From a virus, in the IMG/VR virus record IMGVR_UViG_3300032323_001252, positions 1 through 60,961 of that record: a DNA stretch of 60,961 bases; one strand, given 5' to 3'. Below, in pieces: positions 1 to 60,961 of this stretch. Every line of letters begins with the position of its first letter. Positions within the stretch are counted from its first letter, which is position 1. The notes under the pieces are model-generated. The model did no database searches. It was not told the DNA's origin and was given only the letters and a program-made list of their open reading frames with translations. A program made the position numbers and the translations under genes.

Positions 1-336
1 ACCATCAATACCTGGCTTGTCAAACTGTAAAGTTGTAGCAGGGATGTCAATAATTTTAGGGAATTTGTAAGGTACAGCTACCTGCCACTTCCAAGCATCA
101 CTATTGTTGTCAATGTAGTAAGGCGTTGACTTGTTGATCATGTCCAAGAAGTCATTGCTGTACAATGAGCTCTGAGTGTACAGAGAGATAATCTTCTTAT
201 CGTAATCTGCTGGCTCAGTTGAGTGAAAGCTTTCCAAGTGGTTAGAATCTGTCAACTTACCTACTGCACGCTTGTCCATAGACGCAACGCGAGCATAAGT
301 AAAGCCAGTTAAACCTGGAATTGTTTGAATTGCCAT
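1..336 (-). CDS. Probable major capsid protein, N-terminal part (cut by window edge)
   Basis: Open frame of 112 codons from an ATG at 336 running off the window. It begins MAIQTIPGLTGFTYARVASM and continues without a stop. The capsid call is inferred from position: it is the last gene after TerL, portal and an acidic scaffold-like gene, the usual place for the major capsid protein. No capsid fold can be recognised from this fragment alone. The leader before the start is A/T-rich with no Shine-Dalgarno site. It could instead be another abundant head protein. Confidence 0.55.
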   Translation of the reverse strand, partial: MAIQTIPGLTGFTYARVASMDKRAVGKLTDSNHLESFHSTEPADYDKKIISLYTQSSLYSNDFLDMINKSTPYYIDNNSDAWKWQVAVPYKFPKIIDIPATTLQFDKPGIDG

Positions 337-371
337 TTGTTTGTTTTGTTTAAATTAAAAAATATTACGTG

Positions 372-1622
372 TTATGAAAACCAAGATGTTGGCGTTGATG
401 ACTTGGATTTCCCTGACGAACTTTTGGAGGCTTGACGTGCAACCTCTCCAAACAGCTCATTTGACTTCTTAGAGATACCTGATTTTTGAATCGTTGATAA
501 TGTAGGATCCTTTTCTAGGATTTTTAAAAGTAGTGCCACTTTAACCTTCATCTCATGATTCTCAGGACGCTTAAGATCGAGAATGGTTCTATCAAAATCT
601 GTTAATGTTTCTCCAGATCCTGTTTTCCATTTCTCAGCCAAAAGGAAATCTTGTAGTTCACCAGCTAATTTTGGATTAAGAGGAATGCCATCAAACTCTT
701 TAGTTTTTAGCTTCTCTTGTAGAACTGCTGTTACGTTTTGCTGATACTGTTGTTTGTAGGCAGCTTGACGTTGTAACTCTACAGTTCTTTGTTCTTCTAA
801 TTTCTGTAGCTTTGCAGCTTCTTTCTTTATTAGAACTTTATGATGCTTAGCAGCTACGCTTTCTAAGTCACCATAGTTTTGAAGTCTTTCAACTTCTGTT
901 GTTATATCTTCAGGATCAAAACCTTGATCAGCTAAAGCTTGTTTAATTACTGCTATTTGATTTGATTCTTGAGATAAGTCCATCTCAGAGAATGATTCAA
1001 TAGCATTGTATGTACCGAAATATTCTTTAGGATCTACACCCTTAACAAAGATAGCATCGAATGCTTGTTGGTAGTCTTCTCCAAACTGTCCAATGAAGTT
1101 TTGTACCACTTCAATTGCACCTTTCTTTTTCTCAGCTTCAAAGCGTTCTAGGAACTCTTCTGCAGAATTGATAGAAGCATCTTCCTCATCATCTTCTTTT
1201 GTGAAAACACCAAGTTTAAAAAGATCTCGTGATAAAGCAGTGAATTGGTTTGCTGCTGTGTCATCTTCTTCTTCCTCTTCTTCATCTGCTGCAGAAGTTT
1301 CTTCTTTCTTTTCAGCTTTAGGAGCAGGTGTTTCATCCTCATTTTCATCTTCATCACCTCCTAATAGGAAATCTTGAATTGATTTAGAAGGATCGTCTTC
1401 TTTCTTATCTTCAACATCCTCATCAGCCTTTGCTGTAGATGCTTGTTTTTTAATAGGTGCTGCTGCAGGTTCTGCATCAATCTTCTGTACATCATCAGGA
1501 TCAGCAGTAGAAGTATCAGGACCCAATAAGTCATTTAATAACTCTGCGTTTCCCATTCCCATTTCCATGGTGTTCTCAATGCTAAAATTCCCAAATCCTG
1601 GGTTTTCTAAATTCTCGGCCAT
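372..1622 (-). CDS. Acidic scaffold-like head protein
   Basis: 416 residues. Residues about 40-130 are very rich in Asp and Glu with Ala/Pro/Lys linkers. Residues about 150-330 are charged and look helical (coiled-coil-like, many Gln/Glu/Lys). A short Ser/Lys-rich tail ends in WFS. A highly acidic, helical protein encoded between portal and capsid fits a scaffolding or capsid-assembly protein. That is inferred from composition and position, as no family motif is recognised. A TTTG-N19-TACTTTTA promoter candidate lies just upstream, so this gene and the capsid gene may have their own late transcript. Confidence 0.5.
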   Translation of the reverse strand: MAENLENPGFGNFSIENTMEMGMGNAELLNDLLGPDTSTADPDDVQKIDAEPAAAPIKKQASTAKADEDVEDKKEDDPSKSIQDFLLGGDEDENEDETPAPKAEKKEETSAADEEEEEEDDTAANQFTALSRDLFKLGVFTKEDDEEDASINSAEEFLERFEAEKKKGAIEVVQNFIGQFGEDYQQAFDAIFVKGVDPKEYFGTYNAIESFSEMDLSQESNQIAVIKQALADQGFDPEDITTEVERLQNYGDLESVAAKHHKVLIKKEAAKLQKLEEQRTVELQRQAAYKQQYQQNVTAVLQEKLKTKEFDGIPLNPKLAGELQDFLLAEKWKTGSGETLTDFDRTILDLKRPENHEMKVKVALLLKILEKDPTLSTIQKSGISKKSNELFGEVARQASKSSSGKSKSSTPTSWFS

Positions 1623-1654
1623 ACGTAGTTCAATTTTTATTTGGTTTTTCGATA

Positions 1655-1685
1655 TAAAAGTATATTACATTAATTTAATAACAAA
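1655..1685 (-). promoter_or_regulatory. Bacteroidota-type promoter upstream of the scaffold and capsid genes
   Basis: On the minus strand TTTG (1682-1685) is followed after 19 bases by TACTTTTA (1655-1662). This agrees with the -33 TTTG / -7 TAnnTTTG pattern of Bacteroidota vegetative promoters except for the final base. It lies in the only sizeable gap (1623-1762) of the minus-strand head operon, so it could boost capsid and scaffold transcription. Confidence 0.45.
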
Positions 1686-1762
1686 GGGTAAACTGGCTAT
1701 AGAGTTGAATATTCCGCATAATATAGCATTAATGAAATTTACTCTAATCTAATTAGTTAGAA

Positions 1763-4345
1763 TTACTTACTTTTCTTTGCCCTATTGCGTGCATTTATCT
1801 CAGCAACCTTTACATCATTAGCTTGATTTTCTCTTGCTACTTGTAATTTCTCACGCTCTAGTTGCATTTTTTCAGATGCTTGTTTAGACTTAGATTGGAT
1901 ATCTTCCATCTTAACTTGATACTCTGACTGTGCTTTAGATCTATCACTTGCTAATTTGTCTAGTTCTAGTACATCAGCAGTTCCTGAAGTATCTACATCA
2001 GATAAAGGACCAGCTTTAGATTCAGCATTAATCATTGCGATCTGTACTTTATTCAAACGATCAAGCTCTGCTTGGTAATCATCGTGAGCAATCTTTTCAG
2101 CTTGTAACTGTTTAGCTTGTTCTATTTGAGCTTGAGCAATTTGTTGTTGCTGTTCAAGTTCTTGTTGCTTTTGCTGCATTTGCTGATCTTGCATTTGTTC
2201 TTGACGATCTTTCAATGTCTTGAACACTTTCTTCATATCACGAATAGAGTTTGTGCTGTATAGTTCAATGATATCGTGTAATGATCCACCATTTTGTAGA
2301 ACAGCTTGAGACAATCCTCGGATCTCGTTAAACATCTGCTTATCTTCTGGACGATTAGTCAAGAACACCTTAAGATCACGGAACTTAAGATCTGTTCCAT
2401 TCACTTGTACAAATGCTGACTCACCCTCAGATGTAATATATGAAATAGTAGATTGTGGCTTCTTAGATTCGATATATAATGAAGCATCAATAATTGCTTG
2501 ATATAGTTGACCTAATACATACTCATGTGCCACAAATAATGGCTCAGTTTGCGAGTAAGATTGTTGAATGGCAGTGTTAGTACCTGTAGCAGTTTCAGAA
2601 GCTGTAATAGAGCCTAAACGTTGTTTAGACATACCAATCAGTTCCCAACACTCTTGCTTCAACTGCATAGCTAAATTGTAACGAGATTGAATCTCCTGTG
2701 TACGCGTAAGGTCAATATCACGGAATTGATTGAATGAGCTTGGAGACTTTAAGTTCTCTGGGCTGTCATCAATAAACATTACACCACGATTACGTGCTTC
2801 CATTTCCCAAACATCAAGAGCATCTTGTGCATCTCCATCTTTAGGAATAGGGATGTGTCTAATTGATGTTAAATACACCTTACCAACTTCTTTCTCCAAT
2901 AGTTTGTATAATTGATTCATACAAACATTATAAAGAACCTGGAATGGCTTCATTAAGTCTACAAGACTCTTTGCCTCTGTATTCTTAACCTCATGTACTA
3001 CACCAATGATTGGGCAATAGTTTAATAACTTGAATGGTTTAATATGATAGATATCTGGTCCAATCTTAATACCTTGGTACCATTGGTTAATCCATCCCCA
3101 CTCTAATGATTGTTCTGTAGGAATTGTACCCTTCTTGTAGTTTTCGTCTACAAGCATAGATTGTTCATTACCTAATTCATCAACATAGATAAGTTTACCA
3201 ATCTTCTTCTTAGAGATCCAGTAACAACGTACAACTACATACTTATAACCAAATGAAGAAACGTTGTTCGTTAGTCCTAAGAAGTCTTTCAAACCATCAT
3301 TATTCTCCTTCATCTCTGATTCAATAATCATACGTGTTTGTAACACAGCAGGATCATATGTATCATATTGTACAGAGTCTGTACCTGGAATAGCATCAGG
3401 ATTACCTAGATTAGATTCACGAACGTTAATCAAACCATAGTCTTGTAAAGATGAACGCAAGTGGTCAATCTCTTCTTTTGTAATGTCTGGAATAGATTCA
3501 ATAATCTCAGACAATTCCATCACTTGCACAGTACCAGCAGCATACGCACCTTGAGCACGTCCTGTTGGATCTGAAATGTATTTACGATCTGGTGTAGTTA
3601 AGAACCAAGTGTTCTTTGGGTTAGCTACTTCGATGTTATATCCTAGCTTAGAGTTATCCTCATAGATGTGATAGAACTCACGAGCAGAGATTAACATATC
3701 ACGGAATGCATCTTCTGATTTCTCTTTAAGAACAAAATCTGCTTTCTGACATGTAAGAACATGGTTAGCCCATTTCTCAGCTGCAGATGTATATGAATCA
3801 AGTTCATCCTTAACTTGTTCAATTGTCATCTTATCTAATTGCTCATCATCAATTTCCTCACCCTCCATAGCAACTTTTTCTAGGATTTTCTGTTTAGCTT
3901 CATTGATGATAAACTCTTGTAAAACACCTGTCTTGTATTCTAATTCCTCTGCCTTAGAATCCTCATCAAATGCCTTAACACGGAAAGCATCAGGACGCTT
4001 AGAGATCTCGCCTACAAGCTCGTTTAAAGGCGTAGTAATGATTGAATACATCTTTACATATGCTGGTAAAGCTAGATCAGCTGTAAGCATATCTGTAAAA
4101 CTTCTTACTTCTGGCTCTTGGTAGAAATCCTCTGGACGCAAGATACCCTTCACTAAGTCATAGTTCTTAACAAATGTGTCACGATTCTTAATATACTCCG
4201 AATAAGCTTTATTCGCAAAGTAATCCATCGTGTTCTTGATCCAACTTTCATCTTGCTTTTCCTTTTCAGTTTTAAATTGATCAGGGAAGATGTTTAGATA
4301 GGCATATCTAATCGTTGCATCTTTTGTATATCTAATAATTGCCAT
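1763..4345 (-). CDS. Portal protein
   Basis: 860 residues, directly after TerL with a one-base TAATG overlap, the standard terminase-portal order. Portal proteins form the dodecameric DNA channel at the capsid vertex and dock the terminase. The body (about 1-690) looks mixed alpha/beta and includes a segment with RSRYNLAMQLKQECWELIGM, like the helix region of large portals. Residues about 700-860 form a Gln/Glu/Lys-rich coiled coil with long QQ runs. The length is in the range of the large portals of Bacteroidota phages. The call rests on synteny, size and general composition, not on a diagnostic motif. Confidence 0.75.
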   Translation of the reverse strand: MAIIRYTKDATIRYAYLNIFPDQFKTEKEKQDESWIKNTMDYFANKAYSEYIKNRDTFVKNYDLVKGILRPEDFYQEPEVRSFTDMLTADLALPAYVKMYSIITTPLNELVGEISKRPDAFRVKAFDEDSKAEELEYKTGVLQEFIINEAKQKILEKVAMEGEEIDDEQLDKMTIEQVKDELDSYTSAAEKWANHVLTCQKADFVLKEKSEDAFRDMLISAREFYHIYEDNSKLGYNIEVANPKNTWFLTTPDRKYISDPTGRAQGAYAAGTVQVMELSEIIESIPDITKEEIDHLRSSLQDYGLINVRESNLGNPDAIPGTDSVQYDTYDPAVLQTRMIIESEMKENNDGLKDFLGLTNNVSSFGYKYVVVRCYWISKKKIGKLIYVDELGNEQSMLVDENYKKGTIPTEQSLEWGWINQWYQGIKIGPDIYHIKPFKLLNYCPIIGVVHEVKNTEAKSLVDLMKPFQVLYNVCMNQLYKLLEKEVGKVYLTSIRHIPIPKDGDAQDALDVWEMEARNRGVMFIDDSPENLKSPSSFNQFRDIDLTRTQEIQSRYNLAMQLKQECWELIGMSKQRLGSITASETATGTNTAIQQSYSQTEPLFVAHEYVLGQLYQAIIDASLYIESKKPQSTISYITSEGESAFVQVNGTDLKFRDLKVFLTNRPEDKQMFNEIRGLSQAVLQNGGSLHDIIELYSTNSIRDMKKVFKTLKDRQEQMQDQQMQQKQQELEQQQQIAQAQIEQAKQLQAEKIAHDDYQAELDRLNKVQIAMINAESKAGPLSDVDTSGTADVLELDKLASDRSKAQSEYQVKMEDIQSKSKQASEKMQLEREKLQVARENQANDVKVAEINARNRAKKSK

Positions 4346-6369
4346 TATGTAAACAGTTTATGTTTTTTTGTTTCTGAAAATAGACCATTACTACTTCCAA
4401 ATAATTTATTACTTTTTCTTTTAGCGTGCATTGCCTGTACTCTAGCATCTCCGCCTGCACCAACTTTACCCATCAAAGGATCTAGTTTCATAGCTAATGC
4501 AATGGCTAACTCTGCTGCAATGATACGGTCAAAGTTACCTTCTTCGTTATATTGTATCATTTCTTCTAATAGTACAGGATCGAAGATCTTCACCATACCT
4601 TTCACCTCAGACTTAATCTCTCCTTCATTGTTTTTCTCTACGACTAAGGTTTCCTCTGTGTATTTCTTAAGACATCCGTGTAAGAAATCTCTAATCTTCT
4701 CTGACGATCTATGTATACCATAGTCACGTCTAACAGTAGTATTAGGTACAACTTCTTTTAACCACTCTGGTTGTCTCTCTAGATAGTGTGCTTCATTCCT
4801 AGAAATCATGTGATCAATGAAGGACATCTCATCATTCTCGACAAGAGCTCTTGCATTGTAGTATTTAATGAGGAGGCGAGCTTGTTCTTCCCACGTTTCT
4901 TTCTTATCTGGACGTGCACAATAGGATGCAACAAACATATCTTGGTACTTTTCTCCTGTAATGGCGTGCATACGTTTATATATGTACACAGAACCTAATG
5001 ACGTAGAATATGAAGCTTTACCTTGGCGGTATGGATCGACTCCTGCTACATACAATCCATAAGGAGGACTTTCTACAGGAAACTCATATATAACTATAGG
5101 AGCATCCTTCATGTCTGAATTCTTAAGAGGGAAGTTGGAGATGGGTAGCTTGTCTGTGAATTCATGCTTAACACCTTCTCCATCATCATATAGCACGACT
5201 GGTGTACCTGTACGCTCTTGAGATAAGAGTCTGGCCTTTTGTCGCTTAGCTCCCTCAATATCAAAGATGTTTGAGTCTTCATTCAAGAAGATATCATCTA
5301 CCTCTTGTGGGTAGTACATCTTTTCTTTCAAGTAGGCAATTCTATCACCTGCTTTCTTGAGTCTTTCTAAATTTTCGTTGGTTATTTGTGTGGCTAGTTC
5401 TTCATCAGACACTAGCATCTTTACGTTATGAAGGTCGTCACCTAATGGTTTATCTAGATATGCACCAAGAGTTGATTCATACTTGGCTTCCATTCTAAAC
5501 TTATGTGAAATGAATAACCCGTGTACACGAGTTTCATCTTTGGCATTGTTGTATTCTAAGAAGTTGTAGTTGCCTACATCAAACATCAAGGACTTAGCGT
5601 CCATGAATTTCTTCATATCCCCACCAGTTCCAGTAAGAATCGGTGCACAACCCCAGCCAAAGGGTGTTGTGAAACCTGGAACAGCAGCTTGGAAGCCTCT
5701 AAGGAAAGATCCCTTACCAATTTCATCTATAATTAGTCTTCTAGGCTTTGTACCAGCAATAGCCTCCTCGTTATTACCTTCGTCAAGGTTACGTATTAAT
5801 ATCTGTGAAAAGGGAATACGTTGTCCACCTCTTGTCTTTACACCTAATGTTACTTGGTTCTTCCAGTTATCTTCCACTCTTTGCCACTGCCAAGCAGCTG
5901 GGAGGTGATTAAGTCCTTTATCTATCTTATCTGTAATCAGCTTAATATCGGCTGCATTCAGACCAGCAATAATGTTCTGTGAGTTCTCATCAAATGTAGC
6001 ACCATGTGACACATATGAAGCCTCTAGAACAGACTTAGCAAAACGTCTGATTCCTAGTATAACTAGACCTTTACGTTCTCTTTGTGCTCTGTCAATCTCT
6101 GTTGACACCACCCACTCATTATCTCTTAAGGAAGGATTAGCATACTTCTGGGCTATACGTCCATATTCGTCTATAACGTCCACTTCTGTATGCCATGCAT
6201 TTAGATGCCAATATAAGAATGGGTTAATATACGTATCTCCCATCATAGCACCGTTCTTACACAGCTCCTCATGGAAGGCAAAGAACTCGTCATATTCCTC
6301 ACTGTCTGGTGTAGGAAGACGCTTCTGGTTCATTAACCAATCCTTATAATCTATCTTAAGCAGTTCCAC
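4345..6369 (-). CDS. terL: Terminase large subunit (TerL)
   Basis: 674 residues. The N-terminal ATPase domain has a Walker A-like GIRRFAKSV (about 106-114) and a Walker B RRLIIDEIGK (about 210-219), where Asp-Glu is the catalytic pair. The C-terminal RNase H-like nuclease starts at AGVDPYRQG (about 440), with a later acidic motif in NFDRIIAAELAIALA (about 620-635). It pumps DNA into the prohead and cuts the concatemer. It overlaps the preceding small gene by 14 bases and the portal by one base, showing tight translational coupling. Confidence 0.9.
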   Translation of the reverse strand: MELLKIDYKDWLMNQKRLPTPDSEEYDEFFAFHEELCKNGAMMGDTYINPFLYWHLNAWHTEVDVIDEYGRIAQKYANPSLRDNEWVVSTEIDRAQRERKGLVILGIRRFAKSVLEASYVSHGATFDENSQNIIAGLNAADIKLITDKIDKGLNHLPAAWQWQRVEDNWKNQVTLGVKTRGGQRIPFSQILIRNLDEGNNEEAIAGTKPRRLIIDEIGKGSFLRGFQAAVPGFTTPFGWGCAPILTGTGGDMKKFMDAKSLMFDVGNYNFLEYNNAKDETRVHGLFISHKFRMEAKYESTLGAYLDKPLGDDLHNVKMLVSDEELATQITNENLERLKKAGDRIAYLKEKMYYPQEVDDIFLNEDSNIFDIEGAKRQKARLLSQERTGTPVVLYDDGEGVKHEFTDKLPISNFPLKNSDMKDAPIVIYEFPVESPPYGLYVAGVDPYRQGKASYSTSLGSVYIYKRMHAITGEKYQDMFVASYCARPDKKETWEEQARLLIKYYNARALVENDEMSFIDHMISRNEAHYLERQPEWLKEVVPNTTVRRDYGIHRSSEKIRDFLHGCLKKYTEETLVVEKNNEGEIKSEVKGMVKIFDPVLLEEMIQYNEEGNFDRIIAAELAIALAMKLDPLMGKVGAGGDARVQAMHAKRKSNKLFGSSNGLFSETKKHKLFT

Positions 6370-6694
6370 TACGTTCTCTTAAAAACTTATCAGCCTTAGA
6401 TCCTAACGTTGATCCTCCTCTTACTTCCACCTTCGCTTCTTCTTTCTCACGAAGCTTATCAACCACCTCTAGTAGAGCTAGATAGTTCTTCATTGTCTCT
6501 TGAATAAACTTACCCTGAGCTTCAATAGATGCAATCACCATAGGTAACATGCCTCCTTTGCTTGTAGGTTTCCATTCAATCCTGTCTTTAAGCTCATGCA
6601 TTGGATTAGCATCAACGTATTGCTTCCATGAAGCTAATTGTTGTTCTGCCCATTCGAGCTCAGTGTTGATGTATGTAGTTTTCTTTAGTGCCAT
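6356..6694 (-). CDS. Candidate terminase small subunit
   Basis: 112 residues, mostly helical, with a charged central region and a basic C-terminal tail (KADKFLRERSGTA). It lies immediately upstream of terL with a 14-base overlap, the usual place for the DNA-recognising small terminase subunit. The sequence has no clear helix-turn-helix that I can point to, so the assignment is positional. Alternatives are a TerL cofactor or an unrelated head protein. Confidence 0.4.
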   Translation of the reverse strand: MALKKTTYINTELEWAEQQLASWKQYVDANPMHELKDRIEWKPTSKGGMLPMVIASIEAQGKFIQETMKNYLALLEVVDKLREKEEAKVEVRGGSTLGSKADKFLRERSGTA

Positions 6695-6699
6695 GTAGC

Positions 6700-6981
6700 T
6701 TAGTCGGTGAATTCTGGAAAATCTTCATCTAGTATTGTATCTAGATTCATTCCTTCCTTTATAATCTTATCTATTTCTGTATCGTCTGGATGAGGAACAT
6801 CCTGCATCAATTCTGCCTTGTACTTTGACAGTGCGTAAACTATCTCCCTATCTGTCATTCCCCATATGTCTTTGTATTCATATAGAGCTGTTGCTAAATG
6901 TCTTCCTAGATTGTATGTAGGAAATGCTTTCTGTAGATCTTCTAAGATCTTTAATGCTTGTTGATAGGAGGTTAGTTTCAT
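6700..6981 (-). CDS. Hypothetical protein, small and acidic
   Basis: 93 residues, predicted mainly helical, with an acidic C-terminal third (DDTEIDKIIKEG... DEDFPEFTD). It sits five bases before the candidate small terminase and belongs to the same minus-strand head operon. It is not recognised. Its place suggests a packaging or assembly accessory or a conserved phage orphan. Confidence 0.6.
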   Translation of the reverse strand: MKLTSYQQALKILEDLQKAFPTYNLGRHLATALYEYKDIWGMTDREIVYALSKYKAELMQDVPHPDDTEIDKIIKEGMNLDTILDEDFPEFTD

Positions 6982-6987
6982 AGCTGG

Positions 6988-7257
6988 TTAAATTAAATCA
7001 TTGATGTCATCCTCAGAGAACTTACTGTCCTCTTCGTTGTAATCAATGTCTTCGATGCTATTCTGAATCAGTTCAAAATCATCTGATTCTTGCATCTCTT
7101 TGCACATATACTCTTTTGTAAAAATGACAGAAAGCTTTCCTTCCTCTTCATCCGTGTTGACCAAGTCAACGTAGTCCACTCCCTTATTATATAAGTCTAC
7201 AAAGACATCTATAATCTCGTTCAAGGAAATCTTCTTGATTAATACTTTTCTAGCCAT
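6988..7257 (-). CDS. Hypothetical acidic protein
   Basis: 89 residues with a basic start (MARKVLIKKISLNEII) and a strongly acidic C-terminal half (DFELIQNSIEDIDYNEEDSK). It overlaps the upstream zinc-binding gene by eight bases. No family is recognised. The tight spacing on both sides supports it as a real operon member. Confidence 0.6.
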   Translation of the reverse strand: MARKVLIKKISLNEIIDVFVDLYNKGVDYVDLVNTDEEEGKLSVIFTKEYMCKEMQESDDFELIQNSIEDIDYNEEDSKFSEDDINDLI

Positions 7258-7549
7258 TGTTTACGTCTTTCTTTAATTGATCTTCTTCTTCTGGGTTTGT
7301 CATTACAGCTCCCCATTTATTCTGTGGACATGAGCATGACAAACATGCTGTTTTTGCTTCTAAATTACATCCACAATCTGTACAATGTGAATCTGGACGT
7401 AATGGTGTACTGTGAAACTTAGAATGAAAAGGACATTTGCTACATATTGCTAAACGTTCTTCAGATACATCATGTATCAATACTTTCATCTCTGTAGGAG
7501 GAACTAACTTGTTTCGCCATCCCTCGTAAATTTGGCCGAAGTTAATCAT
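7250..7549 (-). CDS. Small cysteine-rich zinc-binding protein
   Basis: 99 residues with nine cysteines, mostly in pairs: ICSKCPFHS at about 35-43, CTDCGCNLEAKTACLSCSCP at about 56-75. The spacing fits two zinc-binding knuckles and resembles small zinc-ribbon proteins frequent in phage genomes. The role is unknown; protein or nucleic-acid binding is likely. It overlaps both neighbours by eight bases, typical of coupled phage genes. Confidence 0.65.
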   Translation of the reverse strand: MINFGQIYEGWRNKLVPPTEMKVLIHDVSEERLAICSKCPFHSKFHSTPLRPDSHCTDCGCNLEAKTACLSCSCPQNKWGAVMTNPEEEDQLKKDVNNG

Positions 7550-7892
7550 TGTTGGTTATTTTTGGTTTTAAAAGTCTTATCTGCTTTTCCAATATCTCTA
7601 TTGCATTCTCCAATTTCTTTGGATCTGCATTGTTATTGTTAAGCTGTTTTTTTGTCCTTTCTAGCTTAGCCTCTAAAGCTGCTAGTTTCTTTATCGCCTT
7701 CTTATTATTGAACAATATACGTCCAAATCCAGAAAGCTCTAGAGAACGGTTAACATCCATAGCCTCATTAGCTGATTGAAACTGATGATTAACCACAGCT
7801 TCAACTATCTTCTCAGACATAGCCAACTTTATTGACAATGCCCTAACAAGATATTCCTTATGAGACATACTCTTAGGCTTGTTATACTCCAT
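7542..7892 (-). CDS. Hypothetical coiled-coil protein
   Basis: 116 residues. The C-terminal half (about 65-112) is a Lys/Glu/Leu-rich coiled coil. The N-terminal half has the helical string EYLVRALSIKLAMSEKIVEAVV, which could be a DNA-binding or oligomerisation helix. Coiled coil plus a possible DNA-binding head, upstream of terL, makes it a second candidate for a small terminase subunit. No family is recognised. Confidence 0.6.
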   Translation of the reverse strand: MEYNKPKSMSHKEYLVRALSIKLAMSEKIVEAVVNHQFQSANEAMDVNRSLELSGFGRILFNNKKAIKKLAALEAKLERTKKQLNNNNADPKKLENAIEILEKQIRLLKPKITNND

Positions 7893-8244
7893 GCTCTAAC
7901 TTTATCTCTAATGTAATATTCTCTGAGAATGGGAGAATAATCAATGGATTAACTTTAATCTTTGTTCCATCCTTAACTAAGACACCAACCTTCTTAAGCT
8001 TAGAAATTATGTTATTGATTGTAGGACTTGTAGAATTATACTTACTACAAAACTCTTCTCTTATATTACTGTAGGATATATTACCATGTATAGCTGTAAA
8101 TGCTACTAATTGTATCTCTCTAGTTGTAAGGTTTAAGTTGTTCACTGTAGACAGTATAGAATAATACTTCTCAGCTAAAGCATAATTACTATCAGTAGTT
8201 CTTTTTAATCTTTGTACAATAACCTTTTTCTTAATCTCTTCCAT
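7882..8244 (-). CDS. Winged-helix DNA-binding protein
   Basis: 120 residues. The central part has a typical (winged) helix-turn-helix: TTREIQLVAFTAIHGNISYS, then a recognition-helix-like TSPTINNIISKLKKVGVLVK followed by a beta-wing region. This is the first gene of the minus-strand head operon, next to the divergent control region. A role as late-gene regulator or terminase-associated DNA-binding protein is plausible. It overlaps the next gene by 11 bases. The family is not identified more precisely. Confidence 0.65.
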   Translation of the reverse strand: MEEIKKKVIVQRLKRTTDSNYALAEKYYSILSTVNNLNLTTREIQLVAFTAIHGNISYSNIREEFCSKYNSTSPTINNIISKLKKVGVLVKDGTKIKVNPLIILPFSENITLEIKLEHGV

Positions 8245-8659
8245 ATGTAGTTGGCATTCTATAGAATTATAGACGCTATATTAAGAATTATATTTGGTAA
8301 ATACAAATGAAAGGGAAAATATTATTAGAGAGAGCTCTACAGTGTACATATTATACCACCTAATTTCCTTCACTCTAAATGAGACTCCTAGTCCAAAGTC
8401 TGTTAATGTGTTGAATCTAAAATATATCATAATAGAAGAGTTTTTAGTTATAGCCCCCCCTTCCCCCCCAAAGGTAACTGAAGTTTTTTAATTTCCAAAA
8501 TTTCGTCCTGGGTGAAAATTGGAAAAATTTTTTAGGATGGGGGTACCCACCATATGCATGAGAGAGGAGTCCATATCAGACTGCAGCCCCGTAGGGTAAT
8601 TGAGGGTATCGGTGCATCCCCCCTATCAAGCATGCACCATAACGAAAATCAATATTACC
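8245..8659. promoter_or_regulatory. Divergent control region between head and early operons
   Basis: 415 bases without a convincing gene between the diverging operons. It holds TATATTTG at 8289-8296 (a TAnnTTTG match on the plus strand), two runs of C around 8454-8468, a palindrome GGGTACCC near 8543, and a G+C-richer untranslated leader from about 8540 to 8659. This leader carries the ATCAGACTGCA motif that recurs upstream of the second paralogue. Both early and head promoters must lie here or very near. An origin is possible but not shown. Confidence 0.5.
8575..8589 (+). repeat. Shared leader motif, copy 1
   Basis: ATCAGACTGCAGCCC lies about 70 bases before the start of the first paralogue. 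The same motif with one change occurs at 9331-9345 upstream of the second paralogue. Fourteen of 15 bases match, while the surrounding DNA differs strongly. It is a candidate operator, promoter element or RNA leader element. Confidence 0.55.
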
Positions 8660-9043
8660 ATGAAAAACTTAGTGATTAACAACGGAACATTCTCAGCAGC
8701 AGGTAACTTCTCAGGCTACAACACATTGGGAACAAGAGTTCACATCTACAAACGTCAGATGGACGCAATGGGATGGTCAAGCGTGGAGGACATCGAGTTC
8801 CCATTCTACGCTATCGCAGACATCAAGACAGTGCAATCAACAGATGACGCGGGTAATCCAGTGGGAGAAGCGAGTGAGAGACTAACAGCATTGAGCGTGT
8901 TCAAGACTAAGACAGAGATGACACAGGCACACGTAGACAACGCAACACTTGACATGGAAATCAAGAAGAGCATTGCAGACGAGGCAGCCAAAGTGGGACT
9001 TGACACAGTGAGCATCGAGGCATTGATGAACGCGATTGCCTAA
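8660..9043 (+). CDS. Early small protein, paralogue A (G+C-rich codons)
   Basis: 127 residues starting MKNLVINNGTFSAAGNFSGY. The ATG at 8660 is chosen because it aligns exactly with the start of the paralogue at 9446; an upstream in-frame ATG at 8600 lies in the leader. The two proteins share the N-terminal block, a central PFYAI block and RLTALSVF. No enzymatic motif is visible. Codon choice (AAC, GAG, ACA, AAG) is much more G+C-rich than in the rest of the window. As the first gene after the control region, with its own hairpin, it is probably strongly expressed early in infection. Function unknown. Confidence 0.75.
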   Translation: MKNLVINNGTFSAAGNFSGYNTLGTRVHIYKRQMDAMGWSSVEDIEFPFYAIADIKTVQSTDDAGNPVGEASERLTALSVFKTKTEMTQAHVDNATLDMEIKKSIADEAAKVGLDTVSIEALMNAIA

Positions 9044-9050
9044 CATTAAC

Positions 9051-9076
9051 AGGGAGAGGGTAACAACTCTCCCTTT
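9051..9076 (+). terminator. Hairpin after paralogue A
   Basis: AGGGAGAG at 9051-9058 pairs with CTCTCCCT at 9067-9074 across an eight-base loop, followed by only a short T run. It is probably an attenuating or mRNA-stabilising hairpin rather than a full stop, because the next gene follows in the same direction. Confidence 0.55.
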
Positions 9077-9090
9077 AACCAACTAAAGAG

Positions 9091-9288
9091 ATGACAACAA
9101 AGGAAAGAGAAGACGAAGCAGGAATGCTGATGCTAATGCTAGAGCAGGACAAGGAGAACATTGCTGCACTACGCAAGTTACTAATCCATGGTGCAATCAC
9201 AACAGATGAGCACACACGAATCTTCAGTAGAATCAGAAGCAACGTGAACGAAACACTTCACCAGCTACAACAAACTGCAAGAGAGTAA
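9091..9288 (+). CDS. Hypothetical helical protein in the G+C-rich island
   Basis: 65 residues, almost entirely helical and charged (MTTKEREDEAGMLMLMLEQD), with a His/Gln-rich C-terminal half. It is not recognised. It lies between two hairpins and shares the G+C-rich codon use of paralogue A, so the two probably form one unit of distinct origin or under distinct selection. Confidence 0.6.
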   Translation: MTTKEREDEAGMLMLMLEQDKENIAALRKLLIHGAITTDEHTRIFSRIRSNVNETLHQLQQTARE

Positions 9289-9295
9289 CAATCAA

Positions 9296-9318
9296 AGGGG
9301 GCTTACGCCCTCTTTTTT
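9296..9318 (+). terminator. Rho-independent terminator
   Basis: AGGGGGC (9296-9302) pairs with GCCCTCT (9307-9313), with one G-T pair, a four-base loop and a run of six T. It is strong and well formed. It closes the G+C-rich island before paralogue B. Confidence 0.85.
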
Positions 9319-9330
9319 CCCAGCCTGATC

Positions 9331-9345
9331 ATCAGACTGCATCCC
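9331..9345 (+). repeat. Shared leader motif, copy 2
   Basis: ATCAGACTGCATCCC begins 115 bases before the start of paralogue B. It matches the motif at 8575-8589 in 14 of 15 positions. It sits just after the terminator at 9296-9318, where a new promoter would be expected. Confidence 0.55.
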
Positions 9346-9445
9346 TTTAGATATATAGATATTTTTAAATAAGATATTAGGATAGTTGTGTCTCCTATTA
9401 ATAAGTACACATAAACAATTTTCACTTTTTTATTTATTCATTATT

Positions 9446-9826
9446 ATGAAAAATTACGTAATTAACAATGGTAGCTTTACTGCTGCGGGAAACTTCTCAG
9501 GTTATACAGCTTTGGGAGAACGTGTTCACATCTTTGCTCGCCAAATGGAATCATTAGGTTGGAGCAGTGTAGATGAGGTGTCATTTCCATTCTATGCTAT
9601 CGGTGATGTAAAACAAATCGATAATGTAGATGAGAATGGTGTAGTGTTATCTTCATCTTCTAGACTTACAGCTTTATCTGTATTCAAATCTAAGACAGAT
9701 ATTGTTAACGCTCACGCTGAATCAGCATTCTTAGATGTAGAGATTAAACAATCTATATCTCAACAAGCTGCTAAGGTAGGCTTATCTCAGTCTGCTATCG
9801 ATAGTTTACTTGCTGTAACTATCTAA
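9446..9826 (+). CDS. Early small protein, paralogue B (A+T-rich codons)
   Basis: 126 residues starting MKNYVINNGSFTAAGNFSGY. It is clearly homologous over its full length to the protein at 8660: NFSGY, GWSSV, FPFYAI, RLTALSVF and the C-terminal AAKVGL region. The ATG at 9446 is preceded by an A/T-rich leader, and an in-frame ATG at 9386 is unlikely. Codon use is A+T-rich like the rest of the phage. It has its own upstream motif copy and a downstream hairpin, so it is an independent unit. Function unknown. Confidence 0.75.
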   Translation: MKNYVINNGSFTAAGNFSGYTALGERVHIFARQMESLGWSSVDEVSFPFYAIGDVKQIDNVDENGVVLSSSSRLTALSVFKSKTDIVNAHAESAFLDVEIKQSISQQAAKVGLSQSAIDSLLAVTI

Positions 9827-9838
9827 TTGTATTGTAAT

Positions 9839-9866
9839 AAGGAGAGATTGGAAACTTTCTCTCCTT
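9839..9866 (+). terminator. Hairpin after paralogue B
   Basis: AAGGAGAGA (9839-9847) pairs perfectly with TCTCTCCTT (9858-9866). There is no long T run immediately after. It could end the paralogue B transcript or protect its 3' end. Confidence 0.55.
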
Positions 9867-10136
9867 ATATATAAGTAAAAAGTTTTTTTCTCTATATATA
9901 TAGAAAACTTTTTGTGTAAGTGTAAATGGTGTAGTGTAGACCTTGTATGTATATATATGTTGGTTTACACAAACTGTGAATTGGTATAGGTATAAATATA
10001 TAGCTATAACTTGTAGTCTATATAAGTTTGTTCTCTCTATATAGATAAGTTTATATATTATATATAGTTATATACTTAGTTAGTATTATAGTATTGACTA
10101 CGGAATTTTGTTTTATCTTTTAAATATAATCCTTCT
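9867..10136. other. Very A+T-rich non-coding region with inverted repeat
   Basis: 270 bases without a supported gene. Positions 9877-9913 form a long inverted repeat (AAAAAG ... CTTTTT outside, TTTT/AAAA and TCTATATATATAGA inside). Many TATA-type repeats follow to about 10095. A weak promoter candidate TATCTTTT lies at 10114-10121 before the next gene. Low duplex stability plus inverted repeats would suit a replication origin, but no iterons of a known initiator are visible. Confidence 0.45.
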
Positions 10137-10454
10137 ATGGAAAACATTAAAGAAGAATTAATTAAACATCTTGGTAAGATATATACTAATCAAGATTGGA
10201 ACTTTGTAGTATGTGGATATATTAGTCTTGATGATGAAGATTATGATAGACATTATATAAATCTTGTTATAGATTCAAGTGTTGAAGAGTTTCTAGATAC
10301 ACTAGATTTTGAAGTTGATCCATATAGGAAAAGCCTCAAGGGCACTATATGGTATGCAGATGGTACATGGTCAGAATACCATGTTGATGTTGATCGCTGT
10401 TATGGTTATTGGGAAAGATTTGTTTGTCCTGAAATACCAGAAAATTGTCGTTAA
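10137..10454 (+). CDS. Conserved phage hypothetical protein
   Basis: 105 residues. The C-terminal half has aromatic spacing (GTIWYADGTWSEYHVD, GYWERFVCPEIPE) of a type I associate with small orphans in several unrelated phages, probably a small beta-rich domain. No catalytic motif is evident. It is the first gene after the A+T-rich region. Confidence 0.65.
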   Translation: MENIKEELIKHLGKIYTNQDWNFVVCGYISLDDEDYDRHYINLVIDSSVEEFLDTLDFEVDPYRKSLKGTIWYADGTWSEYHVDVDRCYGYWERFVCPEIPENCR

Positions 10455-10483
10455 TCTTTTAAATCCTTTAAATATTATTCTTT

Positions 10484-10720
10484 ATGAAATCAATGAGTCA
10501 AATTAAATCACAGGCTATTGTAGATAGCCACAGAAGAACTCTTGTTACAGGAGCTCTTATTATACAGTTTATATCTATGACTGTATTAGTTATATCACTA
10601 GTTGGATTGTTTGTTGATCCAGAACATAGTGAAGGATATTGTATAGTGTTTACATTCTTCAGTATTGTAGCAGCATTTGGTATATTACAATACGATAAAC
10701 ATAAGAGAGACTTTAGATAA
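10484..10720 (+). CDS. Small two-helix membrane protein
   Basis: 78 residues with two hydrophobic segments (about 18-41 and 50-67) separated by a short acidic loop, and a basic C-terminus. It is probably an inner-membrane protein. Its stop codon lies inside a hairpin. Small early membrane proteins of phages often alter the host envelope or exclude other phages, but nothing here proves that role. Confidence 0.6.
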   Translation: MKSMSQIKSQAIVDSHRRTLVTGALIIQFISMTVLVISLVGLFVDPEHSEGYCIVFTFFSIVAAFGILQYDKHKRDFR

Positions 10721-10730
10721 GGTCTCTCTT
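10703..10730 (+). terminator. Stem-loop overlapping a stop codon
   Basis: AAGAGAGAC (10703-10711) pairs perfectly with GTCTCTCTT (10722-10730). The stop codon of the membrane protein gene is in the loop. The tRNA-like element starts four bases later, so this may be a processing or termination hairpin separating mRNA from structured RNA. Confidence 0.55.
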
Positions 10731-10733
10731 TAT

Positions 10734-10855
10734 GAACAATAGGCGAGGAAGGTACACGCACTGAAAGTATGCAAATAATCCATTGATATGCAGGATGAGC
10801 TGTCGCATACTACTGAAGGCTCACATTTTCACAGGTTCGAATCCTGTATTGTTCG
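10734..10855 (+). tRNA. tRNA-like RNA of unusual length, isotype not assignable
   Basis: A perfect 7-bp acceptor-type stem joins GAACAAT (10734-10740) and ATTGTTC (10848-10854). Directly inside the 3' strand is a perfect consensus T-arm, ACAGGTTCGAATCCTGT (10831-10847). A D-arm-like GCG...CGC hairpin with GG in the loop follows two bases after the 5' strand (10743-10759). The 70 bases in between are too many for one anticodon arm and variable loop. They contain a 7-bp helix AGTATGC/GCATACT (10766-10772 with 10805-10811), and no standard anticodon arm could be drawn. It may be an intron-containing tRNA, a degenerate tRNA or a tRNA mimic. Confidence 0.5.
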
Positions 10856-10859
10856 CTAT

Positions 10860-10937
10860 GGAGAGAGTTAGAATGGCTACCAGTCAGTAATGGCTGTGCG
10901 TGGATAAAGCCTAATAATAAGTCCAACTACTCTCTCT
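10860..10937 (+). ncRNA. Second structured RNA closed by a 9-bp stem
   Basis: GGAGAGAGT (10860-10868) pairs with ACTCTCTCT (10929-10937), closing a 78-base unit that begins five bases after the tRNA-like element. Inside are GGCT/AGCC (10892-10895 with 10908-10911) and a repeated AATGGCT. It is tRNA-sized but lacks a recognisable T-loop. It could be a decayed tRNA or an unrelated small RNA. The remaining bases to 11044 show no gene. Confidence 0.35.
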
Positions 10938-11044
10938 ATAATTATGTGTGCACAGTTAATAGATCTGGCTTATTAAAACTATTATTCCTCAGCATGAATT
11001 AAAACTGCTTTTTAAATTATTCGTTTAACATTTAATATAGCATT

Positions 11045-11221
11045 ATGAAGTGGATATATAAGTTCATGGAAGTATACATATGGTTAGTTTTAGCTTTCCT
11101 TATGTTAATAGCATGTGTACAGCATATTCTTGCTGATAACAAATACACAGCCTTTGGTCTGTTATTTGTAGGAGTTTTATTCTTGTATGTATATATAAGA
11201 GAAAAGAGTAGGTTTAATTGA
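11045..11221 (+). CDS. 58-residue membrane protein
   Basis: MKWIYKFMEVYIWLVLAFLM and a second hydrophobic stretch (FGLLFVGVLFLYVYI) give two transmembrane helices. The C-terminus is basic. An A/T-rich leader precedes the start, and a clear terminator follows 23 bases after the stop. It is probably an inner-membrane protein of unknown role in a run of small early genes. Confidence 0.55.
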   Translation: MKWIYKFMEVYIWLVLAFLMLIACVQHILADNKYTAFGLLFVGVLFLYVYIREKSRFN

Positions 11222-11243
11222 TTTTCATAGAGGTTTAAGTGAA

Positions 11244-11273
11244 AGGGCTGATGTTATACGTCAGCTCTTTTTT
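11244..11273 (+). terminator. Rho-independent terminator
   Basis: AGGGCTGA (11244-11251) pairs with TCAGCTCT (11261-11268) with one G-T pair, followed by six T. It ends the unit carrying the structured RNAs and the 58-residue membrane protein. Confidence 0.8.
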
Positions 11274-11299
11274 GTTATTCCTCACAGACACACGTTGTA

Positions 11300-11533
11300 A
11301 TGAGAAGAGAAAATCTTATGTTATTAGTTGCACTTGCAACTGTAACATTGTTGATAACTATAGGAATGGTTAGCAACTATAGTGGTGATAAAAAATACAC
11401 CATTCAAACTAAGCATGGAATTTACCACACTGATTCATTTAGAATATATGGTAAAGGTATTGTCTTTGATGAAGATCATAGACAAGTTATAGTAATGGGA
11501 GATTTTGATATAACAAGTAAATTAAATAAATGA
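11300..11533 (+). CDS. Small membrane-anchored protein
   Basis: 77 residues: a basic start, one transmembrane helix (about 7-25, LMLLVALATVTLLITIGMV), then a 50-residue beta-rich domain that would face the periplasm. Not recognised. The stop overlaps the start of the next gene (ATGA). Confidence 0.6.
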   Translation: MRRENLMLLVALATVTLLITIGMVSNYSGDKKYTIQTKHGIYHTDSFRIYGKGIVFDEDHRQVIVMGDFDITSKLNK

Positions 11534-11889
11534 GAGGCATATTAATTGATGCATGGTCCAACGATGTAAGGGAGGTTACAATCGTTGAAGAAGCTGATAC
11601 ACTACAACAGATGTATGAGCTTATTGAATGTTCAACTGTAGAATGTGTACATCTACCAAATGGTAATGACCTATGGGTAGATGAAGAGGGATTATTATTC
11701 CTTACACAGAACAGTAGATTCTTTGTGTATAATGGTGTAATGCCAATACATGGAAGAGGATTAATTTTAGGGTTAGATCGTAATACAGGAGATTGTAAGA
11801 GCACAAAGCTGAAACTGGAAGATGTTACAGACAGTGTTGACTTCTATTCTATTGATGAAGTACGAGAACTAGTTAAAAACGAGTATTAA
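11530..11889 (+). CDS. Hypothetical protein
   Basis: 119 residues, soluble, acidic, mixed alpha/beta, without cysteine clusters or catalytic motifs. It is translationally coupled to the membrane protein before it by an ATGA overlap, so the two may act together. No family recognised. Confidence 0.6.
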   Translation: MRGILIDAWSNDVREVTIVEEADTLQQMYELIECSTVECVHLPNGNDLWVDEEGLLFLTQNSRFFVYNGVMPIHGRGLILGLDRNTGDCKSTKLKLEDVTDSVDFYSIDEVRELVKNEY

Positions 11890-11907
11890 TTTTTAAATAA
11901 CACACAA

Positions 11908-12537
11908 ATGGAGAAGATTGAATTTACCCACAACTCAGGTGAAATCCATGAGTCATTTAATTTAACAAAAGAGCAGGCTCACAAATTAGAGTCTGTTATT
12001 GTATTTGAGTCAATTGTAGCACGCTCTATTATTAAGAGAGATTACAGCGGTGATGAAGATTCAGCACCTCGTGTATTGCGTACAAAGACTGGCGTACTAT
12101 CACGTTCTTTACAACATGCTAGTACAGAGATGGAGAGATTGTTCTTAACATTCTTATTCTCTACAAGAATCGAGGCTGCTAACACTGTATTGGCTGCTAT
12201 AGAAGCATTTGAAGAAGCATCTAATGATTACAAGCTAAAGTCTAAGCTAGTTGATGCTGCACGTAGACACTTTGGTGATGCTATGACTACAGAACAGATT
12301 GAACAGCATCTTGAAAACATGATGGCTAAACAATCTAGACCATTGAAGCCATTCAAAAAGCTTATTCGCCAAGTAGAGAATTCTAACTATGACTATCAAC
12401 TATTCAAAGCTATGCTTGATGAGGAAGAGTCATCGTTGTATATTGTAGAAATCATGGAAGATACTATGCATAGCCTCAAAAGACTAAAAGATGAGGGTAT
12501 GTTTAAGATTGGTTCTTCAGATGAGGACGAAGATTAA
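11908..12537 (+). CDS. Hypothetical helical protein
   Basis: 209 residues, predicted almost entirely helical, with an acidic tail (SSDEDED). The central part has alternating charged helices (RIEAANTVLAAIEAFEEASN). The leader TTTTAAATAACACACAA before its ATG is the same 17-base sequence that precedes the phosphoesterase gene at 22576 (16 of 17 there before the ATG). It is followed by a strong hairpin, so it is probably transcribed as a single gene or the last of a unit. Function unknown. Confidence 0.65.
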   Translation: MEKIEFTHNSGEIHESFNLTKEQAHKLESVIVFESIVARSIIKRDYSGDEDSAPRVLRTKTGVLSRSLQHASTEMERLFLTFLFSTRIEAANTVLAAIEAFEEASNDYKLKSKLVDAARRHFGDAMTTEQIEQHLENMMAKQSRPLKPFKKLIRQVENSNYDYQLFKAMLDEEESSLYIVEIMEDTMHSLKRLKDEGMFKIGSSDEDED

Positions 12538-12562
12538 TTTGTGTGTGTAAAAATGAGGATAA

Positions 12563-12592
12563 GAGAGCAGCATTAACCTAAGTGTTGCTCTC
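12563..12592 (+). terminator. Hairpin terminator
   Basis: GAGAGCAGCA (12563-12572) pairs with TGTTGCTCTC (12583-12592), ten pairs with one G-T and a ten-base loop. The trailing sequence is pyrimidine-rich rather than a clean T run. Confidence 0.65.
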
Positions 12593-12647
12593 ATTCTCTA
12601 ATTAAGCACGTTATAGTTTAATAATTGAATTAATTAACAACAAAGAA

Positions 12648-14606
12648 ATGGAAAAAGTTAAATATTTTATACCTAATATACAGGTAAAGTGTATCAATGC
12701 ATATTGTAGACAAGATGCAATTGCTACCGTGATACGTAAAACAGGATCAGGCAATGGTGTACTTATTAAATATGCAGACGGTTCTGAAGATGTAGCACGT
12801 ATTGGCGAGAATGATAATTATGATCTAGAGTTTGTTAGTTCTAAAGATGAGCTATTACAAGAAGCTATGGAGCGTTATCCTAAAGGATGTTCATTTATAT
12901 CACGTGGTGGAATGACAGTAGAGAATTTTGATGCAGAGTATCCTCATTGGTCTGATGATGGTTTTATTTATATCAGCTCAGTAACTCATGGAGATCTTAT
13001 CGTTCGAGAGACAGATGGTAGATGGATGGAATTAATTACATCTAAAGATGTATCTGATATCAAGATAGGTGAAGTGATTAGAATCAAACCTCAAATTGAG
13101 CGTACATCGTTTTCATATTGTAATATGAAGCCTTCAGATGAGAGATTTGCTACTCATAGTGGTTGGGCTTCAGATAATCATGCAGAATACACTGTAATGG
13201 ATGCATATTATGCAGAACATTTGAATAAATGGTTCTATAAAATAGGTCCTGAAGCATGGTATGCATCAGATGCTGTTACACCTATTGCAAAGTCTGTACC
13301 ACAAGCTGAAGATGCATTTCCTGAAGAAGGACAATGTAAATCTGTTACGCCTGATTTAATAGCATATTTACGTAACACTAGAACTCCAGAGGGAGACCAA
13401 TCTTTAAAAGACAAAGCTAAATCTGTAGCTTGGAATACAAAAGGATATTGGTATGTATCTCGTAGTTCTGGTAAGCAAGACTATCCTATTGGTTACTTAC
13501 AACAATTTTTCACACAACAACCAAAAGAACAACCTATGGAGCAACAGCCCCAACAGCAGTTTGATTACACACCACAAGGTGGTTTTCAACTAACGCTTCC
13601 TCCTGAGATTGTAGGAGCAGCATTACAACAAGCTACACAAACACATTTCAGAGAGTCTGAGAAGAAGTTTGAGAAGCATCGTGAAGATGTTGCAGCTCTT
13701 GTAGAGAAGAAGAAGCAAATGATTGAGACAGAATTGTATCAGAAGTTTGAAAAGACTATCGGATGTGATTTTGTAGAGTTCAAGACAAAGGTTGTAGAAG
13801 ATTATTTGACTTCTAAGCAAATTGTTATTGAATTGGGACAAGAGAAGAAATATGAATTCTCTCTTGAGGACAAGCATGAGCAATTACCAAAGATGGTAAC
13901 ATTTCTACAGTTGTTTAAGCAAGCTATGATTGTAGGTCCGTCAGGATCAGGTAAATCAACTATGGCTAAGCAAGCAGCTGAAGTTATGGGACTACGCTAT
14001 GGTGCATTCTCTTGTAATCTAGAAGCATCTAAGTCAGAGTTAGTAGGTTTTGCTAACATTGACGGTTATGTAGAGTCTTCATTCTTAGATTTCTATGAGA
14101 ATGGTGGTGTATTCTTGGTTGACGAGTATGATTCTATGTCTCCATCTATTGCTGTTGTTCTAAACGCAGCATTCGACAGAACTGGTATGATCGCTGTACC
14201 AAACAGGAAAGGTAAAACTATAGCTAAGAAACACAAGGATTTCTATTGTATTCTGGCAGGTAATACCTGGGGTTCTGGTTCTGTAGAATATCAAGGGCGT
14301 GAGATGCAGGATGCTGCATTCTTAGATCGTTTCAAGATGTGTCGCATCTTCATTGATTATGATCCACAGTTGGAGAAGAACATTGCTGGTAAGTATTACA
14401 AGTTCTTCACTAAGGTAAGAAACTACATCACTAAGAAGGTAGACGGTGAGAACTTCTCAACTCGTTCTATGTATGATGCTACAATGTTACTACAAAATGG
14501 TTTTGCAGAGAAAGACATTCTTACTATGATGTCTGAACACTGGGATGATGCATTGCGTAGAGACTTATTCAAAACTGTAGGTATAGAATACCCAGTAGCA
14601 GCATGA
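12648..14606 (+). CDS. MoxR/CobS-type AAA+ ATPase
   Basis: 652 residues. Residues about 1-300 are mixed alpha/beta with small beta-rich repeats; 290-320 is Gln/Pro-rich; 325-400 is helical. The AAA+ module follows: Walker A GPSGSGKST at about 430, Walker B GGVFLVDEYD at about 485, and a sensor/arginine region AAFLDRFKM at about 557. This MoxR-like type remodels protein or metal-cofactor complexes together with a VWA-domain partner. The next gene overlaps by four bases and is a suitable partner. Similar ATPase/VWA pairs occur in many large phages, and the target is unknown. Confidence 0.75.
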   Translation: MEKVKYFIPNIQVKCINAYCRQDAIATVIRKTGSGNGVLIKYADGSEDVARIGENDNYDLEFVSSKDELLQEAMERYPKGCSFISRGGMTVENFDAEYPHWSDDGFIYISSVTHGDLIVRETDGRWMELITSKDVSDIKIGEVIRIKPQIERTSFSYCNMKPSDERFATHSGWASDNHAEYTVMDAYYAEHLNKWFYKIGPEAWYASDAVTPIAKSVPQAEDAFPEEGQCKSVTPDLIAYLRNTRTPEGDQSLKDKAKSVAWNTKGYWYVSRSSGKQDYPIGYLQQFFTQQPKEQPMEQQPQQQFDYTPQGGFQLTLPPEIVGAALQQATQTHFRESEKKFEKHREDVAALVEKKKQMIETELYQKFEKTIGCDFVEFKTKVVEDYLTSKQIVIELGQEKKYEFSLEDKHEQLPKMVTFLQLFKQAMIVGPSGSGKSTMAKQAAEVMGLRYGAFSCNLEASKSELVGFANIDGYVESSFLDFYENGGVFLVDEYDSMSPSIAVVLNAAFDRTGMIAVPNRKGKTIAKKHKDFYCILAGNTWGSGSVEYQGREMQDAAFLDRFKMCRIFIDYDPQLEKNIAGKYYKFFTKVRNYITKKVDGENFSTRSMYDATMLLQNGFAEKDILTMMSEHWDDALRRDLFKTVGIEYPVAA

Positions 14607-15463
14607 GAATAGTCAAAGAGAAGAAGATCTTTCGCATGTATTTTGATTCTGTAGATGATTTCTTTCAAAACAGTGATGCTAAACTATTACAGGAAAAAGG
14701 CATAGACCATTTACCTAGTAGTAATAGAGAGCATATTAAAGAAATTGTTAAAGGATCAAGTGCAAGTTGGCGTTATGGTGATGATAGAAGTAAATCAAAG
14801 TTTGAAGAAGTAAGATTTGATCCTAAGAAAGGTAAAGACTTATGTCTAGATGCAGTTAAATCAACTATGGCTGATAAGAGCTATAAGAAGTTGATGGCTA
14901 ACGCCATGACATATCGTAGAAAACCTAAGTTTCAGGATGTAGGATCTAGACTATCTGTCCCACGAGCTATAGCTGGTGAGGATAAATACTTTGTTACTCT
15001 TAAAGCTGCCAGAAAACCAACAGTGCGAATTGCTATTAACATTTGTGGGAGTGCAAGTGTTGATAAAGCAGCGTTTGAACGTGTAGCTAAGACAGCTATT
15101 CCAACTATTTATGCGTTAGAACAAGCTGGTATTACTACAGAGGTGTATTATTGTGCATTTTCTGAAGGTACACATAATGGTTATAGTTATAGTGAACTAG
15201 CTGTAAAAGTTAAATCAGCCCAACAACGATTCTCTTGGACATTATTTGCTCCAATATTTTGTGTTGGTAGTTATAGAGATAACATCTTTACCGCGTGGAG
15301 TAACTGTGATGTAAACACTTGTAGTGGTCTAGGCAGACCAATGAGTCAATCATCTATAGAATCACTAAATAACCTTGGTTATGATTCTGTGATTGGTTTG
15401 AATGCTGTCGGTCCTGTAGAGAATGTAGGCTCTATTTTTAGTAAAATAAAGCTTAAAAAGTAG
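14603..15463 (+). CDS. VWA-like partner of the AAA+ ATPase
   Basis: 286 residues. The N-terminal half is basic and helical. The second half reads RIAINICGSASVDKAAFERV ... IPTIYALEQAGITTEVYYCA, which has the strand-helix-strand pattern of a von Willebrand A or CobT-like domain. However, the metal-binding DxSxS site is replaced by NICGSAS. An ATGA overlap with the ATPase gene shows coupling. It resembles phage families such as DUF7192, an assignment I could not check. It probably recruits substrates to the ATPase. Confidence 0.55.
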   Translation: MRIVKEKKIFRMYFDSVDDFFQNSDAKLLQEKGIDHLPSSNREHIKEIVKGSSASWRYGDDRSKSKFEEVRFDPKKGKDLCLDAVKSTMADKSYKKLMANAMTYRRKPKFQDVGSRLSVPRAIAGEDKYFVTLKAARKPTVRIAINICGSASVDKAAFERVAKTAIPTIYALEQAGITTEVYYCAFSEGTHNGYSYSELAVKVKSAQQRFSWTLFAPIFCVGSYRDNIFTAWSNCDVNTCSGLGRPMSQSSIESLNNLGYDSVIGLNAVGPVENVGSIFSKIKLKK

Positions 15464-15486
15464 AGGTTAAATAATTAATGGTTTAT

Positions 15487-15518
15487 AGAGCTCTTAGACT
15501 TTGTCTTTGAGCTCTTTT
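15487..15518 (+). terminator. Rho-independent terminator
   Basis: AGAGCTC (15487-15493) pairs with GAGCTCT (15509-15515), with an inner AGAC/GTCT helix, then TTTTA. It closes the ATPase operon. It also lies inside the upstream extension of the next frame, which argues for that gene starting at 15546. Confidence 0.75.
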
Positions 15519-15545
15519 ATTTTCTCACACTTTAAATTTTTACAA

Positions 15546-15890
15546 ATGAAGATTGTCATTGAAAAAACAGGAAGATCATTCTTTCTACACGCACTACACT
15601 GGGTAGTGTTTGGTTTGTATGTGTATCAAACTATAGATCAGAGCTTGACAACAGGTCAGTTCTTAACTAGTTTGAATTGTGTCATCTGGATAAGTATTGC
15701 TTATGTACGTTTTCTGCAATTAACAGCTTCAGAAGCTAAATTGCAGATGTTAGAGACTGATATAGCAAGAGACATCATTGGTGGATTTGAGCAGTTCATG
15801 AGAGATAACAAGGATGAGCTCATTGGAGATCTTAAAGAAAACAAAGTTGTTAAAGTTAAATTAAAAGATAAAGATGAAAAAGGAAATTGA
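15546..15890 (+). CDS. Membrane protein with cytoplasmic tail
   Basis: 114 residues from the ATG at 15546 (MKIVIEKTGRSFFLHALHWV). Two hydrophobic segments (about 13-32 and 43-60) are followed by a charged helical tail rich in Asp/Lys. The ATG at 15501 is rejected because a terminator spans it. The 3' end overlaps the next gene by 17 bases. Function unknown. Confidence 0.6.
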   Translation: MKIVIEKTGRSFFLHALHWVVFGLYVYQTIDQSLTTGQFLTSLNCVIWISIAYVRFLQLTASEAKLQMLETDIARDIIGGFEQFMRDNKDELIGDLKENKVVKVKLKDKDEKGN

Positions 15891-16251
15891 TTCATTGACT
15901 AGTCTAGCTGTGTATGCTAGAGATTATGTAGAGCGTGTAGGAATTAAGCCAGTTGCTAACTACATTGATTTTGGTGATGGTCTTAGAGCTTATTCTACAG
16001 ATGCATATGATTTCTTTGTTATGTATTATGATTTTGATACAAGACTAACTGTTCATACATTAGCAGGTAAGCTACATTCTTCTATTACTTTTAATACTGA
16101 TACAACAGCAATTGATTTAGAAGATATGCACAGTAAAGCATTTAAAATCATCTTTGATTATGAAAAAAATCAAGCCGATGTATTAGAAAAGCAAAAGATT
16201 GCACAAATTGCAGAATTAGAATCTAAATTAGCACGTTTAAGAGATTTATAA
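15874..16251 (+). CDS. Hypothetical protein with C-terminal coiled coil
   Basis: 125 residues. Residues 1-90 look like a compact alpha/beta domain with many aromatic residues (FFVMYYDFDTRL). The last 30 residues form a Lys/Glu/Leu coiled coil (KIAQIAELESKLARL). It overlaps the upstream gene by 17 bases and leaves a one-base gap to the next. Not recognised. Confidence 0.6.
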   Translation: MKKEIDSLTSLAVYARDYVERVGIKPVANYIDFGDGLRAYSTDAYDFFVMYYDFDTRLTVHTLAGKLHSSITFNTDTTAIDLEDMHSKAFKIIFDYEKNQADVLEKQKIAQIAELESKLARLRDL

Positions 16252-16252
16252 C

Positions 16253-16747
16253 ATGGGCTATCAACCTGTAAAACTAATCTATAACTCATACCAGCCTTCA
16301 CAATTGGAGGTTGGGATGTTGTTTGCTATGAGTGTTACTATAAATGAGCATTCATACTTGCATTTGAGGAAGCTTGAGAAGCTACCACGGGATATTGAAG
16401 AATATCTACAGCATAACGGACTACCTGTTAAGCCTTATTTTATTAGATCTATAGATTCTAATCCAGATGTTGCACCAGAGGTGGTGGCATATCCAGATCA
16501 AATTGCATACTATGAGCAAGATGGTCAACTGTTTGATTTTACAGTTGATGACATGAACTACATATGTATGGAAGATGATGGATATATCGGATTATACTTT
16601 GATGATGAGACAAACCAACCTGCATTAGAGGATGGTCGTGTTGTAGTAACATCAATGGATAATGTATTCAATGCTGATGATGTAGAATGGGTGGAACACG
16701 ATCTAATAGAAAATGATGATTGGGATTGGGAAGAAGAACAACTATAA
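16253..16747 (+). CDS. Hypothetical acidic protein
   Basis: 164 residues, with a C-terminal third that is extremely acidic and Trp-containing (WVEHDLIENDDWDWEEEQ). Such tails can mimic DNA or act as docking peptides. No domain is recognised. It belongs to a closely packed run of small plus-strand genes. Confidence 0.6.
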   Translation: MGYQPVKLIYNSYQPSQLEVGMLFAMSVTINEHSYLHLRKLEKLPRDIEEYLQHNGLPVKPYFIRSIDSNPDVAPEVVAYPDQIAYYEQDGQLFDFTVDDMNYICMEDDGYIGLYFDDETNQPALEDGRVVVTSMDNVFNADDVEWVEHDLIENDDWDWEEEQL

Positions 16748-16758
16748 CTTAAACTGAC

Positions 16759-17298
16759 ATGTTGAAGCACACATATATGGATGCTGCCCAGAAAAAAGCA
16801 GTGAGAGAGTTCTTAATAGAACACTTTAAGTTTAAGAATATAGTTGGACTAGCAGGTCCTGATATCAATGAGTATATTGAGTGGTGTAAAGCCAAAGGTT
16901 ACGATGAGTTTGAAATATTTGAAGCAGATCCCTCTACAATGGTGTCACAACTTACTAGATTAAATAAGAAAGTAAGAATGACATTTACGTATGGAGATGT
17001 TCTAAAAGCAGATTCATCAAAAGAAGATACATTGTATGATCTTGATTTCTGTGCTAGTGTTCGTCATTTAAAAGAACATATAGCCAAATTCAAAGAGCAT
17101 TTTATTATGACGTTTAGCACAAGAATTGGTATCCAGGAAACTATAGATACATTCTTCAGTGCAAGAAATGAGAAAATAATAAAATCAGAGGAAGTGTTCG
17201 ATCCTCTACCACATACAGTGTTTACAACAGAACAAGGTAATTATTTATTCATCAAGTATCGTGACACATCATCAATGTGTTGCTTTGCAAAAATCTAA
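16759..17298 (+). CDS. Possible methyltransferase-like (Rossmann) protein
   Basis: 179 residues. The order NIVGLAGPDINEYI, then FEIFEADPSTM, then FTYGDVLKAD, then YDLDFCASVRHL resembles motifs I, II, III and IV of SAM-dependent methyltransferases: glycine loop, acidic strand end, Asp near the adenine, and catalytic strand. The canonical GxGxG and (D/N)PPY are absent, so it may be inactive or a distant relative. The class is uncertain. Confidence 0.45.
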   Translation: MLKHTYMDAAQKKAVREFLIEHFKFKNIVGLAGPDINEYIEWCKAKGYDEFEIFEADPSTMVSQLTRLNKKVRMTFTYGDVLKADSSKEDTLYDLDFCASVRHLKEHIAKFKEHFIMTFSTRIGIQETIDTFFSARNEKIIKSEEVFDPLPHTVFTTEQGNYLFIKYRDTSSMCCFAKI

Positions 17299-17305
17299 CA
17301 AAAAA

Positions 17306-17701
17306 ATGAAAGCAAACAAAGTAAGCAGAAAAGGTATCAAATTAAACTTCTACACAGAAGACCAAGTAAATGAGTTATTAACAGCAATTAGATCACAAGA
17401 ATACAAAGGTGATCGTGCTATTGCAAGAGAATTTGCACAGAAGTTCGAAAGACCTGTAAATAACGTATATTCAAAAATACGTTTCCTAAATGGTAAAGCT
17501 AGTTATCCAGTTTACAAGAAGAAAGTGAAAGTGGTTGCTAAAGTTGTTGAACCAAAAATAAAAACGGTTAAACAAACTCCAGTAGCTAAAATTGAAGTGA
17601 TTGAAGAAGTTAAACCTCTTACATTACCAAAAGGTATGACATACCAAGGTACAGCTAAGAAAGTAGAGCTTCATGCAGATCATTTCCGTGTATATTTTTA
17701 A
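17306..17701 (+). CDS. Helix-turn-helix (Myb/SANT-like) protein
   Basis: 131 residues from the ATG at 17306, after an A-rich leader. Residues about 15-55 (EDQVNELLTAIRSQEY ... AIAREFAQKFERPVNN) form three helices like a small Myb/SANT or homeodomain-like DNA-binding fold. The remainder is basic, with Lys/Val repeats. It is a possible phage transcription regulator. The upstream ATG at 17261 would overlap the preceding gene and is less likely. Confidence 0.5.
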   Translation: MKANKVSRKGIKLNFYTEDQVNELLTAIRSQEYKGDRAIAREFAQKFERPVNNVYSKIRFLNGKASYPVYKKKVKVVAKVVEPKIKTVKQTPVAKIEVIEEVKPLTLPKGMTYQGTAKKVELHADHFRVYF

Positions 17702-17718
17702 TCTAAATCAAAAAAGTT

Positions 17719-17937
17719 ATGTCTATTAAAACACGCGTAGGTAGAATGGTTGAAGTAATCAACCAAAATAAAAAGAGAAACTCTTCTGATACATATTACT
17801 CTGTAATGCTGAAAAGTGATACAGGAGTTCATGAGTTCTTATTCACAAAGGTAGAGCTAGATGTAGCATTATCTCGTGCTCGTAAGAACATTGAAGATAC
17901 ATTAGAACAGAGTTTTATTTCTAAAATTATAGATTAA
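17719..17937 (+). CDS. Small hypothetical protein
   Basis: 72 residues, mixed alpha/beta and basic at the N-terminus (MSIKTRVGRMVEVINQNKKR). It has no recognised motif. A-rich leader; the next gene starts one base after the stop. Confidence 0.55.
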   Translation: MSIKTRVGRMVEVINQNKKRNSSDTYYSVMLKSDTGVHEFLFTKVELDVALSRARKNIEDTLEQSFISKIID

Positions 17938-17938
17938 T

Positions 17939-18205
17939 ATGTCTAGGACTGATACGGGCACACTCTACTACGAGTGTGTCCACCCAGACAAAGATCTGTG
18001 GTGTGAATTAGAAATTGATTATCGTTTCTATCGTGAAGATGGTTATAGTCACGATGCTAATGGTGATGGTATGCCCGATGATATAGAATTAGACTACGAT
18101 AGTAAAATGGTTTCCTATTGTGGAGAACCTGTACAAAGTATGTCTATACCTCATTGGGTAGATTGGGATAAGGTTAATAATTATGTATGGTCTAAAATCG
18201 ATTAA
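17939..18205 (+). CDS. Small acidic hypothetical protein
   Basis: 88 residues. It contains DANGDGMPDDIELD, an EF-hand-like acidic loop (D-x-N-x-D-G) that could bind calcium, surrounded by aromatic beta-rich sequence. I have seen similar short proteins in other phages, but no function is known to me. Confidence 0.55.
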   Translation: MSRTDTGTLYYECVHPDKDLWCELEIDYRFYREDGYSHDANGDGMPDDIELDYDSKMVSYCGEPVQSMSIPHWVDWDKVNNYVWSKID

Positions 18206-18207
18206 TT

Positions 18208-18366
18208 ATGTCAGAAGTAGAAAAAGCTGAGGAGCTTATGAAAACCTTCTTTGAACTTGCGTATGATGCAGCACAGCTCGCACAAGATCAGTATGATGAA
18301 CAGGAAAATCCTGCTCAATTTTTATTTTGGCACAGAGTTAAAATTTATATCAATGCACACAGCTAA
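18208..18366 (+). CDS. 52-residue helical protein
   Basis: MSEVEKAEELMKTFFELAYD opens a mostly helical acidic peptide. The start lies two bases after the previous stop and the end overlaps the next gene by 14 bases. This is the kind of compact arrangement seen for real small phage genes. Function unknown. Confidence 0.5.
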   Translation: MSEVEKAEELMKTFFELAYDAAQLAQDQYDEQENPAQFLFWHRVKIYINAHS

Positions 18367-18511
18367 AATTACTGTACAATCAACCTTTGAGCATATTGAC
18401 AAAGAGTTGAAAAAAGAGTATCTTCGTGAGAAAGAACGATACTTAGAAAAATGGGGCTTGCGTTCTATTAAAACTAATACACCTAAAACTGCTTTACAAG
18501 TATGGCAATAG
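18353..18511 (+). CDS. 52-residue charged helical protein
   Basis: Start at 18353 (MHTAKITVQSTFEHIDKELK). A longer frame from 18251 would be buried in the preceding gene. The middle is a charged helix rich in Lys, Glu and Arg. It overlaps the genes on both sides by about ten bases. Not recognised. Confidence 0.5.
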   Translation: MHTAKITVQSTFEHIDKELKKEYLREKERYLEKWGLRSIKTNTPKTALQVWQ

Positions 18512-18630
18512 TAATTATTCTTCTCATCTCTGGACTGGTAGTCTGGAGATGGGTTGTAGGTATAGACTACATGCATAAACATCATGATCGTTATAACGGT
18601 GATGATTTATTTGGAGGACATGAGGAATAA
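18502..18630 (+). CDS. 42-residue single-pass membrane peptide
   Basis: MAIVIILLISGLVVWRWVVG is one transmembrane helix followed by a short His/Asp-rich tail. The start overlaps the previous gene by ten bases. It is too short for a family assignment. Confidence 0.45.
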   Translation: MAIVIILLISGLVVWRWVVGIDYMHKHHDRYNGDDLFGGHEE

Positions 18631-18637
18631 ATTAGAA

Positions 18638-18748
18638 ATGTACATAGAGAATAGACTATTTAGAATCATTCTAAAGATGTTGAAACTTGTTGTATGGTTT
18701 ATGAAAAAACATGATAGAAAAAACAATCAGATCAAGACAAGGATTTGA
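18638..18748 (+). CDS. 36-residue basic peptide (tentative)
   Basis: MYIENRLFRIILKMLKLVVW is an amphipathic basic helix with a Lys/Asn-rich tail. The ATG follows an A-rich leader eight bases after the previous stop. It overlaps the next, better supported gene by 38 bases, so it may be leader sequence only. Confidence 0.3.
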   Translation: MYIENRLFRIILKMLKLVVWFMKKHDRKNNQIKTRI

Positions 18749-19013
18749 AGAGTCTAATATGCATTGTCCGTGGTGTGAACATGAGCACGATTTAAACACG
18801 ATGAAAAGAATGTTTGAAAGCTCAGGTAACAAACTTACAATGATGACTGTATGTGATGGCTGTACTATGCGTATAATGCTTCAGAAGCATAAGCTTGGTA
18901 ACTTTACTTTCTATAAGTATATTGATTACAAGAAAAGACGCATAAAAAAGGCAGGTTGGAAACAACAAAGATTTTATAAGATAATAGATTATTCAACAGA
19001 GTTTTCAAAATAA
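18711..19013 (+). CDS. Small zinc-ribbon protein
   Basis: 100 residues if started at 18711, or 84 from the ATG at 18759 (MHCPWCEHEHDLNTMK). Two CxxC pairs (HCPWC and CDGCT) spaced about 30 residues apart form a zinc ribbon. The C-terminus is very basic (YKKRRIKKAGWKQQRF), suggesting nucleic-acid binding. Role unknown. Confidence 0.55.
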   Translation: MIEKTIRSRQGFEESNMHCPWCEHEHDLNTMKRMFESSGNKLTMMTVCDGCTMRIMLQKHKLGNFTFYKYIDYKKRRIKKAGWKQQRFYKIIDYSTEFSK

Positions 19014-19019
19014 TAAAAG

Positions 19020-19208
19020 ATGGAATTATATAACTTTGTATTTCATTACAATCGCCACGAGAATTTGTGGTACGCTATCCATAGAGATAGGTATACTGAT
19101 TACTGGAACGGAGAACGTGATATCCAGGCGGGGAAACCCATATTCTTTTCTACAAGAATGCAAGATGTTGTTGGTTTAGTAATAAATAATGAACAAGATG
19201 GAGAATAG
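19020..19208 (+). CDS. Small hypothetical protein
   Basis: 62 residues, rich in aromatic residues and His/Asn (MELYNFVFHYNRHENLWYAI). It appears to be a small beta-rich domain. The 3' end overlaps the next gene. Not recognised. Confidence 0.5.
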   Translation: MELYNFVFHYNRHENLWYAIHRDRYTDYWNGERDIQAGKPIFFSTRMQDVVGLVINNEQDGE

Positions 19209-19437
19209 AGAAAAATGTGTCATGTGTGGAGTAGATACTCCGTATGACAAATCAACACACGTTGATCATCGTTACAATTATGTAGATGGACTTGGTCAAA
19301 TGTGTACTCAGTGTTATAGAGAAGCGACTAATCCAAAAGAGCATATTCTTATTCCAAAAGAATATGTACACATGTATCCTAATGATATGGAATTAGGACA
19401 AGTAGTGAGACAGTTCTATAACCAACAGTATAATTGA
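19189..19437 (+). CDS. Small zinc-finger protein
   Basis: 82 residues; an alternative start at 19198 gives MENREKCVMCG. It has paired CxxC motifs (CVMC at about 9-12, CTQC at about 39-42) with His residues between, typical of a compact zinc finger as in HNH-related or phage zinc proteins. It overlaps the DNA polymerase gene by four bases, so it may be co-translated with the replication block. Confidence 0.6.
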   Translation: MNKMENREKCVMCGVDTPYDKSTHVDHRYNYVDGLGQMCTQCYREATNPKEHILIPKEYVHMYPNDMELGQVVRQFYNQQYN

Positions 19438-21386
19438 TGCAAGTTTTAATTTATGACATCGAGACTATGCAGGAGTTCTTCCTGATGAATGTCTGCGAAC
19501 CTGAAACAAAGGAATGTCACGAGTTTATGGTAAGCAAATGGCATAATAATCTTGATGCAATGGTTAAATTCATTGAAGATCATAAAGATTTTTATTTTGT
19601 TGGCTACAATAACTTACGATTTGATGCTCAAGTTGTAGAATGGATCTTACGTAACTACGATAACTGGCACCACAAGGACAATCTAGAGATTACTGCTATG
19701 ATTGCCCAGAAGGCTGCTGATGTGATCCATGATGCAAACTTTGAGGTGTTTCCTGAATTCAGAGAACAAGATTTATCATTCAAACAAATAGATCTTTTCA
19801 AGGTGAACCATTACGACAATAAGAATCGTATGGTGAGCTTGAAGAGACTAGAGTTCGAAATGGATCTTGAGAACATTGAAGAGATGCCTATTCACCATAG
19901 TAAGGTGGATATGACACAGGAAGAGATCAACATCACACGTGACTATTGCAAGAATGACGTGTTTGCTACTTATGAATTCTATAAGATAACTACAGGTCAA
20001 TGTGATCATCCATTATACAAGGGTAACAATCAGTTAGCATTAAGACAGGATATACAAGAGGAATTTGGTATACCATGTCTAAACTATTCTGATTCAAAGA
20101 TTGGTGATGAGATGATTAAGAAGTATTATTGCCAAGAGAAGAAGATACAATATGCAGACTTACCACGTAAAGGTTTCTTTAGAAAAGAAATCAAGGTGAA
20201 GAACTGTATTGCATCGTATGTTACATTTAAAACTACGCAGCTACAACAGTTTCTAAAGAAAATGAAAGGAACAGTGCTAGGGCTGCAAGATGATTTTAAA
20301 GAACATATAGATTTCTATGGTAATACATATTCTTTTATGAAAGGTGGTTTACACACGGAGAATAAACCAGAAATATTTGAAGCAAATGAAGAATACGAAA
20401 TCATTGATTGGGATGTTAGCAGTTACTATCCTGCTATTATTATCAATAATGGTCGCTATCCCGCTCACCTTGGTAAGGAATTTCTTGAGGGTTATAAACA
20501 AATGTTTAATAAGCGTTTGGAACTTAAACCGTTGGCTAAGAAAGACAAGAAGATAGCTGGTATTGTAGGAGCACTGAAGTTAGCTGTAAACTCTGTCTAT
20601 GGTAAAAGTTCTGATATGCAGAACTGGATCTATGATAGACAGTTAACTATGTTTACTACTATCACTGGTGAATTGTCTTTGATGATGCTTATTGAAGCAT
20701 ATGAACTAGCAGGCATACATGCTATCTCTGCTAATACAGATGGTGTAACTATTCGAATTAAGAAAACAGACATACCAAAAATGCATGAAATTAATGCATG
20801 GTGGTCACAACTAACTCAATATGAATTGGAAAGAACAGACTATACAAAGATTATCTTCTCAACAGTTAACGACTATATTGCAGTTAAACCGAATGGAGAG
20901 ATTAAAAAGAAAGGCGATTTCCTCACTGATTTTGAGTTGCATAAGAATAAGTCTGCTCGTGTTGTACCTATGGCTCTCGAACAATACTTCATTAATGGGA
21001 CATCTGTCAATGAATATATTATGAGGCATAGAAACATTTATGACTTTGCAATGCGGCAGAGAGCTAATAAGGATTTTCACTTTGAGGGCAAGTCTGAAGC
21101 GGGAACTACAATCTACAATAAGCTTATTAGATTTTATGTCTCAAACACAGGAGAAAAACTCTTAAAAGTTAAGAATGCTGATTCTACATCTGGTGCTGCA
21201 CCAATATCACAAGTGGAGGCAGGTGATTGGGTGATGACTGTATGTAATAAACTATCTAAAGATCATCCTATGGATAACATCAATAGAGAATATTATATAG
21301 AGCGTGCACAAAAAATGATAGATAAGATTTTACTTCAAGGAAGAAAGCCTATCTTTGTAGATCCAAATCAATTATCATTATTCTAA
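19434..21386 (+). CDS. Family B DNA polymerase with 3'-5' exonuclease
   Basis: 650 residues, short for family B. Exonuclease motifs: DIET (8-11), NLRFD (about 60), YCKNDVFATY (about 171). Polymerase motifs: A, DWDVSSYYP (about 325); B, KLAVNSVYG (about 382); C, SANTDGV (about 431). In motif C the usual DTD is NTD: the second, essential Asp is kept and the first is Asn. All exonuclease residues are present, so proofreading is expected. It is the likely replicative polymerase, at the head of the replication block. Confidence 0.9.
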   Translation: MMQVLIYDIETMQEFFLMNVCEPETKECHEFMVSKWHNNLDAMVKFIEDHKDFYFVGYNNLRFDAQVVEWILRNYDNWHHKDNLEITAMIAQKAADVIHDANFEVFPEFREQDLSFKQIDLFKVNHYDNKNRMVSLKRLEFEMDLENIEEMPIHHSKVDMTQEEINITRDYCKNDVFATYEFYKITTGQCDHPLYKGNNQLALRQDIQEEFGIPCLNYSDSKIGDEMIKKYYCQEKKIQYADLPRKGFFRKEIKVKNCIASYVTFKTTQLQQFLKKMKGTVLGLQDDFKEHIDFYGNTYSFMKGGLHTENKPEIFEANEEYEIIDWDVSSYYPAIIINNGRYPAHLGKEFLEGYKQMFNKRLELKPLAKKDKKIAGIVGALKLAVNSVYGKSSDMQNWIYDRQLTMFTTITGELSLMMLIEAYELAGIHAISANTDGVTIRIKKTDIPKMHEINAWWSQLTQYELERTDYTKIIFSTVNDYIAVKPNGEIKKKGDFLTDFELHKNKSARVVPMALEQYFINGTSVNEYIMRHRNIYDFAMRQRANKDFHFEGKSEAGTTIYNKLIRFYVSNTGEKLLKVKNADSTSGAAPISQVEAGDWVMTVCNKLSKDHPMDNINREYYIERAQKMIDKILLQGRKPIFVDPNQLSLF

Positions 21387-21772
21387 TGGCAGGAACAGAG
21401 AAACAACGCGAAGAGATCAACAGGAAGTTGGTCTCTATGCAAATGGAGATGATAGGTCTCACGTATGAAGATGCTATGAACACAACAGAGTTCTGGCGTA
21501 TTTATAGTTTAACTACAGAACAAACAGAAGCTTGGCGTAAGAAAGCTCTACCGTTGATTAGAAAAACCTTCAAGGTTAATAAATCAAGAGGAGAGATGAT
21601 TATGGCAACTTTTGAGGTGACTTTAGGATTACGTATTTATGATCCTGTAGAAGTAGTAGAACACGATGTGTGTCCTGGTCCTCATTTAGAAGAGTTGGCT
21701 CATCTAAAACGTAAACCTAAACCTACGTTCTGGCAGAAAGTACAAAAGTTCTTTATTGGATATTATCGATGA
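21386..21772 (+). CDS. Hypothetical protein
   Basis: 128 residues. The N-terminal half is helical and charged; the C-terminus is basic and aromatic (KRKPKPTFWQKVQKFFIGYY) and could touch the membrane. The start overlaps the polymerase stop by one base and the end overlaps the next membrane protein gene, so it may be an accessory to either. No family recognised. Confidence 0.6.
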   Translation: MAGTEKQREEINRKLVSMQMEMIGLTYEDAMNTTEFWRIYSLTTEQTEAWRKKALPLIRKTFKVNKSRGEMIMATFEVTLGLRIYDPVEVVEHDVCPGPHLEELAHLKRKPKPTFWQKVQKFFIGYYR

Positions 21773-22281
21773 AGAATTGGATGCTAGTGCTAGTTGTAGT
21801 TGTAGCAATTGCAAGTAGATTTATTATTACAGCTGGACCAGCTTGGGCTAACTTCTCACCATTAGGTGCATTAGCTCTATATGCTGGCTACCATCACTTC
21901 TGGAAAGGATGGATTGCTACAGCTGTCAGTGTAGTGCTATCAAACATAGTAATAAACAATCTATTGTACTCTCAGTATTATGATGGGTTCTCTTGGGGAA
22001 TAGATGCAAACGTTATTTTGTTTGCAATGATCTCTGTTATAGGACAATGCAAATCAGAGAATGCATTTACATTGAATATTGCTAGTGTTCTGATGTTCTT
22101 TATACTATCTAATATGTTAGTGTGGTCAGGAACAATGTACACACATGATATGAAAGGACTTATAGAATGCTATACAGCAGCGTTACCATTCCTTGGTAAT
22201 ACACTATTAAGTCAGTTTATATTTGGTGGTGTGTTCTTTGGCATATATCGAACGTATGAAAAGTATATATTAGTAATATAA
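21769..22281 (+). CDS. DUF6580-like integral membrane protein
   Basis: 170 residues with five or six transmembrane helices. The N-terminal part contains NFSPLGALALYAGYHHFWKG followed by a helix ending in NIVINNLLYSQYYDGFSW. This matches the pattern of DUF6580 proteins (N-x-x-P-x-A-A-L-A-L, then S-D/N-x-x-I-N), which are common in Bacteroidota chromosomes and resemble the substrate-binding S components of ECF transporters. It is probably host-derived. Presence between the polymerase and the phosphoesterase suggests an auxiliary uptake gene; the substrate is unknown. Confidence 0.65.
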   Translation: MKNWMLVLVVVVAIASRFIITAGPAWANFSPLGALALYAGYHHFWKGWIATAVSVVLSNIVINNLLYSQYYDGFSWGIDANVILFAMISVIGQCKSENAFTLNIASVLMFFILSNMLVWSGTMYTHDMKGLIECYTAALPFLGNTLLSQFIFGGVFFGIYRTYEKYILVI

Positions 22282-22290
22282 ACTTAACAA

Positions 22291-22318
22291 AAAAGCCTCA
22301 GAGAGATCTGGGGCTTTT
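22291..22318. terminator. Bidirectional terminator
   Basis: AAAAGCCTCAGA (22291-22302) pairs with TCTGGGGCTTTT (22307-22318), 12 pairs around a GAGA loop. T-rich tracts follow on both strands, so it can stop the plus-strand polymerase operon and the small minus-strand gene that ends four bases further on. Confidence 0.85.
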
Positions 22319-22321
22319 CTT

Positions 22322-22456
22322 TTACACTTCTTTATCAAGAATCAAAGGCTTCATATGTCTTCGTTCAGAACGAATGATTGTAGACTTTGAGAATTTAGAG
22401 AGTGTAGCTCCTAATGAAGAGCAAATTAACATAACAGCGAGTAGTAAGTGTATCAT
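22322..22456 (-). CDS. 44-residue membrane or exported peptide, lone minus-strand gene
   Basis: MIHLLLAVMLICSSLGATLS is a hydrophobic segment that could be a membrane anchor or, with the LICSS stretch, a lipoprotein-like signal. A basic tail (IIRSERRHMKPLILDKEV) follows. The frame is flanked by a TATCTTTG promoter element upstream and the bidirectional hairpin directly downstream. That supports a real gene although it opposes all its neighbours. Confidence 0.5.
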   Translation of the reverse strand: MIHLLLAVMLICSSLGATLSKFSKSTIIRSERRHMKPLILDKEV

Positions 22457-22476
22457 AGAAGTATAATTATTTTATA

Positions 22477-22484
22477 CAAAGATA
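22477..22484 (-). promoter_or_regulatory. TATCTTTG -7 element for the minus-strand peptide
   Basis: On the minus strand TATCTTTG is a perfect TAnnTTTG element 21 bases before the ATG at 22456. The -33 region is weak (TTAG at the right distance). Confidence 0.45.
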
Positions 22485-22526
22485 CAGTATGAAGTTGTAT
22501 TATGCTAATAAGAATTGCATTTTACC

Positions 22527-22547
22527 AAGAACTTGATAAAAGTTCTT
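22527..22547. other. Inverted repeat in a divergent promoter region
   Basis: AAGAACTT (22527-22534) and AAGTTCTT (22540-22547) form a perfect 8-bp palindrome with a five-base spacer. It lies between the diverging minus-strand peptide and phosphoesterase genes. It could be an operator or a short hairpin. Confidence 0.4.
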
Positions 22548-22575
22548 TATTTATTTACATTTTAAATAACACACA

Positions 22576-23310
22576 ATGAAAACATTAGTGCTAGGAGACA
22601 CACATGGTCGTCCGTATTGGAAAGATATTATAGCAAAAGAAAGTCCAGATAGAGTGATATTTATTGGAGACTATTTTGATAGCTATGATAATTATACAGC
22701 TGCTGAGCAGATGGATAATTTTAAACAGATTGTAGAATACAAACAATCAGGACAAGCTGAAGTAATAATGTTAGTTGGTAATCATGACTATCACTATATG
22801 CGAGGTGTATCTGAGCATTATTCAGGATATCAAAGCGGTGCTGCACCTGCTATACAGCAATTACTAGAAGATAACAAAGAACATCTACAGATGTGTTATC
22901 GATTAATTGATTTTATATTTAGTCATGCTGGCATTAGTCACGATTGGTTAACTATTCATGGCTATAGCATAGAACATGATCTTATAGAATGGGTTAATGA
23001 TAAGTTTAAATTCACTCCTAAAGTATTTGAGTTTGCAGGGTGGGAACCTCATGGAGATAGTCCAACATCATCTCCTATTTGGATTAGACCATTATCATTA
23101 CTAAGATCAAATGCTGACACTCACTTACAAGAACATTTTGTTCAAGTGGTGGGACACACTCAAGTTAAAGAAATAAAGTTAACTGGTAATGCTACTATTG
23201 GTGAATACTATCTTATTGATACACTAGATACATCAGGCCAATACATGGTTATTGATATCACTTTAGATGGAGATAAAATAACATTTCCTGTATACAAAAA
23301 AGAAGAATAA
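22576..23310 (+). CDS. Calcineurin-like metallophosphoesterase
   Basis: 244 residues with all signature motifs in order: GDTHGR (8-13), GDYFDSYD (about 36), GNHDYHY (about 67), FSHAGIS (about 115) and GHTQVKE (about 195). These bind two metals and hydrolyse phosphomonoesters or diesters. The GNHD/GHTQ order is like PP1/PP2A-type protein phosphatases and phage lambda phosphatase. It has the leader AAATAACACACA before the ATG. The substrate is unknown. Confidence 0.85.
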   Translation: MKTLVLGDTHGRPYWKDIIAKESPDRVIFIGDYFDSYDNYTAAEQMDNFKQIVEYKQSGQAEVIMLVGNHDYHYMRGVSEHYSGYQSGAAPAIQQLLEDNKEHLQMCYRLIDFIFSHAGISHDWLTIHGYSIEHDLIEWVNDKFKFTPKVFEFAGWEPHGDSPTSSPIWIRPLSLLRSNADTHLQEHFVQVVGHTQVKEIKLTGNATIGEYYLIDTLDTSGQYMVIDITLDGDKITFPVYKKEE

Positions 23311-23311
23311 C

Positions 23312-23371
23312 ATGGAAGATTATGAACACGCAGCAAGATTTGTTAAATTGAAAATTTATACTTATCTTTAA
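23312..23371 (+). pseudogene. Possible 5' remnant of an interrupted gene
   Basis: A 19-codon frame (MEDYEHAARFVKLKIYTYL) lies directly before the GIY-YIG gene. DYEHAARFVKL resembles EYAEAKDFVYL near the start of the gene after the endonuclease (five of 11 identical, same length). This would fit an endonuclease gene inserted near the 5' end of that gene. The similarity is weak. Confidence 0.25.
23339..23370 (+). promoter_or_regulatory. Bacteroidota-type promoter of the GIY-YIG gene
   Basis: TTTG (23339-23342), 20 bases, TATCTTTA (23363-23370). The ATG follows three bases later, so transcription would start close to or within the start codon region. It is nearly identical in plan to the promoter before the endonuclease at 37257. 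Confidence 0.5.
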
Positions 23372-23373
23372 GT

Positions 23374-23979
23374 ATGAAAACTTACATCTATATCCTCATA
23401 GATCCAGAAACTAACCAGGTTAGGTATATTGGAAAGACCAAAAGTCTAAAAAGACGTTACAATCAACACATTAGTGAGTGTTCTAAACTCAAAAGCCATA
23501 AGAACAATTGGCTATTGTTATTAAAGAACAAGAATCTTAGACCAGAGATGGTTGTAATTGATGAAACTGATAAAGATGATTGGGTATTTTTAGAACAATG
23601 GTATATAGAATTATATAAATCTTGGGGATATAAATTAACAAATCTTACAAAAGGAGGTGAAGGAGCATATGGTTATTGCCCAACACCTGAAACTTTAGTA
23701 AAAATGTCATTAGTTCAAAAAGGTAAAATTGTTTCAGAAGAAACTAGAAAAAAACTTTCATCAGCTTTCAAAGGTAGAATATTTTCTGAAGAGACTAAAA
23801 AGAAACTTTCAGAAGCTGCTAAAAAAAGAGGAATTTCAACAGAAATAAGAGAAAAAATGATAAATTCTAAAAAGAAAAATCCTTTAAAGCATAGTGAAGA
23901 TTCAAAATTACGTATATCAGAAAAATTAAAAATTATAGCAAATGAAAGAAAGTATAAAAATAATAGATCCCCCAACTGA
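23374..23979 (+). CDS. GIY-YIG homing endonuclease
   Basis: 201 residues. The GIY-YIG core is YIYILIDPETNQVRYIGKTK (4-23), with Arg in LKRRYNQH and the catalytic Glu in FLEQWYIELY (about 72). The C-terminal half holds repeated helix modules (SEETRKKLS, SEETKKKLS, NUMOD3-type DNA-binding repeats) and a basic tail. It is a free-standing endonuclease of the Seg/NUMOD3 type that spreads by cutting alleles lacking it. Its 3' end overlaps the next frame by 38 bases. Confidence 0.9.
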   Translation: MKTYIYILIDPETNQVRYIGKTKSLKRRYNQHISECSKLKSHKNNWLLLLKNKNLRPEMVVIDETDKDDWVFLEQWYIELYKSWGYKLTNLTKGGEGAYGYCPTPETLVKMSLVQKGKIVSEETRKKLSSAFKGRIFSEETKKKLSEAAKKRGISTEIREKMINSKKKNPLKHSEDSKLRISEKLKIIANERKYKNNRSPN

Positions 23980-24205
23980 TTTTATCAGCAGCACAGATTG
24001 GGAGTATGCGGAGGCCAAAGATTTCGTATATTTGTTGGCTGATCAGATGCTAGATGAGCATCTACCAAGAATTGAAGTTATAGACCAGGATAAAGTATTT
24101 AAAGATGAAGATAGACATAACAGTAGAACAATTCGAAGACACCATAGCGAAAGGATACACGATGGATATGGTGTTTCTGCTCTTGATGATTCACGAACAG
24201 TATGA
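23942..24205 (+). CDS. Hypothetical protein, possibly displaced by the endonuclease
   Basis: 87 residues. Residues about 1-60 look like a genuine helical acidic protein (WEYAEAKDFVYLLADQMLDE). The last 30 (RHNSRTIRRHHSERIHDGYG) look like an out-of-frame reading of the next gene, which overlaps by 101 bases. The current start lies inside the 3' end of the endonuclease gene, so the original start may have been lost. A frameshift near 24100 is possible. Confidence 0.4.
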   Translation: MKESIKIIDPPTDFISSTDWEYAEAKDFVYLLADQMLDEHLPRIEVIDQDKVFKDEDRHNSRTIRRHHSERIHDGYGVSALDDSRTV

Positions 24206-24728
24206 TGTTAGACTGATATCTGATGACAATCCTAAATTACAAATCTTGTGTCAGTCAATCCATAGAAAGGGATTGATAACATCAGAGTATAAGATAACAG
24301 AAACAGGAACCAAGCTGCTGGAGTATCTGAAAGCTAAAACCCGACAGAAGTTCGTGAAGCCTAAGATTTCAGCACAAGAGTTTGATGACTGGTGGGAAGC
24401 TTATCCTGGAACAGATTCCTTTGAATATCTTGGGAAGAAGTTTCAGGGAAGCCGCTCCCTTCGTTCTGGTAAAGAGGATTGTAGAATTAAGTTTAATGTA
24501 ATTCTATCAGAGAAAGAATACACAGCACAAGAATTGATTGATGCAATGAAGCATGACGTTCTATTGAAGAAAGAGGCATCTGTTAAAGAGAATAAGAATA
24601 AACTATCGTTTATGCAGAACTCTTTGACATATCTTAATCAAAGAAGTTATGAACCATTCATTGAATTGATTAGAGCAGGAGAAGTAGTTAAACAATCAGT
24701 TAAACCTGTAGGAGGAACAGACATATGA
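24105..24728 (+). CDS. Winged-helix replication accessory (helicase-loader candidate)
   Basis: 207 residues. Residues about 1-85 include a winged-helix pattern (CQSIHRKGLITSEYKITETG). The C-terminal half has helical repeats (TAQELIDAMKHDVLLKKEAS, LSFMQNSLTYLNQRSYEPFI), a pattern typical of phage replication or DnaD-like proteins that load helicase. It overlaps the DnaB-like helicase gene by four bases, which supports that role. The start at 24105 may be up to 60 bases too early. Confidence 0.55.
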   Translation: MKIDITVEQFEDTIAKGYTMDMVFLLLMIHEQYDVRLISDDNPKLQILCQSIHRKGLITSEYKITETGTKLLEYLKAKTRQKFVKPKISAQEFDDWWEAYPGTDSFEYLGKKFQGSRSLRSGKEDCRIKFNVILSEKEYTAQELIDAMKHDVLLKKEASVKENKNKLSFMQNSLTYLNQRSYEPFIELIRAGEVVKQSVKPVGGTDI

Positions 24729-25792
24729 GTTTTCAAGATTTAAAATTAGCTGTACAAGATGGCTTGAGTGGTAAGAACGGTGGTATACCCATGGGATTTG
24801 ATAGACTGAATAGATACATTGGTATTCGTAAGTCTATGTATACGCTTGTAGGTGGTCTAACAGGTTCTGGTAAAACTTCATTCATCGATGATGCATATGT
24901 ACTAAATCCATTTGATTGGTCTATTAGCCCAGAGGGACAAACGTCTGGGATTAATCTAAAGATCATCTATAGATCAATGGAGCGTAGTAGAACCTACAAG
25001 TATGCCAAGTGGATTAGTAGAAAGATCTTTCTAGATCAAGGTATTATTATTCCTGTAGGCAAGATGTTAGGTTGGACTGATAAGATGACTCATGATGAAC
25101 ATGATCTTTTCTTACAGTATGAGGAGTATGGTGAAATGATGAAAGAGAAAATCACTATCATCGATGGGCCAGAGAATCCTGTAGGTATAGCAAAGGAACT
25201 TAGAGATTATGCTATGGAACGTGGTGAAGTTATTGAAGTGGATAAGTGGAATAAGAAATATATTCCTAATGATCCTAATGAAATAACTCTTGTAGTTATT
25301 GATCACATTGGTTTGTTAAAAATCACTAAAGATCACCCTACAAAGAAAGCTTCTATAGATAAGATGTCTGATGAGCTGCGTTACGCCAGGGACTTCTATG
25401 GTTATTCACCAGTTGTAGTGTCTCAGTTCAATCGTGACATTGCTAACCCTATGCGTATTAAGAATGGTGATGTAGAACCTCAGCTAGAGGATTTTGCAGA
25501 CAGTTCAGCAACACAGAATGATGCTGATGTTGTGTTGGCACTATTTGATCCTATGCGTTACAAGGTTGAAGATCCTAGCGGATATCAACTAGATAAGCTA
25601 AAGGATGAATATGGTGCAAAGTATTATCGTTCCCTAAGATTAATTAAGAATAGTTATGGCGAGGATGATGTACGAATAGGATTAGGCTTTCTTGGTCAGA
25701 TTGGTATGTTTAAAGAACTACCAAGAAGAAAAGACATGACTGATTCTGATTATGAAGCAGTGGTTAATAAAACATATTTCTTACAACAATGA
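24725..25792 (+). CDS. DnaB-like replicative helicase (RecA-fold ATPase)
   Basis: 355 residues. Walker A GGLTGSGKTS (43-52), Walker B TLVVIDHIGL (about 190-199), an arginine-rich SMERSR motif after strand 2 and a VVSQFNRD motif (about 235). These match the C-terminal RecA-like domain of DnaB/gp4-type helicases. The N-terminal DnaB domain is missing, as in other short phage helicases. It unwinds DNA at the fork and sits between the candidate loader and a second helicase. Confidence 0.8.
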   Translation: MSFQDLKLAVQDGLSGKNGGIPMGFDRLNRYIGIRKSMYTLVGGLTGSGKTSFIDDAYVLNPFDWSISPEGQTSGINLKIIYRSMERSRTYKYAKWISRKIFLDQGIIIPVGKMLGWTDKMTHDEHDLFLQYEEYGEMMKEKITIIDGPENPVGIAKELRDYAMERGEVIEVDKWNKKYIPNDPNEITLVVIDHIGLLKITKDHPTKKASIDKMSDELRYARDFYGYSPVVVSQFNRDIANPMRIKNGDVEPQLEDFADSSATQNDADVVLALFDPMRYKVEDPSGYQLDKLKDEYGAKYYRSLRLIKNSYGEDDVRIGLGFLGQIGMFKELPRRKDMTDSDYEAVVNKTYFLQQ

Positions 25793-26883
25793 CATTAAGA
25801 GATAAACGACAGAAAGAGTTTGCTGATATCTGGATGGCAAAGGAGTGGGGAATCCTCAATCTATGTCCTAGATTTGGTAAAATCTATACAACGATTAACA
25901 TACTAGATAAGTATAATCCTGATATATCTATCTTGATTGCTTATCCAGATGCTAAGATTAAAGACTCTTGGGAAAAAGATTTTGAAACAAGAGGCTATAG
26001 TAATTCTAACATCACTTATACAACACATCTATCTATGCACAAGCATAGTAGAAACCTGTATGATATTGTGATTATAGATGAGATACATTTGTTATCTGAT
26101 GCACAGCTTGATGCTGCGTATGATTTAACATTACTCAACAATAAAGTGTTAGGATTGACAGGTACGCTGTCCTCATGGACAGAAGCAGAGCTAGATCAAA
26201 GATTACAACTACCAGTGTTAGCACACTATCCTATTGAGCAAGCTATAGAAGAAGGAGTTATTGTGGACTATCAGATCACAGTGCTTAAAGTTCCTTTAGA
26301 TAACAAAGTTATAGTGCCAATCAAAGGTAAGGATAGAACAGAGAAGAAGCATTTCGATGCTTGTAGTTGGGTGATTGATAAACTAGAAAAAGAAGGTAAG
26401 AATACAATGATGTTACGTCTGAAGAGAATGAGACTCATTCAAAACAGTGTAGCAAAACTTGCACTTACTAGACAGTTGCTACAGAAATATAATCAAGAAC
26501 GTGTTCTTGTATTCTGTGGTACAACAGACATGGCTGATAATCTAGGCATACCATCACATCATAGTAAATCAGGAGATAAGGAAGCTTTCAAAAGATTTGC
26601 AGAAGGTGAAGGTAATCACATGGCTGTAGTAAAGATTGGCAATACAGGTGTAACCTATAAGCCTCTCAACAAAGTGGTATTGAATTACTTCGATAGTAAT
26701 GCAGAGAACTTGGCTCAAAAAGTCAATAGATGTATGGCTATGGAGTATAACAATCCAGACAAGAAAGCAGACATTTACATCATCTCAACTGATGAACCTG
26801 TAGAGGAAAAATGGCTTAATAAAGCTCTAGAATTCTTTGATAAAGACAAGATTAGAGTTGTAAATGTTAGCAGAAATTCGTAA
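25789..26883 (+). CDS. SF2 DNA helicase (DEIH box)
   Basis: 364 residues. Motif I is LCPRFGKIYTTIN (about 25-38), with GK-I-T instead of the common GKT/S. Motif II is VIIDEIHLL (about 92-100), motif III LGLTGTLSSW (about 117), and motif VI region QKVNRCMAME (about 315). The two-domain SF2 layout is that of UvsW or ComFA-like helicases acting on recombination intermediates or restarting forks. It overlaps the DnaB-like gene by four bases. Confidence 0.8.
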   Translation: MTLRDKRQKEFADIWMAKEWGILNLCPRFGKIYTTINILDKYNPDISILIAYPDAKIKDSWEKDFETRGYSNSNITYTTHLSMHKHSRNLYDIVIIDEIHLLSDAQLDAAYDLTLLNNKVLGLTGTLSSWTEAELDQRLQLPVLAHYPIEQAIEEGVIVDYQITVLKVPLDNKVIVPIKGKDRTEKKHFDACSWVIDKLEKEGKNTMMLRLKRMRLIQNSVAKLALTRQLLQKYNQERVLVFCGTTDMADNLGIPSHHSKSGDKEAFKRFAEGEGNHMAVVKIGNTGVTYKPLNKVVLNYFDSNAENLAQKVNRCMAMEYNNPDKKADIYIISTDEPVEEKWLNKALEFFDKDKIRVVNVSRNS

Positions 26884-26919
26884 ATTTAAACTAAGTATAA
26901 ACTAAAACAAAAACTAAAT

Positions 26920-27591
26920 ATGAGCTCAAAGTTAATCGGTATTGTAGGGCCTACAGGAACGGGAAAATCCACATCCATCAAGCACCTAGATCCAAAAGAA
27001 ACGTACATCATTAACGTTGCAAAGAAAGAATTACCTTTCAAAGGTTCTGAAAAACTGTATAATGCAGAAAATAAGAACTACGCAGAATTAGATGACGCAA
27101 TTGATATCTCACGTAGATTACGTGCTATATCAGACAAAGCACCACACATTAAGAACATTGTGATCGAGGATTCAAACTACATCATGGGTTTCAACATGGT
27201 TGCACGTGCTACAGAGAAAGGTTACGAAAAGTTTACAATTATGGCTAGGGATATGGTTGATTTATTCCGTGAAGCTCGTAACTTGCGTGACGATTTGAAA
27301 GTGTTCTACTTTACACACCCAGAAACTGTTGAAGATGGTGGTGAGATTGTAGGATACAAGATTAAAACCGCTGGAAAGTTAATTGATAATCAAATTGTAT
27401 TAGAGGGATTGCTTACAATCTGTCTATACACAAATGTTGAGGAATCAAAAGATGGTACTATTACCTATAGCTTCGTAACTAATCGTTACAGGAAGTTCCC
27501 AGCCAAGAGTCCTGATGGAATGTTTAGTGAAATCATGATTCCTAATAACTTGCAAGAAGTTGCAAACACAATTGATGAGTATTACAAATAA
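26920..27591 (+). CDS. Sak4-like RecA-fold ATPase
   Basis: 223 residues. Walker A GPTGTGKST (10-18), Walker B NIVIEDSNYI (about 85-94) and KVFYFTHPE (about 125). This is the short RecA core (AAA_24 type) of Sak4-like proteins, which anneal single strands in phage recombination together with SSB. An SSB-like gene follows directly, the usual Sak4 arrangement. Confidence 0.7.
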   Translation: MSSKLIGIVGPTGTGKSTSIKHLDPKETYIINVAKKELPFKGSEKLYNAENKNYAELDDAIDISRRLRAISDKAPHIKNIVIEDSNYIMGFNMVARATEKGYEKFTIMARDMVDLFREARNLRDDLKVFYFTHPETVEDGGEIVGYKIKTAGKLIDNQIVLEGLLTICLYTNVEESKDGTITYSFVTNRYRKFPAKSPDGMFSEIMIPNNLQEVANTIDEYYK

Positions 27592-27617
27592 AGTTAAACT
27601 ATAAACAAAGTAAAATT

Positions 27618-28478
27618 ATGGCAATCGCTGGAACAAAAAGAGAGTCCTTAGAGACAAAAGAGTACCCAAAGAAAGTAGGTTTATTTGAAGCGAAAGTAAT
27701 CGCTATCAATCCTGACAATGAGTGGTATAACGATGAGTTAGGCATTCAGTTGAAAGAAGACAGTAAGGCTACTGTTTATCTAGGAGTAACAGATGAAGGA
27801 GTTAAAACTCTACGTGTTGATGTGTGGTTACAAGACATCAAGACTTCTGACAAATTCAAAGTTACATTCTATTTGAAAGACAAAGCTATCATTAGCAAGT
27901 CTGGAAAAACACAATTTATCACAGACCAATGTACTACATCGTATGCAGAAAGTGAAGATTATTTACCAACTTGGTTCGTCAAAAGAGACTATCATGTCGC
28001 TAGAGAAGGTGAGCCAGACTTATGTACATTCTTGGCAACATGGACTAACATCAACTTCTACGAAGATCAAGACGCTAAAATTGTGTTGGAGTGGAAAGAT
28101 TTGATGAAAGGTAATGTATCTGAGTTACGTGAGCAGATTGACGCTTGTACTAAAGAAACAGTTGTAGCAATGGCTACAGTTAAGACTGTTGAAACAGCAG
28201 ATGGTGTTAAAGAATATCAGGCAGTGTTTAACAAAGCATTCATGCCAGGATATGGTTTACGTCAATTGAGACAAATTACTGTCAATAAAGATTATATCAC
28301 TCGTATTAGCAGAAAACCAGCAAAAGAATTAAAAGTGTATGATCGCTTCATTCTTAAGATTGCAGGAGAGTATGGTTGCAAAGAGTTCTATTCATTCAAT
28401 GAGTTAAAAGAATACAATGCAGCTGATAACTTCGTAGCATCTGATAAGGTTATTGCAGACGATGATGACATGTTTTAA
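27618..28478 (+). CDS. SSB-like single-stranded DNA-binding protein
   Basis: 286 residues. The body is beta-rich with many Lys and aromatic residues. The extreme C-terminus VIADDDDMF closely resembles the acidic, Phe-ending tip (DDDIPF) by which bacterial SSB recruits partners. Position between the Sak4-like ATPase and the primase, and a terminator directly after, fit the phage SSB. Sequence similarity to a named SSB family is not obvious, so the call rests on tip and context. Confidence 0.65.
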   Translation: MAIAGTKRESLETKEYPKKVGLFEAKVIAINPDNEWYNDELGIQLKEDSKATVYLGVTDEGVKTLRVDVWLQDIKTSDKFKVTFYLKDKAIISKSGKTQFITDQCTTSYAESEDYLPTWFVKRDYHVAREGEPDLCTFLATWTNINFYEDQDAKIVLEWKDLMKGNVSELREQIDACTKETVVAMATVKTVETADGVKEYQAVFNKAFMPGYGLRQLRQITVNKDYITRISRKPAKELKVYDRFILKIAGEYGCKEFYSFNELKEYNAADNFVASDKVIADDDDMF

Positions 28479-28502
28479 AATCAAGCGTTATATACTGACA
28501 AA

Positions 28503-28537
28503 AGAGCCCATTCTATTTTAGTTTGGGCTCTCTTTTT
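28503..28537 (+). terminator. Rho-independent terminator
   Basis: AGAGCCCA (28503-28510) pairs perfectly with TGGGCTCT (28524-28531), followed by CTTTTT. It ends the helicase-SSB operon before the primase gene. Confidence 0.8.
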
Positions 28538-28554
28538 CTAAACCAAACAAAGAA

Positions 28555-29559
28555 ATGATACAAGGAGAAAAAAGAGTCAGTTTATCAAAAGAAGCTATAC
28601 TTAGTAAGATAGGTCCATATGACATATTCAGGTATTATATGCCTAATACAAAATGGAGCTTAAATGTTACAACACATTCACCATTCAGACAAGATAGACG
28701 ACCATCATTTGTTATAGGTAACAGAGATGGTACAATTCTTTTCATAGATTTTGCAGATTCTACGAAGAAAGGTGATTGCTTTAAGTTTGTACAGCTATTG
28801 TATAACATTCCTTTGTCTGAAGCAATGAGACTCATCGACAGAGATTTTGGTCTTGGGATTGTACATAAGACAAACGTAGGAGAATATCAGAGGATTATAT
28901 CTGAATACAAAGCTCCTGAGCTTGTTGTAGAGAAAAAGTATTCCAAGATACAAGTAATAACCAGAGCGTTTACAAATGCAGAGCTAGAGTATTGGAATCA
29001 GTATCATCAGAGTGAAGATGATTTGAAAGCCAATTATGTTTATGCTGTTAAGAAAGTATATCTTAATAGAGAACAAGTGATCATGCAGGAGAAAGAGATG
29101 GTGTTTGGTTATCTTTATGGTGATAGATGGAAGATCTATAGACCACACGTAGATAAACAGTTTAAATGGGTTCCTAATAATGTACCCATCACTGCTATGG
29201 ATGGACTAGAAGATATCAAAGACTGTAAGGTAGCATTCATTAACAAGTCAAAGAAGGATTACATGGTAATGAAGAAGATATTTCCATGTAGTTGTGCAGT
29301 TCAGAATGAGAGTATTGGTTGTTTCTCTGAAGAGAATGTTCAGTATATCAAAGAGAACTCTAGATTCCAAGTGTTATCGTTTGATGCAGATGGACCAGGA
29401 GTAAAGAATTCTAAGCTGATCACAAAGAAGTTTGGATTTGACTATTGTAATGTACCCAGAAAGTATTTAACTGAAGGGATTAAAGATTGGGCTGACTTAG
29501 CAAAAGCACACGGTATGCAGCCTATAGAAGACTATTTAAAAAAGAGAAGATTAATTTAA
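28555..29559 (+). CDS. DnaG-like primase lacking zinc ligands
   Basis: 334 residues. Residues about 20-90 align with the zinc-binding domain of DnaG (HSPFRQDRRPSF, then FADSTKKGDCFKFVQLLY), but the metal ligands are lost. The catalytic Toprim domain has SFDADGPGV (about 275) and a preceding conserved strand. It makes RNA primers for the polymerase. A zinc-free N-terminal domain of this fold is known in T7-like mitochondrial primases, so activity is still possible. Confidence 0.75.
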   Translation: MIQGEKRVSLSKEAILSKIGPYDIFRYYMPNTKWSLNVTTHSPFRQDRRPSFVIGNRDGTILFIDFADSTKKGDCFKFVQLLYNIPLSEAMRLIDRDFGLGIVHKTNVGEYQRIISEYKAPELVVEKKYSKIQVITRAFTNAELEYWNQYHQSEDDLKANYVYAVKKVYLNREQVIMQEKEMVFGYLYGDRWKIYRPHVDKQFKWVPNNVPITAMDGLEDIKDCKVAFINKSKKDYMVMKKIFPCSCAVQNESIGCFSEENVQYIKENSRFQVLSFDADGPGVKNSKLITKKFGFDYCNVPRKYLTEGIKDWADLAKAHGMQPIEDYLKKRRLI

Positions 29560-29569
29560 GAACAAAGAA

Positions 29570-29929
29570 ATGGGAAGATATTATTCAGGAGACATAGAAG
29601 GTAAGTTCTGGTTTGCTGTACAAAGCTCTACAGTAGGAGAACGCTTTGGATGTGTAGAACAAGAACAAAACTACATCGACTATTACATTGATGAGGATGA
29701 TAAAGATAAAATCATCGATGAACTCAAAGCAATTGAAGAAAAGCTTGGGGATGAATTAAAGAAGTTTCACGATTTCTTTAATAAGAACAATGGTTGGAAC
29801 GATCAGATGTTAAAAGATGCAGGACTAGATCCTAGGTTAGTAGGAGAGTATGCAGACTATGGTTTTGGTCAGAAGTTACTAAAGTGTGTAGAAGAAAATG
29901 GTAATTGCAGTTTTACAGCAGAATTATAA
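29570..29929 (+). CDS. Hypothetical protein
   Basis: 119 residues. It begins MGRYYSGDIEGKFWFAVQSS, a start I associate with small phage proteins of unknown role. The middle is acidic and helical and the C-terminal half contains a further helical domain. It is ten bases after the primase. No function can be assigned. Confidence 0.6.
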   Translation: MGRYYSGDIEGKFWFAVQSSTVGERFGCVEQEQNYIDYYIDEDDKDKIIDELKAIEEKLGDELKKFHDFFNKNNGWNDQMLKDAGLDPRLVGEYADYGFGQKLLKCVEENGNCSFTAEL

Positions 29930-29931
29930 TT

Positions 29932-30651
29932 ATGAATTGGGAAAAGTTTAAAGACAAAATTCACGAGAGTTGGCATGATAAGCTTCGACCATTTATAGAA
30001 AGTGAGGAATGTGATAAGATTTATGCATTTCTGAAGTCAGAAAGTAAGAGGGGCAAGGTGATTGTCCCTCAATCTGATGATGTATGGAGATGTTTTAAAG
30101 AAACTCCACTCACTAATGTAAAGGTAGTTATTGTAGGTATGTGTCCATATCATACAATGACAAGAAAAGGAGACATCGTTGCAGATGGTCTATTGATGGG
30201 TTGTAGCCATACTAATTATCTACAGCCTACACTTGAGCAGTTCTATGGTGGTATAGAAAGAGAGTTGTACAAAGGATTAGCCCTAAGCAGGAATAAGAAT
30301 CCAGATGTAGCTTATCTAGCTAGACAGGGCGTGTTAATGTTTAACGCAGCTCTAACTACAGAACTAAACAAGGCTGGTGCTCACCAAGAGTTGTGGGAAC
30401 CATTTGTTAAATATCTATTTGAGAATGTATTTCAGTTCTCTGGCATACCATTTGTATTCTTAGGTAAGGACGCAGGTAAGACAGCTAAGCATCTTACAGG
30501 TTTTGATTGGCAGTTTCCTGTTAGTCATCCAGCTTCCGCATCATACAAGAACACAGAATGGGATACAGAAGGTACATTTGGTAAGATTAATACATTAATT
30601 AAACAAAATAACGGTTTTGAAATAGACTGGTTAGAAAAAATAGAATTATGA
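29932..30651 (+). CDS. Uracil-DNA glycosylase-like protein with altered catalytic motif
   Basis: 239 residues from the ATG at 29932. Family 1 UDG features are present: motif I region VVIVGMCPYH (65-74), the uracil-contacting LMFNAALTTE (about 123-132) and the late HPASASY motif. Canonical motif I is GQDPYH; here the water-activating Asp is Cys and the Gln is Met. The His of the last motif and the Asn are kept. Activity may be strongly reduced or changed. The phage also encodes dUTPase, so it does not seem to use uracil DNA. Confidence 0.8.
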   Translation: MNWEKFKDKIHESWHDKLRPFIESEECDKIYAFLKSESKRGKVIVPQSDDVWRCFKETPLTNVKVVIVGMCPYHTMTRKGDIVADGLLMGCSHTNYLQPTLEQFYGGIERELYKGLALSRNKNPDVAYLARQGVLMFNAALTTELNKAGAHQELWEPFVKYLFENVFQFSGIPFVFLGKDAGKTAKHLTGFDWQFPVSHPASASYKNTEWDTEGTFGKINTLIKQNNGFEIDWLEKIEL

Positions 30652-30959
30652 CAGATTTAAGCAATGTTAGTTCTACTCTATTAATTAAAGAGTTAGAGAA
30701 TCGTGGTTTTTGGACAAGTTTTATATATGGTATTTCTGATGTTACACTAGCATTAGAACTTATTAATGATGCTCGAAATCCTGATGAATGTATTGTTTTA
30801 TCAGAGGATGATAAATTAGAGATTATCAATAACTGTTTTGAGGATAATAGCTGTTTTAATATCGATAGAGTGTTTGTAGAGTTAAACACTGCTATAGATA
30901 ATTATATTCTTAACGATTATGATAATGAACATTACTATCAAAAAAGAATAGAGATATGA
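30648..30959 (+). CDS. Hypothetical acidic protein
   Basis: 103 residues, acidic, mainly helical (SSTLLIKELENRGFWTSFIY). ATGA overlaps at both ends couple it to the UDG-like gene and to the next gene. Not recognised. Confidence 0.55.
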   Translation: MTDLSNVSSTLLIKELENRGFWTSFIYGISDVTLALELINDARNPDECIVLSEDDKLEIINNCFEDNSCFNIDRVFVELNTAIDNYILNDYDNEHYYQKRIEI

Positions 30960-31150
30960 GTGTACTAAGAATATATGGTGTAGATATGGAATATGTATCT
31001 GGACCTCTTACAAAAGAAGCGTTTATGAACTTAGCCGAAGAGCTAGGGTATGTATGGACAATTGAAGGATTCGAAGATGAATTCAATTCAGGATTTATGA
31101 ATGATAACATGATTATTCAATTTATTGATTTAGAAGATGGAAAGTTTTAA
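30956..31150 (+). CDS. Small acidic hypothetical protein
   Basis: 64 residues, acidic, with a compact alpha/beta look. It overlaps the previous gene by four and the next by 14 bases. No family recognised. Confidence 0.5.
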   Translation: MSVLRIYGVDMEYVSGPLTKEAFMNLAEELGYVWTIEGFEDEFNSGFMNDNMIIQFIDLEDGKF

Positions 31151-31403
31151 TTTTTATATCGATGAGAAGAAAACCATTTGGTATCGTGGTTACTTCAGCA
31201 TAGAAGCAAACACTGTAGAAGAAGCTAAAGAAAAGGCTAAACTATACATTAAGAATGATACAGATGAAGATAATTGGGATTGGGAACAATTAACTGATAC
31301 AACAGAAAGCCTAAGTATTGGAGACAATGATGGATGGCCAACTAGAGAGTTGTATGATGAAGAAGGTGAAATGATTATAGACAATTTAAACACAGAAAAA
31401 TGA
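31137..31403 (+). CDS. Hypothetical protein with periplasmic-like aspartate-rich tail
   Basis: 88 residues. The pattern YRGYFSIEANTVEEAKEKAK followed by acidic Trp-containing sequence (DTDEDNWDWEQL) is one I associate with short phage and bacterial domains thought to be small binding modules. It overlaps both neighbours. Function unknown. Confidence 0.55.
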   Translation: MESFNFYIDEKKTIWYRGYFSIEANTVEEAKEKAKLYIKNDTDEDNWDWEQLTDTTESLSIGDNDGWPTRELYDEEGEMIIDNLNTEK

Positions 31404-31738
31404 CAGATTTAAAACACTATCAAATATACGTGCAAAACACCAAGGATGGTGGTATGGATCACGATTATGATTTATTACAACTAGGTAATAGATTAAGTTT
31501 ATCTCATTCTATGGGAGAACAATGGAGCAAGAGTGGCAGAGGTGAGATAGTAGGAACTATAGAAGATGATGGTAATGGTATTATTATTCAACTAGAGGGT
31601 AAGAAGAAACCTATAGAGCTAGACTACAAACAAGCAGCTGAACTACAAATGTTATTAGTTGCTAGTCTTGAGAAAGATTATGTTACAGAGTTTAGATCAA
31701 CACAGCCTGTAATATCTTATTCAGGTTTGTCTGATTAG
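31400..31738 (+). CDS. Hypothetical protein
   Basis: 112 residues, beta-rich in the middle (GEIVGTIEDDGNGIIIQLEG) with a helical C-terminal part (YKQAAELQMLLVASLEKDY). It is the last of a coupled run of four small genes and precedes an endonuclease with its own promoter element. Confidence 0.55.
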   Translation: MTDLKHYQIYVQNTKDGGMDHDYDLLQLGNRLSLSHSMGEQWSKSGRGEIVGTIEDDGNGIIIQLEGKKKPIELDYKQAAELQMLLVASLEKDYVTEFRSTQPVISYSGLSD

Positions 31739-31755
31739 TTTGTTACCTTTTTATG

Positions 31756-31763
31756 TATATTTG
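31756..31763 (+). promoter_or_regulatory. TATATTTG -7 element before the HNH gene
   Basis: A perfect TAnnTTTG element 17 bases upstream of the ATG at 31780. TTTG occurs at 31739-31742 but only 13 bases away, so the -33 element is not well placed. Confidence 0.4.
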
Positions 31764-31779
31764 TAACAAAAATATACAT

Positions 31780-32184
31780 ATGGCTAAGAGAGCGATAACT
31801 CCTAAGACTAGAAACTCTGGAACAATGACAGAATCAGCGTTCTGGAGTTTCATTAGGAGTGGATTAAGACAGAAGTCTAGATGGTGGAAGCCTATAACAG
31901 AATGTAAAGCTAAGGCTAAGCGTCCTTACAAGGGTCCACTAAAGAGACAGAAGTTTGAATATCAGTGTAATCAATGTAAAGGTTGGTTTCCAGAGAAGAA
32001 AATAAATGTAGACCATATCGTGCCAGCAGGTACACTAACTTGTGCTCAAGATCTTCCAGGATTTGTAGAACGTTTGTTCTGTGAAGTGGATAATCTACAA
32101 GTGATGTGTGAACCCTGTCATGATATTAAAACCCAAAATGAAAATGGACGGAGAAAAAGAAATCGCAAGGCTGTCAATAAATAA
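31780..32184 (+). CDS. HNH endonuclease
   Basis: 134 residues from the ATG at 31780. The ATG at 31753 would put the promoter element in the coding frame. The N-terminus is basic. The core has CNQCKGWFPEKKINVDHIVP (about 66-85) with the catalytic His after Asp, and VMCEPCHDIKTQNENG with the second zinc CxxC pair. It is a compact zinc-stabilised HNH nuclease of a type common in phages. It may be homing or have a packaging role, but its distance from terL favours homing. Confidence 0.85.
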   Translation: MAKRAITPKTRNSGTMTESAFWSFIRSGLRQKSRWWKPITECKAKAKRPYKGPLKRQKFEYQCNQCKGWFPEKKINVDHIVPAGTLTCAQDLPGFVERLFCEVDNLQVMCEPCHDIKTQNENGRRKRNRKAVNK

Positions 32185-32404
32185 GACACACTCGTTTACA
32201 GAGATTTGGTATGAGGGTAATGTAACTTTTGAAGGAAAGGAACACAGCTTCTGGGTTGTAGATCCACGAGGTAAAGATCCAGATGGTAGAGAATACGCTG
32301 TAGAAGTGAGGTGGTGGTTCAAGCAAGTACCACGAGAAGTACGTGCAATGCACGATCAAATAGTAGAGGCATATAAAGAAATGAAAGATGATAACAAGAA
32401 CTGA
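32138..32404 (+). CDS. Hypothetical protein
   Basis: 88 residues from the ATG at 32138. The ATGs at 32108 and 32120 lie inside the conserved HNH gene, and 32144 is also possible. A beta-rich middle (EGKEHSFWVVDPRGKDPDGR, EVRWWFKQVPREV) is followed by a helix. It overlaps the nuclease gene before and the exonuclease gene after. Function unknown. Confidence 0.5.
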   Translation: MKMDGEKEIARLSINKTHSFTEIWYEGNVTFEGKEHSFWVVDPRGKDPDGREYAVEVRWWFKQVPREVRAMHDQIVEAYKEMKDDNKN

Positions 32405-33425
32405 GAAAGAGTATAGAGCTGTCCAAATGGATAGCTCTTCTAGTCTAAAAGAATTTTCTGTAGACAGAAAGAAGTATCACAAGAAGTATATTCTTGAGGA
32501 GAAGGTTGAAGATGATGAGAACAAAGCTGCTGTAATGGGTAGAGTTGTAGAAACATTACTACTAGAGCCAGAATTGTTTGAGAGTAGATTTCACATGTCT
32601 ACTTGTGAAGGTGCACCAACAGGATTGATGAATGATTTTGTGGAGGCGTTATACAAGAGAACACTAGAAGCTACAGATGTATTTGGTAAAGTTGCCAGAA
32701 CATTTGAAGACATCTCTAAAGATGCTTATGTAGATTCAGGATTCAAGATTAAGTATGAGGCTGTAATGAACAAGTTCGCTGGTTCTGAAGCAGAGACATA
32801 TTATGATGAAATTCGTGTTGTCAGAGCTAAAGGATTAACTGTAGTGACAGCTAATGACATGAACAATGCAGAACGTATTGTAGCTGAGCTTAGAAACAAC
32901 TTTGTCACTAGAGATATAGTTAATCTAGTTAAGAGTTCTCGCTATGATGTCTACAATCAATATCAAGTGGAAGGGTTTGATGTACTAGGTTTGCAGTGCA
33001 AAGGTATGATGGATAAGATCATTGTAGATCACGAAGCAAAAACTTTACAAATATATGATCTAAAATGTACTTGGTCTGTTGAAAATTTCTACGAAGAATA
33101 TTATCTTTATAGAAGAGCTTACATTCAGGCATATGTGTATTGGCAAGCAGGATTACAAATCTTAGAAGATCTTGGAATACCAGAATATCGTCTAGAATAT
33201 CCAAGTTTTATAGTTTGTGATTCTACAAATTACATGAATCCACTTATCTATACACTAGACTTAGAAGATCTTGAAGATGCAGCTGTAGGATTCTCACATA
33301 AAGGAAGAAACTATCCAGGTGTAAAGCAGATTATATCAGATTTGAAGTGGGCTAAAGAAACAGACACTTGGAATATTTCCAAAAGTCGTTATGAATCAGG
33401 TGGAGTTGTAAACATTAGACAATAG
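32388..33425 (+). CDS. PD-(D/E)XK nuclease (recombination exonuclease candidate)
   Basis: 345 residues. The N-terminal helical part has AAVMGRVVETLLLEPELF, like the G-x-x-x-H/E region of lambda-exonuclease/YqaJ-type enzymes. The active site is GMMDKIIVD (about 206) followed by LQIYDLKCTW (about 222), that is D ... D-x-K, and a QAYVYWQAG helix. It would make single-stranded ends for annealing by the Sak4-like protein and SSB encoded upstream. Confidence 0.75.
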   Translation: MITRTEKEYRAVQMDSSSSLKEFSVDRKKYHKKYILEEKVEDDENKAAVMGRVVETLLLEPELFESRFHMSTCEGAPTGLMNDFVEALYKRTLEATDVFGKVARTFEDISKDAYVDSGFKIKYEAVMNKFAGSEAETYYDEIRVVRAKGLTVVTANDMNNAERIVAELRNNFVTRDIVNLVKSSRYDVYNQYQVEGFDVLGLQCKGMMDKIIVDHEAKTLQIYDLKCTWSVENFYEEYYLYRRAYIQAYVYWQAGLQILEDLGIPEYRLEYPSFIVCDSTNYMNPLIYTLDLEDLEDAAVGFSHKGRNYPGVKQIISDLKWAKETDTWNISKSRYESGGVVNIRQ

Positions 33426-33432
33426 TAACAAA

Positions 33433-33993
33433 ATGGAGATTAAGAAGACGATAACAAGTATTTTTATGGTTCCTACATTGAAGATTGATAGGGGAAACTT
33501 GCGAGATAATGGTTTTCTAAACGCATACATTGCAGATAAAAGAAAAGATGTACAGCACAAAGATGCTGTATATCTTCTCTTTAAACCTGAAGATCTAGAT
33601 AAGTTCAGAGAGTTCTTAGATAAAGAATACGAAAGAACCAAAAATGTAATGGATGATTATGATTACGAAGATGGTTATGTTGTAGTAGTGTACAAACTTA
33701 ATCCTAAATGGAAGAAAGACTTCCTGTTAGTCAGAGAAGGTTTGTATTCTCGAACAAGTGAAGAATTTCAAAAGTTATTTCCACAAGTTATCAAAGCAGA
33801 TACAAAACGCGGAATACTCAGAGATCAATTATCATTGCAATTTAGAGTTTTCACAAGATCCCCCGAACTAATTGATTATTGGGAAAAGAAACTAGATGTT
33901 GTCTTTACAGATGACATGGAGGTTTGGGATGGTTTCACTATCCAAAATGAAATATTAGATTTAGAAAAACTTAAAACAGAAGAATTAGTATGA
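33433..33993 (+). CDS. Hypothetical protein
   Basis: 186 residues, alpha/beta. Strings such as VPTLKIDRGNLRDNGFLNAY and YVVVVYKLNPKWKKDFLLV suggest a compact enzyme-like or binding fold that I associate with large phages but cannot name. It lies eight bases after the exonuclease gene and overlaps the next by four. Confidence 0.6.
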   Translation: MEIKKTITSIFMVPTLKIDRGNLRDNGFLNAYIADKRKDVQHKDAVYLLFKPEDLDKFREFLDKEYERTKNVMDDYDYEDGYVVVVYKLNPKWKKDFLLVREGLYSRTSEEFQKLFPQVIKADTKRGILRDQLSLQFRVFTRSPELIDYWEKKLDVVFTDDMEVWDGFTIQNEILDLEKLKTEELV

Positions 33994-34370
33994 TAGAGAT
34001 ATTAAAAGAACATCCAAAAGCAGCTGAAGTAATGAAAGAGTATTATATCGATCTAATGATTGAATCAGCACAAGATTTACCAGCTCACTTTAGAGAATTT
34101 CTACAAGATAAAGGACTAGAGATGTCTAACATTGCAGACATGATGGAGGCAGCTCCTAGAAATCTATTCGATGTATTTGATAAATATGAAATTATTATCA
34201 GTATTACATACGATAGACATGCTAATAAGTTCTGCTATTTTGTAAATGAATATCAAGATAAAACACATTTTAATACACGTAAAGAAGCTGATAAAGATGC
34301 TGTAGCAACAGCTCTAACTTTACTAGAAGCTAAACTAAATGCGTTAGAAAAAGATAACGAAGAAAGTTAA
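33990..34370 (+). CDS. Hypothetical protein
   Basis: 126 residues: a helical N-terminal part (KEHPKAAEVMKEYYIDLMIE), then a beta-rich segment, then an acidic helical end. Coupled to the previous gene by ATGA. It precedes a terminator, so it is the last gene of the exonuclease unit. Confidence 0.6.
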   Translation: MIEILKEHPKAAEVMKEYYIDLMIESAQDLPAHFREFLQDKGLEMSNIADMMEAAPRNLFDVFDKYEIIISITYDRHANKFCYFVNEYQDKTHFNTRKEADKDAVATALTLLEAKLNALEKDNEES

Positions 34371-34401
34371 TAACAATTTTAAAATTTACTTGTTAATTGA
34401 G

Positions 34402-34435
34402 AAGGTCTGTGGTAATTTGCAGACCTTTTCTTTTA
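34402..34435 (+). terminator. Rho-independent terminator
   Basis: AAGGTCTG (34402-34409) pairs perfectly with CAGACCTT (34420-34427) followed by TTCTTTT. It shows that the next gene starts at 34457 and not at the earlier in-frame ATG at 34397. Confidence 0.8.
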
Positions 34436-34456
34436 AAATTTAAACAACAAAAACAT

Positions 34457-35005
34457 ATGGATTTAGGCTTAGAAGCTCTATCAAAAATTACCTACAAGTT
34501 AGCTTGTCCAGTATGTGGAAAAGATAGGGAATTCAAGAGCAAATCTTTCTTTTACAAAGCTAGGAAACACAATAAACCTTGTATGTCTTGCTCTAATTCT
34601 ATAAAAGCTGGAGGAAAAGGGAATTTATATCATGGTGATTCTAAAACTTGTGCAATATGTGAGGTGATAAAACCATTGACTGAGTTCTTTAGTTACAAAG
34701 CTGGTAATCACCACTCATGTTGCAAAGACTGTTCTAAGTCAAAATCTCATAAGTATCACAAAAATACTTATAGGTTTGCTAAGTATGGTATAAGTAAAGA
34801 ACAGTTTGATGAAATGATGGTAAATCAAGATAATAACTGTGCAATATGTAAGAAGCAATTACATGATGAAATAGATATTGATCATGATCATACAACTGGA
34901 AAGGTCAGAGGTATTCTATGTGGAAAGTGTAATAAAGGATTAGGTCAATTTGATGACAATGTGGAGTTTTTGAAGAACGCAATAAATTATTTAAACAATG
35001 AGTAA
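34457..35005 (+). CDS. Endonuclease VII-like HNH nuclease carrying a copy of the RNR N-terminus
   Basis: 182 residues. N-terminal zinc pairs CPVCG and CMSCS, a second pair CAICE/CCKDC, then a C-terminal Endonuclease VII domain: CAICKKQL, IDIDHDHTTGKVRGILCGKC and NKGLGQFDDN. The first 13 residues (MDLGLEALSKITY) match residues 7-17 of the ribonucleotide reductase encoded one gene further on (DLGLQALSSIT, nine of 11). This suggests the nuclease gene was inserted at the reductase start and kept a copy of it. Function: cutting of branched DNA or homing. Confidence 0.85.
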   Translation: MDLGLEALSKITYKLACPVCGKDREFKSKSFFYKARKHNKPCMSCSNSIKAGGKGNLYHGDSKTCAICEVIKPLTEFFSYKAGNHHSCCKDCSKSKSHKYHKNTYRFAKYGISKEQFDEMMVNQDNNCAICKKQLHDEIDIDHDHTTGKVRGILCGKCNKGLGQFDDNVEFLKNAINYLNNE

Positions 35006-35342
35006 TATAGAAGACTTAATCAAGACACAATACATTAGTCTCGACTCAGCACAGTTAAGAGTGTTTGTAGATGATGTAGATAAATTTGAACCTGTATTCA
35101 ATCTGCATAAATATGACCATATAGAATATACTGGAGGTTCTGTTGAGGATATTATACCAGTATTTGTTCCTGACAAAGAAAAGAGAGCAAAGTATAATAT
35201 ACCAAGTTTTGTAGAGGATATAGCAATTTCAAGTGATAAAACATTTGGCCATTGTCTTATCATATCAGTAAACAGTTGGTATGATATTAATTTACTTCAT
35301 GATTGGATTAGTAACTATTTAAAACAAGATAATAATGAATAA
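34998..35342 (+). CDS. Hypothetical protein between endonuclease and RNR
   Basis: 114 residues, acidic, alpha/beta. It overlaps the nuclease gene by eight bases and the reductase by eight. If the nuclease brought a copy of the reductase start, this gene was carried along or was already there. No family recognised. Confidence 0.55.
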   Translation: MSNIEDLIKTQYISLDSAQLRVFVDDVDKFEPVFNLHKYDHIEYTGGSVEDIIPVFVPDKEKRAKYNIPSFVEDIAISSDKTFGHCLIISVNSWYDINLLHDWISNYLKQDNNE

Positions 35343-37203
35343 TACAAGTACAGATTTAGGACTCCAGGCATTAAGTTCTATCACGGTTTTTAGTAAGTAT
35401 GCCAAGTATATTCCTAGCAAGCAGCGTAGGGAAACTTGGGATGAAATTGTCAATCGTTATGAGGACATGATGATTGCAAAATACCCACTGATGTCACAAG
35501 CAATTGTGGAAACAGCAAAGATGATTCGTGAGAAAAAGATCTTACCATCTATGCGTGCTCTACAGTTTGCTGGGCCAGCAGCAGAGGTGAACAACGCCAG
35601 AATCTATAACTGTTGTTATCTTCCTATTGATAGCATTCATAGCTTCTCTGAGTCTATGTTTCTATTGTTAGGTGGTACAGGTGTAGGTTATTCTGTACAA
35701 ACACATCACGTTAGTCAACTGCCAGAGATCAAGCGTCCTACAAAGTCTCGCAACTATCTTATAGAAGATTCTATTATGGGATGGGCTGATGCAGTGAAGA
35801 TGTTAGTGAAAGCTTATTTAGCTGGAGGAACAATGCCTAAGTTTGACTTCCGTGCTATTCGTGAGAAAGGTGCAACATTGGTAACAGCAGGTGGTAAAGC
35901 ACCAGGTCCTGAGCCATTAAAGCTATGCCTAGCACACGTTCAAGCTATCCTTGATAGAAAGCATGATGGAGAGAAATTAACAAGCTTAGAGTGTCACGAT
36001 ATCATGTGTCACATTGCTAACTCTGTATTAGCTGGTGGTATCCGTAGAAGTGCTATGATTTGTTTGTTTGATCATGACGATGAGTCTATGATTACATCTA
36101 AGTATGGTAACTGGTGGGAAACTAATGAGCAACGTGGACGTGCTAATAACTCTGCTGTATTAAAGCGTGGAGAGATTAGTGAAGAACAATTCAAAGCTCT
36201 ATGGAAACGTGTAGAAGCTTCAGGATCAGGAGAACCAGGATTGTATTGGACTAACAACTTAGACTGGGGAACTAACCCATGTTGTGAGATTGCTTTACGT
36301 CCTTATCAGTTCTGTAACTTATGTGAAGTGAATGTATCTGATGTAACAGACCAAGAAGATCTAAATGCTCGTGTAGCAGCAGCTGCTTTCTTTGGTACTC
36401 TACAAGCAGGATTCTTTGACTTTCATTACTTACGTCCTATCTGGGCAAAAACTACACAGAAAGATGCTCTATTGGGTATTGGTATGACAGGTATTGGTTC
36501 AGGAGAAATCTTGAAATATGACTTAGCAGTTGCTGCTGAAGTAGCAAAAGCTGTAAACAGAATGATTTCTGAGAAGATTGGCACAAACGAGGCAGCTCGT
36601 GTAACTTGTATCAAACCATCAGGTACTACATCATTGGTATTAGGAACAGCTTCTGGTATTCACGCATGGCACAATGATTTCTATTTACGTACAATGCGTT
36701 TCAACAAGAACGAAGATATTGCTGTGTATCTAATGAACAATCATCCTGAACTATGTGAAGATGATGTATTACGTCCTAATGATACAGTTTGTGTACGTAT
36801 TCCAGTTAAAGCACCAGAAGGTTCTATCTTACGTACAGAAACACCTATAGATACGCTTGAGCGTGTTAAGCTATTCTCTACAGATTGGATTAGAACAGGA
36901 CACGTTAATGGTGATAACACTCACAACGTATCAGCTACTATTTCTATTAGAGATGACGAATGGGAATCTGTAGGAGATTGGATGTGGGAAAATCGTAACA
37001 CTTATAATGGTCTATCTGTATTGAACTACTGGGGTGGTTCATATCAGCAAGCACCGTTTGAAGACATTACAGAAGAAGAATATAATAAACGAATTGTTAC
37101 ACTTAAAGAACTAGATTTAACCAATGTCAAAGAAGCAAACGACAATGTTGAATTCGGACAAGTTGCAGCTTGTAGTGGGGGTGCATGCGAAACTAATATC
37201 TAA
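35335..37203 (+). CDS. nrdJ: Class II (cobalamin-dependent) ribonucleotide reductase
   Basis: 622 residues, shorter than the about 740 of Lactobacillus leichmannii enzyme. Landmarks: PSMRALQFAG substrate region with NNARIYNCCY, GGTGVGYSVQ, the radical-site NPCCEI (normally NPCGE), PSGTTSLVLGTASGIH and the C-terminal redox pair CSGGAC. It reduces ribonucleotides for DNA synthesis, using adenosylcobalamin instead of an iron subunit; no NrdB gene is present. Both ends look rebuilt: the N-terminus recurs in the upstream nuclease and a C-terminus-like remnant lies after the downstream endonuclease. Confidence 0.85.
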   Translation: MNNTSTDLGLQALSSITVFSKYAKYIPSKQRRETWDEIVNRYEDMMIAKYPLMSQAIVETAKMIREKKILPSMRALQFAGPAAEVNNARIYNCCYLPIDSIHSFSESMFLLLGGTGVGYSVQTHHVSQLPEIKRPTKSRNYLIEDSIMGWADAVKMLVKAYLAGGTMPKFDFRAIREKGATLVTAGGKAPGPEPLKLCLAHVQAILDRKHDGEKLTSLECHDIMCHIANSVLAGGIRRSAMICLFDHDDESMITSKYGNWWETNEQRGRANNSAVLKRGEISEEQFKALWKRVEASGSGEPGLYWTNNLDWGTNPCCEIALRPYQFCNLCEVNVSDVTDQEDLNARVAAAAFFGTLQAGFFDFHYLRPIWAKTTQKDALLGIGMTGIGSGEILKYDLAVAAEVAKAVNRMISEKIGTNEAARVTCIKPSGTTSLVLGTASGIHAWHNDFYLRTMRFNKNEDIAVYLMNNHPELCEDDVLRPNDTVCVRIPVKAPEGSILRTETPIDTLERVKLFSTDWIRTGHVNGDNTHNVSATISIRDDEWESVGDWMWENRNTYNGLSVLNYWGGSYQQAPFEDITEEEYNKRIVTLKELDLTNVKEANDNVEFGQVAACSGGACETNI

Positions 37204-37207
37204 ATAA

Positions 37208-37239
37208 TTTGGTAATCTGACATTTTATACATATCTTTG
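37208..37239 (+). promoter_or_regulatory. Bacteroidota-type promoter of the endonuclease at 37257
   Basis: TTTG (37208-37211), 20 bases, TATCTTTG (37232-37239), a full consensus match. It starts five bases after the reductase stop codon and ends 17 bases before the endonuclease ATG. Confidence 0.65.
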
Positions 37240-37256
37240 GATAAATAAAATGTCTT

Positions 37257-37808
37257 ATGAAAAGTCAAAATGAAATAGGTAAAAAGTTTGGTAAATTAAC
37301 ACCAATAGCAACAGAAAAAGATAAGAATGGGTATAACTCAAGATACATTTGTAAATGTGATTGTGGTAATACCCATTCTGTTGCTAAAACTCACTTAAGA
37401 AGAGGACTAATTACTCATTGCGGATGTGTTCGTAAAGTAGGAGCTAGTCATCATCAGTGGACTGGGGTTGGTGAAATATCATCTGGTTTTTGGTATGATC
37501 ATATAGTAAGAAGTGCTAATGGTTCTAAAGGTAATAGAAATGAAAAAGAACTTACATTAACTATTCAACAAGCTTGGGATTTATTTCTTAAACAAGATGG
37601 AAGATGTGCGTTGTCTGGTACAAAGTTACAATTTCCAAAAAGAGCTAAAGATGAATCATGGACCGCGTCATTAGATAGAATTGATTCTTCTAAAGGATAT
37701 ATACCTGGTAATGTACAATGGGTACATAAAGATATTAATATCATGAAAAATAAGTTTGATAATGATTATTTTATACATGTATGCAAACAGATAAGTCAAA
37801 AAAATTAA
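37257..37808 (+). CDS. Homing endonuclease inserted at the 3' end of RNR
   Basis: 183 residues. The N-terminal domain has paired zinc ligands (CKCDCGNTHSVA ... THCGCVRK), as in several phage DNA-binding modules. The C-terminal part contains CALSGTKLQFPKR followed by ASLDRIDSSKGYIPGNVQWV, the degenerate HNH-type or AP2/HNH-associated core seen in phage homing enzymes. It has its own promoter and is followed by a remnant of a reductase C-terminus. Confidence 0.75.
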   Translation: MKSQNEIGKKFGKLTPIATEKDKNGYNSRYICKCDCGNTHSVAKTHLRRGLITHCGCVRKVGASHHQWTGVGEISSGFWYDHIVRSANGSKGNRNEKELTLTIQQAWDLFLKQDGRCALSGTKLQFPKRAKDESWTASLDRIDSSKGYIPGNVQWVHKDINIMKNKFDNDYFIHVCKQISQKN

Positions 37809-37809
37809 A

Positions 37810-37839
37810 GGTGCAGGCGGAGCATGTGCCACTGAATAA
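37810..37839 (+). pseudogene. Remnant of the RNR C-terminus
   Basis: In one frame the bases after the endonuclease stop read GAGGACATE and a stop. The present reductase ends CSGGACETNI. Both share GGAC with the same reading and a stop within four residues. This fits the original 3' end of the reductase gene, separated when the endonuclease, carrying a substitute end, entered. Confidence 0.55.
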
Positions 37840-37846
37840 AGTAGTG

Positions 37847-37960
37847 ATGTCACGCGAGTTTCTCTCTAGTAGAGGAACTTGCTGTGGCAACATGTGTAGA
37901 GAATGTCCATACAATCCGAGACACACTGCGGGGACAACTCAAAAATATTTTTTTCCATAG
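37847..37960 (+). CDS. DUF5522-like mini-protein
   Basis: 37 residues containing SRGTCCGNMCRECPYNPRHT. This matches the CCGxxCxxCPY signature of DUF5522, a very small cysteine-rich family I know from Bacteroidota. The four cysteines could hold zinc or an iron-sulphur cluster. The ATG at 37847 follows the reductase remnant stop by seven bases; GTG starts just upstream are also open. Function unknown; a redox role with the reductase is a guess from position. Confidence 0.6.
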   Translation: MSREFLSSRGTCCGNMCRECPYNPRHTAGTTQKYFFP

Positions 37961-37990
37961 TGAATTAAATTAAAGTGAAAAAATTAGTAC

Positions 37991-38030
37991 AAATAGCCTA
38001 GGTGTTTTACGTCTAGGCTATTTTATTTTT
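37991..38030 (+). terminator. Rho-independent terminator
   Basis: AAATAGCCTAG (37991-38001) pairs perfectly with CTAGGCTATTT (38013-38023), followed by a T-rich tract. It separates the reductase region from recA. Confidence 0.85.
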
Positions 38031-38074
38031 AATGAATATTTCGTAAATTTACATATAACAAAAAGAACTAAATC

Positions 38075-39154
38075 ATGGCAAAAAAGCAAGCAAGTGAAGC
38101 TTCGGGTAAATCGAAGCTAGAGGACGCATTGGACTCTTTAAACAAAAAGTATGGTGTAGGTACAGTGCTTACATTAAATACAAAAGCGTATGGAGAATAC
38201 GATCTTATCTCAACAGGATCTATAGGATTTGATCATGTTGTATTAGGCGTAGGAGGTTTTGTAAAGGGTAAACTTTACGAACTTATGGGATGGGAAGGCT
38301 CAGGTAAGTCTACAATTTGTGGACATGCTGTAGCTAACTGTCAAAAGAATGGAGGGAAAGTTTTATATATCGATGGCGAACATGCTGTAGATAAGAAATA
38401 CTTCCAAGCATTAGGAGTAGATGTAGATTCAATGTTACTAGCTCAGCCATCTTGTGGTGAGGAAGGTTTCAACATTGCACTAGACTTGATCAACACTGGA
38501 GAGATTGATCTTGTTATTATTGACTCAGATTCATCATTGATTCCTAAGAAGATATTAGATGGTGATGTAGGTGATTCTAACATTGGTCGTAAGGCTAAGT
38601 TGAACAGTGATACATATCCTAAGATGAAAACTGCATTAGCTAGAAATAACACCTGTGCTATTATAGTTTCTCAGTATCGTGAGAAGATTGGTGTAATGTT
38701 TGGTAATCCTACTACAACTCAAGGCGGTCATGCATTAAAGTATGGTGCTGATGTTCGTATAGAAGTTACCAAGTCAGCAGCTAAGGATGGTGATTTCCAA
38801 TATGGTAATGTTACTAAACTTAAGTCTGTAAAGAACAAGATGTCTCCTCCTTATAGACTAGCTCAGTTCGAGGTGGTATATGGTGAAGGTATTGATCGCA
38901 TTGGTGAGATCTTAGTATTAGCTAATGAGTTTGAAATCTTGCGTAAGTATGGTAAGACTATCACTTATAACGATGCTAAGTATGACATTGATGAATTTAG
39001 AACTCTATTAGAGGATAACGAAGAATTCTTTGACAAACTACGTCAAGATATTATTAATAAAATTAATCAAACAGAACTTCCTACAGAGGAATTAAACCAA
39101 GAAGAAAATGAAAGTGAACTTCAAGAAATTAGTGCCGACAGCACAGAAGCCTAA
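38075..39154 (+). CDS. recA: RecA recombinase
   Basis: 359 residues. N-terminal helix with SLNKKYGVGT as in bacterial RecA, STGSIGFDHVVLG, Walker A GWEGSGKST (72-80), VLYIDGEHAVDKKY, Walker B DLVIIDSDSS, and a loop 2 region with QGGHALKYGAD. The C-terminus is acidic. It catalyses strand exchange. It is closer to bacterial RecA than to T4 UvsX by these motifs. The leader contains TTCGTAAATTTA, also found before the Sak4-like gene. The dUTPase gene overlaps its end by 47 bases. Confidence 0.9.
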   Translation: MAKKQASEASGKSKLEDALDSLNKKYGVGTVLTLNTKAYGEYDLISTGSIGFDHVVLGVGGFVKGKLYELMGWEGSGKSTICGHAVANCQKNGGKVLYIDGEHAVDKKYFQALGVDVDSMLLAQPSCGEEGFNIALDLINTGEIDLVIIDSDSSLIPKKILDGDVGDSNIGRKAKLNSDTYPKMKTALARNNTCAIIVSQYREKIGVMFGNPTTTQGGHALKYGADVRIEVTKSAAKDGDFQYGNVTKLKSVKNKMSPPYRLAQFEVVYGEGIDRIGEILVLANEFEILRKYGKTITYNDAKYDIDEFRTLLEDNEEFFDKLRQDIINKINQTELPTEELNQEENESELQEISADSTEA

Positions 39155-39608
39155 ATTTGGCAAACCAGGAGATGCAGGTGCAGATCTTGTAGCTACAACA
39201 GTAGAAGCTGTTGAGCGATTTAAAAATGGTCAAATTGTATATGGTACAGGTATTGCAGTAGAGATACCTGAAGGAATGGTGGGATTAATTTTCCCACGTT
39301 CCTCTATACGCAACTACGATTTAGTAATGGCTAACTCAGTAGGAGTTATTGACAGTGGATACCGTGGAGAAATCTTTGTTACTTTTAATGTAAGAGCTGA
39401 TCATAAAATACTTGATGCAACTGAACATGTAGATACTGTTGAGGACATTCTTGTACACGTTGAGGACGAAGATTTTAAAGTATACAAAGAAGGTGATCGT
39501 ATTGCTCAGTTAGTAATTGTACCTGTACCATTGATTACTTATTCAGAAGTAGATGAGTTATCAGAAACATCTAGAGGAGATAAAGGACATGGAAGTACGG
39601 GTAATTAA
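39108..39608 (+). CDS. dut: dUTPase
   Basis: 166 residues with all five motifs: DAGADL (22-27), PRSSI, GVIDSGYRGE with the catalytic Asp and Tyr, GDRIAQLVI, and the C-terminal RGDKGHGSTG that closes over the nucleotide. A 25-residue insertion with VDTVEDILVHVEDEDFKVYK precedes motif IV. It hydrolyses dUTP, keeping uracil out of phage DNA and supplying dUMP. It overlaps recA by 47 bases in another frame. Confidence 0.9.
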   Translation: MKVNFKKLVPTAQKPKFGKPGDAGADLVATTVEAVERFKNGQIVYGTGIAVEIPEGMVGLIFPRSSIRNYDLVMANSVGVIDSGYRGEIFVTFNVRADHKILDATEHVDTVEDILVHVEDEDFKVYKEGDRIAQLVIVPVPLITYSEVDELSETSRGDKGHGSTGN

Positions 39609-39897
39609 AACTTTAACAGAAGCTATAGCAGAATCTGAAATACAAAAAGTTACAGATCCATACGGAGCACATAAAGTTATGAAAGAAATACAAGAACGAG
39701 AGATGGTCAATCACCCTGATCACTACCAGGGAAACAAGACAGAAGTTATAGACATCATAGAAGACTATAACTTAGGGTTTTCATTAGGCAACGCTGTTAA
39801 ATACATTCTTAGAGCTGATAAGAAAGGCAATAAGAAACAGGATCTTGAGAAAGCTATCTGGTATATTAATAGAGAACTTGATAAATTTAGAGGATGA
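39589..39897 (+). CDS. DUF3310 protein (nucleotide kinase-like)
   Basis: 102 residues from the ATG at 39589; the frame extends to an ATG at 39553, deeper inside dut. The diagnostic part is MVNHPDHYQG, then EVIDIIED, GNAVKYILRADKKGN and DLEKAIWYINREL, matching DUF3310 of phages such as T7 gp1.7-like proteins, which affect thymidylate metabolism. Its place after dUTPase fits nucleotide metabolism. Confidence 0.8.
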   Translation: MEVRVIKTLTEAIAESEIQKVTDPYGAHKVMKEIQEREMVNHPDHYQGNKTEVIDIIEDYNLGFSLGNAVKYILRADKKGNKKQDLEKAIWYINRELDKFRG

Positions 39898-40304
39898 AAA
39901 CATGCAGCGTAGAAGGCTGCGAGAATAGAATCTGGTCAAAGGGTTTATGTCTTAATCATATTAAGCGTAAACCCTTACCTGCTTCTAGGCAGCTAGGAAT
40001 AACTACAAAAGTTAAAGCCTTTGTAGACAAAGAGAAGATTAATAAGATGCGATCTTTCTTTATGGAGATATGGAATAAGAGAAAACATTATTCTGAGGTG
40101 AGTGGAACTTACTTAGGAAGTGAACCAATGTCAACTTACTTTCATCATATTATGCCAAAAGAAAAATATCCAGAACTTGCATACGAAGAATCTAACATTA
40201 TTTTATTAACTTTGGATGAACATACTGCTGTAGAAGGTGATATGTACAAATATGAAGAAGTTAATAAACGTAGAGAACAACTTTTAAACAAAATAAACCA
40301 ATGA
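39894..40304 (+). CDS. NinG/HNH-like nuclease
   Basis: 136 residues. The N-terminal zinc module CSVEGCENRIWSKGLCLNHI is followed by a linker and then YFHHIMPKEKYPELAYEESN with NIILLTLDEHTAVEG. This is the H-x-x-P ... N ... H layout of HNH nucleases and lambda NinG (Rap), which cuts recombination junctions. Location beside recA agrees. It overlaps the DUF3310 gene by four bases. Confidence 0.65.
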   Translation: MKTCSVEGCENRIWSKGLCLNHIKRKPLPASRQLGITTKVKAFVDKEKINKMRSFFMEIWNKRKHYSEVSGTYLGSEPMSTYFHHIMPKEKYPELAYEESNIILLTLDEHTAVEGDMYKYEEVNKRREQLLNKINQ

Positions 40305-40576
40305 CAAACCAATTCTTTTACACTCGCACAGAGGGAGACAAGGAGTACACAGACTCTTTCAATGTAAACAAAGTAATTCGCAGCATCGCATTTGATGATG
40401 AACTAGTTATTCTACTAGATGATATTCATGAGCGTGTTGAGGAAGTTCCTACACTTAATCCTAAGACTGGTAAAGTAATAGGCGTACAGCGTAAGCGTGA
40501 CATCTTCCAATCAGATATTCATTTGAAAGGTGATGATATTGCAAGATTTAAAAAACTAACAAACATTCAATTCTAA
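40301..40576 (+). CDS. Hypothetical protein
   Basis: 91 residues, beta-rich (SFNVNKVIRSIAFDDELVIL), with a central Lys-rich turn. Overlaps of four and one bases couple it to the nuclease before and the GroES-like gene after. Similar small proteins often accompany phage co-chaperonin genes, but no function is known to me. Confidence 0.6.
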   Translation: MTNQFFYTRTEGDKEYTDSFNVNKVIRSIAFDDELVILLDDIHERVEEVPTLNPKTGKVIGVQRKRDIFQSDIHLKGDDIARFKKLTNIQF

Positions 40577-40863
40577 TGGCAGATTTCAAACTATTACGCG
40601 GTAACAGATTGTTACTAGACCTTCCTAAGAAAGAAGAAGGTAAACTTATTGTGGACGAGAACACAAAAGAAGCTCTTGAGAAAGAGATGATGCAGAAGCT
40701 AAACAAGCTTACAGTGTATTCTGTAGGTGATCTTGTTACAGACATTAAAGCAGGTGATGAGATCCTAGTAGATCCAGCAGCGTTAAGTAAATCTCCTGTG
40801 ATTCCTATCGGTGGAGAGAACAAGTTATTGGTATCACCATTTGACGTTATTCTTGTTTGGTAA
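40576..40863 (+). CDS. GroES-like co-chaperonin
   Basis: 95 residues, the size of GroES. The sequence follows the GroES beta-barrel pattern: LLRGNRLLLDLPKKEEGKLI, a variable segment at the mobile-loop position, LTVYSVGDLVTDIKAGDEIL (GroES: VG...VKVGD), and the end NKLLVSPFDVILVW (GroES: E-D-I-L-A-I-V). Phage co-chaperonins such as T4 gp31 replace GroES on host GroEL for capsid folding. No GroEL gene is seen, as expected. Confidence 0.65.
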   Translation: MADFKLLRGNRLLLDLPKKEEGKLIVDENTKEALEKEMMQKLNKLTVYSVGDLVTDIKAGDEILVDPAALSKSPVIPIGGENKLLVSPFDVILVW

Positions 40864-41456
40864 TGAGAGATATCATAAAACAAATTACAGAGGCTAAGCC
40901 TGACTCCATACATGATGTAATCCCATCAGAATTTTTTACTAAATATGATAGTTATGATTATGTATGGAGTGGTAATTGCTTCGAGTGGTATTGGGCACTA
41001 GGAAAGGTGCTTAAGCCAGAGAGCTTTATGGAGATTGGTGTTAGGTTTGGATTTAGTTTTCTACCTACCATTGCCTCCTCTCCTAACATGAAATATGCAT
41101 TAGGTTGGGATCTTGAAACATATGGTAATAATCAGATAGCTAATGAAAACATTGGTGAATACTACAAAGGAGATGCCAAGTGGGAGATCCAACACGTAGA
41201 TTCACAGTTAGAAACTGAATTACCTCAGTTCTTTGATCTTATTTCTATAGATGGATGCCATGATTTTGATTGTAAAATTCATGATCTTAAATTATGTATT
41301 GGTAAATGCCATTATGTAATCTTAGATGATTATGATTATCATCAAGATGTCCGTAACTCTACTGATAAATTCTTACAAGATTATGCTGAACACATTGAAT
41401 GGCACGAATATCTTCCTACGTTCAGAGGAAGTCAACTTATTAAATTCAAATCATGA
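40863..41456 (+). CDS. SAM-dependent methyltransferase (Methyltransf_24 type)
   Basis: 197 residues from the ATG at 40863, which overlaps the previous stop by one base (TAATG). Motif I is SFMEIGVRFGFSF, motif II lies near ALGWDLE, then LISIDGCHDFDCKIHDLKLC and YVILDDYDYHQ. This layout (EIGxxxG ... DGxHxY/FxxxxxDL ... I/V-DD) belongs to sugar or small-molecule methyltransferases often beside glycosyltransferases. It probably modifies a glycan. Confidence 0.75.
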   Translation: MRDIIKQITEAKPDSIHDVIPSEFFTKYDSYDYVWSGNCFEWYWALGKVLKPESFMEIGVRFGFSFLPTIASSPNMKYALGWDLETYGNNQIANENIGEYYKGDAKWEIQHVDSQLETELPQFFDLISIDGCHDFDCKIHDLKLCIGKCHYVILDDYDYHQDVRNSTDKFLQDYAEHIEWHEYLPTFRGSQLIKFKS

Positions 41457-42136
41457 TAAATAAAATCATCCACCAAATTTGGGTTGGGAATTACCCTATT
41501 CCAGAAAGAGAAACTGCTCTCTATAAAGAAATTAGAGAAAAGCATCCTGATTACGAATATCATTTATGGACAGATGCAAATCTTCCTATCATACCTGATA
41601 AATTAAAACCAATGTACGATGAGATGTACAGACAACAAGACTTTGTCTATTGTGCTGATATGCTTCGTTGGTTAGTAGTTTATGAATATGGTGGATGGTA
41701 TCTTGATATTGATTGGGAATACAGAAAACATTTAGATGGATTAAACATTGATCATAGAGATGGTATTGTATTTGGTCATTGGGGAGAAGGTTGGCAGCAT
41801 TGTGACTACACTATAACTAATAACATTTTTGGTTTTGCTAAACATCATCCCATGGTTAAACACATGATTGATACTATGCCAGTTCAATTAGGATATGGAA
41901 ATGCTCCTTATTCACCAGGTTGGTGTGGTATAGAATGTAAAGCCTATCTTGGTTTAGAAAATGAATTCAGTAATGAGATATGGGAATACCATAGAATCAT
42001 GAGAGAACATTTAGATCAACATAACATAGAGTATGGAGACTACAATACTTTTCAAAATGAATACTTCAAACATCATGCATTATATTCATGGTCTTTAGAA
42101 AACAAAAAGCTTTGGCAACAAGGATTAGTTAAATAA
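41453..42136 (+). CDS. Glycosyltransferase with DXD motif (Gly_transf_sug type)
   Basis: 227 residues. It opens INKIIHQIWVGNYPIPE, typical of mannosyltransferase OCH1 and capsule sugar transferases. It has HLWTDANLP, the helix DFVYCADMLRWLVVYEYGGW and the metal-binding YLDIDWE (about 83). It transfers a sugar from a nucleotide sugar. It overlaps the methyltransferase gene by four bases in a glycan cassette. Confidence 0.85.
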   Translation: MINKIIHQIWVGNYPIPERETALYKEIREKHPDYEYHLWTDANLPIIPDKLKPMYDEMYRQQDFVYCADMLRWLVVYEYGGWYLDIDWEYRKHLDGLNIDHRDGIVFGHWGEGWQHCDYTITNNIFGFAKHHPMVKHMIDTMPVQLGYGNAPYSPGWCGIECKAYLGLENEFSNEIWEYHRIMREHLDQHNIEYGDYNTFQNEYFKHHALYSWSLENKKLWQQGLVK

Positions 42137-42140
42137 CATC

Positions 42141-42947
42141 ATGAATATACTCTTACTTACTTCTTGTAATAGAATTAAACAAACTCTATTATCTCTATCA
42201 CTAAATGCCCAGACTATTAAAGGGCCCTTTAGTATAGTTATTGTAGACAACTCTACGCCTGGTGTAGAAGCTAATCAAGCATGTGAACGCCATCAGGGAG
42301 AAGATCCTTATAATGTTGTAAAACCTCACAACTATTGTTCTGATATATCATTACTTTATGATATGGAACAATACTTACCTAATAATGTTGAGCAATATAA
42401 AGTGATTCACACTTCTCCAAGACTAGTTAAGCAACGTGGAGAGTCTACTTCTGTTGCTATGGGGCTTATGCAAGCAGCACTGATGGGAGAAAGACACTAC
42501 GGTAGAGAAAACTACTGTTTGAAAATAACAGGAACGTCTATTCTTAAATATGATCTACTTAGTGAAATGCCTAGTAGATTAGAAAATGCAGGAGTGGTGA
42601 CATGGCATAGAGCTAATATTGGTGGATATGAACGTTCAACTCGTGTATTTGGATGTAGACCAGATGAACTAGTTCCTCACATTGCTAAAGAAGGATGGAG
42701 TGCTTGGTGTGATGACACTAGTGGTATATTTGAACAACGCTTTGCTAGAATGATCATTAGAACATTAGGCGAAGAAAGAGTTAACTATACAAAAGATGAT
42801 GAAAACGGGTTGTTATTAGAAGGCGGTATGGCTATGCAAGATAGTTATGCAAGACAAAGAATAACTCAGTTCATAGAAGAAAACGGTATAGATGTAAATG
42901 CTACACCATATTTAAGAGAATTTACAGAAGGTAAAATTTGGCCATGA
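42141..42947 (+). CDS. Glycosyltransferase-like protein
   Basis: 268 residues. NILLLTSCNRIKQTLLSLSL ... SIVIVDNSTPG has the N-terminal strand-turn of GT-A glycosyltransferases, with a Cys-Asn-Arg start. A clear DXD is not visible in the expected place; TWHRANIGGYERSTRVFGCR and WSAWCDDTSG may form the site. It could be a glycosyltransferase of divergent type. It lies between two clear cassette members. Confidence 0.6.
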   Translation: MNILLLTSCNRIKQTLLSLSLNAQTIKGPFSIVIVDNSTPGVEANQACERHQGEDPYNVVKPHNYCSDISLLYDMEQYLPNNVEQYKVIHTSPRLVKQRGESTSVAMGLMQAALMGERHYGRENYCLKITGTSILKYDLLSEMPSRLENAGVVTWHRANIGGYERSTRVFGCRPDELVPHIAKEGWSAWCDDTSGIFEQRFARMIIRTLGEERVNYTKDDENGLLLEGGMAMQDSYARQRITQFIEENGIDVNATPYLREFTEGKIWP

Positions 42948-43738
42948 AAGTTATAACTGCAAGTTACGGACCTTTGGATGTTACAGATGTAATTAATGAA
43001 AATTACATTAACGATGGTGCTATTTCATTTTCTGTAAGTAACGATGTCTTTGGAGATTCTATGCCAGGAGGCGTAAAAGAATTAAAGATTTCTATAGAAG
43101 ATGAAGGTGTAATAAACAACTACGTATATAAAGAAGGTGAGCTGTTTATATATCCTATATCTGAAGAAGAAGAAACTCGTAAAAAGTTTCTTAGAACTAT
43201 TGATAGAAGAGACCTATTACAATTGTATAACATCAAAGGTTTAGGTATAGAAGTTGGTGTACAGTCAGGACAATTCTCAAAAGATATTCTTAATAGAACT
43301 ACAGACTTTCATCTAATAGCTTTAGATTCTTGGAGAAACATTCCAGAAGGTTATGAAGAAGGAGGTAATACAGAAATGGAAGTTCACATAAAAAACCTCA
43401 TTAATACACTACGTATATTAAGTGAAGATTATGAAGGTAGATTTACAATTATGCGAGAGCTATGTGAAACAGCTTGTCACTTCTTTAAAGATGAGTTATT
43501 TGATTTCATATATTTAGATGCTAATCACTCTGAAGTTTTTGTAACTGAAGAACTAAAACGATGGTATCCTAAACTTAAGCCAGGAGGATTGATTGCGGGA
43601 CACGATTATGTAACTAGACCAAATAATACTGCGTTCGGAGTGAAAGATGCAGTAGATAAATTTTTTAAAGAAAAAAACCTAAAGTTTGAGGTGTGTGATT
43701 TTGGTTGCTGCCCAACTTGGTTTCATATAAAACAATAA
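42944..43738 (+). CDS. Methyltransferase with N-terminal beta domain
   Basis: 264 residues from the ATG at 42944 (ATGA overlap). Residues about 1-75 (MKVITASYGPLDVTDVINEN ... GELFIYP) form a small beta domain like DUF3395, often attached to sugar-modifying enzymes. Residues about 85-264 are a Methyltransf_24 domain: GIEVGVQSGQFS, LIALDSW, FDFIYLDANHSEVFVTEEL, GGLIAGHDY. It probably methylates a sugar made by this cassette. Confidence 0.75.
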   Translation: MKVITASYGPLDVTDVINENYINDGAISFSVSNDVFGDSMPGGVKELKISIEDEGVINNYVYKEGELFIYPISEEEETRKKFLRTIDRRDLLQLYNIKGLGIEVGVQSGQFSKDILNRTTDFHLIALDSWRNIPEGYEEGGNTEMEVHIKNLINTLRILSEDYEGRFTIMRELCETACHFFKDELFDFIYLDANHSEVFVTEELKRWYPKLKPGGLIAGHDYVTRPNNTAFGVKDAVDKFFKEKNLKFEVCDFGCCPTWFHIKQ

Positions 43739-43744
43739 ACCAAC

Positions 43745-44533
43745 ATGAAAAAAGTAAGCTTTGTATGTACATCATACAGAAGATTCTATTGTGTAAGAAG
43801 AATTCTTTCACAGTTTTACGCACAGACATATCCTAACATTGAATTAATACTATTCAATACAGATATGGAATATCCATTTGAGTTAGCAAATCCTGATACT
43901 AATATTGTTGTAGTGAATAACGCAACTGATTATCTTACAGGTGAACCATACAAGAATAGAGGACAAATCTGTAGAGATGCGGTTACGCACGCCACAGGTG
44001 ACTATTTCATGTTAGCAGATGATGATGATGTGTATTTACCATGGCATATACAGCAAGCTGTAGAAGGTATAGAAGAATGTGGAAGAGATGCTTGGAAACC
44101 AGAAAGAAGTTTCTTTGCTGCTCCAGGAAAGGTAGAGCTAAGTATGAATACTATGGAAGCTTCTGTTATTGTAAAGATGGAAAGAATCCGTGAGATTGGA
44201 TTCCGTAGTGATCTTACAGGATTTGAAGGGCTTAGTTGGTATATGCAACTTCGTGATGAGAAAGAGTTAGATGAACATACTCCAGGTTATTTACCATCGT
44301 ATTGTTTTAATTGGGATGATCCAGCAGAAATATCAGGACATAAGCAATCAGGAGATATCAACAACCCTGAAAACTTTGAGAATCACAAGAAAGCATCTGG
44401 AGACTATGCTAAAGGTCCAATAGAAACTGTTAGTTATAATGAACTATATAATTTCTATAAACCATATTACGACTTTATTAGTAACAATCCAGAACAGATT
44501 AATCAAGAGTATAAAGAACGTTACTTTAAGTAA
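43745..44533 (+). CDS. Family 2-type glycosyltransferase
   Basis: 262 residues. KVSFVCTSYRRFYCVRRILS ... YPNIELILFNTD is the GT-A nucleotide-binding start. NRGQICRDAVTHATGDYFML leads into ADDDDVYLP, the metal-binding acidic motif (about 92-100). It is the last plus-strand gene, followed by the bidirectional terminator. With its neighbours it may build a modified sugar on capsid, fibre, DNA or the host surface. Confidence 0.8.
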   Translation: MKKVSFVCTSYRRFYCVRRILSQFYAQTYPNIELILFNTDMEYPFELANPDTNIVVVNNATDYLTGEPYKNRGQICRDAVTHATGDYFMLADDDDVYLPWHIQQAVEGIEECGRDAWKPERSFFAAPGKVELSMNTMEASVIVKMERIREIGFRSDLTGFEGLSWYMQLRDEKELDEHTPGYLPSYCFNWDDPAEISGHKQSGDINNPENFENHKKASGDYAKGPIETVSYNELYNFYKPYYDFISNNPEQINQEYKERYFK

Positions 44534-44537
44534 AAAG

Positions 44538-44564
44538 AAAAAGGAGGCCAATGGTCTCCTTTTT
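44538..44564. terminator. Bidirectional terminator between converging operons
   Basis: AAAAAGGAGGCC (44538-44549) pairs with GGTCTCCTTTTT (44553-44564) around a three-base loop, with A/T tracts on both sides. It ends both the plus-strand cassette and the minus-strand late operon. The 36 bases to 44600 hold nothing visible. Confidence 0.9.
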
Positions 44565-44600
44565 ACTTATATTAAAAACACAAAAATGAAAAACAAATTA

Positions 44601-44756
44601 CTATTTTGATAGTCGCTTTTGCTTCATAGGAGCCATAGGACTTTTTAATCGTTTTATATTATCAGCCTCTCTCATGAAAGGCTTATCAGGTGCAGGGTTC
44701 TTTACCTTTGGTGCTTTACGTGGCTTGCCAGATTTCTTAGCTTTACCAGCAGTCAT
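44601..44756 (-). CDS. Lysine-rich mini-protein 1
   Basis: 51 residues starting MTAGKAKKSGKPRKAPKVKN, with 14 Lys and five Pro, no aromatic core and an ending KQKRLSK. It is the last gene of the late operon, one base after the next mini-gene. Intrinsically disordered and strongly basic, so nucleic-acid or capsid binding is likely. Confidence 0.6.
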   Translation of the reverse strand: MTAGKAKKSGKPRKAPKVKNPAPDKPFMREADNIKRLKSPMAPMKQKRLSK

Positions 44757-44757
44757 A

Positions 44758-45120
44758 TTACTTGCAGCCATATTTGCATTTCTTCATAGAACCACCCTTC
44801 TTCATCATAGCAGGAGCAGAAGTTACAGTTGCACCCATTTGAGCTTTCTTAACAGAAGCACCTTTCTTAGCAATTACACCACGACCTTTTAAGATATCGG
44901 CCTTAGTTACCTTACCATCTTTATTAAGATCAGGGAATGAACCACCAGACTTAGCTTTAGGCTTAGGAGCAGGTTTTTTAGTTTTATCTATAGAAGGACC
45001 TGAACCTGGACCATCGCCAAACTTCTTGTAGTTATCTAGTTCTTTCTTTTTTGCAGCACCTTTGAGCTTACTGAAAGCACCAATTTCGCCACCCATTTGC
45101 ATTTTTTTCTTAATAGCCAT
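44758..45120 (-). CDS. Lysine-rich mini-protein 2 with calcium-loop motif
   Basis: 120 residues. Basic segments with repeated K-M/A-Q-M-GG and MKKGGSMKK strings flank SFPDLNKDGKVTKADILKGR, which matches a single EF-hand or dockerin-type calcium loop (D-x-N-x-D-G-x-x-T-x-x-D). The end KKCKYGCK has two Cys. It may be a capsid- or DNA-associated peptide with a metal-dependent docking element. Confidence 0.65.
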   Translation of the reverse strand: MAIKKKMQMGGEIGAFSKLKGAAKKKELDNYKKFGDGPGSGPSIDKTKKPAPKPKAKSGGSFPDLNKDGKVTKADILKGRGVIAKKGASVKKAQMGATVTSAPAMMKKGGSMKKCKYGCK

Positions 45121-45122
45121 GA

Positions 45123-45311
45123 TTATTTCTTTTTAGACATTTTAGTTGCACCTAATTGTTTGTCTTTCTTCAAGACAGCTTTACCCTTAGCACCTGCTAA
45201 AGTTTTCTCTTGTACCTTAGTGTAAGCACCTTTAGGATCTACAGGTCCTACACGTTTTGTAGAAGCTTTTAATCCTGAAAGACTGCCGCCTGATTGCATT
45301 TTCTTTTTCAT
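45123..45311 (-). CDS. Lysine-rich mini-protein 3
   Basis: 62 residues starting MKKKMQSGGSLSGLKASTKR. The opening K-K-M-Q-x-GG recurs in the other members. The remainder is Lys/Gly/Ala-rich and probably disordered. Two-base gaps to both neighbours show tight packing. Confidence 0.6.
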   Translation of the reverse strand: MKKKMQSGGSLSGLKASTKRVGPVDPKGAYTKVQEKTLAGAKGKAVLKKDKQLGATKMSKKK

Positions 45312-45313
45312 TA

Positions 45314-45874
45314 TTATTTCTTTTTAGTTTGAGCCTTAATCTTTTTCTCCTGCTTTAACATAGCAGCTGTAGGTTTCTTACCAGAACCCTTATTTGCACG
45401 GATGTTATCCCATAAGCCACGCTTAGAGTATGAACCATCAGCACGTTTAATCATACCACCCATCTTTTTCTTAGAACCAGCTGATGTACTATCTGCTTTG
45501 AGTTTTGGTGCATAAACATTAACATTTTCCATCACTCTAGTTGGTGGTGTTCTAAGATCATTCTTATTAAGAGCATTTTTAGGATCTGCTTCTGCAATCT
45601 TTTTAAGAGCAATTCCTCCTTGAGCTTTTTTCATCATACCACCCATTTTGTTTTTAGGTAGTAATGTTGATTCATCAGTAGATTGTGCAGATTGTCTTTT
45701 TATTCTTTGTTGATTTAATTCATATCTACTTACAGTAGATTTTGGCATTGGATTAACAGTAGGTCTTTGTCCAGCAAATCTTTGTGCAGCAGGAGATTTA
45801 CCACCAGGTTTGAGAGGTCGTACAGCATTCACTGAAGAACCATCTTGAGCTTTCTTTAATATTTTTTTTGCCAT
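45314..45874 (-). CDS. Lysine-rich protein 4 with terminal conserved block
   Basis: 186 residues. It opens MAKKILKKAQDGSSVN. Two internal KMGGM(M/I)K repeats occur (KNKMGGMMKKAQGGIALKKI and KKKMGGMIKRADGSYSKRG). The C-terminal YSKRGLWDNIRANKGSGKKP plus TAAMLKQEKKIKAQ is a block I have met in other phages' basic virion proteins. Function unproven. Confidence 0.65.
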   Translation of the reverse strand: MAKKILKKAQDGSSVNAVRPLKPGGKSPAAQRFAGQRPTVNPMPKSTVSRYELNQQRIKRQSAQSTDESTLLPKNKMGGMMKKAQGGIALKKIAEADPKNALNKNDLRTPPTRVMENVNVYAPKLKADSTSAGSKKKMGGMIKRADGSYSKRGLWDNIRANKGSGKKPTAAMLKQEKKIKAQTKKK

Positions 45875-45885
45875 AATATATTATG

Positions 45886-46158
45886 TTAACAGTTCCACTT
45901 TCTTAATGCTAATGCTTTCCTTGTAGGTTTACCATTAGGTTTCTTCATAGGTCCTTGTACACCAGACATTCTAGCACAGAAAGACTTACGTCTGTTAGCA
46001 GCTTTACTTCCTTTCTTCAACTTAGAAGGAGGAGTAGTAACAGCCATCTTTAATTTACTACCAGGATTCTCACGTCTATAAGACGCTACACCTTTTCTAT
46101 TCAGTCCACCTTTAGGATCTTTTCCTTCGGACCTTTGCCATGCTGCGGTCTTTGCCAT
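45886..46158 (-). CDS. DUF6321-like basic protein 5
   Basis: 90 residues. AWQRSEGKDPKGGLNRKGVA, then SYRRENPGSKLK, then SFCARMSGVQGPMK and PTRKALALRKWNC match the conserved pattern of DUF6321, a short family widespread in phages, usually near head genes. The pattern and basic charge suggest nucleic-acid binding. The start overlaps the previous gene by 47 bases. Confidence 0.7.
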   Translation of the reverse strand: MAKTAAWQRSEGKDPKGGLNRKGVASYRRENPGSKLKMAVTTPPSKLKKGSKAANRRKSFCARMSGVQGPMKKPNGKPTRKALALRKWNC

Positions 46159-46381
46159 AATCAGGATTGTCTTTGTGCCACTTCTTTACAGATGCAACAC
46201 CTTGTTTAACAGTTTTAGCTTTAGATTTGTTAGTGAGATTAATCTTATCCCACTTACCAGCAGGGATACCAGCTGTATGATCTACAACGATGTCTCCCTT
46301 ATCGCCTATGCCCTTATCAGTTTTCTTTTTGAAAACTTTATGTGTTTGACCACCAGCCTTAACAATAGCTTTATTTGCCAT
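46112..46381 (-). CDS. Lysine-rich protein 6, paralogous to protein 7
   Basis: 89 residues. The part WDKINLTNKSKAKTVKQGVA followed by SVKKWHKDNPDYGK is clearly related to the C-terminus of the next upstream gene product (TIKQGVAATEKWHKDNPDY). It ends in a very basic tail (KVRRKRS). The two probably arose by duplication. Confidence 0.65.
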   Translation of the reverse strand: MANKAIVKAGGQTHKVFKKKTDKGIGDKGDIVVDHTAGIPAGKWDKINLTNKSKAKTVKQGVASVKKWHKDNPDYGKDRSMAKVRRKRS

Positions 46382-46794
46382 TACTTTTTCTTGCGTTTAT
46401 ACTTATAATCAGGGTTATCTTTATGCCACTTCTCAGTAGCAGCTACACCTTGTTTTATAGTTTTAGCTCCTACTTTCTTTGTAAGATCTATAGTATCCCA
46501 TACACCATTATAAGTAGTAGGATAATTTACCATAATATTACCTGGCTTACCCTCACCTCTCTTAGTACTCTTCTTATAAATGACATATTTCTTACCACCA
46601 GTAGCAGTACCTTTAACTTTCTTAGCTACCTTACCACCACTCTTTAATGTAGATCCCTTGAACTCTCCTTTCTTCTTGATTAGAGGTCCGTTAGGAACAG
46701 GAGTGATGTTTCCTCCTTGCTTAAGAACACCTTTACCTACATAGGCAGAAGCCTTCTGTGGATTGTATGGACCAGGTTTTCTTATAGAAGCCAT
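46381..46794 (-). CDS. Lysine-rich protein 7
   Basis: 137 residues. The N-terminal 70 residues are Gly/Lys/Pro-rich. The C-terminal 65 form the folded-looking domain shared with protein 6 (WDTIDLTKKVGAKTIKQGVA, KWHKDNPDY), ending in KYKRKKK. It overlaps both neighbours by one base (TAATG). Confidence 0.65.
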   Translation of the reverse strand: MASIRKPGPYNPQKASAYVGKGVLKQGGNITPVPNGPLIKKKGEFKGSTLKSGGKVAKKVKGTATGGKKYVIYKKSTKRGEGKPGNIMVNYPTTYNGVWDTIDLTKKVGAKTIKQGVAATEKWHKDNPDYKYKRKKK

Positions 46795-47159
46795 TATTTC
46801 TTTTTCTTAATTGCTACTTTAGTTACCTTCTTAGCTACTACTTTACCTCCTGCTTTCATTTTAGTTTTTCCACCATTTCTCCATGGAGTAGGTGTTCCTG
46901 TCATAGGAGCTGATAATGCTTTTTCTTTAGATAAATATTCTTTATCATTTAACATCTTACGAATTGTTGCAGAATGTTCCTTAAGCTTAGCTTGATTAAT
47001 ACCTTTAGGAGTAAATGTAGAATCAATAATTTGATTTCTACGAGTAGGCTCATAAAATTGACCAGAAGGATTCCATCTTTCTTTAGATTTTGATGGAGCT
47101 TCCATCATTCCATTTTGAGCTTTCTTTACAGGAACTTTCTTTAATACTTTCTTTGCCAT
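46794..47159 (-). CDS. Lysine-rich protein 8
   Basis: 121 residues opening MAKKVLKKVPVKKAQNGMME, with the same KKAQ(N/D)G string as proteins 2 and 4. The central part is mixed and helical (INQAKLKEHSATIRKMLNDK). The end is GKTKMKAGGKVVAKKVTKVA plus Lys run. It probably belongs to the same functional set. Confidence 0.65.
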   Translation of the reverse strand: MAKKVLKKVPVKKAQNGMMEAPSKSKERWNPSGQFYEPTRRNQIIDSTFTPKGINQAKLKEHSATIRKMLNDKEYLSKEKALSAPMTGTPTPWRNGGKTKMKAGGKVVAKKVTKVAIKKKK

Positions 47160-47161
47160 TG

Positions 47162-47317
47162 TTATTTAGATTTACGGGCTCTGCCCATTGCTTTGAATGT
47201 CTTAGCTAATGCTTTTCTCTTAGGAGTACATGTTGCTTTAGTCATAGGAGTACAATATCCTTTATGTTTAGGATTGACTGCCTTCTGAATCCAGTTCTTT
47301 TTTGATGCTGTTGCCAT
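47162..47317 (-). CDS. Lysine-rich mini-protein 9
   Basis: 51 residues. KKNWIQKAVNPKHKGYCTPM then TKATCTPKRKALAKTFKAMG. The WIQKA...KHKGYCTPM...C-TPKR pattern is one I associate with small basic proteins next to phage structural genes. It has two Cys and 14 Lys. The start ATG is at 47317; the stop is two bases before protein 8. Confidence 0.6.
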   Translation of the reverse strand: MATASKKNWIQKAVNPKHKGYCTPMTKATCTPKRKALAKTFKAMGRARKSK

Positions 47318-47344
47318 ACCTGTGATAGGTTAAATTGGGTTTTA

Positions 47345-47977
47345 CTATAATATCTTTATAGGTGTATTATTCTTTCTACTACCAGAAAGTTTCTCATGTA
47401 ACTTTTTATAACTTGTGTTTTTCTCACAGTCTGTAATAGACTCATATATAATATTAGTTTGAGTATCTATTACTCTCTTACTTATAGGAGTAGATTTACC
47501 AAACCAAGCATTCTTACAACCTGTAGAAGTCAATCTTAGTTTTTCTCTAGTTTGTTCAGAAGGCGATTTACCTTTCTTAGAATCACTCATTTTTCTTATT
47601 GTTTCTTCTGAGTGTTTCTTTCCAAACATGTGAGCTTTTTCTCCCTTCTGTCTTTCAGATAACTTTAGTATATACTCTTGCGATCTTTTTATACCAGGAG
47701 TACCTTCCCCACCGTTAGTCATATTAACTAAGCTTCCTGTACCTAGATCTTTTCTTCCATATAGCAAAATGAATTCCATCTCCTTTTCACAAGCCTCTTC
47801 CCAAGTTAAGTCATCTAATAAAATTTCTACCCTATAAGGTATTTTATTAGTAATATTCTTCCAATAAATACTTCTGTTAGCTTTTATATTAGATCTTTTA
47901 TAAGTTTCATCATTACCAATTCCTATATAGAATGGTTCGTTCTTATCTAATCTAATATGTCTGTATAGGTAAGCCAC
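47345..47977 (-). CDS. GIY-YIG homing endonuclease
   Basis: 210 residues. It starts with GTG immediately after the previous stop codon. The GIY-YIG core is degenerate: AYLYRHIRLDKNEPFYIGIG (2-21), with Arg in the next helix (YKRSN) and catalytic Glu in EKEMEFILLYG (about 65). NUMOD3-type repeats (HSEETIRKMSDSKKGKSPSE) and a C-terminal NUMOD1-type region follow. It sits inside the late operon between two structural-region genes. Confidence 0.85.
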   Translation of the reverse strand: MAYLYRHIRLDKNEPFYIGIGNDETYKRSNIKANRSIYWKNITNKIPYRVEILLDDLTWEEACEKEMEFILLYGRKDLGTGSLVNMTNGGEGTPGIKRSQEYILKLSERQKGEKAHMFGKKHSEETIRKMSDSKKGKSPSEQTREKLRLTSTGCKNAWFGKSTPISKRVIDTQTNIIYESITDCEKNTSYKKLHEKLSGSRKNNTPIKIL

Positions 47978-48178
47978 TTATTTCTCAATATGTCTACCAA
48001 ACGTAATGTTTGGTTTAACTTTTATTTGACGATGAGTAAATTGCCAGAGCTCCCCAGTGGCATTGATGATAATCGTATAGAGGGTATCGGTCTCATGACC
48101 ATAATCTAAAACCAACCAAACGATTCCATCACCTTTTGGTGTAGTGACTTCTAATCGATTGGCTGGTTCGTAGATCAT
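47978..48178 (-). CDS. Conserved small phage protein
   Basis: 66 residues: LEVTTPKGDGIVWLVLDYGH and ELWQFTHRQIKVKPNITFGR. This beta-rich pattern is one I associate with several environmental phages, where it sits next to the following 85-residue protein. It probably belongs to the virion or assembly set. Function unknown. Confidence 0.65.
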   Translation of the reverse strand: MIYEPANRLEVTTPKGDGIVWLVLDYGHETDTLYTIIINATGELWQFTHRQIKVKPNITFGRHIEK

Positions 48179-48182
48179 TTAA

Positions 48183-48440
48183 TTATTGTTCTGGAACTTC
48201 TACAACAGCACCGTTTTCAACAGCTTTTGCTAATGTAGCTTCCATAATTTGACTAGCTTTATCAGCTAACAAAATGCGTTGTGCTTCTTCTGTAGACAAA
48301 ATAGCACGTAATGAGTTTAAAAGAATACCAAAGTCATTACCTGACAATGTAAATTCTGAATCGATTGCCCAAGTATATTTCTTATTTGGATCAAATGTTG
48401 GCACTTCTTGTGCAGATGGTTCGTCTTGTACAACTTTCAT
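48183..48440 (-). CDS. Conserved small phage protein
   Basis: 85 residues: FDPNKKYTWAIDSEFTLSGN, then FGILLNSLRAILSTEEAQRI and a helical C-terminal half. It begins with a flexible acidic stretch. Like its neighbour it looks like a small conserved protein of phage late regions. Function unknown. The 61 bases upstream are A/T-rich with no gene. Confidence 0.65.
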   Translation of the reverse strand: MKVVQDEPSAQEVPTFDPNKKYTWAIDSEFTLSGNDFGILLNSLRAILSTEEAQRILLADKASQIMEATLAKAVENGAVVEVPEQ

Positions 48441-48501
48441 GTTTGTATTTTATTTTAGTTTGTGTAAATGTAAATGTAATAATTTAAAATTGCAAATTTA
48501 T

Positions 48502-48783
48502 TTACAATGTTATTTCAAATGCGATAATAGCATTAGTTTTAATGCTCTTAGACATATTTAGTTTAATCTGAAACTGATTATGAAACTTAAACAGCTCTTC
48601 TATAATAGCATTGGTATACTTTGGTAGAGAAGGAGCCAGTCTAAATGTATATGATCTAGGATGTTTTATAATCTCCATAGTAGATAGCTCATCTACAGAA
48701 TCGATAATGCCCTCAAGATGTGCAAAATATAACTCATCGTTATAAGGCATTACTTTAGGAAAGAACTTTTTACTAATTTGCAT
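48502..48783 (-). CDS. Hypothetical protein
   Basis: 93 residues, alpha/beta, with a basic start (MQISKKFFPKVMPYNDELYF). No recognised motif. It overlaps the Dps-like gene by one base and is probably co-expressed. Confidence 0.6.
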   Translation of the reverse strand: MQISKKFFPKVMPYNDELYFAHLEGIIDSVDELSTMEIIKHPRSYTFRLAPSLPKYTNAIIEELFKFHNQFQIKLNMSKSIKTNAIIAFEITL

Positions 48784-49190
48784 TAGCTCAATGTTAATAA
48801 GTATTTAGTTTTAGCTGCTTCTCCAGACAATGCATCAGCTAAGTTACATACATCATGATATGCATTTCTTTCTCCGTAAGCTTTCAATGATGATGCAAAT
48901 GACATTATGTTTGATACGCATTTTTCAGATGTACAATCTGTAAGAGGTTCAATTTTATAAACTCCAGGTCTTTGACCTGTATAGCCCATAATCTTCTCAA
49001 TCAATCCATCTTTGAAATCATGTACATAATCGTACAATCCTCCTAGAGCTTGATGTTCAGCATAACTCTTTGTCTGCCAATGTAACAGATGTAATTGCTC
49101 ATGAAAATACGTAAGCTTCCCAGCTATTGTTTCCAAGTTTAATTCTCCTGATTTCATCATCTCATCAGGGAATATTGATTTAAGTGCCAT
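48783..49190 (-). CDS. Ferritin/Dps-like protein (DUF5856 type)
   Basis: 135 residues, four-helix layout. The string FHEQLHLLHWQTKSYAEHQA, with ALGGLYDYVHDFKDGLIEKI, has the H-x-x-x-W-x-x-x-x-x-x-H ... D/E-x-x-x-D spacing of Dps-like proteins. DUF5856 is a phage family of this kind. Dps binds DNA and stores or oxidises iron. Inside a late operon it could be packaged or protect DNA, but the iron site is not complete beyond doubt. Confidence 0.7.
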   Translation of the reverse strand: MALKSIFPDEMMKSGELNLETIAGKLTYFHEQLHLLHWQTKSYAEHQALGGLYDYVHDFKDGLIEKIMGYTGQRPGVYKIEPLTDCTSEKCVSNIMSFASSLKAYGERNAYHDVCNLADALSGEAAKTKYLLTLS

Positions 49191-49201
49191 TTTATTTTAT
49201 T

Positions 49202-49855
49202 TTAAATTATTGTTGATGCATTACCTACTAAGTTACAATTAGTAATTGTTACTGCAGTACCACCTAAATTACAATTAGTAATTTCTGTAACATTGCCTCC
49301 TAAATTACAAGCACTGATTGACGTTGCAATGCCTGCTAACGCACAAGGAGAAATAGTGGTAGTAGTAGTTGTAGTAGGTGCTATTGTTGTGGTAGTACTA
49401 GTCGTAGGTAATCCAGTTGTAGTTGTCGTTGTTGTTGATGCTACCACCATTGTAGTGGTCGTAGTGGTTGATCCTACTATTGTAGTAGTTGTAGTTGTTG
49501 TACTACTACTACTAGTGGTTGTAGTGGTACTGATAGGAATAGTGGTTGTAGTAGTAGTTGTAGGAACATACGGCCTGTATGTTGCATTAATCTCTAACCA
49601 ATACGTACCAGAATCAGCATCTGATGGAGCACCTGATAGTAATAACAAACTACTAGGAACAACTCTACCGTATGCATCAAGTCTAACAAAAGCTCTTAAT
49701 GAATTAGAGGTGAGTACACTATTGCCGATAGCTTTGCTTACGGGTTGCCAATTGCCAACCTTTGGTCTATAAGGACTAATGATAGGACCCCCAGGAACAA
49801 TACGTCCCTGAGAGTTATATCTTACATAAGCTATATTACCGTTTCTTCCTAGCAT
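49202..49855 (-). CDS. Fibre-like protein with poly-threonine stalk
   Basis: 217 residues. Two copies of a small module (AYVRYNSQGRIVPGGPIISP and AFVRLDAYGRVVPSSLLLLS) are followed by a Thr-dominated stalk (about 97-165, runs of five to seven Thr). A C-terminal tip has repeats of ITNCNLGGxA type. The module recurs in the next two genes. It looks like a virion decoration or tail-fibre component. The stalk is coded by imperfect triplet repeats prone to length change. Confidence 0.65.
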   Translation of the reverse strand: MLGRNGNIAYVRYNSQGRIVPGGPIISPYRPKVGNWQPVSKAIGNSVLTSNSLRAFVRLDAYGRVVPSSLLLLSGAPSDADSGTYWLEINATYRPYVPTTTTTTTIPISTTTTTSSSSTTTTTTTIVGSTTTTTTMVVASTTTTTTTGLPTTSTTTTIAPTTTTTTTISPCALAGIATSISACNLGGNVTEITNCNLGGTAVTITNCNLVGNASTII

Positions 49856-49857
49856 TA

Positions 49858-50076
49858 TTATGCCACTGTTGTGGTAGTAGTTGTAGTAGAAGGAGCAATT
49901 GTTGTAGTTGATGTCGTAGTAGTATTAGCATTAGTTCCTCTATAATATGTAGGAATTTCTCTCCATGTACCTGATTTAGGTTTCGAGGCTCTGAAGACAG
50001 GTGTTCCTGATACTACACGACCTGTAGAATCAATTTGAACAAATGCTTTTAATTTTGGGGTTGCGTTATTTGCCAT
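49858..50076 (-). CDS. Short fibre-module protein ending in poly-threonine
   Basis: 72 residues: the module KLKAFVQIDSTGRVVSGTPV ... GTWREIPTYY, then a Thr-rich end (TTTTTTTVA) with no tip domain. It may be a shortened relative of the next protein, cut within its repeat, or a complete small decoration protein. Two-base spacing to both neighbours. Confidence 0.6.
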   Translation of the reverse strand: MANNATPKLKAFVQIDSTGRVVSGTPVFRASKPKSGTWREIPTYYRGTNANTTTTSTTTIAPSTTTTTTTVA

Positions 50077-50078
50077 GA

Positions 50079-50510
50079 TTAATCTGGGTAAACTGTGAAT
50101 GCTAATTCTCCATTAGGACATAATAAATCTTTAACAGATGATGGTACACTTAATTGAATATTACCATCTCCTGCATTTGAATATGTTCCAAATTGACGAG
50201 TGTATTCAGATGTATTAAGTGCATCTACAAGTTCGTCTACAGTTGTAAGTGATGTATCATCATGTACATACTGATAAGCTACATTTGCCTCACCACAATA
50301 GATTGTAACAGCAGGATAACTTTGAGGTAATGATTCTCCTACATTAAATAATAATAGAGTAGGAACATTATTACAACATTCATATGTAGGAATTTCAAAC
50401 CAACGACCAACTCGTGGTTTATTCTTTCTCAGAATAAGGCTGCTTGCGACAACCCTTCCGCTACCATCGTAGCGAACAAATGCTTTTAATTTCTTCTGAT
50501 TATTAGCCAT
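50079..50510 (-). CDS. Fibre-module protein with beta tip domain
   Basis: 143 residues. The module KLKAFVRYDGSGRVVASSLI ... GRWFEIPTYE is followed by a C-terminal domain (about 60-143) ending LLCPNGELAFTVYPD. That domain is related to the end of the protein at 52156 (IYCPDGTLAINVFND). It is modular: common attachment part, different tip. Probably a virion surface protein. Confidence 0.65.
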   Translation of the reverse strand: MANNQKKLKAFVRYDGSGRVVASSLILRKNKPRVGRWFEIPTYECCNNVPTLLLFNVGESLPQSYPAVTIYCGEANVAYQYVHDDTSLTTVDELVDALNTSEYTRQFGTYSNAGDGNIQLSVPSSVKDLLCPNGELAFTVYPD

Positions 50511-50515
50511 GTTAA

Positions 50516-51538
50516 TTAATAAGTTAAATTGTATTTTTCTTTAAGTTCAAGAAGTCTACTTACATAATAATGTGTACCAAGCAATTTGCTCTTCTCATTG
50601 TTATATACGTATTCTAAATGCGAGTCAGTGAAAGGATCTATACCATTGTGGTATTTACCTTTATAGAATGTAGGGATGTCACCCATAGTGTCTCCTACCA
50701 TTCCAGCATTATGAAAGATCCCAAGTCTGTGTACTTTTTCTATCTGATCAGAAGCCCAAGCAAATTCCATTTCTGGAACAACTTTAGTTTCATCACCTCT
50801 ACGCCATAGATTCCATAGAACAGCCCACATATCTGCACACCAACTTTGAAAACCTCTATCCTCACTTTCAAAGAACTCTCTATTAACTTCCATTAAGAAC
50901 AAGCGAATAGAAATACAATCACTCATTACATGTTCCCAGAACTCTGCATCAATGTTCTTTAATAGATATTGAGCCCCTCCTGAATGTAAATTGTAATGCT
51001 CTGCAATTTCTCTATTAACATTACAAATAGCTGTAGTTTCTTGTAGAATATCACGTTCTTTGTATGCTTCTAGCTTGTGTGGTAGAACATCTCTATCCTT
51101 ACTATCAAAGTAACTAGCATTGATATAGCTGTTAGTATCTGATAAGTAATGTACATCATCGTTTATGTACTGATCAATGTTGAACTTGTCTGTAAATACT
51201 ACATCACAATCACAATACAGTAATGTTTTTTCTTTCATCTCAGGATGATCCTGGAAGTAACGCATCAATGTGTACGGACGTAGCACAGAAATATAGATTC
51301 CTAATAACGAGCTAACTCTGTTCTCATCATCCTTATAGAAAGCAAACTCTGCTTCTGGATATAAGTCAACAAGTTTTTGCCATTTGTCATTAGGCTCTCT
51401 GAAGTTTGGACAAAACACTAATATAATTGCTTTGTCTGAATGTCCAAGCTTTCTCAAGCTCTCTAGCCATAAATGCACTTGCCATGTAAAATATACATCG
51501 TCAGGTTGGGCACACACGAATTTTAGTTCTTTGTTCAT
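50516..51538 (-). CDS. Glycosyltransferase in the fibre region
   Basis: 340 residues. KELKFVCAQPDDVYFTWQVH, a central LLYCDCDVVFTDKFN with a DxD-type metal site (about 109-123), and later NLHSGGAQYLLKN. It has a GT-A-like layout of nucleotide-sugar transferases. Sitting among fibre genes it may decorate fibres. An endonuclease gene is inserted exactly at its start, and the leader plus first codons occur on both sides of that insertion. Confidence 0.7.
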   Translation of the reverse strand: MNKELKFVCAQPDDVYFTWQVHLWLESLRKLGHSDKAIILVFCPNFREPNDKWQKLVDLYPEAEFAFYKDDENRVSSLLGIYISVLRPYTLMRYFQDHPEMKEKTLLYCDCDVVFTDKFNIDQYINDDVHYLSDTNSYINASYFDSKDRDVLPHKLEAYKERDILQETTAICNVNREIAEHYNLHSGGAQYLLKNIDAEFWEHVMSDCISIRLFLMEVNREFFESEDRGFQSWCADMWAVLWNLWRRGDETKVVPEMEFAWASDQIEKVHRLGIFHNAGMVGDTMGDIPTFYKGKYHNGIDPFTDSHLEYVYNNEKSKLLGTHYYVSRLLELKEKYNLTY

Positions 51539-51552
51539 ATAGTAGTTGGTTT
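51535..51552 (-). repeat. Direct repeat at the GT start (inner copy)
   Basis: On the minus strand AAACCAACTACTATATGA: the leader and ATGA of the glycosyltransferase gene, also forming the last codons and stop of the endonuclease. It corresponds to the copy at 52125-52143. Confidence 0.6.
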
Positions 51553-52128
51553 AAGTCTATCATCTCTTTTAATAATTGGTGTTGTATTAGATTTCCAAGA
51601 TATGCCATAAATAATTTGTCTAGCTGAAGCTAAACTTATATTCATGATTTTAGAAACTTCTATAATACTTTTACCAGAGTTGTATAGTTGTTTTAGTAAA
51701 GTTACATCTTTATCTGTAATTTTTGCTTTACTATTCTTTTCACCAGCTCTACTAGGTTGTAATCCTAATTCGTAAGCATGTTTTTGATTCTCAGAATTAT
51801 TCATCCATTCTAAGTTATCTGAAACATTGTTAAACTTGTTACCATCTTTGTGATTAACTTGTGGTAAACTGTTTGGATTATCTATAAAAGCTTTAGCAAC
51901 TAATCTGTGAACTACTCTTGGTAAAGAAGATGATTGTGTAAAAAGTCTTACTTCTAAATAACCTCTTCTATTAATGTAAGGTTTAAGTATTTTACTTTTA
52001 ACAATGCCTCTTCTTTTACCAGCAATTCTATCAATGCTTCTGACAGAGCCAAGACTACTTACTTCATACGAAGTTTCATATCCTGGACAAGGTCTCCACA
52101 TCTCACAGATAAATTTAAGATCCCTCAT
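51535..52128 (-). CDS. NUMOD4-HNH homing endonuclease at the glycosyltransferase start
   Basis: 197 residues. MWRPCPGYETSYEVSSLGSV (from residue 10) is a NUMOD4 domain. The HNH core is VVHRLVAKAFIDNPNSLPQV-NHKDGNKFNNVSDNLEWMN (about 70-109). The C-terminal helix-turn-helix (KITDKDVTLLKQLYNSGKSI) binds DNA. The first nine residues MRDLKFICE do not belong to NUMOD4 but mirror the start of the glycosyltransferase (MNKELKFVCA). Its stop overlaps the glycosyltransferase ATG. Confidence 0.9.
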   Translation of the reverse strand: MRDLKFICEMWRPCPGYETSYEVSSLGSVRSIDRIAGKRRGIVKSKILKPYINRRGYLEVRLFTQSSSLPRVVHRLVAKAFIDNPNSLPQVNHKDGNKFNNVSDNLEWMNNSENQKHAYELGLQPSRAGEKNSKAKITDKDVTLLKQLYNSGKSIIEVSKIMNISLASARQIIYGISWKSNTTPIIKRDDRLKPTTI

Positions 52129-52143
52129 GTAGTTAGTTGGTTT
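52125..52143 (-). repeat. Direct repeat at the GT start (outer copy)
   Basis: On the minus strand AAACCAACTAACTACATGA precedes and includes the endonuclease ATG. It matches AAACCAACTACTATATGA before the glycosyltransferase except for one extra base and one change. Confidence 0.6.
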
Positions 52144-52155
52144 GTTTTATTTATT

Positions 52156-52563
52156 CTAGTCGTTAAATACATTAATTGCTAATGTTCCATCAGGACAATA
52201 TATGTTTTTAATTATTGTTTGCGTGGTAGTTAATTGTAATGTTGTACTATCAAAAGCAGAGAATGTTCCGTATACAGCTATTGATAGAGTAGAATTAAAT
52301 AAACTAACTAGCTCATTTATATCATTTACAGTTTGACTTGTATATAGATTGTTACCAACAGGGGTATCATCACAAGTGAAATTCATACTAGTGTAATTTA
52401 TAGGAAACGATAGTGATTGACTATATACAGTTATTGTTTGTGGAGATGGAGTGGGTAATGTAACATTACCTGCTACTTTAGTCAGGTTCTCTAACTGCTT
52501 AGAAATATTCCAAAGCAATTTAGCTCTTTGACTCCATCCTATTTGTTGACTTGGTATTGCCAT
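52156..52563 (-). CDS. Fibre protein with QIGW attachment module
   Basis: 135 residues. The N-terminus MAIPSQQIGWSQRAKLLWNI ... SKQLENLTKV is nearly the same as that of the protein at 53811, an anchor module with a predicted helix that I associate with phage tail-region proteins. The C-terminal part (about 45-135) is the beta tip domain shared with the protein at 50079. It combines module A with tip B. Confidence 0.65.
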   Translation of the reverse strand: MAIPSQQIGWSQRAKLLWNISKQLENLTKVAGNVTLPTPSPQTITVYSQSLSFPINYTSMNFTCDDTPVGNNLYTSQTVNDINELVSLFNSTLSIAVYGTFSAFDSTTLQLTTTQTIIKNIYCPDGTLAINVFND

Positions 52564-52575
52564 TGTTTTATATTT

Positions 52576-53799
52576 TTAAACGTTACCCATTTGTAATGAT
52601 CCTTCTGTTCCTGCAAATGGATTAAGTGCAGAGTAAGTTGCTCCAGTATTTGTAGCGTTATGTCCGTTACCACTGTTATCAGTTAATTGTGCACTTAAGT
52701 TTGTTCCTTGGAAGATCAATAGTCTAGTAGCAGCTAAATCAGTAAGAGGAGATATTGGAACTGTAAATCCAGTTGGATCATAAACATAAGAGTTAGTCCA
52801 TCTAAAGTTACTAATCAATCCATTAAATCCTGAGTTAGGCTCATTACCATATCCAATTGTTACTGGTAAGTTCTGACTAAAGATAGCTCCATCATATGGA
52901 CCACTTGCTACTTGAACACCATCAATTAAAATATAAAGTGAGCCCCCAACTCCTGTTACACATAAGTGATACCATTGTCCTAGTGTAGGATTAAATGAAC
53001 CACTTAGTAAATTTGTATTATCTCCCCAGAAATATAGCGAACCTCCTTCAATTGAAATAGCATTAGCAGCTGGATAAACACCAAGGCTATATGGACGTGG
53101 GAAGTTACTATTGTTGTTCATGTTTACAAACATCTCAATAGTAAAGTCTCCTACAATATCAAAGTCTGAACTAGCAGCAATACCTACATAACCTGGAGGA
53201 GCTTGATTTACAGTAATATTCCATCCTCTATCTTGTAAGATTGCTCTAGCTGCAGCACTATTTTCTGTAGGAATAGCATTTGTACCACCAGCTAAATTTA
53301 CAGTTCCATTCTCTACACTACTGCCAGCTAACCATTGTAATGTATAATCTACAGCTGTTGCTGTAAGAGCATTATTATTAAGGTTAACATTGTTAAGAGA
53401 TGCTTCAGGTAATGTGATTGATGTAATATCATTACCAGAAAGATCAAAACCTGTAAGATTATTAAATGACGAGCCTGATATATCTATAGTTCCTGATATA
53501 CTACATTGATCCATATCGATCCATTGTAAAGCATTAAGTCCTGAAATGTCAGGAATACCAGCTGAGAAATTACTATCATCAAGACGTAGTTCTTGAAGAG
53601 CTGTACATCCTGATAAGTTAATACCAGTTAATGATGGATTACCACTACCATCAAGTAATTCGGTATCGCTTACATCTACGTTTACTAATTGTGTAAGTCC
53701 AGATAGATTCACTGTAGTTAATGAGTTCCAATCTGCATGAAAGGTTTGCAGATTGGTTAAGTTTTGTAAACTTGTTATTGATGTTATTACTGTTGCCAT
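52576..53799 (-). CDS. Leucine-rich repeat plus LamG-like adhesin
   Basis: 407 residues. Residues about 1-175 are leucine-rich repeats (LTNLQTFHADWNSLTTVNLS, TALQELRLDDS, LNNVNLNNNAL). Residues about 205-385 are a LamG/concanavalin-like sandwich (DFTIEMFVNMNNNSNF, LGQWYHLCVTGVGGSLYILI, DNSGNGHNATN). The end EGSLQMGNV is short. Both domain types bind proteins or glycans, so this is a strong candidate for receptor recognition. There is no signal peptide, consistent with virion assembly in the cytoplasm. Confidence 0.7.
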   Translation of the reverse strand: MATVITSITSLQNLTNLQTFHADWNSLTTVNLSGLTQLVNVDVSDTELLDGSGNPSLTGINLSGCTALQELRLDDSNFSAGIPDISGLNALQWIDMDQCSISGTIDISGSSFNNLTGFDLSGNDITSITLPEASLNNVNLNNNALTATAVDYTLQWLAGSSVENGTVNLAGGTNAIPTENSAAARAILQDRGWNITVNQAPPGYVGIAASSDFDIVGDFTIEMFVNMNNNSNFPRPYSLGVYPAANAISIEGGSLYFWGDNTNLLSGSFNPTLGQWYHLCVTGVGGSLYILIDGVQVASGPYDGAIFSQNLPVTIGYGNEPNSGFNGLISNFRWTNSYVYDPTGFTVPISPLTDLAATRLLIFQGTNLSAQLTDNSGNGHNATNTGATYSALNPFAGTEGSLQMGNV

Positions 53800-53810
53800 G
53801 TTTGTTAAGA

Positions 53811-54182
53811 TTAATCAGTACCCCAGAAAGATATGTATGTTACTTTTGTTGCATCACTAAAACATAGTTGAACAGTGTGTGCAGTGTTTTCAGCAGTGTA
53901 TAGATGTTCTATATCTACAGTAGCACCAGTAGCAATAGTACCATTACTTGTAGTACCATCACCCCATGTAGCAGTGTATGTTATATCTGCTGATGATTCA
54001 GCAGTCATTCCAAAACCAAGTCCTCCTAATGTAGTATCAGCTACAAAGCTAATGCAGTTTGGATCAGCCTGTGGTTGACCAATATTATATACAACTCTGG
54101 TCAAATACTCTAACTGCTTAGAGATTTGCCACAACAGATTTTCTTCTGTTCCCCAACCTATTTGTCTAGATGGTATAGCCAT
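53811..54182 (-). CDS. Fibre protein with QIGW attachment module
   Basis: 123 residues. MAIPSRQIGWGTEENLLWQI ... SKQLEYLTRV is the same anchor as at 52156. The remainder is an Ig-like or PKD-like beta domain (GGLGFGMTAESSADITYTAT, WGDGTTSNGTIATG, EHLYTAENTAHTV). The WGDG motif is typical of PKD folds, which bind carbohydrate or protein. It is probably a tail-region surface protein. Confidence 0.7.
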   Translation of the reverse strand: MAIPSRQIGWGTEENLLWQISKQLEYLTRVVYNIGQPQADPNCISFVADTTLGGLGFGMTAESSADITYTATWGDGTTSNGTIATGATVDIEHLYTAENTAHTVQLCFSDATKVTYISFWGTD

Positions 54183-54194
54183 GTTATTATTATT

Positions 54195-55529
54195 TTAATA
54201 TATTTTATTCAATACGAACGTGTCGCTGTATATATTGTTTCCTGTACTAGCAGATCCCCATTGAATTGTTACATCTAATGTATTACCGATTGTTGTATTG
54301 AATGTTGTGTTATTCACTACATTAAATCCAAATCCTTGAACAGAAGCGTTGTTAGTCTTTGTGTAATGAAATGATCCTAATGACACAATAGATGCTACAC
54401 CAGCAGTTCCAAGTTGTCTAATTGTAAAATCAACATTCAAAGACCATACATCATTTGTAACAGCACTTCCAAGATTTTGAATACCGCTATCTAAAAGAAT
54501 AACAGATCCTGTTTTTAATTTAATTCTAATAGTTTGATTATTATTAGCATTCATAAGACCTCCTAGAATTGCTCTAAAAGAATCACCAACAGCAAATCCA
54601 TTAGCAGGTACACTCAATGTACCAACTCCTGCACCAATGATAGTTGTTTCTGCAGTGGTGTTAGTAACAGTAGCACTATTAGCTGTTTGAGCATATAAAC
54701 CAGGTGTGCCTGCTGGTCCTTGTGCACCTGTATCTCCTTTAGGACCAACTTCTCCCTGAATACCTTGTATACCCTGAATACCCTGAATTCCTTGAATACC
54801 CTGAGCACCAGTGTTACCTGTATCACCTTTAGGTCCTTGTGGACCTGGATCTCCTTGTGGTCCTTTTATATCACCAGCATCAAACCATGCTGTTCCATTC
54901 CAAGTCATTAAAGAACCATCAGATAATAAAATCCAAGAATCTCCTATGTTAGCACCAGGTTGAGAACCTGCACCAGCTTCAAACGCAGCTAAATCAGCAT
55001 AAGATCCAAGAAGAGTTACAGAATTACCTGCACTTCCTTGAGCTCCTGTCTCACCTTGTATACCTTGAGGACCTATATCTCCTTGATCACCTTTAACCCC
55101 TTGGATACCTTGAATACCTTGTTCTCCTTGAACACCTTGTATTCCCTGGATTCCTTGTACTCCTTGAGGTCCTTGTAGATCGCCTACATCTTCCCAAGCA
55201 TTAGTTACTGTATTCCAAACATATAAAGAACCATCAGACTCAATTATCCATGCTGTACCAGGCTCACCAGGATCTCCACCAGCACCTGCTTGAAATGCAG
55301 CTAAGTCAGGATAAGATCCTAACACTGTTAAAGCAGCACCTGTTTCTCCTTGAGGACCTTGTATACCCTGTACTCCTTGGATTCCTTGTGGACCTTGTAC
55401 ACCCTGTGGGCCTGGAGGACCTACTAATCCTTCACTTTGAATTAGTTCATCTAGGTTTAACCAACCCTTATACCCATTACAATCTCTGCAAGATTTTTCC
55501 CAGAAGCCTGTCTTTATAAACGTAGGCAT
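54195..55529 (-). CDS. Collagen-like tail fibre protein
   Basis: 444 residues. An N-terminal Cys-containing part (FWEKSCRDCNGYKGWLNLDE, about 7-26) is followed by Gly-X-Y collagen repeats in several blocks (about 37-65, 122-165, 225-272; GPQGIQGVQGIQGPQGETG type). These are broken by two related domains with LGSYPDLAAFQAGAG / LGSYADLAAFEAGAG. A beta-rich C-terminal head (about 290-444) follows. Trimeric fibre with a receptor-binding or folding head is likely. Confidence 0.85.
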   Translation of the reverse strand: MPTFIKTGFWEKSCRDCNGYKGWLNLDELIQSEGLVGPPGPQGVQGPQGIQGVQGIQGPQGETGAALTVLGSYPDLAAFQAGAGGDPGEPGTAWIIESDGSLYVWNTVTNAWEDVGDLQGPQGVQGIQGIQGVQGEQGIQGIQGVKGDQGDIGPQGIQGETGAQGSAGNSVTLLGSYADLAAFEAGAGSQPGANIGDSWILLSDGSLMTWNGTAWFDAGDIKGPQGDPGPQGPKGDTGNTGAQGIQGIQGIQGIQGIQGEVGPKGDTGAQGPAGTPGLYAQTANSATVTNTTAETTIIGAGVGTLSVPANGFAVGDSFRAILGGLMNANNNQTIRIKLKTGSVILLDSGIQNLGSAVTNDVWSLNVDFTIRQLGTAGVASIVSLGSFHYTKTNNASVQGFGFNVVNNTTFNTTIGNTLDVTIQWGSASTGNNIYSDTFVLNKIY

Positions 55530-55638
55530 GATAAATTTTTGTTAAATATTACAAATATATATTAGTTAAAACAATATACAATAGATTGTTACAAATTGAC
55601 AATAACCAAATTAGTTACATCAACTCTAATTAAATCGA

Positions 55639-56856
55639 TTAGAGATTGATCTTTGTACCTATCATTCCAAAATATGTTGGAGGAACTATAGGATTTGTAT
55701 TCAATGATGTCTTTAAAGCAAAGTTGAACTTGAATCTTTTAGTCAAAGCTATATCAAATGATGCTCCTGTTAGTATCCCTACATCATTAGATGTAATAAA
55801 CTTTTGTTGTGCTGTGAGATAACCAGTGGATGATCCAGACAAATAGATGTCAGGAGAGATGGTTAGTTTCTTATTGATTGGTACAGGGACAGTGTAGAAT
55901 AGTAGAATGTTGTTGGATAGATTCATTCCTTTGTCTGCACCAGCTACACTAAATGTATAGTTAACACCTGTAGTTCCCCACTTACCAAACGGGAATATAC
56001 TAGCAGCTGTGACAAAACCTAATGTTGTACCAGCTAGATACACTCCTGTAATACCAAAGTTAGATATGTTATCTAGTTTACCATCATTGAAATTCATGAT
56101 AGTGTATCTACCAGATACAGCAAACTGATTCAGTGTGCTCCATATCATTGAGCTTAATCCCCAAGATGTGTTCCCCATAAGAGAACTTTGAGACATTCCT
56201 AACGAAGCAATAACACTAAGCTGGCTATCATTTGCAGGAGCGACAGTAAAATCAGAACTATAAATGATGGGATTAATACGTGCCTGAGATTTACCAGAGC
56301 CCTTAGACTCCTTCTTTGACTCAGACTTAGATTCTGATTTCTCTTCCTTACTTTCGCTTTTACTTTCACTACTGGACTCACTTTTGGTTTCTGTTTTGGT
56401 TTCTGATGATGAACTACTACTGCTACTAGATCCACTGGCTGCTGGAGCAGGTGTACTAGCTACAGGAGGAGGGCTACTAACAGCAGCAGAGGTAGCAGCA
56501 CTTGCTGCTGCAGCTGTGGCAGAACTAGTAGCTTGTGCTGTAGCTTGACTTGTAGCAGTGGCTACAGCTTGTTGTACAGCATTAGCAATGGTTTGTTGCA
56601 CAGCTAACGTAGCTTGTGGACATGGAAAGTTGATTGTTAAATCATTTATCCACGCCTGAAGAGCTCCTGTAGTTATATCATTTGCTGTTACAACTCTGAA
56701 TCTTCCTCTATAGACAACTGTAGTTTTACCATTAGCTATTGGAACAGTGACCGTTGTCACACTTCCTGAACAGGGATCAACAAATACCTGTGTTAATACC
56801 TGACCTTTAACACCAAAGAATGTCAGTATTAGTATTAATAGCCATATCCATTTCAC
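55639..56856 (-). CDS. Exported beta-barrel-like protein with Ser/Lys/Glu linker
   Basis: 405 residues. An N-terminal signal peptide (MKWIWLLILILTFFGVKGQV) precedes an Ala/Ser/Thr-rich helix and a Ser/Glu/Lys low-complexity linker (about 145-192). Residues about 200-405 consist of amphipathic strands ending in YFGMIGTKINL, as in outer-membrane beta-barrels. Export and outer-membrane insertion are inferred. It overlaps the CsgG-like gene by one base and belongs to the same module. Such a protein is unusual for a phage. Confidence 0.6.
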   Translation of the reverse strand: MKWIWLLILILTFFGVKGQVLTQVFVDPCSGSVTTVTVPIANGKTTVVYRGRFRVVTANDITTGALQAWINDLTINFPCPQATLAVQQTIANAVQQAVATATSQATAQATSSATAAAASAATSAAVSSPPPVASTPAPAASGSSSSSSSSSETKTETKSESSSESKSESKEEKSESKSESKKESKGSGKSQARINPIIYSSDFTVAPANDSQLSVIASLGMSQSSLMGNTSWGLSSMIWSTLNQFAVSGRYTIMNFNDGKLDNISNFGITGVYLAGTTLGFVTAASIFPFGKWGTTGVNYTFSVAGADKGMNLSNNILLFYTVPVPINKKLTISPDIYLSGSSTGYLTAQQKFITSNDVGILTGASFDIALTKRFKFNFALKTSLNTNPIVPPTYFGMIGTKINL

Positions 56857-57578
56857 TACTTGAATAGATTCTTTTTAATCATTCTTACAATAATCTTAGC
56901 ACTAGCTGTTTCAAGTGCTTTCTTAGTCGTTGTACCAATCGTGGATTGGTTAAACTTAATATCAGTAAAGTTAGCATCGTTCATTAGTGTTGCTTCTCTT
57001 GTTGTCTTAGCTTCACCAAGTCCTGATCCTGTAAACAATGTACCAGTCTCAGCATCAACAAACTTAACTTGCATACCTAGTCTTGTGACTACAATCTGCT
57101 TAACACCATCTTTCATAGAGATGGATTCATCTTCTGATACAGAGAAGTCATATACCTCAATGTAAACAAAGTAGCGAGCTAATCTAATTTTGCCCCTACC
57201 ATCTAGCTTATCTTCTGTAATGCCTTTCTGACTAGCCTGAAACTGTTTCACCATACGGTTTTTAATCTCAGCTTTGTCCTCAGTAAATAGGAATCTGTTT
57301 GTCTCTTCTAGGAATTCAATCACTATGTTAGTAACACCAAGACCCACTCTTTTGTCTTTGAGTTCTGGATAAGCAGCATAGAGCTCTTCGTTAATACCAA
57401 GAGATAGCAATTGGATAGGGATTTTGGGACCATCGTAATCCATTAAAGAGTCAATGTTAATCTTCTTCTCAAAAGATGCCTGATAGGCTTCCGTTTTTAC
57501 TGTAGCACTTTGAGCACTAACCTTGAACGTTAGTAATGAGCTCAATAATAAAACGAATAATAAGCTTAACTTCTTCAT
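56856..57578 (-). CDS. CsgG-family exported protein
   Basis: 240 residues. Signal peptide MKKLSLLFVLLLSSLLTFKV SAQ (cleavage near residue 23, no lipobox Cys). The mature part has IVIEFLEETNRFLF, VTRLGMQVKFVDAETGTLFT, GSGLGEAKTTREATL and FNQSTIGTTTKKALETASAK. This follows the CsgG/LpoB fold signature (A-x-T-G-E ... G-x-G-x-A/S ... S-x-I-G-x-A-T-x-x-A). CsgG forms outer-membrane secretion pores for curli. Whether this copy forms a pore is unknown. Confidence 0.6.
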   Translation of the reverse strand: MKKLSLLFVLLLSSLLTFKVSAQSATVKTEAYQASFEKKINIDSLMDYDGPKIPIQLLSLGINEELYAAYPELKDKRVGLGVTNIVIEFLEETNRFLFTEDKAEIKNRMVKQFQASQKGITEDKLDGRGKIRLARYFVYIEVYDFSVSEDESISMKDGVKQIVVTRLGMQVKFVDAETGTLFTGSGLGEAKTTREATLMNDANFTDIKFNQSTIGTTTKKALETASAKIIVRMIKKNLFK

Positions 57579-57606
57579 ATAGTTTTCTCATTAAGAGGGG
57601 GTTTCG

Positions 57607-57912
57607 TTACCACTGTGGCTCGTCTTTCAAAGCCTCTTTTTCTGTTTTCTTAGCAGGTGCAGCTGGCTTAGCAGCTTCCTTCTCCTTGATGATAACAGTT
57701 TTGCCACCAGCAGATTGTTGTTGCTGTTGTGCATTTGAGTTAGTGATGTTGATCACTGGAGCAGGTGCTGTAACTGCTGCTGGTGTAGCTGCTGCTTCTT
57801 CTTCACCTGTTAATTGTTTAGTCACAAAACCACCTACACCTAGTGCGATAGTACTTGCTAGTCCGATAAGGATGCTCTTTAATGAGCCTCCACCTTCTTG
57901 TTCTTCTGCCAT
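57607..57912 (-). CDS. Single-pass membrane protein (holin-like candidate)
   Basis: 101 residues. A short acidic start, one hydrophobic helix (about 12-31, SILIGLASTIALGVGGFVTK), then an Ala/Pro/Gln-rich disordered region with QQQQQ, and a Lys/Glu tail. The small size and single helix resemble some holins or connector proteins. In this operon it may link cytoplasmic and periplasmic parts. Not a firm call. Confidence 0.5.
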   Translation of the reverse strand: MAEEQEGGGSLKSILIGLASTIALGVGGFVTKQLTGEEEAAATPAAVTAPAPVINITNSNAQQQQQSAGGKTVIIKEKEAAKPAAPAKKTEKEALKDEPQW

Positions 57913-57913
57913 A

Positions 57914-58267
57914 TTAATTAAGGATTAAGGGTTTTTTAATAATAGTTCCTGAGATATCGATAAGATGTAAATCATACATACCTGTAGGTAATTCGTTTAA
58001 GTTAATAGTTTTAATTGTAGCTTCTGATTCAGCTGTAAATCCAACTGTCTTAACAGGTTCTGTTTTTCCAAATGTATACACTTGAAGTGAATACTTAGCT
58101 CCTGCTGTAGTGTTAGCTACTATTGTAGTAGATTTGTTAGATACAGTAATAGATGTAATGTCTGTGCCCTTTGCTGTAGCACCAAGATCAATTTCTCTCT
58201 CCAAGACTTCAATGTCTTGACAAGAAACTAATATCATTAAAAATATAAATACGATTGCGTGTCTCAT
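57914..58267 (-). CDS. Lipoprotein with beta-sandwich domain
   Basis: 117 residues from the ATG at 58267 (MRHAIVFIFLMILVSCQDIE). LVSC is a lipobox, and Cys 16 would be lipidated. The rest is beta-rich and ends LPTGMYDLHLIDISGTIIKK-PLILN, which looks like the C-terminal sorting domain pattern of type IX secretion cargo (G-x-Y ... G ... KK-x-x). Export to the outer membrane or surface is inferred. The start at 58297 lies inside the endonuclease gene and is rejected. Confidence 0.6.
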   Translation of the reverse strand: MRHAIVFIFLMILVSCQDIEVLEREIDLGATAKGTDITSITVSNKSTTIVANTTAGAKYSLQVYTFGKTEPVKTVGFTAESEATIKTINLNELPTGMYDLHLIDISGTIIKKPLILN

Positions 58268-58268
58268 G

Positions 58269-58868
58269 TTAGAAGTTGTTAAGTTTTTTATTTGCAAGTA
58301 AAGATTTCATATAGGTACTGTGGTTTTGTTTCCATTCCTCTGTTTTTCTATAATTTGCTTTAGGTCTTGGTTTACGCATTATTTCTATCCACTCTGCTGT
58401 CTTTTCTCTAGGAACCCTATCAGGATTACTTTTGCAACATTTCTGATGTATACTTAAGTTACCTTTTCCACCTAATTCTTTATTACAATATTCACAATTA
58501 AACTTAGGAGGCACAAATCCTTTATTTGCCTTAGACATATTATCAATCCAAGTCTGAGATCTTTTTGCCCCTTTTCGTAACAAGCTAAGTTTTTGCTTAA
58601 CTTCTTCAGTGTGATTTTTTAATCCACCACCACCTTCGTTTTTATTTAATACATTGTATCCCCAATGTCTAAACTGTTCTATCCAATATGATTCTAACGG
58701 TTTCCAATCTTTTTTATCTTCTGACTCTATTTCATCTATATAGTCAAAATTAATTTGAGATCCGAACTTTAATTTATGACCAGATTTTCTAGTTTTAATT
58801 GATGTCTTACCTACATAAACTGTATAAGGGTTATCATCAATGTTAGTAACTATATATATTTTTGCCAT
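58269..58868 (-). CDS. GIY-YIG homing endonuclease
   Basis: 199 residues. Core: IYIVTNIDDNPYTVYVGKTS (4-23), Arg in TRKSGHKL, catalytic Glu in PLESYWIEQF (about 57). NUMOD3-type helices (HTEEVKQKLSLLRKGAKRSQ) and a C2HC zinc finger (CEYCNKELGGKGNLSIHQKC) follow. It is inserted between two exported-protein genes, with gaps of one and two bases to the neighbours. Confidence 0.9.
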   Translation of the reverse strand: MAKIYIVTNIDDNPYTVYVGKTSIKTRKSGHKLKFGSQINFDYIDEIESEDKKDWKPLESYWIEQFRHWGYNVLNKNEGGGGLKNHTEEVKQKLSLLRKGAKRSQTWIDNMSKANKGFVPPKFNCEYCNKELGGKGNLSIHQKCCKSNPDRVPREKTAEWIEIMRKPRPKANYRKTEEWKQNHSTYMKSLLANKKLNNF

Positions 58869-58870
58869 AA

Positions 58871-60640
58871 TTAATTGAACATTGAATAGCCTGTTAACTT
58901 GATTGTGTCTGTAGATAAATTGATTCCTAGTTGATAACCTGTCTTAGAAGCAGCGTCCATTACTGGGCTCACTCTAATAGATGTATTAAGATCTAGAGGA
59001 TTACCTACAGAAGAGAAGCGTAACTTGAATGGTGTAAACTTACCTGTTACAGGGTTCTTTACATCTTTATCAATAGATCCAAACTTAACCTTGCCCTCTT
59101 TGTTATCTACGAATGTATACCATGTGTTAGGTAGATCATTGAAGATTTGCTCAAACTTGATCTTAGTAGGATCGTATGTAAACTCAAACTGCAGTGCTGC
59201 CACATTACCTGTGTTAGCATCTACCTCTACAGGAATATCAATTGTACTAGCTGTAGTAACAATGTTCTTTAAGTTTACATTAATAGAAGGAATGTTCTGT
59301 GTAGTGTTAATTAATAAGTGAGCTGTAGATGATGCTGCTAAGTTCTTTCTTAAACTAGGAACAGCATTTGTAGCTACAGAGTTACCAATCATCACTTGTG
59401 AACTGTGTGATCTATTAATGTCACCAGGGATAACAAAACGTAACTTCAATGGAAGATTCTCACCAATGTTTCCTGTCTTGAAGCGTACATAGTTGTTATT
59501 TAAGTTTTTCCAAGAACTAGATGTAGCTGCATTAAATGTAGCAACATCAAATGTAGGTACACTCATATACATATCTGTACCAGCAGTATAGTTTTGTGGT
59601 AATGTAACTAAGTTTTCTACGCCTGTTACTTGAGAGAACAGTCGGACTAAGTCACCACCATCAAATAGTTTATTCCTATTTACATCAGCAGCATAGTAAC
59701 CCATGCCTGTGATGATGTTCTGGTTTTTGAATGTACCATCTAAGTTCTGTGTAACAAACTCAGCTTGTGCTGTGGTGTAGTCAGAGACAGTAACAGCAGC
59801 AGAAGATAAGTCTTTCACTGAGTCCATGTTAAATAGAACACGAACATGATATACTCTATTAGGTTGGAATCTAGTTTGATCTACAGGTATTGTACCATCA
59901 GACAAAGCATCTACTAAGTATGTAGTGTTAGCTACAGAGTCTGTGAATGCCACACGATGTAATGAAAAAGCGTTTACATTAGCGTTTATATCTAATGTAG
60001 GGTTAACATATCTACTAGCTGTAGGATCTAGCATGATTACACTAGTTAAAGGTGTAGTCATGATTGTAGAACCATTGGTGCCATTCTGATTGAAGGCAGC
60101 AGCAAAGTTCATTCTAATTGGATCCCATGCAAATCCAGGAGCTGTAGGTCTTAGTCTGTATCTAAGATTAATAAGTTTACCTACCCCTAGCCCCCCTTGA
60201 TTAACTGACCAGTTTATATATACACGAAGGATCGATTTAGATCCTCCTTGTGTGTAGTTGTATGCACTGTTAAAATATCTAACAGTACCATCAGCAACAT
60301 TATTAGCTTGTGTAGATACCCAATTGTATCCAGGGTAATCTTGATGACTCAAACTAACCTGAGAATTTGCAGGAAGAACACTACCTACTGGAGTGTTAGT
60401 TACACCTAACAACTGTAGAGCTGTATTAGTGTATTCAAAATCAAAATATAAAGAACGAGTGGAAGTGTTTCCATTGCCATCAGCATGTATTTCTACATCT
60501 AATGTATCCCCTTTGTTAATAACAGATCCGCGTGTGTTTATGTTATTAGTGTCGTTAGGGAAGTAAAGTTTAACCGTTTGACCATACAAATGTCCAGTTA
60601 ATAAACAAATAAACTGGACAATCAATAAGAGTTTTTTCAT
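58871..60640 (-). CDS. Exported cohesin-like protein
   Basis: 589 residues. Signal peptide MKKLLLIVQFICLLTGHLYG Q. The N-terminal third is beta-rich (about 25-200). Residues about 310-335 hold YYAADVNRNKLFDGGDLVRL, a dockerin-type calcium loop. Residues about 450-589 resemble a cohesin domain (SINVNLKNI ... VDANTGNVAALQFEFTYDPT ... KVKFGSIDKD). A cohesin and a dockerin-like motif in one protein suggest self-assembly or docking on a surface. It overlaps the next gene by one base. Confidence 0.6.
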   Translation of the reverse strand: MKKLLLIVQFICLLTGHLYGQTVKLYFPNDTNNINTRGSVINKGDTLDVEIHADGNGNTSTRSLYFDFEYTNTALQLLGVTNTPVGSVLPANSQVSLSHQDYPGYNWVSTQANNVADGTVRYFNSAYNYTQGGSKSILRVYINWSVNQGGLGVGKLINLRYRLRPTAPGFAWDPIRMNFAAAFNQNGTNGSTIMTTPLTSVIMLDPTASRYVNPTLDINANVNAFSLHRVAFTDSVANTTYLVDALSDGTIPVDQTRFQPNRVYHVRVLFNMDSVKDLSSAAVTVSDYTTAQAEFVTQNLDGTFKNQNIITGMGYYAADVNRNKLFDGGDLVRLFSQVTGVENLVTLPQNYTAGTDMYMSVPTFDVATFNAATSSSWKNLNNNYVRFKTGNIGENLPLKLRFVIPGDINRSHSSQVMIGNSVATNAVPSLRKNLAASSTAHLLINTTQNIPSINVNLKNIVTTASTIDIPVEVDANTGNVAALQFEFTYDPTKIKFEQIFNDLPNTWYTFVDNKEGKVKFGSIDKDVKNPVTGKFTPFKLRFSSVGNPLDLNTSIRVSPVMDAASKTGYQLGINLSTDTIKLTGYSMFN

Positions 60641-60961
60641 TATAATAGTTTATTAATCAGAGAGTTACAAGACTTTTTGATTGCACTACTTAGGTTAGTT
60701 TGGTTAAATTTTCCACCTTCGTCAATGAGTAACGTAGACATAGACACTTCTTCTGCAGACTCTTCTACAATAGCAGTCTTAATCACCTTACCTTTATCTA
60801 ATAATTTACCTCTCATCCTAATCACCACAGCATCTGTGTTCTTGTGAAAGACTGATAGGTTTGATTGAGTTTTTAATACATCTAAGTATAAGATCTCCAC
60901 CTCTACAGTTTTAGTAGCATAGGGATTAAGTGTAAGATCTTTCTCTTCCACTATAAATTCC
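60640..60961 (-). CDS. CsgG/LPP20-like exported-module protein (partial)
   Basis: The frame is open to the window edge (107 codons), so the start is not seen; a GTG at 60951 is possible but the reading continues beyond it. It has EVEILYLDVLKTQSNLSVFH, AVVIRMRGKLLDKGKVIKTA and an end with EGGKFNQTNLSSAIKKSCNS. The last part recalls the CsgG-like protein encoded at 56856 (FNQSTIGTTTKKALETASAK). It may be a lipoprotein of a related fold, but without the N-terminus this is tentative. Confidence 0.45.
   Translation of the reverse strand, partial: EFIVEEKDLTLNPYATKTVEVEILYLDVLKTQSNLSVFHKNTDAVVIRMRGKLLDKGKVIKTAIVEESAEEVSMSTLLIDEGGKFNQTNLSSAIKKSCNSLINKLL

Follow-up and report, generated by a model that had tools for sequence, protein, structure and literature searches.

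A conserved six-gene envelope module linked to lysis genes in Flavobacterium-type phages

Introduction

To our knowledge, little has been described of how Bacteroidota phages get through the outer membrane or shield the cell they have infected. Here we ask what is built by a run of genes near one end of a 60,961-nucleotide stretch of viral DNA (IMG/VR record IMGVR_UViG_3300032323_001252; "the window"), several of whose products carry signals that direct them into the envelope. A preliminary description based on the letters alone had taken these genes for an export module with a CsgG-family protein, possibly serving outer-membrane lysis, display or exclusion.

Results

The minus strand of the window from 55639 to 60960 corresponds to the downstream part, about one half, of a cassette that is conserved among relatives. 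It holds six co-directional module genes whose predicted addresses, read from sequence or model, cover every envelope layer: TM1 (57607..57912) the inner membrane, CSGG (56856..57578) and YAJG (60640..60960) the periplasm, BARREL (55639..56856) and LIPO (57914..58267) the outer membrane and COH (58871..60640) the cell surface. The first module gene, YAJG, is interrupted by the window end, which leaves the 3' part (106 codons) of a protein of ~150-180 aa. Two further minus-strand genes are not members: (i) a collagen-like tail fibre gene (54195..55529; PHROG tail families, E 4e-46), which adjoins the module, and (ii) a free-standing GIY-YIG/NUMOD3 homing endonuclease gene (58269..58868) between COH and LIPO. 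The latter is an insertion absent at the corresponding junction of the nearest relative (L001), where window positions 58281 and 58886 meet at base 9235. The earlier count of five envelope-targeted products among seven non-nuclease genes (COH, LIPO, TM1, CSGG and BARREL) was borne out and would rise to six, as full-length YAJG relatives also start with a signal- or anchor-type helix. By a simple heuristic, signal, lipobox and helix features recur across many distinct relatives and are therefore not due to chance.

In L001 the cassette extends upstream with an endolysin (GH19) and with spanin-like and holin-like proteins. Relatives of CSGG number more than 300 in IMG/VR, plus one among isolated Flavobacterium phages, in phage immuto, which carries the same gene set. 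The search for this set in other phages, proposed in the preliminary description, returned about 160 loci with the synteny of the module kept. We took a census of neighbours within 8 kb at the 90 loci having at least 8 kb on each side of the CSGG-like gene. COH was present in 90/90, YAJG and BARREL in 89/90 each, TM1 in 78/90, an endolysin in 72/90 and the holin-like HOL8 in 56/90. Flanking contexts differ widely, from tail fibres to nucleotide-metabolism genes: tail-fibre genes border the module in the window and many relatives, whereas in immuto-like phages the module is sited away from them. In one lineage a class 3 lipase gene lies 3' of BARREL.

The window COH shares 70% identity with that of L012, a locus with a merely partial terminase match (26%); against L003, where the terminase is 94% identical, COH identity is 46%. 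The module is thus exchanged among phages whose terminases are unrelated. A search of 84,980 genomes of bacteria and archaea gave only two matches, each on a MAG contig. A cellular origin was sought in two further sets of Bacteroidota genomes, 296 sampled across the phylum and 200 within the genus, which yielded only the known phage-like contig. The module is therefore phage-specific.

COH, about 590 aa long, has a signal peptide ending in ..LTGHLYGQ and matches Pfam Cohesin (PF00963) at 27.1 bits, above the curated cut-off of 24.1, in agreement with its first reading as cohesin-like; in alignment it shows a dockerin-like calcium loop (DVNRNKLFDGGDL). Pfam matches among its relatives are to the sorting domain, cohesin and C-type lectin. 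The window COH lacks the C-terminal type IX sorting domain (Por_Secre_tail, PF18962), which Pfam finds, together with a signal peptide, in the orthologues of L050, L080 and immuto (gp015). Presence of this domain and presence of LIPO exclude one another: the COH orthologue ends in the sorting domain in 93 loci, none of which has LIPO, and LIPO is present in all of 58 loci without the domain, the window being of this kind. Three loci have neither. Traced on the tree, this exclusivity comes down to some 2-3 switches only.

The true start of LIPO is the ATG at 58267 rather than the TTG at 58297 originally called. A lipobox, LVSC-QDIEV in the window, is found in 42/43 relatives. The window LIPO matches Por_Secre_tail (PF18962) at 19 bits (E 0.0018), under the 27-bit cut-off, and a sorting-domain family HMM matches the LIPO of L058 (E 1.3e-5) and, weakly, two further LIPOs. 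After the lipidated cysteine an acidic residue stands at +3 in 36/43 sequences, and at least two stand within +2..+6 in 31/43. The mature start (C-QDIEV) is acidic and export-signal-like, resembling the Bacteroidota surface-lipoprotein signal exemplified in F. johnsoniae by SDDFE, an acidic motif after the lipidated cysteine (PMC5080379). Judged by this motif, LIPO may be surface-exposed. Export of COH by the host type IX system is more likely than export through CSGG.

CSGG is the most conserved member of the module (73% mean column identity in a 44-sequence alignment) and has a signal peptide ending in ..VSAQ. Its AlphaFold2 model is of low confidence (pLDDT 62); with it, Foldseek returned CsgG at the top (4uv2/6l7c, probability 1.00, TM about 0.45; E 2.8e-7 for 4uv2), other matches being FlgT, PelC and LptE. 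The model thus suggests a CsgG/PelC/FlgT fold, at superfamily level only. Pfam CsgG (PF03783) gave no match in the scan of the window genome or in any of 44 CSGG homologues, so that the earlier term "CsgG-like" holds for the fold and fails for the sequence family. A PDB sequence-profile search with CSGG gave no match. When its profile was aligned directly with that of E. coli CsgG by hhalign, the outcome was not significant (probability 0.6%).

In CsgG, two amphipathic beta-hairpins build a pore of 36 strands. In a hand-aligned loop comparison with E. coli CsgG, the membrane hairpins are absent from CSGG: a shorter D/E/K-rich loop stands in place of the 24 aa of the first segment, and the second is polar and 29 aa long, against 37 aa in CsgG. 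The window CSGG has no cysteine at its mature start and no lipobox. A Pfam scan of the module neighbours found no CsgE, CsgF or CsgA/B, and no amyloid-repeat gene was recognised beside the module. CSGG appears to be a periplasmic member of the CsgG superfamily for which a pore role is unsupported, and an export role for it is likewise unsupported, as lipid anchor, hairpins and curli partners are all missing.

The window part of YAJG is 90.6% identical to residues 76-181 of L001 YAJG. Its relatives have no consistent lipobox, and 18/34 match Lipoprotein_16 (YajG, PF03923; best E 9.2e-5). Comparison of the YAJG and CSGG profiles (hhalign probability 64%) moderately supports the suggestion that this partial gene resembles CSGG. 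From sequence, YAJG is predicted to belong to the YajG/CsgG superfamily and to be either secreted or anchored in a membrane. A PDB sequence-profile search with YAJG yielded nothing meaningful, and window CSGG, TM1 and YAJG, searched individually against Pfam, PHROGs and NCBIfam, gave no convincing match. Four YAJG relatives weakly match TraT (PF05818; best 0.0018, short of any firm threshold), the plasmid-encoded, lipidated decamer of conjugation surface exclusion (PMC11733297).

BARREL starts at a GTG codon and consists of a signal peptide (ending in ..VKGQ), an N-terminal domain with two conserved cysteines, a long Ala/Ser/Lys/Glu linker and a C-terminal barrel. From a barrel-domain alignment drawn from the window and IMG/VR loci only, AlphaFold2 modelled the C-terminal 220 residues with 12-13 strands (pLDDT 85.6), and Foldseek matched the model to FapF, OmpG, NanC and KdgM. 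We are confident in the predicted 12-stranded outer-membrane barrel, its closure being read from these matches, and the earlier label of barrel-like protein can be strengthened to that extent. FapF was rejected as a specific homologue, since OmpG, NanC and KdgM, generic 12-14-strand barrels, score alike. The DxC motif and the two cysteines of the periplasmic arm are each conserved in 110/110 sequences; the cysteines lie about 50 residues apart, unlike C-x-C. Weak Pfam matches to DDHD and CIS_TMP were discarded as lying within the low-complexity linker, which also yields false matches in PDB sequence-profile searches; these gave nothing meaningful for BARREL. By sequence, BARREL showed no link to SprF/PorP.

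TM1 has one N-terminal membrane helix and a low-complexity tail ending in W in 95/95 sequences (EEPKW type). The N-side of the helix is the richer in K/R in 70/95, with 22 ties, and the topology is probably N-in/C-out with a periplasmic tail. No coiled coil is apparent in the sequences of TM1 or LIPO. A candidate spanin is offered by c6coil, encoded between the holin-like gene and the endolysin gene; in MW202828 a relative of c6coil is flanked by a holin-like ORF on one side and an M15 endolysin on the other, with no module genes in the stretch read.

Discussion

As infection ends, the module probably remodels or breaks the outer surface of the cell. Its products are conserved and envelope-targeted and its placement is lysis-linked; outer-membrane lysis, display and exclusion, the roles first suggested, are the right candidates. 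Our leading reading, tentative and somewhat short of an even chance, takes these genes for a surface module, linked to lysis in Flavobacterium-type phages, that displays COH on the dying cell for receptor masking or exclusion, a role suggested by predicted localisation. Late in infection the six proteins would assemble into one trans-envelope complex. COH would exit via Sec and then the host type IX system, its sorting supplied by its own domain or, in the window's branch, by a separate LIPO replacing that domain. BARREL would anchor COH in the outer membrane and extend its two-cysteine arm into the periplasm, where CSGG and YAJG would form a ring or adaptor beneath the outer membrane, connected by TM1 to the inner membrane. 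Timed with lysis, the surface of the dying cell would be occupied or remodelled such that neither the cell nor its debris absorbs rival phages or traps progeny. More tentatively still, the module may be a trans-envelope phage machine of a new class, carried in the lysis cassettes of hundreds of Bacteroidota phages and coupled to the host type IX/gliding apparatus, that places COH on the surface and controls the end of infection by opening the outer membrane or keeping rival phages out, with its sorting domain either fused or a free lipoprotein.

Parts of this arrangement have known counterparts. CSGG shares fold and secondary-structure order with the rings and adaptors CsgG, PelC, FlgT, GNA1162, LptE and YajG, and its neighbour YAJG matches YajG; unlike these, CSGG is secreted without lipidation and has no detectable homology to the E. 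coli CsgG sequence. The type IX cargo encoded by Cryophage, a PA14 protein along with variable enzymes, is presumed to rely on the system of its host (PMC7468147). COH-family proteins likewise bear a type IX sorting domain, but here a single conserved cohesin protein belongs to a fixed module, and in one branch the sorting domain is detached as a lipoprotein. Fused and free sorting domains thus constitute a natural experiment on the requirements of type IX secretion.

Receptor masking and outer-membrane rupture are close rivals. In the latter, which is possible if on balance doubtful, the module is the final lysis step, a spanin-equivalent assembly of TM1 in the inner membrane, CSGG and YAJG in the periplasm and LIPO and BARREL in the outer membrane, which would open the outer membrane after the endolysin has cut the wall. 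The endolysin and HOL8 linkage across very different contexts argues for it, constant endolysin linkage suiting a direct lysis role just as well as masking or exclusion; TM1 and LIPO match the topology of an i-/o-spanin pair, and the lineage with a lipase gene after BARREL also fits. However, TM1 and LIPO have no apparent coiled coil, c6coil is already a candidate spanin whose MW202828 relative has no module genes in the stretch read, and rupture needs no ~590-aa cohesin protein whose family bears a type IX sorting domain. Envelope proteins encoded beside lysis or tail genes are familiar from spanins and from the lambda Bor/Lom-type outer-membrane genes; unlike these, the module comprises six conserved proteins, one of them a large surface protein, with no coiled-coil spanin pair inside it.

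An unlikely reading makes BARREL a carrier of COH, as SprF is of SprB, with its cysteines attaching it to the moving track of GldK; the phage would then hijack or jam type IX secretion and gliding. The sorting domain on COH and the invariant cysteines of the periplasmic arm would suit such a carrier, and in F. johnsoniae twin cysteines join both SprF and PorG to GldK through disulfide bonds (PMC12635249). As with SprB-SprF, a type IX-exported surface protein accompanies an outer-membrane barrel with conserved periplasmic-side cysteines. Unlike in that pair, the cysteines are widely spaced and may simply pair together, no sequence relation was found and the module is phage-specific.

We consider it very improbable that some module proteins are part of the virion or decorate it: tail-fibre genes adjoin the module in the window and many relatives, and cohesin and lectin domains could attach to the host surface, but virions assemble in the cytoplasm, from which these proteins are directed away by their signal peptides, by a lipobox and by a type IX sorting domain, and in immuto-like phages the module is distant from the fibre genes. 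Least probable of all is curli- or Fap-like fibre secretion, a role already proposed for the CsgG/CsgF of pelagimyophages. The best structural match of CSGG (CsgG), FapF among the top BARREL matches and this phage CsgG/CsgF precedent would favour it, but no amyloid-repeat gene, CsgE or CsgF was recognised next to the module, lipid anchor and pore hairpins are missing from CSGG, and the FapF likeness extends equally to OmpG, NanC and KdgM.

That precedent comes from pelagimyophages and the OM43 phage Melnitz (PMC7029224, PMC9004378), for the latter of which lysis regulation was proposed (PMC9004378). Both there and here a CsgG-superfamily phage gene lies within an envelope gene cluster. Those phages have a recognisable CsgG-CsgF pair and SAR11/OM43 hosts; the present module, unlike theirs, has no Pfam CsgG match, anchor, hairpins or CsgF, and has five other conserved partners and Flavobacterium hosts. 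The earlier statement that no such phage system had been described stands for the gene set, for which no paper was found in the open-access literature, and not for its elements, since phage CsgG/CsgF and type IX cargo (PMC7029224, PMC9004378, PMC7468147) were already on record.

A six-gene set common to hundreds of phages that are unrelated in other respects, and in most cases close to an endolysin gene, supplies testable candidates, and immuto with its cultured host, Flavobacterium sp. LMO8, makes gene deletion and localisation feasible. The module genes of immuto are at present annotated merely as "hypothetical", "lectin" or "cohesin domain-containing".

Arrangement and distribution of the module

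The six module genes lie on the minus strand at the right end of the window. YAJG comes first in transcription order (60640-60960; its last 106 codons, the window ending inside the gene), followed by COH, a secreted cohesin protein (58871-60640), the lipoprotein LIPO (57914-58267), TM1 (57607-57912), CSGG (56856-57578) and BARREL (55639-56856), downstream of which are collagen-like and other tail fibres. The preliminary description had assigned a signal peptide, lipobox or membrane helix to five genes, and five were counted. Between COH and LIPO, a GIY-YIG/NUMOD3 homing endonuclease gene (58269-58868, minus strand) is flanked on both sides by sequence aligning at ~85% DNA identity to L001, the nearest relative of the window (CSGG 96%, terminase 90% identical). 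The flanks join at a single L001 base, where the gene is absent; it is therefore a clean insertion. Because the LIPO reading frame as listed opens with ten codons that fall within the 3' end of the endonuclease gene, we reset the LIPO start to ATG 58267.

When the same gene set was sought in other phages, CSGG matched 316 coding stretches in IMG/VR and gp017 of the isolated phage immuto, a 57% relative of CSGG among cultured Flavobacterium phages, matched 113; the best 80 of each were kept. Once neighbours had been clustered, 90 loci offered 8 kb or more either side of CSGG. Within 8 kb, COH occurred in 90/90, YAJG and BARREL in 89/90 each, TM1 in 78/90, an endolysin in 72/90 and the holin-like HOL8 in 56/90. 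Among 84,980 bacterial and archaeal genomes there were two matches. One is a Flavobacterium MAG contig of 12.6 kb; the other, of 254 kb (CAIWBA010000291.1), is binned with a Bacteroidetes MAG and carries the module. Judged by gene content both are phage-derived, the second probably a large phage. Two samples of Bacteroidota genomes, of 296 and 200, yielded no further case.

The module is also mobile. Against 40 records, several of them fragments, the window terminase was 78-94% identical in three, ~30% in five and ~25% over short stretches in thirteen, with no match in the remaining 19. COH, however, is 70% identical in L012, whose terminase is only 26% identical over a short stretch, and only 46% in L003, whose terminase is 94% identical; therefore, the module moves as a unit. 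Conservation is highest for CSGG (66-96% identity in the first relative set), and COH, LIPO and BARREL diverge down to 25-40%. The terminase large subunit (4345-6369) has its best match (39.6%) in Leptolyngbya phage Lbo-JY46, whose recorded host is a cyanobacterium, followed by Cellulophaga phi4:1 and crAss-like phages, whereas the module indicates Flavobacterium hosts.

Envelope proteins and a proposed sorting-domain swap

The AlphaFold2 model of CSGG (pLDDT 62) has a strand-helix-strand-helix start, three long strands and a helix, and Foldseek matched it to CsgG, FlgT, PelC, GNA1162 and LptE. A fold of the CsgG superfamily is supported, but a pore is not: unlike E. coli CsgG, CSGG has no lipidated cysteine, and the two membrane hairpins are missing or have given way to shorter loops of polar or charged residues. 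We read the protein as a putative periplasmic ring-former or adaptor. YajG was matched by 18 of 34 YAJG relatives, and the YAJG and CSGG profiles match at 64% probability.

Structure prediction bore out the barrel-like protein, BARREL being a confident 12-stranded barrel (AlphaFold2, Foldseek). Its periplasmic arm carries two conserved cysteines, with a DxC motif in 110/110 sequences. TM1 ends in Trp in all 95 distinct proteins (EEPKW type), likely a binding tail. COH has a cohesin domain with a dockerin-like loop, and a C-type lectin domain occurs in COH-cluster relatives (immuto gp013, L044).

An HMM built from a few clear cases placed a type IX secretion sorting domain at the COH end in 93 loci, LIPO being present in none of them; all 58 loci with COH lacking this domain have LIPO, and three loci have neither. 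The HMM also matched three LIPO proteins (best 1.3e-5), and the window LIPO weakly matches the Pfam sorting-domain model. From this exclusivity and these matches, LIPO would most simply be the sorting domain detached and placed on a lipid anchor. About 2-3 switches suffice on the CSGG tree, and therefore independent events were few. Many LIPO relatives start C-[SQ]-[DE]-x-E, resembling SDDFE, the surface signal of F. johnsoniae (PMC5080379).

Lysis neighbourhood

Since the window stops within YAJG, any lysis genes of its own would lie outside the sequence. In L001, c10 (small, one helix), HOL8 (two helices; holin-like by its topology and position alone), c6coil and a PG_binding/GH19 endolysin (PHROG match, E 3e-65) are immediately upstream of YAJG. 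Grouping loci by genes shared outside the module gave eight multi-locus groups, six with an endolysin; random placement in a ~130-kb genome would, by our estimate, give ~13% of groups, so chance does not explain the linkage. Among immuto-like phages, the module sits away from the fibre region, among nucleotide-metabolism genes, and HOL8 and an endolysin still adjoin YAJG in many loci; immuto's own annotated endolysin lies at a distance of several kb.

The c6coil product (L001:5132-5737; L086:7890-8513) has an N-terminal helix, a periplasmic stretch and a beta-rich C-terminus. Its gene lies between holin-like and endolysin genes in unrelated phages, and in MW202828 a relative has a holin-like ORF on one side and an M15 endolysin on the other; the stretch read there contains no module gene. 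It is a spanin candidate, possibly a unimolecular spanin of Bacteroidota phages.

Several lineages carry a secreted DNA/RNA non-specific endonuclease (PF01223) within or beside the module (L081:9935-10513, L043:9538-10152), which could serve to remove DNA at lysis or to break down incoming DNA. In one lineage a class 3 lipase (PF01764; L043:11577-12356) immediately 3' of BARREL suggests membrane attack.

Possible functions

The module is thus envelope-wide, phage-specific, mobile and tied to lysis genes, with one protein addressed to the surface. Two functions fit. Tentatively, it would display that protein for receptor masking or exclusion, a reading that the sorting, lectin and cohesin domains and the existing spanin candidate c6coil favour. 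Outer-membrane rupture, for which the constant endolysin linkage speaks, is a close rival, only somewhat less likely. As a further lead, BARREL might mimic a carrier, hooking to the type IX/gliding track via its cysteines, by analogy with SprF and PorG (PMC12635249).

The preliminary description knew of no phage system with this content. This holds for the gene set, and the lysis link, breadth and sorting-domain swap likewise had no match in the mostly open-access literature searched, but phage-encoded CsgG/CsgF and phage type IX cargo are already described. That the module is a new class of phage machine is doubtful; we group it with the known phage envelope cassettes adjoining lysis genes.

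Other features of the window

By eye, further endonuclease-like genes lie at 23374-23979, 34397-35005, 37257-37808, 47345-47977 and 51535-52128, and a glycosyltransferase- and methyltransferase-like cluster (40857-44533) precedes the strand switch. Just past it, the minus strand encodes a group of short, highly basic proteins rich in Lys/Gly (44758-47159). Fibre-region proteins (49202-50076) have long poly-threonine runs (TTTTTTT) separating short conserved head segments.
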